A stretch of 34,530 nt of DNA from an uncultured Bacteroidales bacterium (GTDB lineage Bacteria; Bacteroidota; Bacteroidia; Bacteroidales; UBA4417), in contig CAIRHD010000016.1 in NCBI GenBank assembly GCA_903878265.1, positions 1 through 34,530 of the forward strand, given 5' to 3'. The notes beneath the pieces were generated by a model that worked only from the letters and a program-made list of their open reading frames with translations, did no database searches and was not told where the DNA came from. Both the position numbers and the translations under genes were made by a program. Below, one piece after another: positions 1 to 34,530 of the stretch (within the stretch, counting starts at the first letter, position 1; the number at the start of each line of letters is the position of its first letter).

Positions 1-375
1 CAAACAGCTATTTATCTGCGCGATACTAAACTTAGGATAAACCACAACCTATCAGAAAATCCGGTTTATACATTTACCTCCTTCGCTGGCGATGCACCCG
101 AACGGTTTGAGTTGCGTTTTGGCACAACTGGTATAGGCGAAACATCACCACAAATCAACGCCTGGGTTTACGATAACATGCTGTATGTCAATAATCCCGA
201 TGGCAACACGTTAATTGAAGTCTTCGACCTTACCGGGAAAAGACTTTTGATTACACAACTTTCTGATGTTGGGCTACAAAGCTTGCCACTTCATCAGCCC
301 ACAGGCTTGTATCTGATAAGGCTTACCAGCAAGGGGAAAATACAAACTATAAAAGCAAACGTGAACAATAATTAA
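1..375 (+). CDS. C-terminal end of a T9SS-exported protein (type A sorting domain), 5' truncated by window
   Basis: The reading frame is open from base 1 and ends at 373-375, giving 124 visible residues. The last 75 or so look like a type IX secretion C-terminal sorting domain. They contain a stretch starting NAWVYDNMLYVNNPDG, then a beta-rich core with the pattern IEVFDLTGKRL, and then a PTGLYLIRL strand close to the end. This is the usual layout of the Por-secretion-system type A domain, which directs a protein through the outer membrane and is removed at the surface. The part before it (FAGDAPERFELRFG) resembles the linker that often precedes the domain. The catalytic or structural body of the protein lies outside the window, so the function of the mature protein cannot be given. 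The next feature starts only 12 nt downstream. Confidence 0.85.
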   Translation, partial: QTAIYLRDTKLRINHNLSENPVYTFTSFAGDAPERFELRFGTTGIGETSPQINAWVYDNMLYVNNPDGNTLIEVFDLTGKRLLITQLSDVGLQSLPLHQPTGLYLIRLTSKGKIQTIKANVNNN

Positions 376-387
376 AGGCGAACAACG

Positions 388-480
388 ATGAAAAAACCAA
401 GAATCTTTACTAAAGCCTTTATTCCGTTCGCCTTTCTCATAGTTTGCGCAAGCATTTCTGCACAAACCCTGCCACCGTGA
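388..480 (+). pseudogene. Orphan signal peptide: 30-codon remnant of a secreted protein gene
   Basis: An ATG 12 nt after the preceding stop opens a 30-codon frame. It encodes a lysine/arginine-rich start (MKKPRIF), a hydrophobic core (FIPFAFLIVCASIS) and a typical cleavage site (ASISAQ), followed by only four residues (TLPP) and TGA. This is a complete Sec signal peptide with no mature protein. The bases after the stop do not continue a convincing protein in any frame I followed. The simplest reading is the 5' stub of a secreted, probably T9SS-dependent, gene whose remainder was deleted or scrambled. A real short exported peptide is possible but less likely. Confidence 0.5.
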
Positions 481-642
481 ATTAAACGAGTGTCGGGGTG
501 ACGTTTTCGGTTAGGGATTTAAAATTAACAATTCCAATTTTACCATGAGGTTGGCGTGATTAACTTTTTACTTTTTTCAGGTTTGATTTCAATAACCAAC
601 TATTATCATGGGAAACTATTATGCGTATAATCAGGGATGGGA

Positions 643-858
643 TCAACCCTTGAAGATCAGTTTTTTCTTTGCCAACCATTCAAACTTCACTTTTGAGAAA
701 CCGGACATTTTTCCCTATATCAGAGGGAGGGTTCTTTTTTTCTTCAAAGCAACAATGATTTCTTCATCCCTAATTTCAATGTCTGCGGCATTGTCCAGAA
801 ACATTTCATACATGGATTGGGGCGATAGTTTTTCGTAACGATCCAAATCCATGGTCAT
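643..858 (-). pseudogene. Small ORF interrupted by one amber stop, possibly the tail of a transposase-like gene
   Basis: On the minus strand an ATG at 858 opens a frame of 47 codons ending at a TAG (715-717). Residues include LDRYEKLSPQSMYEMF and EIRDEEIIVALKKKRTLP, which look like real protein sequence. Past the TAG the same frame continues without shift for about 23 more codons (SGFSKVKFEWLAKKKLIFKG) to a TGA at 643-645. The composition stays protein-like across the stop, which suggests one gene with a nonsense change and not two. The pattern of basic strand, gap, then WL-x-x-K-x-LIF recalls short C-terminal parts seen in some DDE transposases, but I cannot name the family with confidence. 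It could also be a free-standing small protein. No inverted repeats or target duplications were seen around it. Confidence 0.35.
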
Positions 859-979
859 CAACTTGAAAATCTATGTTGAATCATTTTGAACAGTCTTCAA
901 CTTTTCATTGAACCATCTTGAACAACTTTGAACGTGAAGCATTGAACTGCTTCTTGCTGCTTACAAAACCCAAATTTTT

Positions 980-1999
980 TCAGTGCATGATTTTAAAAAC
1001 CAACTCGCGGAGCAGCTCTCCTTGGTCTGTCGAATAGTTTTCGATCCCTAATGCACGGACATTGCACTCGCGAAGCCAACCGATTATATCTTGAACCCTT
1101 TTCGCATTGTAATTGCGGCAGGCATCCAGATAATCCTGTTTGTTGAAAAAAGTAAGCTTGGCTTTGCTTAAAATGTTCGCTTCGTTTTTGTCGGGCAAGG
1201 AGTGTATGAGCAATACTTTGCTAAAAAAAGAAAACAACATGGGAATAGTCTTAAAAATGCTGTTCTCGTTCGGGTTAAGCGCAAAATGGTGAGCAATTTG
1301 GTTTGCTTTGACAACATTCTTTTTTGCCAATGCTTTCTGGAATTCAAAAATATTATAATCCTTGCTTATGCCGATGTATTTTTCAATAACTTCTTCGGTT
1401 ATGGTTTTGTCTTTCGGATGGTTTATGTACAGTTTGCCCAGTTCGTTGTTAATCTTTTCGAGGTTGTTCCCCAAAAACTCGACCAACATATTGGCGGCCT
1501 TGTCCGAAATGGAATATCCGCTGCTTTTTACCTGGTCTGTAATCCAGGCAGGCATTTCGTTCTCGTATTTTCGTTTCGATTCTAATACCACCGATTTGTC
1601 GGAAGCCGCCAAAACCTTGAGCAGTTTGGCTGGAGGTGCTTTGTATTTATGGCAAATTACCAGGATAGTCGATTGCTGGGGCCGGTTGATGTATGAGAGA
1701 AGAAGATTCATGTTTTCCTCTTTTTTCAGATCCATATCCTGGGCTTCGCGCAACACAACAAGCTGTTTTTCGCCAACCATCGGGAATTGTTTGCAATAAT
1801 TTACAAGCATGGCAGCCGATGAGTCGCGGCCATAAAGCACATATTGGCTAAGTTCTTTTTCAATTTCGGTCAACGCATGTTCGGTGAGGTAGTCGGAAAG
1901 CTCATCGATATAAAAAGGTTCCTCGCCATAGAAAACATAAACGTTGGCAAACGCTCTTTTCTGCAAATCCTTAACTAACTGAAAATAGGTCGCTGTCAT
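980..1999 (-). CDS. holA: DNA polymerase III subunit delta (HolA)
   Basis: This 339-residue protein has the length and layout of the delta subunit of the clamp loader, which opens the beta sliding clamp so it can be placed on DNA. The N-terminal AAA+-like domain starts with VYVFYGEEPFYIDELSDYL, the family's version of a Walker A region that does not bind ATP productively. A strand with LVVLREAQDMD follows near residues 80-90. The middle part (around residues 150-200) carries the lid-like helix VEFLGNNLEKINNELGKL. The C-terminal collar (from about 215) includes NIFEFQKALAKKN and ends with a WLRECNVRALG helix. The ATG at 1999 is the only sensible start, because the family begins a few residues before the first strand. 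It stands alone on the minus strand, with a repeat-rich 307-bp spacer upstream. No terminator is visible downstream. Confidence 0.93.
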   Translation of the reverse strand: MTATYFQLVKDLQKRAFANVYVFYGEEPFYIDELSDYLTEHALTEIEKELSQYVLYGRDSSAAMLVNYCKQFPMVGEKQLVVLREAQDMDLKKEENMNLLLSYINRPQQSTILVICHKYKAPPAKLLKVLAASDKSVVLESKRKYENEMPAWITDQVKSSGYSISDKAANMLVEFLGNNLEKINNELGKLYINHPKDKTITEEVIEKYIGISKDYNIFEFQKALAKKNVVKANQIAHHFALNPNENSIFKTIPMLFSFFSKVLLIHSLPDKNEANILSKAKLTFFNKQDYLDACRNYNAKRVQDIIGWLRECNVRALGIENYSTDQGELLRELVFKIMH

Positions 2000-2306
2000 T
2001 GTAATGCGCTAACTTAAAAGGTTGAAATTAAGTTTTAGATAAATTTTCACTATGGTAAAGTTTTACTGTTTAGAGAGTACTTAAAGTGCCTTGATTGCCT
2101 AAAGTGCCTAAAGTGCCTAAAGTTATTGCCCTAACATGCTTCGAAATCCTAATTTGGCCAAAAAACCGTTTGCTTTGATCTGCAAAACCTAAAATACCCT
2201 TCAAAATTATTTGAACTTATTACTTGCAAAATATAGTGAATCAAGTGAATAAGAAACTTTAGGCATTTTAGGCACTCTAAACTTTAGGCACTTAGTAGTT
2301 ACCCTT
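2000..2306. repeat. 307-bp spacer with a 9-bp tandem repeat and its inverted copy
   Basis: The spacer between amn and holA contains the word aaagtgcct at 2083-2091, then two adjacent copies at 2101-2109 and 2110-2118 and a partial third. About 160 bp further on the same word recurs in the opposite orientation (tttaggca/aggcact) at 2257-2294. The best exact inverted pair is agtgcctaaagt (2112-2123) with actttaggcact (2281-2292). The arms could pair in a single-stranded transcript but are far apart. No coding frame is convincing here. Its role is unknown; it may be a slipped or duplicated intergenic repeat. Confidence 0.6.
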
Positions 2307-3077
2307 TTAGAACTTCAGGTGTTTGACTGTAACACGTTTTTCAATCAATTGTTTGAGCGATTCGATCCCGATTTTTACATGGTTTTCCATGTAGTTTTCG
2401 GTAACAATTTTGTCGCTTTGTTCGGTTTTTACGCCACTCGAAATCATGGGTTGGTCTGAAACAAGCAGCAAAGCCCCCGTTGAAATATAATTGGCAAAGC
2501 CAACAATAAAAATAGTGGCAGTTTCGAGATCAATAGCCATTGCTCTAGTCTCTTTTAAATATTGTTTGAATTTTTCGTCGTGTTCCCAAACCCTGCGGTT
2601 GGTAGTGTAAACGGTGCCGGTGTAATAGTCGAGGCCCATATCGCGGATGGTGGTCGAAATGGCTTTTTGCAGGTTAAAAGCCGGGAGTGCCGGTATTTCT
2701 TTTGGGAAATAGTCGTTAGAAGTACCTTCGCCCCTAATTGCGGCAATCGGGAGGATGTAATCGCCCAAAGCGTTGATATGCTTCAAGCCGCCGCATTTGC
2801 CCAAAAACAAGCAAGCTTTTGTGTTGATGGCACTTAACAGATCCATCACAGTGGCTGCATTGGCGCTTCCCATCCCAAACCGTATCATGGTAATGTTTCC
2901 GGCTGTAGCACTGGGCATAGAACGGTCTTTCCCTTGTATTTCGACATTGTTCAACCGGGCAAACGTTTCGAGGTAAGCCCCGAAGTTAACCAATAAAATA
3001 TATTCGCCAAAATCCTCTATTTGGGTACCGGTATAACGGGGCAACCAGTTTTCTACAATTTCTTTCTTTGTTTTCAT
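2307..3077 (-). CDS. amn: AMP nucleosidase
   Basis: The 256-residue product belongs to the phosphorylase/nucleosidase superfamily and matches the short Bacteroidota form of AMP nucleosidase, which splits AMP into adenine and ribose 5-phosphate. Typical features are the YTGTQIEDFGEYILLVNF start, the ribose/phosphate-binding loops MIRFGMGSANAATVMDLL and CLFLGKCGGLKH, the purine-site strand AMAIDLETATIF, and the late loop LLLVSDQPM with its conserved aspartate. A frame-compatible ATG lies at 3125, but a TATATTTG promoter element falls between it and 3077. The 16 extra residues also do not look like the family, so MKTKKEIVENW at 3077 is the better start. The enzyme probably helps balance adenylate pools. 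It is divergent from the HsdR-N-like gene. Confidence 0.9.
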   Translation of the reverse strand: MKTKKEIVENWLPRYTGTQIEDFGEYILLVNFGAYLETFARLNNVEIQGKDRSMPSATAGNITMIRFGMGSANAATVMDLLSAINTKACLFLGKCGGLKHINALGDYILPIAAIRGEGTSNDYFPKEIPALPAFNLQKAISTTIRDMGLDYYTGTVYTTNRRVWEHDEKFKQYLKETRAMAIDLETATIFIVGFANYISTGALLLVSDQPMISSGVKTEQSDKIVTENYMENHVKIGIESLKQLIEKRVTVKHLKF

Positions 3078-3103
3078 ATTGTGCCAATTTTTTATATAGA
3101 TGG

Positions 3104-3111
3104 CAAATATA
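3104..3111 (-). promoter_or_regulatory. -7 element of amn
   Basis: On the minus strand the octamer TATATTTG matches the Bacteroidota -7 consensus TAnnTTTG exactly. It lies 27 nt before the chosen amn start and inside the longer alternative reading frame, so it also argues for the shorter protein. No clear TTTG is found 19 nt upstream. Confidence 0.5.
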
Positions 3112-3167
3112 AATTTTTTAGTCATCTTTGCGTTGGTTTTGGGGAGCTAATTCTTCAAAATGTCAGA

Positions 3168-3629
3168 ATGATGCAGAATTTAAACTTTCCTTCCTTTGAG
3201 TTCAAGATACGGACGATAAATTACCGGCAGGAAATATATGATCCGGTGCGCCACAAATATGTTGTGCTCACACCAGAGGAATGGGTGCGCCAACATCTTA
3301 TCCTTTACCTCAGTCTTATCAAGAAATTCCCTTTGTCGGTAATGGGTGTCGAAAAGCAGCTCATGCTCAACAAACAGCCAAAGCGTTTCGATCTGGTTGT
3401 TTTTTCGCGCAACGGAAGCCCTTACCTGCTTGTGGAATGTAAAGCGCCAGGGGTTGAAATAACCGAAAAAGCTTTTGATCAGGCTGCCAGGTACAATATG
3501 CTATTGAAGGCAGAATATTTTTTTATCACCAACGGCTTGGATCACTATACGTGCCGAATCGATTATGAAAACAAACAATATGTTTTCATTGAGGAAATCC
3601 CACAATTCGACGAAATAAGCAAGATTTGA
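3168..3629 (+). CDS. HsdR N-terminal-domain protein (stand-alone PD-(D/E)XK-like protein)
   Basis: The 153-residue protein is a free-standing version of the N-terminal nuclease-like domain of type I restriction enzyme R subunits (HSDR_N_2), widespread as a single gene in Bacteroidota. A probable active site is visible: D75 in KRFDLVVF followed by E90 and K92 in LLVECKAPG, the D-(X)n-E-X-K pattern of PD-(D/E)XK nucleases. Two adjacent ATGs (3168 and 3171) are possible starts; the frame extends further upstream, but those codons run antisense through the amn leader and look non-protein. No hsdM, hsdS or helicase domain is nearby, so this is not a working restriction system. Its cellular role is not established. 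It is divergent from amn and ends before a strong bidirectional terminator. Confidence 0.8.
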   Translation: MMQNLNFPSFEFKIRTINYRQEIYDPVRHKYVVLTPEEWVRQHLILYLSLIKKFPLSVMGVEKQLMLNKQPKRFDLVVFSRNGSPYLLVECKAPGVEITEKAFDQAARYNMLLKAEYFFITNGLDHYTCRIDYENKQYVFIEEIPQFDEISKI

Positions 3630-3756
3630 TTTTTGCGACCCCAGGCATTTCTATCTACCATATTTTAACCGCAAGTAAAAAATAAGTCGAAAATCAAAAC
3701 CTGTAATGCCACTAAAAAGATATTGGCATGACTCGGAAACACCCGTGGCTGGAAAT

Positions 3757-3786
3757 AAAAAGAGCCGGATATTCCGGCTCTTTTTG
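3757..3786. terminator. Bidirectional intrinsic terminator
   Basis: A perfect 9-bp stem (agagccgga/tccggctct) with a 3-nt loop is flanked by an A run on the left and a T run on the right, so the helix extends to about 13 bp. It sits between the convergent HsdR-N-like gene (plus) and TPR gene (minus) and can end transcripts from both. Confidence 0.9.
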
Positions 3787-3802
3787 TGTTAAAAAAGTGC
3801 TT

Positions 3803-4777
3803 TTATTGGCATTTCAGAACGGTCTTCATCTGATAATCAGCTGAAGATTTGAAAGTGCCGAAAGCGGACTTTTTATAATTATCGCAAGCATTTGCCGTGT
3901 CTTTCTTCCCTTCGTATGCTTTTGCCATTTCATAATAAAAACGGGCCATTTTATCAGGGGTTTGCTCTTCCATTGCCAATCCTAAAACAGCAGCGGTAAG
4001 GGTTTCGTCGTAATTTTTCAGGCTGTTATACGACGATGCCAGCAAATAATATAATTCCTTGTTTTTATAATCATAGCCAAGAGCGCCATTCAGTTTTGCT
4101 ACTGCATCAGAGTATGCTTTTTTTGTAAACGCTGTTTTGCCCTCCGAATAAAGCGAGGAAGCGATAACGTTTTTAGCCGCCTTTATGGTTGTAGTGTCGT
4201 TGGTTTTTGAGGCTGATGCAATGGTCAGTTCCATATTTTCCTGCATTTTTACGTTGTCGCCTGCCTTTTTGTATGCTTGCCCTTTTGCAAATAAGGCTTT
4301 GCTATAAGAAGGATCATACTTTAGCGCTTTATCGAGGAACATGATTGCTGAATCAGCTTTTTCCGCCTTCAAAAGCATATTGCCTTTGTTGGTATAAAGT
4401 TTAACCAGTTGCCCTTCTGACTTTTCCTTAATAGTGGCATCGGCATAAATTTCCGAAAAATTAAGGCTCTTTTCAAAAGCCGGCAGTGCTAATTCAAATT
4501 TCTTTTCCTTCAGGAAATTGTTGCCAACATTGAACTGCCATGCAGGCAACACCTTGGCTACCTTCATTTTGAGAGAATCGGCTCCTGCGCCAACAGTAGT
4601 ACACATTTTTAAAACGTCCTGCATTTTTACAATTGCACCAGCCATGTCGGTTTTCGAAAGTTCGAGTGCTACATTAAAGGCATTGCTTGTTTCTTCTTTG
4701 GTTTGGGCATACAGATAATTCCCCGAAAAGGTGGAAAGGATGGTAACGGCAAAAGCCAAGGTCAGGATCTTCTTCAT
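3803..4777 (-). CDS. Secreted tetratricopeptide-repeat protein
   Basis: The 324-residue product starts with a Sec signal peptide (MKKILTLAFAVTILSTF, cleavage probably after NYLYAQ) and then consists of tetratricopeptide-type helical pairs. Recognisable repeats include LALPAFEKSLNFSEIYAD, ADSAIMFLDKALKYDPSYSKALFAKGQAYKKAG (around residues 145-175), YSDAVAKLNGALGYDYKN, and a last unit near MARFYYEMAKAYEGKKD. TPR proteins hold protein complexes together; no catalytic motif is present. It is likely periplasmic. It lies downstream of an excellent promoter at 4825-4855 and upstream of a terminator, so it forms a single-gene transcription unit. The interaction partner cannot be told from the sequence. 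Confidence 0.85.
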   Translation of the reverse strand: MKKILTLAFAVTILSTFSGNYLYAQTKEETSNAFNVALELSKTDMAGAIVKMQDVLKMCTTVGAGADSLKMKVAKVLPAWQFNVGNNFLKEKKFELALPAFEKSLNFSEIYADATIKEKSEGQLVKLYTNKGNMLLKAEKADSAIMFLDKALKYDPSYSKALFAKGQAYKKAGDNVKMQENMELTIASASKTNDTTTIKAAKNVIASSLYSEGKTAFTKKAYSDAVAKLNGALGYDYKNKELYYLLASSYNSLKNYDETLTAAVLGLAMEEQTPDKMARFYYEMAKAYEGKKDTANACDNYKKSAFGTFKSSADYQMKTVLKCQ

Positions 4778-4824
4778 CGAATTTAAAAGGGTTTTGTTAA
4801 TAATTAGAGCTACAGATTTATCTG

Positions 4825-4855
4825 CAAATATACAACTTTATGTATTTGTAGCAAA
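4825..4855 (-). promoter_or_regulatory. Complete Bacteroidota-type promoter of the TPR gene
   Basis: On the minus strand TTTG (4852-4855) is followed by exactly 19 nt and then TATATTTG (4825-4832), a perfect match to TTTG-N19-TAnnTTTG. The start codon lies 48 nt downstream, leaving a leader of roughly 40 nt. Confidence 0.8.
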
Positions 4856-5176
4856 TCTTCTTGGGACGTAAATAATCAAGAACTGTTCCAATACAGTAAT
4901 CATGATAACTTATTGCTGTTAAAAATTTGTAAATTATGCAATCAGTAGATATACAATGAAGTAACAGCGTGTTAAAAGTACTGACGTTTGTTTGGTAAAA
5001 CCAGTGATTTGCAATGTATATGAAATGTCGTAATACTTTTTGGAGCGTTTTAGTCTCAAAAACGACCAGTTTTATCCGTTTTAGCTATTGAGGTTAAACG
5101 GCTTCCAAAAGAAATAAATGAAAAATGTCATACATTTGTTGCAAAATTTGAATAGAAAAGGCGAAGATTTCCTGAT

Positions 5177-5207
5177 TTTGCCTCTTGTGAACAAATGTTT
5201 ATAATTG
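5177..5207 (+). promoter_or_regulatory. Promoter of the DUF3822-rsmD operon
   Basis: TTTG (5177-5180), a 19-nt spacer and TATAATTG (5200-5207) match the Bacteroidota consensus in all but one position. Transcription would begin near 5214, giving a leader of about 130 nt. The perfect octamer TACATTTG at 5131-5138 is an alternative but has no -33 partner. Confidence 0.65.
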
Positions 5208-5341
5208 CTTTCAACAGAACTTGCGACTCTGCCAACCAACTTCCGACAGTAAAAACAGATCAGCTAAATCAACAGCATAACCATAAACCAAATCCAATCC
5301 GCATTCAATAAACCTATAATTGAAAAAGTCCAAAAACCACC

Positions 5342-6232
5342 ATGAATAACCCTTTGGAATGTATTTTACATAAAGTCGATCCACAGTTTGCTGCTTCGCA
5401 AGGTTTTAGGTACAGGCTTTCCGTTTTGCTTGACGCTGATGGGTTTTCATTTTTGGTTACACATGCCAATACTCAAAAAATATTGAGCATTTCGGTTTAC
5501 AAATTAGGGCTTGTCTCGGGCCAATCAGTTGAAGCCGTTGGATGGCCCACCAAAAACGATGGCTATTTCGACTTGTTAAAAAATATTGATGTCGTTAACC
5601 AACATTTTCAACGCATCGACATCGCCATTTCATCCCACAAAATTACTGTTGCTCCTTTCGTTTTTTTGAAACATGGCCATGAAACCGATTTGATGAATGC
5701 TGCCCACCAGAAAAATGAGGAAGAGGAAATTCTTACAGAGGCAGTTTCCATGGATGGATCTGCTGTGGCAAGCCTAATTCCTGAATATATAAAACGTAAC
5801 TGCGAAACTATTTTTCCGGGTGCAAACCTGCATTGTGAGGCTGCAGTATTGGCTAAAGGTCTTTTGCAAAAGCATCAAACATCAAACTTGCGACAAGTAT
5901 TTATCAATTTGCATCACAGATATTTTGATCTTGTTGTGGTTCAAGGCCCGAATTTGATTTACCTGAACGCTTTCAAATACATAGAACCATCGGATGTGCT
6001 CTATTTTGTTGTGTTTGTGCTCGAGCAACTTGGCATGACACCTACTGAAGAGACCGTTACATTGATGGGCGGCTTTTCGGAAAGCACACCAATTTTAGCA
6101 CACTTGAAATTGTATTGCGCCTCTTTGGTTTATATCGAAAAACCAACCGAACTCGAATATGGCGAAGTGCTGGCCGGGATAACGTTCCACAAATATTTCA
6201 CCCTGTTAAACTTACCGATATGCGAATTATAA
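5342..6232 (+). CDS. DUF3822 family protein
   Basis: The 296-residue protein matches the DUF3822 family, found almost only in Bacteroidota and usually directly upstream of rsmD. The recognisable parts are the N-terminal strands YRLSVLLDADGFSFLV and ILSISVYKL, and the C-terminal half with IYLNAFKYIEPSDVLYFVVFVLEQLG and VTLMGGFSES. The family is thought to have an actin/hexokinase-like fold, but its function is unknown. No signal peptide or membrane segment is present, so it is cytoplasmic. Its last 13 nt overlap the start of rsmD, which implies translational coupling and suggests a link to ribosome maturation; that link is inference from position only. Confidence 0.85.
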   Translation: MNNPLECILHKVDPQFAASQGFRYRLSVLLDADGFSFLVTHANTQKILSISVYKLGLVSGQSVEAVGWPTKNDGYFDLLKNIDVVNQHFQRIDIAISSHKITVAPFVFLKHGHETDLMNAAHQKNEEEEILTEAVSMDGSAVASLIPEYIKRNCETIFPGANLHCEAAVLAKGLLQKHQTSNLRQVFINLHHRYFDLVVVQGPNLIYLNAFKYIEPSDVLYFVVFVLEQLGMTPTEETVTLMGGFSESTPILAHLKLYCASLVYIEKPTELEYGEVLAGITFHKYFTLLNLPICEL

Positions 6233-6777
6233 GTGGCAGCCATAGGGGCAGGATTCTTAAACCACCGATGGGATTGCTGGTACGGCCAACAACGGATATG
6301 GCGAAGGAAAGTTTGTTTAATATCCTGAACAATTACATTGCTTTTGAAGAAGTTAAAGTGCTGGATCTTTTTGCAGGAACCGGCAATATTTCGTTGGAGT
6401 TTGCTGCCCGCAAAGCAAGTTCAGTACTGAGTGTAGATTTGAACAAGGCCTGCATCGATTTTATTTCAAAGATGGCCGCAGATTTGGATTTCAAACAGTT
6501 GACCGCCATTCAGGCCAATGTTTTCACTTTCCTATCGCGGCCAATGGGAGGTTTTGATGTGATTTTTGCCGACCCGCCTTACGACCTTGCCGAGCGCGAA
6601 AGGATCCCGGAATTAGTTTTTTCCAACAATTGGTTGAACGAAGAAGGCTGGTTGGTTTTTGAACATGACAAATATTTGAATTTTAAAGAGCATCCATTCT
6701 TTTATGAAGAAAGGCGATATGGGAAAATACATTTTTCGTTTTTCACGATACAAGCACCTGATAAAACTGGTTTTTGA
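6220..6777 (+). CDS. rsmD: 16S rRNA (guanine(966)-N2)-methyltransferase RsmD
   Basis: The 185-residue protein is an RsmD-type methyltransferase that uses S-adenosylmethionine to methylate N2 of G966 in 16S rRNA in the assembling small subunit. It begins with the family signature MRIISGSHRGRIL and RPTTDMAKESLFNIL. Next come the SAM-binding motif LDLFAGTGNISLE (around residues 46-58) and the catalytic motif ADPPY near residue 118. A longer frame begins at 6115, but those residues run through the DUF3822 gene in another frame. The ATG at 6220 agrees with the universal MRIISG start. It overlaps the DUF3822 gene by 13 nt. No terminator is obvious downstream. Confidence 0.95.
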   Translation: MRIISGSHRGRILKPPMGLLVRPTTDMAKESLFNILNNYIAFEEVKVLDLFAGTGNISLEFAARKASSVLSVDLNKACIDFISKMAADLDFKQLTAIQANVFTFLSRPMGGFDVIFADPPYDLAERERIPELVFSNNWLNEEGWLVFEHDKYLNFKEHPFFYEERRYGKIHFSFFTIQAPDKTGF

Positions 6778-6974
6778 GGTTTTTTAATAGCTTCAAGAAT
6801 AGGCAAAATGCCCAATTGCATTAGTATTTTATCTTTGTTAAAGAAAGATAAACTTATTAAATACAAGCCTTCATGGCAATGGATAGGAGAAAAATAAAGC
6901 ACTCAAAGGGAAGAATTCCATTTTCTCAATACTAGACTCTACTCCTGACTATTTCACCAGAGGTTTTCCCATTT

Positions 6975-7394
6975 TCACGACTGTTTTCCAGCTAAATCAT
7001 TGATAATGATTCCGGCCATCATATACCAGGCGGACATGGCGCAAACTATCAATTCGTAGCCGGCAACTACATTGAACACAGGATTGCCAAAATGGCCGAT
7101 ATCAAGCAGGATGAAGCCTAAAAGCAAAGTTCCAAAAGTTACAACCATCGCTTTATGAACCCGGAATGATGCCACAAACATTATTGCAGTATAAAGGGTC
7201 CAAGCCACAAGATAAAAACCCACATCGGTTTTTGATGCTTCATATATTTTGAAATAATTCAGCAACAACATGATTACCTGTCCGTTCCAGAACGAACCAT
7301 AAACCACAAAAGCACTGTAACCAAAATAGTTGCCCATTTTTTGTTCCTGAAACCCAGCGATAAATTGGGCGAGGCCATCAAAAACAAATATCAT
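6975..7394 (-). pseudogene. Acetate uptake transporter (SatP/YaaH, GPR1/FUN34 family) lacking its N-terminus
   Basis: The 139 residues match the C-terminal three quarters of the acetate/succinate transporter family. The family pattern GGxAQxxAGxxExKxGNxFGxxAFxxYGSFW appears as GLAQFIAGFQEQKMGNYFGY and VVYGSFWNGQV, followed by four further hydrophobic segments. Members are usually about 190-200 residues with six membrane segments and an NPAPLG-type motif in the first. Here the first segment, that motif and part of the second segment are absent. Only 45 nt separate the ATG from the divergent sensor gene, the in-frame upstream codons hit TAG after ten codons, and no other start is available. It is therefore probably a 5'-truncated, inactive gene. 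A shortened five-segment protein that is still made cannot be excluded. Confidence 0.7.
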
Positions 7395-7399
7395 TAAAC

Positions 7400-7407
7400 T
7401 ATCTTTG
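7400..7407 (+). promoter_or_regulatory. -7 element for the Cache/PAS/CBS/DUF294 gene
   Basis: TATCTTTG matches TAnnTTTG exactly, 32 nt before the ATG at 7440. The -33 position has no TTTG, so the promoter may need an activator or be weak. The word ttgtaacaa overlapping its end is a 9-bp perfect inverted repeat. Confidence 0.45.
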
Positions 7408-7439
7408 TAACAATAAAAACAAACCTACCCTACTGCAAC

Positions 7440-10301
7440 ATGAAAAAGTTTTATTTGCGAATAATCCTGCCAGCCATCATGGCGATATTGTTGTTCATCC
7501 TCACTATTTTTTTAATAATAATACCCCGCTATCAACAAAATATAATGAATGGCAAGCGCGAGATGATAAAAGAGTTGACCAACTCGGCATGGAGTATTAT
7601 TTCAAGATATGAACAAGATTCAAAATCTGGGATCATCACAAAGGAAGTAGCTCAGAAAACCGCTATTTCGCGAATAGAATATATGCGTTATGGCTTTGAT
7701 GACAAGGATTATTTCTGGATAACAGACATGACCCCAAGTATGGTAATGCACCCTTTCCGTACTGATTTGAACGGGAAAGACTTAAGAGGGTTCACGGATC
7801 CACATGGAAAAAGGTTGTTTGTTGAATTTGTTGAAACGGTAAAGAAATCGGAGCATGGCTACGTTGATTATATGTGGCAGTGGAAGGACGACTCGTTGCA
7901 TATTGTACCCAAACTATCGTATGTTAAACTTTTCAAACCATGGGGCTGGGTAATCGGCACAGGCATTTATGTTGAAGATGTTAAAAAAGAGATTTCGGCC
8001 CTCACAAACCGGATGCTATGGATATCTATCGGTATTTCCATAGTAATTACATTTCTGCTTTTATATATTTTCAGGCAAAGCCTCAAAACAGAACGTAAAA
8101 GGCTCGGGGCAGAAAACGATTTGCACGAAGCAAAAGAAAAATTCAGGACGCTTGTGGAAGCTGCAACCGAAGGTTTGATAATGGTAATAGAGGGGAAAAT
8201 CAGTTTTTCGAATAGCGTGATAGGCAAAATGACCGGTTATCTGCCTGCCGAACTTCTCAACCTTTCGTTAAACGAAATAGTAAGCAAAAGCAATAACGAG
8301 GATATTATAGACGCTTTTTCGAAAAACAAGGTAAAAGAAGGGCAATTCGAATTAAACCTTAACAGGAAAAACGGAGGAGTGGTTGAATCCCTGATCACTT
8401 CCTCAACTACCATTTTCTCAGGCAAAGAGGTCAACATACTGATTGTTAAAGATATTTCGATAGACAAAAGTTTGAATGTTACCAGCCTCGACTACCAAAA
8501 ACTTATCAACACACTTGATATTGGTTTTTTTAAAGCTCGACTTGATGCAAAAGGGAAATTCCTTTTTGCTAACGAAACAGCCATCAAAATACTGGGATAC
8601 GAAAGCCTGAAAGATTTGTCGGGCATACACTTTGTAGGTTTAATTGCCGATGCCACCGACAGGAAAGACCTGATTGGCTTACTTGCTGAAAATGGATTTG
8701 TAAAAGGCAAGGTGCTGAAAATAAACAAGCCAAATGGCGATTTTTCCATTGTTGCTCTTTCTATCGTGGCCATTAACAGCGAAAATCCCGACGACTGGGT
8801 TTGCGATTGCATTATTGAGGATATTACTTTACTTGAAAGGGGCAAAACCCAAACCAATAATCTGATCGCCGAGTTAAAATCGAACGATTTTATGCTTGAA
8901 CAATCGGTTAAAGATTATGTAAAGCCCATTTATACCCTTGATGCAGATGCAACATTAAACGATGCCATCAAGGTATTGGCAATAAAGAAAACAGAAAGCC
9001 TGTTGCTTACCAAAAACGAAAAGGATTACATCGGCATAGTTACGAATACCGATATTCAGAAAAGGATCCTCTCGCTCAACCTCAGCCTCGATAACCCCGC
9101 ATATTTGATAATGAGTTCGCCTATTACATATATTTCCGAAAACACATCGGTACTTGATGCAATTACGCTTTGTGAAGAAAAACGGATAAACCATCTGGCT
9201 GTTAAAAATGGATCCGGAGAACTTAAAGGCATGCTGAAGACCAATGATGTTTATAAGATGCTTTTGAACTCGCTTTCGTTTTTTATTGCCAAAATTCGAA
9301 AAGCCGAAACCAACCATGATCTGAAACAGTGTTATGGCACTCTTCAATTGCTACTAAAACCGCGCATAAAAAGCGATGTTTCCATTAAATACGTTACAAA
9401 AATAACAACTGCTTTTTCGGATGCCATCATAAGAAAGATTATCGAACTGACGATAGATGAAATAGGGCAACCACCCGTAAATTTCTCTTTTCTTTGTTTG
9501 GGAAGCGAAGGGCGGAAGGAAGAAACCCTTTTTACCGATCAGGACAATGCCATCATATACGGGAATGTTGCAAAAGAAAAGGAGCTTGCTGTGCAGGCAT
9601 ATTTCAACAATCTTGGCGAGCGTGTGTGCAATTCGTTAAACTACGTCGGTTATTCTTTTTGTTTAGGCAATATAATGGCCAAAAACCCGATGTGGTGCAA
9701 ACCGCTGGATATCTGGGAAAAATATTTTGACAACTGGATAGCAACACCCGAGCCACAAAACCTGCTGGAGGCAACTATTTTCTTTGATTTTAGGTGTGTT
9801 TATGGAGATGAAATGCTTATAGAAAAATTAAAGAATGGAATAGATGATGCTATTAATTTGAATCCTTCTTTCCTATATCACCTTGCCTTTAACACGTTCA
9901 ATACCAAAAGCCCACATATTTCGTCAGGCAACATCTTATCGGATAAGCATGGTGATAGCATTGACCTTAAAAGTGCTTTGGTGCCTATAATAATGTTTGC
10001 ACGAACCTACTCGCTCCAGAACAATATTTGGTGTTCCAATACTATCGAAAGACTTGTTGCATTGAAAGAAAAACACATTATCAGCGAAAACACTATAGAT
10101 GAAATTGTATTCGCATATAACTTCCTTATGAACCTCCGCTTACGCAATCAAATTGATTTGATTGATAACAATGCGCCCGTTTCTAATAAGCTCAATACAA
10201 AAAAACTTATCGAAATGGAGCTTTATATGCTAAAGAAAGTATTGTCGGCCATACCCGACTACCAAAGCAAAATCAAGATTGATTTCCGGATAACCACATA
10301 A
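7440..10301 (+). CDS. Membrane sensor: Cache, two PAS, CBS pair, DUF294 nucleotidyltransferase-like domains
   Basis: This 953-residue signalling protein has no kinase, cyclase or methyl-accepting domain. A membrane segment (residues about 7-28) is followed by a periplasmic single-Cache domain (about 35-185) with DKDYFWITDMTPSMVMHP and PWGWVIGTGIYVEDV, then a second membrane segment (192-211). Two PAS domains follow (about 232-340 and 352-468), then two CBS motifs (about 490-610) and a DUF294 domain with GSEGRKEETLFTDQD at 688-702. That motif keeps the G-S...D-x-D core of the nucleotidyltransferase fold seen in GlnD-like uridylyltransferases. The C-terminus (from about 810) is a DUF294_C-like helical domain. 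CBS-DUF294 proteins are often encoded beside sodium/acetate symporters, which fits this locus. It probably senses an external carboxylate and acts on a cytoplasmic partner by nucleotide transfer; the partner and reaction are not known. Confidence 0.85.
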   Translation: MKKFYLRIILPAIMAILLFILTIFLIIIPRYQQNIMNGKREMIKELTNSAWSIISRYEQDSKSGIITKEVAQKTAISRIEYMRYGFDDKDYFWITDMTPSMVMHPFRTDLNGKDLRGFTDPHGKRLFVEFVETVKKSEHGYVDYMWQWKDDSLHIVPKLSYVKLFKPWGWVIGTGIYVEDVKKEISALTNRMLWISIGISIVITFLLLYIFRQSLKTERKRLGAENDLHEAKEKFRTLVEAATEGLIMVIEGKISFSNSVIGKMTGYLPAELLNLSLNEIVSKSNNEDIIDAFSKNKVKEGQFELNLNRKNGGVVESLITSSTTIFSGKEVNILIVKDISIDKSLNVTSLDYQKLINTLDIGFFKARLDAKGKFLFANETAIKILGYESLKDLSGIHFVGLIADATDRKDLIGLLAENGFVKGKVLKINKPNGDFSIVALSIVAINSENPDDWVCDCIIEDITLLERGKTQTNNLIAELKSNDFMLEQSVKDYVKPIYTLDADATLNDAIKVLAIKKTESLLLTKNEKDYIGIVTNTDIQKRILSLNLSLDNPAYLIMSSPITYISENTSVLDAITLCEEKRINHLAVKNGSGELKGMLKTNDVYKMLLNSLSFFIAKIRKAETNHDLKQCYGTLQLLLKPRIKSDVSIKYVTKITTAFSDAIIRKIIELTIDEIGQPPVNFSFLCLGSEGRKEETLFTDQDNAIIYGNVAKEKELAVQAYFNNLGERVCNSLNYVGYSFCLGNIMAKNPMWCKPLDIWEKYFDNWIATPEPQNLLEATIFFDFRCVYGDEMLIEKLKNGIDDAINLNPSFLYHLAFNTFNTKSPHISSGNILSDKHGDSIDLKSALVPIIMFARTYSLQNNIWCSNTIERLVALKEKHIISENTIDEIVFAYNFLMNLRLRNQIDLIDNNAPVSNKLNTKKLIEMELYMLKKVLSAIPDYQSKIKIDFRITT

Positions 10302-10329
10302 TATACAGCCTTTGGATTTAGCGTTTGTT

Positions 10330-10440
10330 TTCACACTCGAAATGTATCTAAAAGTTACGAATTGCGATTTACGAATAGCGAATAACCAATAACACTTCGA
10401 CTTCGCTCAGTGTCCGCCAATAACCAATAACCAATAACGA
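10330..10440. repeat. Intergenic repeat cluster (aataaccaataac and a 20-bp REP-like word)
   Basis: The spacer between the sensor gene and the metallophosphoesterase carries the 13-mer aataaccaataac at 10381-10393 and again at 10419-10431, followed directly by a half copy. Between them is CACTTCGACTTCGCTCAGTG (10393-10412), whose CACT/AGTG ends are complementary. Words of this type recur between genes in many Bacteroidota genomes. I see no gene here. Confidence 0.5.
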
Positions 10441-10516
10441 CTTGTATTTATCTCTTTAAAATCATCAATCGCAAGGGAAACAGATAACTTATCATTATTG
10501 CCAGCCTCCAAATAGC

Positions 10517-11272
10517 CTAAATCGAAAAATACGCTTTCCGGTTGAACCCATTGGATTCGTTCAAATGGATATATCCAAGCTGGTTTGTGAGCATTACAGT
10601 ATCTCCTATGAGTATTGGGTAATAATTGAAGTGGCTGTGCCCATGTATCCAAAAATTCGCCTTACATTCCTTGATATAATCGGTCAGGTCAACACAAAAT
10701 GCCTCGTTTATCGAGCTGGCGTTGTGAGCCTCCGAGTTGCACAAAACTGAAGGCAAATGATGCGTTACAACAACAGTTTTGTTTCGCTTGCCATTTAACG
10801 ATTGTTTTAAAAAGCCTATGCTTTCGTCATGGAGTTTGTTAAATGTGGCAGCACTAAATTTCTTGTTGTTTTGGCTGATGAATTCAAAATCGGCTACACT
10901 CCGCTCAATGTTTTTTTCGTTCCCCAAGTTTATTTTCGACCATAGCGTGCTGAATATGAAGTGGATGCCAGAGTGCAGCAATTCAATGTTGTTTACAATG
11001 TTTATATTTTCATAAATATTGATATTGTACGAACTGCTATAATCAGAAATATTTTTATGATAAAATTCATGGTTTCCCGGCACCCAATATACTTGTTTGT
11101 AATTATTGGAAATATAACGGAAAAAAGGATTGGTTAAATACTCATCGTGTAACGGAACGATATCGCCAGCCAATATCAAAATGTCTCCCGATACGGATAA
11201 AGGGGTCATTTCGAAATACCTGCTGTTTTGGCTTAATTCGAGGTGAAGATCGGAACAATATTGTATTCTCAT
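10517..11272 (-). CDS. Calcineurin-like metallophosphoesterase
   Basis: The 251-residue protein contains all metal-binding blocks of the calcineurin-type phosphoesterase family: DLHLE near residue 8, ILAGDIVPL near 33, the GNHEFYH block near 67, VVVTHHLPS near 170, and WIHGHSHFNY near 208. Such enzymes use two metal ions to split phosphate esters; the substrate cannot be read from the sequence. No signal peptide is present, so it is cytoplasmic. It starts at the ATG at 11272, directly before the conserved first strand (MRIQYCSDLH). It lies between the DUF294 sensor and the Crp/Fnr gene. A role in removing a nucleotide or phosphate signal in this acetate locus is conceivable but unproven. Confidence 0.88.
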   Translation of the reverse strand: MRIQYCSDLHLELSQNSRYFEMTPLSVSGDILILAGDIVPLHDEYLTNPFFRYISNNYKQVYWVPGNHEFYHKNISDYSSSYNINIYENINIVNNIELLHSGIHFIFSTLWSKINLGNEKNIERSVADFEFISQNNKKFSAATFNKLHDESIGFLKQSLNGKRNKTVVVTHHLPSVLCNSEAHNASSINEAFCVDLTDYIKECKANFWIHGHSHFNYYPILIGDTVMLTNQLGYIHLNESNGFNRKAYFSI

Positions 11273-11547
11273 TGAATTTTCGGCTTATTAACTTGTTTGT
11301 TGTTATTTCTGGAAAAGCATTGAAACCAAGGTTCAACTTGTTAATTTAGCGGGTAAAAATGTTGTCGGAAGTCGGAAGTAACCCTGAAAACTTCTTTTAT
11401 CATGGGGAATCAGGGCATTGTTGGAAAATTACCTTTTTTAAATGTTTTCCATCAAAAGTATAAATTTCAAAATTGCGCTTTCTTCTGTCTTCCGACCTTT
11501 TTCAAACTAATTCCTTTCAATTCGTCGTTGAACCCCAAAACCTCAGC

Positions 11548-12237
11548 CTAACCCACCTCGCTGATTTTTTTCATAAGTGCCATATCCATTATTTCAATTT
11601 CCCGGCCTTTTAAGGAAATTATATTCTCTTTCGAAAACTCGGTAAAAAGCCTTACCGCATTTTCCTCCGAAATGGCTATCATTTCACCTATTTCTTTCCG
11701 GGTCATGCCTAAATGGAATTTGTGGCTCTGATGCATCTCCGACAAATATATCAGGTTTTCGGCAAACCGTCCCCTGATTTGTTTCTGATTAAGTGAAATT
11801 AATTTCTTCATAATGGCTGAAACTGATTTCCCGAAAGCTTTATTCAAGCTCAGCAACAAATTGTGATCTTCCACATAAAGTTTTTTAATCAAATCAAGTT
11901 CTATAAAGCAAACTTCTGAATCCTCAAGGGCAGAAACAGAATAGGAATACTCCGTATTTTCGAAAAAACTAAGCAAACCAATATAGGCAGGTGGTTTCAG
12001 AATATAAAGTATAATATTCCTGTTGTTGAGACCTTCAATATACAATTTAGTAGAACCTTTAACAAGAAACAGAGCATGCGTTACGTCGGTGCCTTGTTTG
12101 CATATTACATCATGCTTTTTAAAACATGCATGCAACGGATTGACTAACTGATATTTATTCGCATTTTCAGTTAAGGTCGAATAAATATCACATTTCAGGG
12201 AACAGGTTTCACAGTCAATCTTTTTCGAGAACCGCAT
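11548..12237 (-). CDS. Crp/Fnr family transcriptional regulator with N-terminal cysteine cluster
   Basis: The 229-residue protein has a cyclic-nucleotide-binding-type beta roll (about 35-145, including ICKQGTDVTHALFLVKG) and a C-terminal winged helix (about 155-225) whose recognition part reads LGMTRKEIGEMIAISEENAVRLF. At the N-terminus C9, C12 and C16 (DCETCSLKC) form a cluster, and C38 and C46 follow. FNR uses three N-terminal cysteines plus a later one to hold an oxygen-sensitive [4Fe-4S] cluster, so redox sensing is possible, though the spacing is not that of E. coli FNR. It is divergent from the DUF485-symporter-porin operon across a 130-bp spacer with a perfect inverted repeat, the usual setting for a local regulator. 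It probably controls that operon and perhaps itself. Confidence 0.85.
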   Translation of the reverse strand: MRFSKKIDCETCSLKCDIYSTLTENANKYQLVNPLHACFKKHDVICKQGTDVTHALFLVKGSTKLYIEGLNNRNIILYILKPPAYIGLLSFFENTEYSYSVSALEDSEVCFIELDLIKKLYVEDHNLLLSLNKAFGKSVSAIMKKLISLNQKQIRGRFAENLIYLSEMHQSHKFHLGMTRKEIGEMIAISEENAVRLFTEFSKENIISLKGREIEIMDMALMKKISEVG

Positions 12238-12268
12238 GATTCGTATTTTGCGTTAAAAATACAAATAA

Positions 12269-12281
12269 GTTGTTATACAAC
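12269..12281. promoter_or_regulatory. Perfect inverted repeat, candidate operator of the Crp/Fnr protein
   Basis: GTTGT-TAT-ACAAC is a perfect 5-bp inverted repeat with a 3-bp centre, placed between the divergent Crp/Fnr gene and the DUF485-symporter-porin operon. Its centre lies about 70 bp upstream of the start point predicted from the -7 octamer at 12330-12337, a distance used by Crp-type activators at class I promoters. It is shorter than a classical FNR box (TTGAT-N4-ATCAA). Confidence 0.4.
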
Positions 12282-12329
12282 AATGTTTAAAGTCAATATA
12301 ATAGAAATCCACCCGTTTCTCTAAATTGA

Positions 12330-12337
12330 TACCTTTG
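12330..12337 (+). promoter_or_regulatory. -7 element of the DUF485-symporter-porin operon
   Basis: TACCTTTG matches the Bacteroidota -7 consensus TAnnTTTG. No TTTG stands at the -33 position, which fits a promoter that depends on an activator. The start codon of the first gene is 31 nt downstream. Confidence 0.5.
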
Positions 12338-12367
12338 GCACAAATTGATTTAAAAAAAGGAGGAATT

Positions 12368-12640
12368 ATGTTACACGAACCTGCGGTAAAAACCGGAATT
12401 GACAAAGCAGCCGAAAAGAAGGCCAAATTAGGGGTAAAAATGTTTTTTGTTTACACCCTTGTATATGCCGGTTTTGTGCTTATTGGCTTAACCAAACCCG
12501 AACTGATGGGGTTAGAATTAGTAGGCGGGCAAAACATTGCCATAATCTATGGCTTTGGATTGATTGCGCTTGCTATAATTATGGGGTTTATCTATAATTA
12601 TTTCTGCACAAAAATGGAAGATAAAATGAATAAAAATTAA
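12368..12640 (+). CDS. DUF485-like small membrane protein, symporter partner
   Basis: The 90-residue protein has two hydrophobic segments (about 27-45 and 58-78) separated by a short loop, and a basic C-terminal tail. Its LGVKMFFVYTLVYAGFVLIG segment is typical of DUF485 (YjcH-like) proteins, which are encoded directly before ActP-type acetate permeases, as here. The frame is open to an ATG at 12326, but the ATG at 12368 is preceded by an ideal ribosome-binding site (aaaggagg, 6-7 nt upstream), so the shorter protein is chosen. The extra 14 residues would otherwise be a translated leader. It lies 18 nt before the symporter gene and is probably a small accessory subunit or assembly factor. Confidence 0.85.
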   Translation: MLHEPAVKTGIDKAAEKKAKLGVKMFFVYTLVYAGFVLIGLTKPELMGLELVGGQNIAIIYGFGLIALAIIMGFIYNYFCTKMEDKMNKN

Positions 12641-12658
12641 CCTTAAAAAGACGGGGAT

Positions 12659-14581
12659 ATGATTTACGAAGTTTCGAACATAGCAATAATAATTTTCCTT
12701 TTTATAGTTGGCTTGGTATTAGGGGTATCGTTTTACTTTGCCCGAAAAACCAAATCGGCGGCTAACTATTATGCCGCAGGTGGCAATATTCACTGGGCAG
12801 TTAACGGCATTGCCTTTGCCGGCGATTATTTGTCGGCAGCATCCTTTTTAGGTATATGCGGAATGATTGCCTATTCGGGTTACGATGGGTTCCTATACTC
12901 TATAGGTTATTTGGCAGGCTGGGTTGTAGCCTTGTTTTTGGTAGCCGAACCATTGAAAAAACTTGGAAAATATACGTTTACCGATGCCTTGGATTCGAGG
13001 TTTAACTCGAAACACATTAAATTGGCGGCATCCATAAGTACGCTTATTGTTTCAATATTTTATCTGATACCACAAATGGTGGGTGCCGGCGACCTTGTAG
13101 TGCCGTTGCTTGGGCTTCCTCATTGGATGGGCGTTGTAATTGTGGGTTCCATTGTAATATTTATTGTTGCAACTGCAGGCATGACCTCCACCACTTATGT
13201 CCAATTTATTAAAGGGGCATTATTGGTGGTTTTTTCCACCATTTTAACGGTTTATATCTTACAAAACGGTTTATCCTTAACCCCAAACCCAAACTATCAC
13301 AAATTTGCCCAAACAGCAGCTTTTGTTACTAACGACACAGTTGTAAGCGTTCCCGATTCAGCATACAGTATTAAAACTACTAAGGTTGTTGACAAATTGG
13401 TTTTTGTAAAACTTGCTAAAAATGGCAGCGATTGCTGGTTTAAACTAAATGTAACAGGCGACAAAGCCACACTTGACGAGATGCTCGATATAACAGTTAC
13501 GGCAGATGGCGTCAAATTATATAATGGGGCGCCAAAGTCGGAAAAGAAATTTTATCAGGTTGGGCACCTTAGCAAAATTGTAGTTGATGGCAAAGAGGTT
13601 GATAAAACTGGTCCTGTTGGCCCTTTTGAATTTATCAAAACCATTGAAAAAAGTGAAATAGTCCGGTTTTCGAAGAAATCTTTTGCTGATGAGGGCAACA
13701 AAGTAACAGTATATTATCAAAAAATCACGAAAGGATCAGATGTAATGAAACCGGGCCTTTTGTACAAGCTAACCAAAGCCGTGGGTGCAACTTTTTGGGA
13801 CAGGCTAAACTTCCTATCGCTCATGTTGGCACTATTTTTAGGGACATCCGCATTGCCGCATATTTTAATCAGGTATTACACTGTACCCAGCCAACGTGCT
13901 GCCCGCAAATCAACCATTGTCGCAATTTCCGCTATTGGATTTTTCTATGTGCTAACGCTTTACATGGGACTCGGCTCTATGATTAGCGGCGCATTGGATG
14001 TTGAGAGCAGCAACATGTCGGCTCCTTTACTGGCCAAAACTTTTGGGGTTGGAATATTCTCCATCATATCGGCCATTGCTTTTGCAACGGTACTTGGCAC
14101 TGTTAGCGGGCTTATTGTAGCATCATCGGGAGCTATTGCCCACGACTTTATCGATAAATATTTGCAGGTAAAAATGACCGACAAAGCAAAAGTTAAGGCT
14201 GGAAAATTGGCAGCGATTGGCGTTGGGATTTTTGCAATCGTTTTAGGCATACTTTTCAAAGGCATGAACGTATCTTTCCTTGTAGGGCTTGCATTTGCTG
14301 TTGCCGCATCGGCTAATTTACCGGCTATACTTTTCCTTTTGTTCTGGAAAAAAACTACAGCTAAGGGCATCGCCTGGTCTATTATTGTGGGTATTGTTTC
14401 GTCTATCGGCATAATACTTTTTTCGCCAACCATGTACGAAAAATATGGCCTCATACCCAAAGATGCCCCTATACCATTGGACAATCCAGGTATCATTTCA
14501 ATACCATTGGCCGTAATTACTCTAGTTGTAATATCATTGCTTACGCAAAAAGATAATTCAACAAAGGATTTTAGTAAATAA
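12659..14581 (+). CDS. Sodium:solute symporter, ActP-like cation/acetate symporter with an extra loop
   Basis: The 640-residue membrane protein belongs to the SSS family and resembles ActP: SAANYYAAGGNIHWAVNGIAFAGDYLSAASFLG in the first segments, MTSTTYVQFIKG around 175-186, and LFLGTSALPHILIRYYTVP around 392-410. These are followed by the RAARKS loop and further segments up to about 630. ActP-type proteins are about 550 residues. The surplus lies in one place: between segment 6 (ending near 203) and segment 7 (starting near 383) there are about 145 extra hydrophilic residues (roughly 212-357). After the insert the ActP-like KGSDVMKPG motif resumes. The insert has alternating strand-like patterns and one cysteine. 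The likely substrate is acetate or a similar short carboxylate, taken up with sodium. It lies 18 nt after the DUF485 gene and 31 nt before the porin gene. Confidence 0.87.
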   Translation: MIYEVSNIAIIIFLFIVGLVLGVSFYFARKTKSAANYYAAGGNIHWAVNGIAFAGDYLSAASFLGICGMIAYSGYDGFLYSIGYLAGWVVALFLVAEPLKKLGKYTFTDALDSRFNSKHIKLAASISTLIVSIFYLIPQMVGAGDLVVPLLGLPHWMGVVIVGSIVIFIVATAGMTSTTYVQFIKGALLVVFSTILTVYILQNGLSLTPNPNYHKFAQTAAFVTNDTVVSVPDSAYSIKTTKVVDKLVFVKLAKNGSDCWFKLNVTGDKATLDEMLDITVTADGVKLYNGAPKSEKKFYQVGHLSKIVVDGKEVDKTGPVGPFEFIKTIEKSEIVRFSKKSFADEGNKVTVYYQKITKGSDVMKPGLLYKLTKAVGATFWDRLNFLSLMLALFLGTSALPHILIRYYTVPSQRAARKSTIVAISAIGFFYVLTLYMGLGSMISGALDVESSNMSAPLLAKTFGVGIFSIISAIAFATVLGTVSGLIVASSGAIAHDFIDKYLQVKMTDKAKVKAGKLAAIGVGIFAIVLGILFKGMNVSFLVGLAFAVAASANLPAILFLLFWKKTTAKGIAWSIIVGIVSSIGIILFSPTMYEKYGLIPKDAPIPLDNPGIISIPLAVITLVVISLLTQKDNSTKDFSK

Positions 14582-14612
14582 TGTTACGCAAACAATTCTT
14601 AAAAAACATAAA

Positions 14613-15914
14613 ATGAAACATCTACTATTAGCATTGTTGGTCGTGGGTTCTCTCACAATTCAGGCACAGGAAAAGAAAGAGGAACCAAAATTCGGGATCA
14701 ATTTTTCTGGCTTTGTAAAAACAGATATTTTTTACGACACGCGGCAAACAGTCAACATCCGCGAAGGGCATTTTTTGCTGTATCCTGATAATATTGCAGC
14801 AGATGCAAAAGGCAAGGATGTAAACGATAAATCTTCGTTCAATATACTTTCTATACAAACGAGGTTAAGAGGTGCGATAACCGGACCTGATGCGTTTGGG
14901 GCGAAAACTTCAGGGGTAATTGAAGCTGACTTTTTTGGCAATGCAAGTTCTGGTCTCGACGATGTTAATGGGTTCAGGTTGCGCCATGCATTTGTGAAGC
15001 TTAATTGGAAAACTACTGAGTTGTTGGTCGGCCAATATTGGCATCCGATGTTCATTGCCGAGTCGTTTCCAGGTGTTATTTCGTTCAATACCGGTGCTCC
15101 ATTTCAACCGTTTTCCCGTAATCCGCAAATCAGGTTTTCCAAATCATTCGGAGGGTTAAAGTTAATCACTTGTGTATTTGCCCAGCGCGATTTTACAAAC
15201 ATGGGGCCTGAATATGTTTTTGCAAATAACACATATTCATCTGCTTCAGTTTCTAGTTCTAAGTTTTTGAGAAATGCAGGTGTCCCCAATGCTCATTTTC
15301 AACTGCAATACAACCCGAAATCGACTGAGCATTTGTTTGGTGCAGGGATTGACTATAAGTCGTTACTGCCTGAACTTTACACAGTTAACGATGCGAAAAA
15401 CAAGCGGTTCCAATCTTCAGAAAAGATTGGAAGTATATCGGCCATAGCTTTTGCCAAACTTAAGTTCAAGCCGCTTACGGTAAAACTCGAAGGGGTTTAT
15501 GCTCAAAATGCCACCGATTTGGTAATGATTGGCGGATATGCAGTCAGCCAGATTAATGATACGGCAACTGGCAATAAAAATTTTTCGAACATGAATACCG
15601 GATCAATTTGGTTGGATGCTAATACACAAGGCAAAAAAGTACAATTCGGATTGTTTGCCGGTTATTCTAAAAACATGGGCGCATCCGAAACCGTTAAAAC
15701 ATCAACTTTCTATGCCCGTGGCTCAAACATTGATAATGTTTACAGGGTTTCGCCCCGGGTTGTTTTTATTTCGGGCAAACTCGATATTGCTTTCGAACTT
15801 GAATACACTGTTGCCACTTATGGGAAAGTAACTGCCAACACTAAGGCCGAACTTGCCGATTTAAAACCTGTTACAAATACCAGGGCAATGCTGGCATTTA
15901 CGTATAAGTTCTAA
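14613..15914 (+). CDS. Outer-membrane porin-like beta-barrel protein
   Basis: The 433-residue protein begins with a signal peptide (MKHLLLALLVVGSLTIQAQ) and continues as alternating amphipathic strands typical of a beta barrel: FGINFSGFVKTDIFYDTRQTV, FNILSIQTRLRGAI, FRLRHAFVKLNWKTTELLVGQYWHPMF. It ends with the aromatic terminal strand TRAMLAFTYKF expected for insertion by the BAM complex. The strand containing GQYWHPMF is common in Bacteroidota porin-like proteins. It is the third gene of the DUF485-symporter operon, so it may let small carboxylates cross the outer membrane; this specificity is inferred from position. A bidirectional terminator follows. Confidence 0.8.
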   Translation: MKHLLLALLVVGSLTIQAQEKKEEPKFGINFSGFVKTDIFYDTRQTVNIREGHFLLYPDNIAADAKGKDVNDKSSFNILSIQTRLRGAITGPDAFGAKTSGVIEADFFGNASSGLDDVNGFRLRHAFVKLNWKTTELLVGQYWHPMFIAESFPGVISFNTGAPFQPFSRNPQIRFSKSFGGLKLITCVFAQRDFTNMGPEYVFANNTYSSASVSSSKFLRNAGVPNAHFQLQYNPKSTEHLFGAGIDYKSLLPELYTVNDAKNKRFQSSEKIGSISAIAFAKLKFKPLTVKLEGVYAQNATDLVMIGGYAVSQINDTATGNKNFSNMNTGSIWLDANTQGKKVQFGLFAGYSKNMGASETVKTSTFYARGSNIDNVYRVSPRVVFISGKLDIAFELEYTVATYGKVTANTKAELADLKPVTNTRAMLAFTYKF

Positions 15915-15958
15915 AAAGTATAGAGGGTTTTGATGCGCCCACTGGAACTTTTAACAAT

Positions 15959-15999
15959 AAAAAAACCTGCCTAATGGTTTCATTAAGGCAGGTTTTTTT
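15959..15999. terminator. Bidirectional intrinsic terminator
   Basis: The stem aacctgcct/aggcaggtt encloses a further short pairing (aatg/catt) and a gttt loop, with one bulged base. A runs precede it and a seven-T run follows. It lies between the convergent porin gene and the 722-residue secreted protein gene and can serve both. Confidence 0.88.
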
Positions 16000-16017
16000 G
16001 TAGCAACAACAAGGGAA

Positions 16018-18186
16018 TTAATATATTATCCTTATTTCTTTGTAAAATTCTCTTGGAATATCCCTGAACATTTCAGAGGTTTCCTTTGGTTGTGTTTCCC
16101 TGATTTCGCTATCGGTCGATCTACGGATGGTGAATTTTCTTTCGATGGTTGTGGTAACCGGACGGTCGTAATTGCTTGTCATGGCAAAATTGCCTATGCC
16201 GCCGTTACTCATTTTACTCATTTTTTCCATGTCTTTATTCATGCCTGAAGGCCAATACTGTTGCATTTGTTTCATGCCCTGAGCCGTTTCATCTGGCATT
16301 GCTAATAAGCCTTCTTTAATAGTCGGCTCTATTTTCCGCACCATTTTATCGGTCAACGACAGTTGCTTTACGCCCTGCGCAATACTCAGCAAGTCGCCGA
16401 ATGTAAAGGGTTTAGCCCTGGTAGTGTCCAAATATTTGCCATCCATTTCTTTGTTCATTTTATCCGCTCCAGGGCCTAACGTGTTAGCTAAGTCTCCAAG
16501 CGATTTGAGCATATCTTTCGCTCCCGCATCTTCTATTCCCGACAAATCGAGGTCTTGCTTTTTGTAAGCCGACTTAAATAGCGGCCTAATCAAAAACTTA
16601 TCTGTCGAAACGTAAGCTTGTCCATCTCTTATCTGCTGCTCTGCCAGCACCGGCAAACTGCCGTAATGCAAGTTGTTTTTATCGAATTCCGTTTCCACTT
16701 CGGTTTTCCAGCCATCATCAGTAATCTGAGGCACCTGGCTCTTGAAACTTGTAACTTTGTTTGCCGATTCGACAGGATACTCATCTATTCCTTTTAGGAC
16801 GTTTTTCTCACCATTGTTGCCGATAAGTTCAGCCATCGAAATATGATAAACTATTTTGCTTGTAGTAGTGGTTTTTACCTGTCCTATCCCGCTGCCTCCG
16901 TAATCTCCTATGGATAGTTCATCCAAATCATCTGTGAGGGTTAAATTTGTTTCTATAGTAAAAAACAAATCCGGTGAACCGCCGATATTTTTGATATAGG
17001 TATAGTTGGCATCTTCCCCACGTTCGCGGCAATTGCAAACGGCTACCGTATCTTTTTTCGGTTGCCCGAAAACATATACATCGTAAACTCCGCTGGGAAC
17101 GTTCTCTTTAAAAATATATTCCCCGTTTGCAGGATTGGAAAAAACAAACATATCGTCAGGTTTTGCTTCAGGGATGCTCCAACCGCGAGGCTCCAGGATA
17201 ACTTTCTTTTTCGCCAATACCGGACGGTTGTTGGCATCCAAAACAATACCTTTCACTTTGTTGCCCGTACTGAATTTTGTATAAATGTTTTTACCCTTTA
17301 CATCATCAGCTTTGAGGTTGGCAGTCGGTACGGATACCCCGTTCACAATATGCAGGTCGTTCCAATCAGGGTTTGTTTTGGTAAGTTTTACAATAGCTTC
17401 CAGTTCCTTGTCTTTTTCCAGATTCTCGTAACGTTGCAGGCAACCGTGTAATTTAACTGAAGGATAATAATGACCTGGATCCCGTTTGTCGATTAAAAAT
17501 TGGGGGGATGAATAGGGTATGATGAATTTCCAATCCGTTTCAGGTTCTTTGTAACCCGAATTTGTACGGTCATCGCCTGGTCCCAACCGTCGGTAACGCA
17601 TTTTTGCTTTTGGTGATCCCTTGAAAGCTTCTAAATTCCATGGTTGTGTGGCATCATTGGCATCCACATAAAATATTGAACCCGATACAGATCCTTCATT
17701 GGGCAGGGAGGCGATAAAAACAGCGCCAACCTGTACTGTAATTTGTTGAAAACCGCTTGAAGTGCTGCCAATTTTCATGTTAAAATTATCGGAAAATATT
17801 TCATGTCCTGTTTGAGGGGCTTCCGGTGGTGCGAGTCCGGCATGGAGATAATAAATCCCTGCCTTGCCAGGCGCAACTTCCACCCGTGCTTCCATATCGA
17901 AAATGTCGAATTTCAATTTCTTTATAGCTTTCTCCTCTACTATTCCCCGCACTCTATCCCTGTCGAAAGTGAACATGTAAGCACCTCCACCGTTTTCATC
18001 AGTAAGGGACGTTTTTATAAGAAGTGAAAAACCATACGGGTCGCATCCATCAGACAGGTTGGCCACTGCAAGTTGAATAGCGATATCCACCTTGTTGTAG
18101 AATATTTCATATTTATCTATCGCATTTTGTGCATTAGATTCCAACATGCTGATTAGGAGCAAATAAGCTAATATTGTTTTCTTCAT
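16018..18186 (-). CDS. Large secreted protein of unknown function with a carboxypeptidase-regulatory-like segment
   Basis: I do not recognise this 722-residue protein as a whole. It starts with a signal peptide (MKKTILAYLLLISMLESNAQ). The N-terminal 200 residues are strand-rich (AYMFTFDRDRVRG, ARVEVAPGKAGIYYLHAG). A segment around residues 305-385 (VKGIVLDANNRPV then PANGEYIFKENVPSGVYDVYVFG) resembles a carboxypeptidase-regulatory-like Ig domain, which often carries surface binding modules. The C-terminal third is richer in helices and methionine (MPDETAQGMKQMQQYWPSGMNKDMEKMSKMSNGG) and ends without a T9SS sorting domain. It lies 64 nt after the lipoprotein gene on the same strand and may be the last gene of the OmpA-lipoprotein unit. 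It is likely periplasmic or attached to the envelope. Confidence 0.7.
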   Translation of the reverse strand: MKKTILAYLLLISMLESNAQNAIDKYEIFYNKVDIAIQLAVANLSDGCDPYGFSLLIKTSLTDENGGGAYMFTFDRDRVRGIVEEKAIKKLKFDIFDMEARVEVAPGKAGIYYLHAGLAPPEAPQTGHEIFSDNFNMKIGSTSSGFQQITVQVGAVFIASLPNEGSVSGSIFYVDANDATQPWNLEAFKGSPKAKMRYRRLGPGDDRTNSGYKEPETDWKFIIPYSSPQFLIDKRDPGHYYPSVKLHGCLQRYENLEKDKELEAIVKLTKTNPDWNDLHIVNGVSVPTANLKADDVKGKNIYTKFSTGNKVKGIVLDANNRPVLAKKKVILEPRGWSIPEAKPDDMFVFSNPANGEYIFKENVPSGVYDVYVFGQPKKDTVAVCNCRERGEDANYTYIKNIGGSPDLFFTIETNLTLTDDLDELSIGDYGGSGIGQVKTTTTSKIVYHISMAELIGNNGEKNVLKGIDEYPVESANKVTSFKSQVPQITDDGWKTEVETEFDKNNLHYGSLPVLAEQQIRDGQAYVSTDKFLIRPLFKSAYKKQDLDLSGIEDAGAKDMLKSLGDLANTLGPGADKMNKEMDGKYLDTTRAKPFTFGDLLSIAQGVKQLSLTDKMVRKIEPTIKEGLLAMPDETAQGMKQMQQYWPSGMNKDMEKMSKMSNGGIGNFAMTSNYDRPVTTTIERKFTIRRSTDSEIRETQPKETSEMFRDIPREFYKEIRIIY

Positions 18187-18250
18187 TTTCTCAAATAAGG
18201 GAAATTGTATTAAAAGGAATTAACGTGAATTATGGTATAGGCATAAAACA

Positions 18251-18937
18251 TTATTGAGGCATTGCAGGCATTTCCGACATTGTAATTCCTGTTGGAACTT
18301 CGAATTTTGAAGCTGGAATTGAAACGTTTTCCTCAAATTTGGTTGCTTCCATTGTGTAGGCTTTATTGCTCATTTTGAGCGGAATTCCTTTGTAATACCA
18401 CATTTTGGTTGCCAACATCTTGCCATCGTCAGATTTTTCCGATATTTCGACTACAATGCAATCCTTGCCCAAAAAGGTTTCGTTTGCCAATATTTTGCCA
18501 CCTTCTTTCTCGATCATTTGCCTGAAAGTTACTTCATCATCGCTCTTTATCATATCGGTAGGGCTATCATCTGCTTCGCCACTTTTGCTTTTATATCCCG
18601 TTTTAGCATCTAAATCAATCATATACGACCATTCGCCATCATCAATCATAAGAGATTTGGAATTTTGTTTGGTTCCCATCATTTCGGTCTCACTCGCCGA
18701 TTCCATGGCAAACTTATCCTTGCTGCTATCAATCCACTGGGTCATGGTGGTAGTGCTCTTCATTTGTGGCATATCCATAACTGTTTTGTATTCAATTATG
18801 TATGATTTCATTGAAGCCATGTCTCCGGCAATATCCTTCATTTTGTCATCGGCATTCGTAGTGGTGCTGCTGCTGTTGCAGGACGCGAACATGGTAACAG
18901 CCAATATAGCCAGTGTTAAAAATCTTAATTTTTTCAT
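18251..18937 (-). CDS. Lipoprotein, DUF4412-like
   Basis: The 228-residue protein begins with a lipoprotein signal peptide whose lipobox ends FASC, with the lipidated cysteine at position 20, followed by a serine/threonine-rich spacer. The body has the strand order of LolA/LolB-like or DUF4412 proteins: YIIEYKTVMDMPQMKSTTTMTQWID, SKSLMIDDGEWSYMIDLDAKTG, CIVVEISEKSDDGKMLATKMWYYKGIPLKM. This fold binds lipid in some relatives, but no ligand can be assigned here. It ends in a methionine/proline-rich tail (TMSEMPAMPQ). It lies 32 nt after the OmpA-family gene and is probably co-transcribed with it. It should be anchored to the outer or inner membrane facing the periplasm. Confidence 0.75.
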   Translation of the reverse strand: MKKLRFLTLAILAVTMFASCNSSSTTTNADDKMKDIAGDMASMKSYIIEYKTVMDMPQMKSTTTMTQWIDSSKDKFAMESASETEMMGTKQNSKSLMIDDGEWSYMIDLDAKTGYKSKSGEADDSPTDMIKSDDEVTFRQMIEKEGGKILANETFLGKDCIVVEISEKSDDGKMLATKMWYYKGIPLKMSNKAYTMEATKFEENVSIPASKFEVPTGITMSEMPAMPQ

Positions 18938-18969
18938 GAGGTGTGGTTTTGGGGATTATTGATTGAAAT

Positions 18970-20286
18970 TTAGAACTTTACAAATTCAACTCTTCGGTTT
19001 TGAGCTTTTCCTTCGGGCGTTTCGTTTTCGGTCATCGGTCTTTTCTCGCCGTATCCTTTGCTTGTGAGGCGCACTTTATCGATACCCAGTTTAACCATTT
19101 GATCCATAACTGCTTTCGACCTTGTTTCCGAGAGTTTCTGGTTTGCGGCTTCCTCTCCATCACTGTCGGTATGGCCTTCCACCGAGAATTTCAATTCCGG
19201 ATGATCAGCCATCATTTTTACCACATAGTTGATGGTCCCCATGCTTTCGGGTTTGATGGTGGCTTTGTTTACATCGAATTTAATACCTGTGGTTACAAAT
19301 TTGCCATCAACCAAAAATTTGTCGTAAAGTGGCACTGCACCTTTGGCTATCCTAACATTTTTAATAAATGGATTGCTTCCCGAACCACTTACATTGCCAG
19401 CCGAAAGCATTACGCCTGTTGGATTAAACTCGATGTTTGGGATATTCATTAGCCGAGTATCGTCGAGATAGCCTTTCAACGCACGTTTGTTAAACGAAAT
19501 TGCTACATGACGCCATCCGGCTATGGGTTTCTGCTCACTCTGTCCGGGATAGTAATCACCCACATGGTCGTATGTTACCCTGTTAAAGTCAACCCTGATA
19601 GGTTTGCTGGGCGACATAATTTTCATTTGGTTTTTGGAATCGTACAAAAACAAATAATACGTTTTATTATCTGCCTTTTTATCATAAAAATAACAATCGA
19701 ACTCAACGGTAAACTCGTCGGGAAGATAATCGGCAGTACGGTTTTTCAGGAAAGGCATGATAGCCTCCGGAGTATTTGGATTGGTTTTGCGAAAATAGAC
19801 AACCATATCTTCACCAAATTGAGCCATTTCGACCGTGCCTTTTGTGATATCCCAACGTGAAGGGAATTCTCCATTTTGCTCGCCGCGGAAATCGTCCTCA
19901 AAAATAATTTCGGTACCAGGAACGAAATCGTATTTCGACCATTGCAATGCAGGTGAAGGCTTTACCGAATCTTGCTTTACAATTGCTTCGGTTTTGCCTT
20001 TCGTTTTCGCATCGACGGAAGTGCTTTTCTCCTTTGTTTTTGTTTCTCCATCGGTTTTTGCACTTTTCGATTTTGTATCATCGCCTTTTACGGCACCGCT
20101 TACACCTTCTTCAACAGCATCTAGGCTCTTGTCCACACCTTTGTCAATCTTGTTGCCTATCCGGTTTTCAATGTTTTTTTCAGCTTTTTTCTGGCTGTTT
20201 TTCAGCACTTTGTTTACATCGATCTGTGCATTGGTGGCAATGCTTATAGCCACAAACAGAATTATAACACTTAATATTTGTTTCAT
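18970..20286 (-). CDS. OmpA-family protein with a LamG-like middle domain
   Basis: The 438-residue protein has four parts. First is a signal peptide (MKQILSVIILFVAISIATNAQ). Next is a highly charged low-complexity region (about 22-110, rich in K, T, D and E). A LamG/concanavalin-like beta domain follows (about 120-325, including IFEDDFRGEQNGEFPSRWD and GWRHVAISFNKRALKGYLDD). Last is an OmpA/MotB-type peptidoglycan-binding domain (about 337-438). The OmpA domain shows FDVNKATIKPES, VEGHTDSDG at 369-377, and NRRVEFV at the end, the standard peptidoglycan-binding pattern. It should link the cell wall to an outer-membrane or surface partner. It is the first gene of a likely unit with the lipoprotein and the 722-residue protein; a TACTTTTG -7 element lies upstream. 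Confidence 0.85.
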   Translation of the reverse strand: MKQILSVIILFVAISIATNAQIDVNKVLKNSQKKAEKNIENRIGNKIDKGVDKSLDAVEEGVSGAVKGDDTKSKSAKTDGETKTKEKSTSVDAKTKGKTEAIVKQDSVKPSPALQWSKYDFVPGTEIIFEDDFRGEQNGEFPSRWDITKGTVEMAQFGEDMVVYFRKTNPNTPEAIMPFLKNRTADYLPDEFTVEFDCYFYDKKADNKTYYLFLYDSKNQMKIMSPSKPIRVDFNRVTYDHVGDYYPGQSEQKPIAGWRHVAISFNKRALKGYLDDTRLMNIPNIEFNPTGVMLSAGNVSGSGSNPFIKNVRIAKGAVPLYDKFLVDGKFVTTGIKFDVNKATIKPESMGTINYVVKMMADHPELKFSVEGHTDSDGEEAANQKLSETRSKAVMDQMVKLGIDKVRLTSKGYGEKRPMTENETPEGKAQNRRVEFVKF

Positions 20287-20360
20287 TTATCTATATGGAT
20301 TTGGTTAGTATTCAAGAAAGTAAATGCTTTAAGCAAGATTAGCCATAAATTTTAGTGGTG

Positions 20361-20368
20361 CAAAAGTA
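20361..20368 (-). promoter_or_regulatory. -7 element of the OmpA-lipoprotein-secreted protein unit
   Basis: On the minus strand TACTTTTG matches TAnnTTTG exactly, 75 nt before the OmpA-family start codon. The -33 position reads T-rich without a full TTTG. Confidence 0.45.
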
Positions 20369-20532
20369 TAGATTATATATGAATAAAAAATACATGTTAA
20401 AATGCCGATATGAATATTTGAAACCATCTCATTTAGAGGAAAATCGTAAATAGAACCAGTGAAAATACATACAATAACCCGATAGGAATTAATGCGCTAG
20501 TATTGAAAATGTCCATTCCGATAAAGCTCTAC

Positions 20533-21516
20533 TTAAAACAGACCATTTACAAATTCGTCGATGGTGATTTTTGAAAAATAGTCACTTATTTCGAATGTTG
20601 AAAGTGCCTGTCGGATTGCATCTTCCTTGTGAGGGATGTTTATTAGTGCAGCTTCAATTTCCTGTTGGTCGGAATGTGAAAAATAATCGCCAAAAATTCG
20701 GGTTTGCAATATTGTCCCATTATTTACGTCCAAACAAAATTCTAATGTACCGCTCTTTTCGGTCCGAATAACCTTTTGGAAATTATAGGAAGGCGAATTG
20801 CCAAAATTCCAATCCCAATTGCCATATTTCGATTTCACCAATTCCTCAATTTTCAGGTGGTCCTTTTCTGAAAGTTCATAAATATTTGCTTCTGGATATA
20901 TTACTACGATATGATTTTGAATAAGTTGTGAAAATTCGACCACATCCATTGGCTTCGTTAAATGTTCGCTGATGTTGGTTACGCGGCTGCGAACGGATTT
21001 TACTGCTTTATCGTTAAATTTTGCCGGATTCACTTTTAATGCCTGGCCAAGATCGGCCATTGTTGCCGAAAACAGAAGCGTGCCATGATGAAGGACACGG
21101 TTTTTCCAAACCGTTTCGGCATTTCCCGAGAACTTTCTGCCTCCAATGGTCAAGTCGTTCCTGCCTTCGAAACGGGCATCGATGCCAAGTTTTTGCAGCA
21201 CTTCCAAAATCGGTTCGGTGTATTTGCGAAAATCGTTCAGCGTATGATCCTTATCGGTTTGTATAAAAGTAAAGTTGAGGTTACCCAAATCATGGAATAC
21301 AGCACCTCCGCCGGTAAGCCTGCGTACAACGCTGATATTGTTTTCTTTAACATATTCGATATTGATTTCCGATAGTGTATTCTGGTGTTTGCCAACAATT
21401 ATTGAAGGCTCGTTTCGCCACAGCATAAAAATGTCCTCCTTAAATTCTTTGAGAAAATATTCTTCAGCAGCAAGGTTGAAATATGGGTTTGTGTTGTGTC
21501 GTTTTACGATTAGCAT
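20533..21516 (-). CDS. lplA: Lipoate-protein ligase
   Basis: The 327-residue protein has the size and motifs of LplA-type ligases, which activate free lipoate with ATP and attach it to lysines of lipoyl domains in 2-oxoacid dehydrogenases and the glycine cleavage system. The N-terminus contains NPYFNLAAEEYFL and LWRNEPSIIVGKHQN. The signature loop RRLTGGGAVFHD is at 65-76. GGRKFSGNAE (125-134) carries the lysine that contacts the adenylate, and LHHGTLLFS follows. The C-terminal accessory domain (from about 245) is present, so this is a complete ligase and not an octanoyltransferase. A TAATTTTG -7 element lies at 21533-21540, just upstream. The gene appears to be a single unit. Confidence 0.92.
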   Translation of the reverse strand: MLIVKRHNTNPYFNLAAEEYFLKEFKEDIFMLWRNEPSIIVGKHQNTLSEINIEYVKENNISVVRRLTGGGAVFHDLGNLNFTFIQTDKDHTLNDFRKYTEPILEVLQKLGIDARFEGRNDLTIGGRKFSGNAETVWKNRVLHHGTLLFSATMADLGQALKVNPAKFNDKAVKSVRSRVTNISEHLTKPMDVVEFSQLIQNHIVVIYPEANIYELSEKDHLKIEELVKSKYGNWDWNFGNSPSYNFQKVIRTEKSGTLEFCLDVNNGTILQTRIFGDYFSHSDQQEIEAALINIPHKEDAIRQALSTFEISDYFSKITIDEFVNGLF

Positions 21517-21532
21517 GTGTTGGATTTTTGGC

Positions 21533-21540
21533 CAAAATTA
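21533..21540 (-). promoter_or_regulatory. -7 element of lplA
   Basis: The minus-strand octamer TAATTTTG fits TAnnTTTG and ends 17 nt before the start codon, so the leader would be very short. No TTTG is found at -33. Confidence 0.4.
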
Positions 21541-21747
21541 GTGTTTAATGGCGATTGCCGGAAGTTTTCCTGAAAAAGGGAGTCCCCAAACCTTCAAAAA
21601 CCATTGATCAATTTATATATAGTATTTTGATTCAATACATTAGCAAATATTTTGAGATTGCCCCAAAACATCTACTATTGTAGTATTTTTACACTTTATT
21701 TCTACAAGATTCAAAATCAAAATCACTAACCCCTAAACCCTAAAAAT

Positions 21748-22644
21748 ATGTTTTTAAGCATCCTTGGACTATTAGTAATTGTTATTGGTTTTGTGTTAGC
21801 CCGCACAGAATCGCCGTTTAAACCATTCACTGGAATCATCAGGATTGTCGGTTTTCTGATGGTGTTGGTTGGGGCTGGCTTATCGGCAGTAAAGCAAATT
21901 GAACCCGGCTATGTCGGCGTTCAGAAACTCTTTGGAAAAGTGAACAACAACACGCTCGAAAGTGGGCTAAACCTGATAAACCCATTGGTGGAAGTGGTAA
22001 CTTTCGATATCCGCACCCAAAATTATACCATGTCGGGCGTACACGACGAAGGCGATAAATCGGGCGATGATGCCATTAGGGTCCTTTCCGCCGATGGCCT
22101 CGAAGTTATCGTTGACCTCACGGTTTTATACAAAGTTGTGCCGACAGAAGCACCCCGTATTTTGAAAGAAATCGGGACCGATTACAGGAATACGATTGTC
22201 CGGCCGATTTGCAGGACTAAAATAAGGGACAACGCTGTTTATTATGATGCTGTGGCATTGTATTCAACCAAGCGCGACGAATTCCAAGGACGTATTTTTA
22301 GTACGATCGAAAGCGATTTTAAAAGCCGTGGATTGATCCTTGAGCAACTTTTAGTTCGTAATATAACGTTGCCGGCATCGGTAAAAACCACCATCGAATC
22401 AAAAATCAATGCCGAGCAGGATGCACAGAAAATGACTTTCGTATTGCAAAAGGAAAAACAAGAAGCCGAACGCAAGCGCGTAGAAGCGCAAGGAATTGCC
22501 GATTATCAGAAAATTCTTAGCACCGGCCTCAGCGACAAGCAGTTGCAATACGAAATGATAAAAGCAATTGCCACTTCGCCTAATGCCAAGTTGATAATAA
22601 TGGATAGCAAAAAAAGTGCGCCGTTTATTATTGATACGAAGTAA
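21748..22644 (+). CDS. Prohibitin/SPFH (band 7) family membrane protein
   Basis: The 298-residue protein has two N-terminal hydrophobic segments (about 2-17 and 29-47). An SPFH domain follows (about 50-215), beginning EPGYVGVQKLFGKVNNNTLESGLNLINPLVEVVTFDIRTQ, with DLTVLYKVVPTEAPRIL and RGLILEQLLVRNITLP. A coiled coil (about 215-260) contains AEQDAQKMTFVLQKEKQEAERKRVEAQG, and the end reads SPNAKLIIMDSKKSAPFIID. This is the prohibitin-type order of domains. Such proteins form large rings in the membrane and protect or regulate other membrane proteins, often with FtsH. No NfeD partner is adjacent. It stands alone and ends at an unusually strong terminator. Confidence 0.9.
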   Translation: MFLSILGLLVIVIGFVLARTESPFKPFTGIIRIVGFLMVLVGAGLSAVKQIEPGYVGVQKLFGKVNNNTLESGLNLINPLVEVVTFDIRTQNYTMSGVHDEGDKSGDDAIRVLSADGLEVIVDLTVLYKVVPTEAPRILKEIGTDYRNTIVRPICRTKIRDNAVYYDAVALYSTKRDEFQGRIFSTIESDFKSRGLILEQLLVRNITLPASVKTTIESKINAEQDAQKMTFVLQKEKQEAERKRVEAQGIADYQKILSTGLSDKQLQYEMIKAIATSPNAKLIIMDSKKSAPFIIDTK

Positions 22645-23325
22645 AGGGGTTGCTATCAGATGACAACAGAAAAGAGAAAAGCCCTGCGAAAACAGGGCTT
22701 TTCTCTTTTGGAAAATCAATACATGTACATCAATTCACCATTTTATTTTCAACAATTGTCCAATGCCTTCCAATGGAATTCGGTCATGTCTTTCATGTTG
22801 GTTTTCGAAAATTGTATGTTGGTGTGCAGATAATAAAAAACTTGGGGATATATCATCAATACCGGTCACACTTTACCGCTTAATCCTGATTTTTGACTGT
22901 GGGGTTTAATACACCACCCATATAAATGTAATTGAATTTACTACAAAGATGAATAAAAAGAATAAACGAAGCTCGGTGCCGCAACTACCGAAGTGATATC
23001 TATGTTTTTAATTGCTTCATTTTAAGTATTTTACCAGATATTGTTGTCCTAATTGTTGTTTTTCTGTTTTGTGGGTTTATGAAGGTGGGGATAGAAAAAG
23101 ATCCTGAGAAAATGTATGAAAGTGTTAGTGTAAAGTTTAATAGCATCAAAAATGATGTTGAGAAATGTTGTTAAGAAATGTTGTTAAGAAACGATTTTTT
23201 GCATTGTTGGATTTTCATGAAAAGTCCAGCAAACGACACCAAAAAATAGACTAATGGGTTTTAATTCTTAGGGATTGACTTGGGGTATGAGTTGAAATAG
23301 TTGTGAAAAAACCACAGCAATTACA
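22645..23325. other. 681-bp gene-poor region between convergent units
   Basis: Apart from the prohibitin terminator (22671-22712) the stretch has no convincing gene. It contains short frames (for example 22949-22996 and 23079-23174) that do not join into a protein, and a 13-bp tandem duplication agaaatgttgtta at 23161-23173 and 23174-23186. A minus-strand hairpin next to the end of the glycosylation operon lies at its right edge. Confidence 0.55.
22671..22712 (+). terminator. Strong intrinsic terminator after the prohibitin gene
   Basis: A perfect 16-bp stem (aaagagaaaagccctg/cagggcttttctcttt) with a 6-nt loop (cgaaaa) starts 26 nt after the stop codon and is followed by T residues. The lower part of the stem is A/T-rich and supplies the U tract for either direction. 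Confidence 0.92.
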
Positions 23326-23335
23326 TCAGCTGGTT
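23305..23335 (-). terminator. Probable terminator of the glycosylation operon
   Basis: Read on the minus strand, aaccagc and gctgtggtt can pair (with a small bulge) around a 10-nt loop and are followed by a run of six T. The hairpin overlaps the stop codon of the last gene (23326-23328), so it is a weak but well placed candidate. Confidence 0.4.
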
Positions 23336-26019
23336 CCTTTAAATTTGTATTCAATATTTTTCCAGGTTTCCATCACCTCTTCTAATTTCAATGAACTATG
23401 TGTTATTTTCACTTCCTTGATATCACCAAAGAAAAACCCCCCTGAGTTTTTAATGTTGCCAATATATAAGTTTTCAGCACTGTTTAAATATGCGGTTGGC
23501 ATTGCAGCTTGTCCAACTAGTTGACCATTAGAGTAGGCCAAAATAATATTTCTATTAATTTCAAAGGCCAAATAATTCCATTTTCCAGAATTGATAGGAA
23601 TTAGCAAACAACGGGATCCAATGCAAATCATATATTGATTTCTCGCTGTATCGTTTTGTTGAAGAGCAAAACCAGAACTATCATTAATATTAAATAATAG
23701 GGTTTGTGATCGGGTAGGACCTACCATTGGGATGTTCTCTGGTTTAAAAACAATTTCAACAGAAAATCGATCGCCTGTCGAAATCTTCCCTTTCTTACCC
23801 ATAGCATAGGAAAGCCTTTTTTCAACATCTGAATCAAACATCTCATGAATAAGGCTATACGGATCATTCTTCAAAATAAATGAACTTGTTGAATCTTTTT
23901 TCCTAGGTGTAAGCATTGCCAATTTACCTCCGATGCCATCACTTTTGTTTACTTTGTATAAACTTGACAAATAGGTGTAATACCTAACATCTGAAGTGCG
24001 AAAGTTTTCTGGATCGAAAAATACTTTTGAATGTTGGTTGTTTTTAATCCAGTTTACAATCCTTTCATTATCCTCTTTGAGAAAAAGATCGCCAAAGCCT
24101 GGATTGATAGAGCTGGCAGTATTCGATAGGCTGAAATACAAGCCTTGATAATAATCTTTGGTTAGGACTAAGATTTTTTCCTTTTCTGTAGTGTTGTCTT
24201 TAATAAATCTTGCATTTTGCATGATGCTCTGATTTTCATCAAAGCTCTGTTTCTTGTTGTTCTTTTCATACACAAGGTCAGTGATACGCTTGTAATCATA
24301 AAGGGTTTGAAATACTGAAAAAGCCAAAATGAATAATACAAATGAAAATGGCATATAAAAAAGCTTATGGGTTTTAATTATAGAGAGCATTTCATCTGCA
24401 AAAATAGCCAGCAAAATAAAGGCAAAAGGACAAACCGCCAGCAGGTTCCAGTTATGGCTTCGCCCTAAATAATAAGAAAAACAAGCAATACCCGTAACTG
24501 TAATAAGAAAAACCATATTGCTTCTATAAGTGTACTTCCTCTCAATAAAATGAAATGCAGAGTATGCAAGCCCTACAATATATATAAAGGCCACTACCAT
24601 CCACGGGTGAGGGTGGGTGGTAAGGGGCAGCATTCCAAAGCCTATGTTGGAGAAGACATTTATTGTCGAGAACAGAATTCTGAAATCCGGAAACCTACTA
24701 TAAAACAGTTTAATGCATAACATATACAAAGATACAGTCAAAGCCAGTGTGAGAAAGGCAATCCCTATATGCTTGAGCGAATTTATAAAGATGGCAACAA
24801 ACTCTTTGTTTTCAAATTCGAGAAAAATATAAAAAATTAAAAGTGTCGCAAAGCATAACAAACCAAAATCTGGACTCCAGAGAAATCCTATTGAGAAAAA
24901 GAAGAAAGAAAGGTAATATAGCCATTTTATTTTGTTTTTCAAATATACACTACCAAAAAACATAAGACTAAAAGGCCATATCCATCGGATGGGGAACATT
25001 GCAAAGTTGCAATCATAGGGCAAAGCAAGCCTTGCAAACATATAGCACATAAAAAATACACTTGCAAAACCGAAAAGCAATAAAAAATTATTGTTGATTG
25101 TTTTCCTTAGTACATATAACAACATACCAAAACAAACCGATAGAAGAAATGCCATAATATAGTTAAAGCCAATAATTGATTCCCCACCTATTAGATTTAT
25201 AAATGGAACAACAAAATGGGGGTATAAGCCATAAGTGTTCTTGAAATTGTCAACCAGTAATGGCAAACCATTTTTTACCTGAACAACAGAATAAAAGACA
25301 GCGTTAAAATCATATTTATTTTCAAATGTATATGGGAATCGGAATGCGGATATTAAAAAAACAAGGAAAATAATAATTGAACAAAAACCATATATCAAGG
25401 TGGTATTTGCTATTTTGATAATATGCAATGTGTTTGATTGAATCCTAAAAGGAAATAAAAATAGAAATACTATGCTGGGAAAAACCAGTAAAGTGAATTG
25501 AAAAAAATGGTTGTAGATATATGTGTTTTGAAAATAGAATTCCCAGTTTGTTTTTGCAACCACATCCATATAGTTAAGCATAGTCCCAGCAAAAGGGTTA
25601 GGCCCTTCTGTCCCTTTTATTGTAAAATATATTAGTGGTATTAATCCAAAAATCAAGCTGCCAATGTATAATCTACCAAGATAAATATTACCAATCCATT
25701 GTTTGCGTTTTTTCAACTGCCAATATAGTAATACCATAGATAATGTAATGGTAAAAACCGCTGTCACAAAGCACATCGACTCTAATGGTTCAGGCGAACA
25801 GGCTTCAGGACTGTAATTAAGTAAAACCTTCTTAGCTAAAACCTGTGACTGTATTATATTGGGATGATAAGTTTGGTTTATTAATAGAAGAACAACAGCA
25901 TAAAAAACAAGCGACAGAAATATAACAACAGAACCCAGAACAAAATTCTGTTTATACTGATTTAGCATCAAGTTATCCGAAATAGGGTGCTTGCTGATTT
26001 TATTAGTTGGTTGCTTCAT
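23326..26019 (-). CDS. Polytopic membrane protein (GT-C-like) with a C-terminal LamG-like domain
   Basis: The 897-residue protein has an N-terminal cytoplasmic stub, about 12-14 membrane segments (roughly residues 25-600), a soluble part (600-745) and a C-terminal LamG/concanavalin-like domain (about 749-890). The membrane part has the long-loop, multi-segment character of GT-C glycosyltransferases or of oligosaccharide-modifying membrane enzymes. The first extracytoplasmic loops carry acidic residues (TEGPNPFAGTMLNYMDVVAKTNWEFY, with NGLPLLVDNFKNTYG later), but I cannot name the family. The LamG-like end shows DRFSVEIVFKPENIP, WNYLAFEINRNIILAYSNGQLVG and LYIGNIKNSGGFFFGDIKEVKI. It is the last gene of the operon, 53 nt after the methyltransferase. 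It probably transfers or handles lipid-linked sugar on the outer face, with the LamG-like domain binding the acceptor; this is inference. Confidence 0.65.
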   Translation of the reverse strand: MKQPTNKISKHPISDNLMLNQYKQNFVLGSVVIFLSLVFYAVVLLLINQTYHPNIIQSQVLAKKVLLNYSPEACSPEPLESMCFVTAVFTITLSMVLLYWQLKKRKQWIGNIYLGRLYIGSLIFGLIPLIYFTIKGTEGPNPFAGTMLNYMDVVAKTNWEFYFQNTYIYNHFFQFTLLVFPSIVFLFLFPFRIQSNTLHIIKIANTTLIYGFCSIIIFLVFLISAFRFPYTFENKYDFNAVFYSVVQVKNGLPLLVDNFKNTYGLYPHFVVPFINLIGGESIIGFNYIMAFLLSVCFGMLLYVLRKTINNNFLLLFGFASVFFMCYMFARLALPYDCNFAMFPIRWIWPFSLMFFGSVYLKNKIKWLYYLSFFFFSIGFLWSPDFGLLCFATLLIFYIFLEFENKEFVAIFINSLKHIGIAFLTLALTVSLYMLCIKLFYSRFPDFRILFSTINVFSNIGFGMLPLTTHPHPWMVVAFIYIVGLAYSAFHFIERKYTYRSNMVFLITVTGIACFSYYLGRSHNWNLLAVCPFAFILLAIFADEMLSIIKTHKLFYMPFSFVLFILAFSVFQTLYDYKRITDLVYEKNNKKQSFDENQSIMQNARFIKDNTTEKEKILVLTKDYYQGLYFSLSNTASSINPGFGDLFLKEDNERIVNWIKNNQHSKVFFDPENFRTSDVRYYTYLSSLYKVNKSDGIGGKLAMLTPRKKDSTSSFILKNDPYSLIHEMFDSDVEKRLSYAMGKKGKISTGDRFSVEIVFKPENIPMVGPTRSQTLLFNINDSSGFALQQNDTARNQYMICIGSRCLLIPINSGKWNYLAFEINRNIILAYSNGQLVGQAAMPTAYLNSAENLYIGNIKNSGGFFFGDIKEVKITHSSLKLEEVMETWKNIEYKFKGTS

Positions 26020-26072
26020 GAAAAACTTTATATTTGGAGGAACCGTGCGATAAATGAGTGTTTGATCTAACT

Positions 26073-26780
26073 TTATTTTTTTGCTGAGATAAAAATAGAC
26101 TGGCTAGAATATTTCAGGATAGGGGTCTTCTCAAACAGTGACCCAAGTTTAATTATGGAATTAACTAAAAAAGATGGGGTGTTGGGCAACAGAAAATCTC
26201 TATATTCAACTTTGATTTCAGTATAGCCCAGCCTGTTAAGAAGGGATTTAATGAACTTTTTTGTAAAAGCCATCTCATTTGGCTCCAAGTTAGCCATTTT
26301 GCGGAAAATTGGCAATGAATTGAAAATCAGGAAACAATATGGGTTCAAAAGGTTTGGCTCCAAGAAAATAATCTTGCCATTTTCTTTTAATAGAGCTTTA
26401 ATATTTTGAAGAGCCATATCTAAATTGTTGTAAAGATGATGGAGTATCCCATTGCCGACTATATAATCGAACTTCTGATCCCCCAGATCAGGACAATTAA
26501 AATCTAGTATTCTGAACTTAAGGTTCGGTAATTGGTATTTGCTCTTCGCGTCTTCGATAAATGGCAAACAAAGGTCGGTTCCAAGAACATTCATCTTGGT
26601 TTTTCTAGCGAGCAAAAAAGACATTTCCCCAGTTCCACACCCAATTTCCAAGATAGAAGCAATTTCTTGTTTATCCATTTGTTGAATCAAATATTCACAT
26701 CGTCTTTCCGTTCTGATTTCCAAGGTCAAACTTGGTCGAAACCCTTGGTTATAGCCACGGTCATCTTTAACACTTCCCAT
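26073..26780 (-). CDS. Class I SAM-dependent methyltransferase
   Basis: The 235-residue protein has the seven-strand Rossmann-like methyltransferase fold. Motif I is ILEIGCGTGEMSFLL (43-57), with the acidic residue after strand 2 in VLGTDLCLPF. Motif post-I/II is FDYIVGNGILHHL (around 104-116), and motif III is ALLKENGKIIFLEPN (around 128-142). The IVGNGILHHL segment is usual for methyltransferases of small molecules or sugars; the acceptor cannot be told. A basic C-terminal half (FRKMANLEPNEMAFTKKFIKSLL) may contact membrane or a lipid-linked substrate. It lies 21 nt after the epimerase-GT2 fusion gene and 53 nt before the LamG membrane protein gene, so it is part of the operon. It may methylate the sugar or glycan made here. 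Confidence 0.85.
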   Translation of the reverse strand: MGSVKDDRGYNQGFRPSLTLEIRTERRCEYLIQQMDKQEIASILEIGCGTGEMSFLLARKTKMNVLGTDLCLPFIEDAKSKYQLPNLKFRILDFNCPDLGDQKFDYIVGNGILHHLYNNLDMALQNIKALLKENGKIIFLEPNLLNPYCFLIFNSLPIFRKMANLEPNEMAFTKKFIKSLLNRLGYTEIKVEYRDFLLPNTPSFLVNSIIKLGSLFEKTPILKYSSQSIFISAKK

Positions 26781-26801
26781 TTTTAATATTTTACAGATTT
26801 C

Positions 26802-28820
26802 TTAAATTGTACCCTGTTGTTTAATGTCATGGATTACTTTATTAATCTCTTGCTGCCTTTTATAGGTTTTGCCATTATATATTATTTTGTCCCTAATAAA
26901 TTTCGGTCTGTTTTTAACTTCCTCTATTATCTTTCCAATATAATCGCCTAAGATACTTATTGAAATAAGCTGTATGCCTCCTAACCCGAGCATGATTAGG
27001 ATAAGGGTAGGAATACCTTGGGCATTTTCGGGCGGATTTAGGAAATATTCGATAACATAGAATGCAGACAGCCCTATGGTTAGTAGAAACACGATAAAAC
27101 CAATTGTTTGGATATACTGCAAGGGTTTGATGCTAAAAGAGAATATCCCCTTTTTAGCCCACCAGATATTTTTGAAAAAGCTATTAGTGCTCTGTCCAAA
27201 AAGCCTTTCAGGTCTGATGTAAGGCACACCTATCTGGCGGAAACCAATCCAAGCTCTTAAACCCCTAATAAAAATATCTTTCTCCGAAAACGTTAACATG
27301 TGGTCAGCCGCTTTACGGTTGATTAATGAGAAATCCCCGGCATCAACAGGAATCGTTACATCCGACAATTTCTTAAAGATACGATAGAACAATTTATAAA
27401 GGAACTGCATGTACAATGGAGCTTCCCTTTTTATTCGATTCCCATAAACAATTTCATAACCTTCTTCCCATTTATCGATAAAATTAGGGATAATTTCGGG
27501 TGGGTCTTGTCCATCGCCATCCATTAGTATAACTGCATCACCACTTGAGAGTTCCATCCCACTTATAAAAGCCGATTGTGAACCAAAATTTCGTGAATGG
27601 CTTATGCCAATTACATGGGAATCAGTTGCGCAAATTTTTGCTACCACTTCCTCATCGTTAAATGGGCTGGCATCATTGACAAAAATAATCTCATAATCAT
27701 AGCCGCTTTGTACAAACATTGTTGATAACCGCTCATACAGGATAGGGATAGACTGATTATCTTTATAACAAGCAATAATAGCCGTAATTTTCTTGTCTTT
27801 TACTGGGACAGAAACATATTTCAAGCGGTCGGCAGCTTCTTTTTCCCAAACTGTTGTCAATTTCAACCCATCTTCAAATGCAAGCCTACTTTTCCATCCA
27901 AGTAATTCAATAGCCAATTGTGGGTTACCATACCAATCTGCAAGATCCCATTTCCTGTTTGGCATATTCCCAAACATAGGTTCTTGTTGAATTTTGAAAA
28001 GCTCCTTTGAAATGTTTGCAACATCACTCAATGTCGTTTTTTTACCGGAGGCAATATTTATTGAAGCTCCAGAATTGGTCTTACAAGCTGTAAGTGCAGC
28101 TTTTACCAGAGCATTTGTACAATCATCAACATAGACAAAATCGCGGGAGATGCTCGGGTTAACCAATTTGGGGTATTTTCCTTGTAAACCAAAACTTATA
28201 AGTGTAGGAATCAACCTGTCTCTTTCTTCCCAAGGCCCATATATGGAATATAGGCGCAAGTTTACACAGGGCAAATTGTGAACTATGCCGTAGTACTTTA
28301 TGAGGTAGGCAGCACCGACTTTTGAAACCGCATAATCTGAATTTGGTACTAATTCAGACTTTTCATCAGGAAACTCGCAGTTTAATCCATATTCGGAGGA
28401 AGTTCCAGCTTGAACAAAGGCACTGCACCCTGTGTCCATTAGTAACTTGAGGATGTTAACCGTACCCATGTAGTTAGTGAGGTGTATCCTTTCAGCATCT
28501 ATCTGTCGTGCATAAGCACCATAAGCAGAAAGATTAAAGACAGTTTGCGGATTTAGATTAGTGAAAACCCTTTGTAATTGATCGAATTCTATAATATCCG
28601 AATTGATAAGATGAGCAGGCTCAACACCAGATAAGCGCCAGCTTTTTTGGGGGTTTCGAGAAAGGGCATATACATCATCCCTCACATTACGGAGACTATG
28701 GAACAAATTGGCTCCTATAAAACCAGAAGCTCCTATAATCAATATTGGGCCTTGCAATTTGCATGCCTCTTCAGTTTGGCTTGCATCCCAATTGGGCAAG
28801 TATAGAATATCTTTATCCAT
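26802..28820 (-). CDS. Fusion of NAD-dependent epimerase/dehydratase and DPM1/GtrB-like polyprenyl-phosphate glycosyltransferase
   Basis: The 672-residue protein joins two enzymes. Residues about 22-330 form an extended SDR: the nucleotide-binding loop GASGFIGAN (30-38), a TSSEYG block (about 141-146), the catalytic Y164-x3-K168 (SDYAVSK) and the late RDFVYVDD strand. Residues about 345-645 form a GT2 glycosyltransferase: ITAIIACYKD, YEIIFVNDASPF, the donor/metal motif MDGDGQDPPE (434-443), the VDAGDFSLI loop and two C-terminal membrane segments (about 570-595 and 602-628). This is the layout of DPM1, GtrB and ArnC, which load a sugar on polyprenyl phosphate. A longer start at 28868 would overlap the transketolase gene by 56 nt; the ATG at 28820 overlaps it by only 8 nt (ATGGATAA) and is preferred. 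Fusion suggests the SDR makes the sugar that the GT2 transfers. Confidence 0.88.
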   Translation of the reverse strand: MDKDILYLPNWDASQTEEACKLQGPILIIGASGFIGANLFHSLRNVRDDVYALSRNPQKSWRLSGVEPAHLINSDIIEFDQLQRVFTNLNPQTVFNLSAYGAYARQIDAERIHLTNYMGTVNILKLLMDTGCSAFVQAGTSSEYGLNCEFPDEKSELVPNSDYAVSKVGAAYLIKYYGIVHNLPCVNLRLYSIYGPWEERDRLIPTLISFGLQGKYPKLVNPSISRDFVYVDDCTNALVKAALTACKTNSGASINIASGKKTTLSDVANISKELFKIQQEPMFGNMPNRKWDLADWYGNPQLAIELLGWKSRLAFEDGLKLTTVWEKEAADRLKYVSVPVKDKKITAIIACYKDNQSIPILYERLSTMFVQSGYDYEIIFVNDASPFNDEEVVAKICATDSHVIGISHSRNFGSQSAFISGMELSSGDAVILMDGDGQDPPEIIPNFIDKWEEGYEIVYGNRIKREAPLYMQFLYKLFYRIFKKLSDVTIPVDAGDFSLINRKAADHMLTFSEKDIFIRGLRAWIGFRQIGVPYIRPERLFGQSTNSFFKNIWWAKKGIFSFSIKPLQYIQTIGFIVFLLTIGLSAFYVIEYFLNPPENAQGIPTLILIMLGLGGIQLISISILGDYIGKIIEEVKNRPKFIRDKIIYNGKTYKRQQEINKVIHDIKQQGTI

Positions 28821-29724
28821 GTAAAATTTGGTTAATGGCCAATTCAATGTTGTTTGCATCAAGCCCATTCAATGACTGGTGATAACTCTGGCTTCCATAT
28901 CGGCCATTTGGATAGCCTTTTGCATAAAGTTGATTAAAAGTGCATTGCAAATTGTTTTCCAGAATATGGCTTGCTAGGTGCTCTCCCAAGCCGCCCCGTT
29001 TTACATGTTCCTCAATGATAAGAACATGGCCTGTTTTTTTGATACTGTGTTTAATTTCTTCAGAAAGGATTGGAACAGGCATTTCTGAAATCACAAAAAC
29101 ATCAGCAGTAAATGTACTGTTTGGTTTCCCAACCAACTTGAAAATATTCAACAATACAGGTCCCATCCCTATAACTGTTATATCCCTTCCAATATAAAGT
29201 TTCCGTGTGTGCCGAAATTCCGGCAAGCTAACACCTTCAGGTAAAACACCAAACCCTAAGCGTAGATAAGAAGGACCAACATGTTGAAACATTGCGTTTA
29301 TTGTGCCTTCTACATCTTCATTACTAATAGGGATGAAGCATTTCATATTTTGAAAAGAAGTCAGGACTGCAATATCCTCAATGGCATGATGTGTAGCTCC
29401 CATTATCCCATATCCATATCCACCCCCATTACCAACAATTTTTACATTTAAGTTATGCAAACAAACATCAAGGCGTATCTGTTCTGCAGGTCGGAATACT
29501 ATGAATGGGGCAATACTGTAACAAACGGGCAAGAGGCCTTCTGAAGCCATTGCTGCAGCCATTGAAACAATATTTTGCTCGCTAACCCCCGCATTTACAA
29601 ACCGTTCTCCAATTGCTTCTTTGATGTTTTCCAGAGCCATAAAGCCGAGATCTCCAGTAAGAAAAATCAGCTCTTGTTTTTCAATGGCTATCTTTTCGAT
29701 TGTTTTTGAAAACTCACGTCGCAT
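28813..29724 (-). CDS. Transketolase, C-terminal subunit (pyrimidine-binding and C-terminal domains)
   Basis: The 303-residue protein is the second half of a split transketolase. The pyrimidine-binding domain (about 1-165) contains LTGDLGF, the NAGVSEQN loop with the catalytic glutamate E49 that activates thiamine diphosphate, YSIAPFIVFRPAEQIRLDV, and GGGYGYGIMGATHHAIEDIA (around 117-136). The C-terminal domain (about 180-300) contains DITVIGMGPVLLN and IEEHVKRGGLGEHLASH. Its start codon shares one base with the stop of the N-terminal subunit (TAATG), so translation of the two should be coupled in equal amounts. The next gene overlaps its end by 8 nt. In this position it probably supplies a ketose phosphate for a surface sugar, separate from the housekeeping transketolase. 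Confidence 0.9.
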   Translation of the reverse strand: MRREFSKTIEKIAIEKQELIFLTGDLGFMALENIKEAIGERFVNAGVSEQNIVSMAAAMASEGLLPVCYSIAPFIVFRPAEQIRLDVCLHNLNVKIVGNGGGYGYGIMGATHHAIEDIAVLTSFQNMKCFIPISNEDVEGTINAMFQHVGPSYLRLGFGVLPEGVSLPEFRHTRKLYIGRDITVIGMGPVLLNIFKLVGKPNSTFTADVFVISEMPVPILSEEIKHSIKKTGHVLIIEEHVKRGGLGEHLASHILENNLQCTFNQLYAKGYPNGRYGSQSYHQSLNGLDANNIELAINQILHG

Positions 29725-30509
29725 TAGGCAGGTATTTCATTAATAGCAATATGGTATTGCTCATCTGACATTGGCAAATAGTGCCATTCCATTTTATTTT
29801 CCATAAACGAAACGCCACTTCCTTTAGTGGTACGTGCAATAATTATTTTTGGTTTTTCGGAATTCGGATTCAATAAAACGAATGATTGCTCAATTGATTT
29901 AAAATCATTGCCATTTTCAGCTGTGCTTACGTCAAAATTAAACGATTTCCATTTTTCAACAATTGGGTTTAAATTGATGACTCCTTCTGATTCTCCAAAT
30001 CCTTGTAAACCGTTATTGTCCATCAATACAACCAAGTTGCTAAGTTTATGCTGTCCAGCAAACAATGCCGCTTCCCAAGTAGAGCCTTCATTACAATCTC
30101 CTTCTGATATAATACAATATATGTTGGATTTTTTCTTGGTAAATTTATTTGAGAAAGCAAGACCTGTTGAAAGCGACAAGCCGTGCCCCAGACTGCCAGT
30201 TCCAAAAATTACACCATTTAATTTATTGCCACAAGGTGGATGGGCTGCAAGAAAAGTCCCGTCTTGATAAAAAGTTTCTAACTCTGATTCTGGGAAAAAA
30301 CCTGCTTTTGAAAGAACAACATACAGAGCCAATGCCGCATGTCCTTTAGACAGAATAACTTTATCACCATCCTGGAATTTCTTGAAGAAAATATAAACCA
30401 ATAAATCCAAACAGGAAAGAGATGAGCCAATATGGCCTGCATTTGCTTTTTTGTAAAGGGACAATATTTTATATTGACAATCTCTTTTTATCAGTTCAAT
30501 TTCTTTCAT
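29724..30509 (-). CDS. Transketolase, N-terminal subunit (thiamine diphosphate-binding)
   Basis: The 261-residue protein is the first half of a split transketolase. It keeps the histidine of NAGHIGSSLS (residue 26), the SKGHAALALY block (54-63), GTGSLGHGLSLSTGLA (103-118), and the thiamine diphosphate/metal motif from GDCN (137-140) to DNN (164-166). In the metal motif the usual third residue glycine is cysteine (GDC where GDG is common). It acts with the next gene product to move two-carbon units between sugar phosphates. It lies 80 nt after the YfhO-family gene and overlaps the C-terminal subunit gene by one base. The dedicated split pair in a sugar-transfer operon points to synthesis of an unusual sugar, for example a pentulose, but the product cannot be determined here. 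Confidence 0.9.
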   Translation of the reverse strand: MKEIELIKRDCQYKILSLYKKANAGHIGSSLSCLDLLVYIFFKKFQDGDKVILSKGHAALALYVVLSKAGFFPESELETFYQDGTFLAAHPPCGNKLNGVIFGTGSLGHGLSLSTGLAFSNKFTKKKSNIYCIISEGDCNEGSTWEAALFAGQHKLSNLVVLMDNNGLQGFGESEGVINLNPIVEKWKSFNFDVSTAENGNDFKSIEQSFVLLNPNSEKPKIIIARTTKGSGVSFMENKMEWHYLPMSDEQYHIAINEIPA

Positions 30510-30589
30510 GTAAGGCTGGTTGTTGATTTTCCTTAAATTCGTTCTTTAATTTTATCTTGATGATAAATTATATTGCTTGTTATAGCAAT

Positions 30590-33085
30590 TTACTTAATCG
30601 AATTGGCTGAAGCAACTTTTTCTCTTAATTGTTCGTTTTTATTATCCAGTTGATGTTTTAACCCAATTAGAAGAAAATACAACAATAATCCAACTATTGA
30701 AGCAATAAGGCTCAGTTTAAAAAAAGGCGGTCTGTAAAACAATTCGATATTGTGACTCCCAGGCCTCAATTCAACCCCTAAAAAACCTATATTGCTCAAC
30801 AATGGTTCGGTTGGTTTGCCATCAATTATAAAATGCCATCCCTTATCATAAGGAATGCTGAAAAACAATAATTTATTCTCTTTCAATTCAATGCTTGCTT
30901 TTATTCTTTTGTTAGTAAAACTTGTCATTTTCATTGTATCAGCCTTTCTCGCATTAACATCGGCAGATAATTCGTCCCATGAATAATTTTTAGTGGTGTC
31001 CTGAATATTGAATTGTGATAGATTTTTAAATTTTGTCAAATCAGAGTCCTCTACAACAACAGCTTTGAGAAGTGTTAATTGCTTTTGAAGTACAGTCAGT
31101 GACTGATATTGGCTTAAAGGAATATATTTAGTGTATGTGAAACCTAATGGTAAAAAATATTTAGCTTTAAGTATCTTAACATCTGCTATTTGTGTAATAG
31201 AATCATACCCAAGCTGTAAAAATTGCGAATTCGCCTGTTTGGTGAGATTATATTTAACACTGCTAAAAAAATGCAAAAGCGGGCGGGTATTAAGTCCAGA
31301 TGCCCATCGCGACTGGAACTCATCCCCTTTCTTTATTACACCCGCCTCTTCCAAAAACCTGATATAATATTTTTGGTTGAAAGATACATAGGATGATGTG
31401 CCGTAGTAGTCTTGCATCTTCGCATCGTTGTAACTTGTGTGTATAGCTGGCCCAGAAGCATATTCCTTATTAAGCCTAAAGAAACCTTTATCAATAGATT
31501 TAACAAAAGCTATAGCCTCGTTAGAATAGTCGTTGTAGCCGGTTTTTTGGTGGGCTTCATGACTTGTGAGGGACGCCCTCTCATTTATCGATATACTATT
31601 CATATAACCAACCTCAACAAAAACCACTATAATCAAAAGTGTTTTTGCTATGTTCCGATTACCGCTAAAGTTCAGAAAAAGAATAATTCCCGTATAAATC
31701 AATAGGAAAACCAAAATCAATGAACGAAGATTTTTTTGTAGAACATTGTCAATATATTCGTAAGGATAATAAAGTAGGATTATTAATCCAACCAATGTCG
31801 CACCTAGAATAAACCAATTAATTTTCTTAACCTTATCTAATTCGTTCACAACCATAAGACTAAAAATAAGAAATGCTAAAGAAATGAACAAAGAAAATCC
31901 GCGGTAATATGAACCGGTGAATAGCCAAAATGCATATCGGAAAAACGGGAATACGATTGGGATTAAAAATATGGCGAGAAATACGCCAAATATATACTTC
32001 TTTTTTCTTTCAAGGAAAATGAAAATTTGGGGGAAAAGCAATAATGGCAGCAACCCCATATAAAACATAGGTGCTTCCATATAGTTGTACCATCCTTTAA
32101 AATTACTGCCGTTTCCCAAAAGATCATTAGAAAAAAACCGCATGATCGCAGTAATATTGTGTTCGCGCCCCGCGAGACCAAAAACAGGCTTTGTCATTAG
32201 TTCATTTGCGTAGGAAAAACCACCGCCAACCCGTGGGCTGTCCATAAGTGTTTGCAAGGTGCTTACGAGGAAAAAAGAGCTGATCATGACTCCAAGCAAA
32301 ACAAGTGCAGCCATTTTAAAAGAGCTTAAAAATAGTTTTTCCCACGAAGCGTCGTCTGAAGAAAAATGCCTAAAGAGAAAATAAATTATAAGGAATAACC
32401 CATAAAAATAAAGATCAAAAGGCTGTAGCATTGTTATCAGTGCCACTGCAACAGGGAACAAATACCACTTATTATCTTGGTAAAGCCTTTCAAAACTAAG
32501 AAGGAGTAAAGACAAAAGACAAGCTTCTGCCGAGAAAATGAACCATCCGCTACCGATAATCATGAATCCACTGAATGTGAACAACAATGTTCCGATGAGC
32601 ACTGATGTAGATGACAAACGCAATTTTTTCAGTAAATTATAAAAGAAAAAGGCTGTAAGAAGCAGCTTTACTATTTCCATCCAAATAAAACCATATTCAA
32701 TATTTCCAGTGCCAAAAAGTATAACAATCCAGTTGAACGGATCGGAAAGGCTTGGCATTATATTCTGGCCCATACCTTGAGAAAAAGACCATAAGGGAAG
32801 CCCTTCAGTATGCAGGTACTTCGTTAACAAGGTGATTTGAGGCCATGAATAATTTATCGAATCGCTCCCAATATCCTTAAACAAATAATACTTATTCCCG
32901 ACGATAAAGTCGAAGAAAATAATTATAATCAATACCGAAACCAATCCTAGCGTAATCCAAAGACCATATTTTTCCATGTATTGATCAAGGAAAAATGGCT
33001 TGAAAACGGATTTATTGGTTTCCTTTTTTGCGGAAACCTTGGCTGCCGGCTTTATTGTTGGCTTTCGGGTTGGTATTTGTTTCAT
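30590..33085 (-). CDS. YfhO-family membrane glycosyltransferase (GT-C type)
   Basis: The 831-residue protein matches the YfhO family. It has a basic cytoplasmic N-terminus (about 1-40, many K and P), a first membrane segment (about 43-65), the loop YYLFKDIGSDSINYSWPQ with acidic residues near the membrane face, and FSQGMGQNIMPSLSDPFNW. About 12 membrane segments follow up to residue 500, then an extracytoplasmic C-terminal domain (about 510-785) ending FSIPYDKGWHFIIDGKP and RPGSHNIELFYRPP, and one last membrane segment. In Bacillus, YfhO works with the polyprenyl-phosphate loading enzyme CsbB to put sugar on lipoteichoic acid, and the GT2 of this operon could play the CsbB part. It is the first gene of the operon and divergent from dnaG. 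Confidence 0.85.
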   Translation of the reverse strand: MKQIPTRKPTIKPAAKVSAKKETNKSVFKPFFLDQYMEKYGLWITLGLVSVLIIIIFFDFIVGNKYYLFKDIGSDSINYSWPQITLLTKYLHTEGLPLWSFSQGMGQNIMPSLSDPFNWIVILFGTGNIEYGFIWMEIVKLLLTAFFFYNLLKKLRLSSTSVLIGTLLFTFSGFMIIGSGWFIFSAEACLLSLLLLSFERLYQDNKWYLFPVAVALITMLQPFDLYFYGLFLIIYFLFRHFSSDDASWEKLFLSSFKMAALVLLGVMISSFFLVSTLQTLMDSPRVGGGFSYANELMTKPVFGLAGREHNITAIMRFFSNDLLGNGSNFKGWYNYMEAPMFYMGLLPLLLFPQIFIFLERKKKYIFGVFLAIFLIPIVFPFFRYAFWLFTGSYYRGFSLFISLAFLIFSLMVVNELDKVKKINWFILGATLVGLIILLYYPYEYIDNVLQKNLRSLILVFLLIYTGIILFLNFSGNRNIAKTLLIIVVFVEVGYMNSISINERASLTSHEAHQKTGYNDYSNEAIAFVKSIDKGFFRLNKEYASGPAIHTSYNDAKMQDYYGTSSYVSFNQKYYIRFLEEAGVIKKGDEFQSRWASGLNTRPLLHFFSSVKYNLTKQANSQFLQLGYDSITQIADVKILKAKYFLPLGFTYTKYIPLSQYQSLTVLQKQLTLLKAVVVEDSDLTKFKNLSQFNIQDTTKNYSWDELSADVNARKADTMKMTSFTNKRIKASIELKENKLLFFSIPYDKGWHFIIDGKPTEPLLSNIGFLGVELRPGSHNIELFYRPPFFKLSLIASIVGLLLYFLLIGLKHQLDNKNEQLREKVASANSIK

Positions 33086-33652
33086 ATCAGCATGTTACAT
33101 CTTTCCTTTTCGGTTTGTTGTGCGCTTTCGTACCCAAACAGAAAAACACTTATCTTGATTTTAAATGGAGGTTCTATTCGGGTGTTTCCCAATCGAACAC
33201 AAATTTTTCATGCACTTGTGGCAATGCTTCGCCCCGTTAGTCCCACTGGAATAACAAGTTAGCATGCCATAAAACCGATTAACTTTAATTGTTTTGATCT
33301 TGATATTTGCAACAAATATATGAGTAAACCTTTATATCTGCTACGAAGCGAAAGTTATCAACTGCAAAGTTATCAAAATTAAATTGTTTTTAAAAGAATC
33401 AGATCAACACATCAGCAATAAAACAGCAATAGAACAATCGATTCCATATTCGGTTCAATTGGTTTTATACATCAACTCAAGTGAAAACTATAATCCAATT
33501 TATGTGCTATTGTTAGTGTTTTCAGCCTGTTATAAAACAAATCCAAGCCCGATTGCTCTTGTTATGGAACTGTTTTTTGTTTTATCGAAAAACATCAATT
33601 CTTCCAGCAAACCTTTTTTTCGTTATTTTGCACTTCTAAACACTCGAAGCAT
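33086..33652. other. 567-bp divergent intergenic region
   Basis: The region separates the YfhO-family gene (minus) from dnaG (plus). It contains the TATATTTG element at 33313-33320 and a short minus-strand frame ending at 33161 with a cysteine pattern CHKCMKNLC but no start codon in good context. The frame at 33384-33656 (plus) is low-complexity and overlaps the dnaG start. I see no RNA gene or convincing protein. TTATTTTG at 33623-33630 resembles a -7 element for dnaG with one mismatch. Confidence 0.5.
33313..33320 (-). promoter_or_regulatory. Candidate -7 element for the glycosylation operon
   Basis: The minus-strand octamer TATATTTG is an exact match to TAnnTTTG. It lies 228 nt before the YfhO-family start codon, so the transcript would have a long leader. 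No TTTG is found at the -33 position. Confidence 0.35.
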
Positions 33653-34530
33653 TTGATCCCACAAGACACTATTTCCCAAATTTTCGATGCCGCCCGCGTG
33701 GAGGAAGTTGTTGCCGATTTTGTGGCGTTGAAAAGGCGTGGAAGCAATTTTACTGGTTTGTGCCCTTTCCATAACGAACGAACACCGTCGTTTCACGTTT
33801 CGCCTACCAAAGGAATATACAAGTGTTTTGGCTGTGGAAAGGCAGGCAATTCGGTAAATTTTGTGATGGAACACGAAAAATTCACTTATCCCGAAGCCCT
33901 CCGCTACCTTGCGAAAAAGTACAATATCGAGATAAAAGAAGAAATAGAAACTGCCGAACAGGTGGCCGATAAATCTGCCCGTGAAGGCTTGATGGCGATT
34001 ACCGATTTTGCCGCGAAATATTTTGCCGACCAGCTTTTTAACACCGACGAAGGCTTATCGGTGGGCTTGTCGTATTTTCATGGGCGTAGTTTTAGCGACG
34101 AAACCATCCACGAATTCCAATTAGGTTACAGCCCCGACGAATGGGATGCTTTCAGCAAAAATGCACAAAAAAATGGGTTTAGCATCGATATGCTGGAGAA
34201 ATCGGGCCTGAGCATCAACAAAGACGGCAAGCTGTACGACCGCTTCCGCGGAAGGGTGATGTTCCCCATCCATAGCCAAGCCGGGCGCGTTATCGGTTTT
34301 GGTGGCCGCATTATGACCTCGGATAAAACCAAGCCAAAATATGTAAACTCGCCCGAAAGCGAGATTTACAACAAGAGCAAGGTACTGTACGGAATTTCAT
34401 TTGCCAAACATGCCATTGCCGCAAACGATATGTGTTTCCTGGTCGAAGGTTATACCGATGTAATTTCCATGTACCGCGCCGGTGTGCAGAATGTGGTTTC
34501 CTCGTCGGGCACCTCGCTCACTGTTGACCA
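33653..34530 (+). CDS. dnaG: DNA primase (DnaG), 3' truncated by window, probable TTG start
   Basis: The frame is open to the end of the window and gives about 292 residues of primase, which makes the RNA primers for DNA replication. The N-terminal zinc-binding domain has C37, H40, C58 and C61 (CPFHNERTPSFHVSPTKG and YKCFGCGKAGN), the CHC2 zinc finger. The catalytic core has YDRFRGRVMFPIHSQAGRV, GFGGRIM, and the TOPRIM motif LVEGYTDVISMYRAG with its glutamate. The family in Bacteroidota starts MIPQ; here the only matching codon is TTG at 33653 (giving IPQDTIS after it). No ATG occurs in frame for at least 100 nt upstream. The C-terminal helicase-binding domain lies outside the window. It is divergent from the glycosylation operon. 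Confidence 0.93.
   Translation, partial: MIPQDTISQIFDAARVEEVVADFVALKRRGSNFTGLCPFHNERTPSFHVSPTKGIYKCFGCGKAGNSVNFVMEHEKFTYPEALRYLAKKYNIEIKEEIETAEQVADKSAREGLMAITDFAAKYFADQLFNTDEGLSVGLSYFHGRSFSDETIHEFQLGYSPDEWDAFSKNAQKNGFSIDMLEKSGLSINKDGKLYDRFRGRVMFPIHSQAGRVIGFGGRIMTSDKTKPKYVNSPESEIYNKSKVLYGISFAKHAIAANDMCFLVEGYTDVISMYRAGVQNVVSSSGTSLTVD

Follow-up and report, generated by a model that had tools for sequence, protein, structure and literature searches.

A split transketolase with altered substrate residues in a conserved cassette for a putative lipid-linked sugar

What is a transketolase, split over two genes, doing among genes that would load a sugar onto a lipid carrier? We explored this question in an uncultured Bacteroidales bacterium, at a locus on contig C16 of a 5.78 Mb genome in 629 contigs; the window, meaning the whole stretch of DNA analysed here, is this entire contig of 34,530 bases. 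A sequence-only reading had described six genes on one strand, pairing a dedicated transketolase with a polyprenyl-phosphate sugar system. Open reading frame calls and Pfam searches of the window agree with the described strand and positions, and all six frames are open:

30590..33085, minus strand: YfhO-family polytopic membrane protein, 831 aa (Pfam YfhO, 1.5e-76)
29724..30509, minus strand: TktN, the ThDP-binding half of the split transketolase, 261 aa (Transketolase_N, 1.3e-30)
28813..29724, minus strand: TktC, the pyrimidine-binding and C-terminal half, 303 aa (Transket_pyr, 1.3e-23; Transketolase_C, 6.4e-9)
26802..28820 (longest ORF 26802-28868), minus strand: SDR-GT2 fusion (Epimerase, 5.8e-40; Glycos_transf_2, 1e-23)
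26073..26780, minus strand: class I SAM methyltransferase, 235 aa (Methyltransf_12, 1e-16)
23326..26019, minus strand: LamG-ended polytopic membrane protein, 897 aa (Laminin_G_3, 8.2e-10, at residues 749-882)

The coordinates confirm the 1-nt overlap of TktN and TktC, the 21-nt gap between the SDR-GT2 and methyltransferase genes and the 53-nt gap before the LamG-ended protein gene, as first described; a further 80 nt separate the YfhO gene from TktN. The 8-nt overlap reported for SDR-GT2 and TktC applies if translation begins at residue 17 of the longest ORF (28820) and not for the longest ORF itself, which overlaps TktC by 56 nt. Because the SDR-GT2 proteins of two other Bacteroidales MAG loci (L071 and L072) align from window residue 17, with the same 8-nt overlap in both, residue 17 is most likely the start. 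Strand and spacing suggest that the six genes are co-transcribed. A scan found promoter-like sites at chance level (48 vs 42.1 +/- 6.1 expected) and terminator-like sites above it (17 vs 8.4 +/- 2.9); those listed on the minus strand are all intragenic, with none after the last gene.

The grouping of these genes is beyond chance, since other genomes carry the cassette too and purifying selection acts on it between L071 and L072. In a protein-pattern contig scan, these two loci carried homologues, 63-69% identical, of TktN, TktC, SDR-GT2 and the methyltransferase, and also one additional methyltransferase ahead of the last gene; both cassettes lie downstream of a chain-length gene and, in L072, also of a polysaccharide export gene. 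Compared with each other, L071 and L072 give dN/dS values of 0.07-0.16 across the four genes of the core; when they are compared with the window, dS is at or near saturation. The cassette is sparse, with one of 15 same-genus genomes searched carrying it (G004, on a 5-kb contig), and TktC matches in 23 of 395 genomes in a class-level draw (E<=1e-36) and 2 of 395 in a phylum-level draw (E<=1e-50), the own genome being included in both and the limits differing between the draws.

For comparison, we clustered the genes of 24 further places from the class draw and of four contigs from three genomes. Among 30 TktC loci, 22 share the YGIMG motif of the window and are termed window-like, and the 8 without it divergent. 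As contig ends truncate several of the loci, the following gene counts are lower bounds. TktN occurs on at least 20 of the 22 window-like loci, directly upstream of TktC in at least 13, and the SDR-GT2 fusion on at least 16, directly downstream in at least 13. The exact order TktN-TktC-SDR-GT2 is found in at least 11 of the 22; a methyltransferase of the window's cluster (c3) is present in at least 10, and one from any of three clusters in at least 15. Elsewhere the SDR stands apart, with its own short GT2 (c8; L074, L102, L115 and L117), and L111 holds both fused and separate forms. All six gene kinds, namely YfhO, the LamG-ended membrane protein, TktN, TktC, SDR-GT2 and methyltransferases (one split into two pieces), reappear in L107 of genome G430. 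Gene order is conserved in relatives. Beyond the Bacteroidota, a Methylobacterium aquaticum plasmid encodes TktN-TktC-SDR-GT2 in the same order, with 45% identity in both TktC and SDR-GT2. None of the relatives found is characterised. Weak matches (27.5-32.2% identity) also occurred in 13 records of a phage collection; several are faecal or Listeria records and may be host DNA.

Comparison of loci also separates a core from its accessories. Homologues of the YfhO protein (blastp 1e-8) occur in 2 of 22 window-like loci, the one in L107 at 42% identity; the LamG protein has full-length homologues likewise in 2 of 22, with 33% identity in L112, and a partial match in L107. Because homologues are present in so few window-like loci, we rejected both genes as core parts, though L107 has both kinds. 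The YfhO protein itself is a clear family member (258.9 bits against a Pfam cut-off of 28.5), and its NCBIfam matches to PgfM2 (2.9e-25) and PgfM1 (3e-11) are both under cut-off; it is a putative transferase of the GT-C type that would draw on a polyprenyl-phosphate sugar, and an accessory rather than a core part of the cassette. The LamG-ended protein has 12 hydrophobic segments by a simple hydropathy rule, and an AlphaFold model built from 6 sequences gave no reliable fold (mean pLDDT 42.9); the protein is possibly a second transferase or a glycan-binding protein, again accessory. A large polytopic protein on the same strand within six genes of TktC was seen in 14 of 22 window-like loci by the same rule. 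Ten such proteins, nine from window-like TktC loci and one from L074, were scanned against Pfam: one matched PMT_2 above cut-off, that of L074 matched PMT_2 below cut-off together with TPR repeats, single proteins matched LamG (L107), DUF6044, DUF6056 and a cytochrome assembly family, and four matched nothing.

Could the window pair simply serve the pentose phosphate pathway? A second split transketolase lies on contig C505 (N half 4285-5091, C half 6802-7563), and its C half (row HK_L065) has canonical residues at all substrate positions checked. The window pair is hence not the sole transketolase of its genome, and a housekeeping role for it was rejected. That the pair might instead be a spare pentose-phosphate transketolase, located by chance in a glycan operon, would agree with its Pfam families, which are those of the housekeeping enzyme; against the second canonical pair, the sparse occurrence of the cassette in both draws and the loss of one substrate residue from every cassette row (His416, below), we consider this very improbable. 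The conserved gene order and the second canonical pair run against both grounds on which the sequence-only reading was to fail, and they support the originally claimed link of a dedicated transketolase to a polyprenyl-phosphate sugar system, and we regard a dedicated, non-pentose-phosphate enzyme in a lipid-sugar operon as likely.

The substrate side of TktC is markedly altered. Residues were compared with human and Carboxydothermus transketolase and are given in human numbering. We take Ser345, His416 and Arg474 of the human enzyme to bind substrate phosphate, and Asp424 presumably reads the acceptor hydroxyl. The catalytic Glu366 is kept in all 29 cassette rows covering it, window included, and Gly replaces His416 in every one of the 30. 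Asp424 is Met in all 22 window-like rows, Arg474 is kept in none of the 22 and Ser345 in 1 of 21. The window itself reads M, G, M and F at positions 345, 416, 424 and 474, with Arg318 kept. The eight divergent rows have Arg or Lys at 474 throughout, Ser345 in three and Asp424 in one. By comparison, 23 of 25 other split TktC rows keep both His and Asp, and the two exceptions (L054 and L061) are closest to the divergent cassette type. Five further plasmid TktC sequences have Gly at the His416 position and Arg or Lys at 474 in all, and one of the five, Methylobacterium TktC, which is of the window-like type, shares Met at 424 but keeps Arg474. In a tree, 21 window-like rows form one branch with support of 100/100 (L125 was left out); the divergent rows do not form a single group, and the placement of long branches (L076 and L117) is unsure.

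These changes bear on what the pair could accept and donate. The sequence-only reading had it make a sugar phosphate, either of an uncommon ketose or with an altered chain, which a nucleotidyltransferase encoded elsewhere would activate and the SDR convert, followed by lipid loading. Such a product is not supported, because three of the four residues expected to bind substrate phosphate (Ser, His and Arg) are gone in the window, as is the acceptor-reading Asp; moreover, distant relatives adjoin enzymes of nucleotide-bound keto-sugars. With the transketolase domains, all four TktN active-site His and the first phosphate-side Arg of TktC retained, we leave the sugar phosphate reading a small chance. 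A ketose-phosphate donor would be expected to use the very residues lost from window TktC, so the donor is uncertain too. Corresponding positions have been changed in the laboratory, if E. coli S385, D469 and R520 are, as we assume, the equivalents of human Ser345, Asp424 and Arg474. An S385Y/D469T/R520Q variant of E. coli transketolase is described as evolved away from phosphorylated acceptors (PMC5073344).

In TktN, the four active-site His are kept in the cassette rows that cover them, window included (TktN of L104, a short sequence, misses most of these positions). The GDG motif is replaced by SDG in 26 of 28 cassette rows, by GDA in one and by SEG in the window only; correspondingly, the metal-binding Asp is kept in 27 of 28 covering rows and is Glu in the window, a residue that could impair ThDP binding. 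The window's S-E-G is one base away from the S-D-G of L071 and L072. A change of a single base, private to the window, might signal a decaying cassette in which TktN has lost its metal ligand, leaving SDR-GT2 and YfhO to load an ordinary sugar. All six frames are open, however, Glu may still bind metal, and in an assembly of 629 contigs an error of one base in the consensus would give the same picture, so that we give decay a slim chance.

The SDR-GT2 fusion points to the lipid carrier. Residues 360-661, the GT2 half, match residues 2-304 of the 308 in PgfS (238 bits, 1.1e-70), below the equivalog cut-off of 500 yet spanning the whole GT2 protein, C-terminal membrane part included, and the same half matches the solved structures of sll0501 (1.8e-59) and ArnC (1.4e-39). 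By these matches it is closest to the polyprenyl-phosphate glycosyltransferases of the PgfS/ArnC/GtrB-like kind. The SDR half keeps the Tyr and Lys and has SSEYG in place of the dehydratase Asp-Glu pair; on the motif rule that we assume for SDR dehydratases, it was rejected as a 4,6-dehydratase. Of the 20 close rows (>=37% identity), 19 have Ser or Thr where an NAD-type enzyme would have Asp, which we read as a preference for NADPH, and the SDR half therefore probably uses this cofactor.

Which sugar might the transketolase act on? The distant relatives offer the best hint. RfbF over cut-off lies inside three divergent loci (L119, L120 and L123) and one window-like locus (L114); the latter carries RfbF, RfbG and RfbH with a PgfS-like GT2, RfbH is present in L123 and L119 encodes a C-methyltransferase-type protein. 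An rfbG-like SDR, judged by gene clustering and length only, adjoins rfbF in L119, L120 and L123. Methylovirgula has the order rfbF-rfbG-SDR-rfbH-TktN-TktC, and Paenibacillus rfbF-rfbG-methyltransferase-(SDR-TktN fusion)-TktC. Other relatives are found with pseB/pseC in Solidesulfovibrio and with radical SAM genes in Azospirillum. The rfbF, rfbG and rfbH genes beside distant relatives thus argue for a nucleotide-bound keto-sugar as acceptor.

The window locus itself has no genes for a nucleotide-bound keto-sugar beside its ThDP enzyme. The sequence-only reading had noted that a nucleotidyltransferase was missing and might be encoded elsewhere; RfbF, a sugar nucleotidyltransferase, lies in only 1 of 22 window-like loci (L114), and RfbF over cut-off is absent from the window's own genome. 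A CDP-glucose route is accordingly not supported for the window. When the 55 genomes are divided by a grouping of our own, the 18 with RfbF over cut-off comprise 4 of 21 window-like, 6 of 7 divergent-only and 8 of 27 without a cassette-type match, and this scarcity argues against a CDP-sugar in most window-like genomes. The lack of an RfbF gene at 21 of 22 window-like loci would also suit the sugar phosphate reading above. By contrast with RfbF, RmlB scores over cut-off in 19 of the 21 window-like genomes (those without it are 52 and 56% complete), which gives a source of nucleotide-bound 4-keto sugar; RmlB is common, and its presence therefore favours a keto-sugar acceptor weakly.

A different ThDP chemistry might also account for the pair, for example with a hydroxypyruvate or keto-acid donor, or by giving a linear chain-extended sugar with no branch. 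The loss of phosphate residues would affect the donor as well as the acceptor, as this alternative expects, but rfbG and rfbH, the partners seen in relatives, lead to 4-keto sugars, which would suit a branch at C4 better than a longer chain; we allow it a minor but appreciable chance.

We instead favour a scheme in which the operon would make and export one unusual sugar. TktN and TktC, no longer serving the pentose phosphate pathway, would take a two-carbon ketol unit off a donor and attach it to a nucleotide-bound keto-sugar at the carbonyl, so that the product is branched. The resulting ketone would be reduced by the SDR half, probably with NADPH, the GT2 half would pass the finished sugar to polyprenyl phosphate, and the methyltransferase would decorate it. 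A flippase encoded elsewhere could turn the lipid-linked sugar over, the candidate being the one GtrA of the genome, and YfhO, perhaps with the LamG protein, would transfer the sugar to an extracytoplasmic acceptor; a second YfhO-family frame, matched at its C-terminal end, lies on contig C289. The scheme builds on features legible in the sequences (domains, cassette conservation, the second canonical transketolase, kept and changed residues, both fusions and the rfbF/rfbG partners), and from these we infer what the acceptor is, how it is branched, in which order the steps run, what the methyltransferase acts on and which molecule finally receives the sugar. The scheme is least secure on three points, namely the acceptor that window-like genomes would use, the donor, and the Glu that the window has in its metal motif. 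For the whole sequence of two-carbon addition, reduction, lipid loading and outside transfer, we hold the chances to be evenly balanced. The broader proposal is more tentative, and we put it somewhat below an even chance: that a split-transketolase family, of which the literature found gives no description, has moved off sugar phosphates to build two-carbon-branched sugars on nucleotide carriers, with a window-like branch that passes them through SDR-GT2 to polyprenyl phosphate and the surface.

Parts of this scheme resemble known systems. The Pgf operon of Streptococcus mutans (PgfS, PgfM1, PgfE and PgfM2) shares a PgfS-like GT2, an epimerase-type SDR and a Pgf/YfhO-type membrane protein; the available portion of its description names no transketolase or methyltransferase, and PgfE is described there as a UDP-glucose 4-epimerase (PMC5856776). 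In the window, by contrast, the SDR forms one protein with GT2 and does not have the NAD-type Asp, the transketolase is extra, the operon has one YfhO, and the GT2, SDR and membrane proteins all fall below the NCBIfam cut-offs for the Pgf system. In the CsbB/GtcA/YfhO systems of Bacillus and Listeria teichoic acid, a C55-P-sugar is made inside and flipped, and YfhO uses it outside; there the substrate is UDP-GlcNAc or UDP-galactose, and sugar-making genes are not described in the part of the account at hand (PMC7389260).

For the branching step, the closest parallel is yersiniose, where the ThDP enzyme YerE adds a two-carbon branch to CDP-3,6-dideoxy-4-keto-glucose and ketoreduction follows (PMC12247030, PMC4753412). 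The distant cassette relatives resemble this pathway in carrying rfbF, rfbG and rfbH, whereas the window genome differs in having no RfbF over cut-off. Unlike TktN and TktC, YerE is one protein, described in these sources as a ThDP flavoprotein that decarboxylates pyruvate and belongs to a different superfamily (PMC12247030, PMC4753412). Split transketolases of miharamycin and amipurimycin biosynthesis in Streptomyces have been proposed to act on a keto-sugar, onto which they would move a hydroxyacetyl unit; as far as the accessible text of this 2025 review goes, the type comprises 13 sequences, all from Streptomycetes and none tested in vitro, ketone-acting transketolases are proposed with none characterised in vitro, and the function of such enzymes is called pending (PMC12247030). 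These enzymes, which we liken to the window pair by description alone, serve secondary metabolites and not lipid-linked surface sugars. No account of the present gene set was found in the literature searched, most subscription papers being outside its scope.

Beyond Streptomycetes, the cassette supplies sequences from Bacteroidota, Alphaproteobacteria and Bacillota, together with a residue signature and natural partners (the reductase and the lipid loader), which makes the ketone-addition reaction directly testable. If the scheme is true, it would place a ketone-attacking transketolase in glycan assembly; it would also add a way to make rare branched sugars for the bacterial surface and a class of biocatalysts for tertiary alcohols. 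Among known systems, the housekeeping split transketolase of Carboxydothermus gave the top-scoring solved structures for both halves (PDB 6yaj/6yak), and it keeps the Ser, His, Asp and Arg substrate residues that the window lacks.

In the window, the ThDP-binding half of the split transketolase (TktN; minus strand, 29724-30509) carries Glu (GAA) at the metal-ligand position of its ThDP motif (residues 134-142), whereas both close relatives, two Bacteroidales MAG loci, encode Asp (GAT) there. On a Paenibacillus plasmid, a distant relative bears TktN within a fusion, adjoined by rfbF, rfbG and the pyrimidine-binding and C-terminal half, TktC:

L139 7097-9004, SDR-TktN fusion protein

Elsewhere, the cassette of TktN, TktC and an SDR-GT2 fusion, often joined by a methyltransferase, has further company. 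A DUF4915/TIGR03032 protein and a conserved protein of 313-315 aa both lie between TktN and TktC in three loci from other genomes (L102, L111 and L115); only the former is present in L074, and only the latter in L075. The 313-315 aa protein, for which a Pfam match was not found, looks like a putative sulfotransferase.

At locus L107, the methyltransferase gene (9945-10678) appears to be split over two ORFs of 90 and 135 aa. L105 encodes, upstream of the cassette and probably unrelated to it, a 1060-aa cytochrome c assembly protein (ResB + Cytochrom_C_asm; 3340-6522), and L117 encodes a fused 2-oxoacid dehydrogenase E1-type protein (4489-6915) just upstream of TktN.
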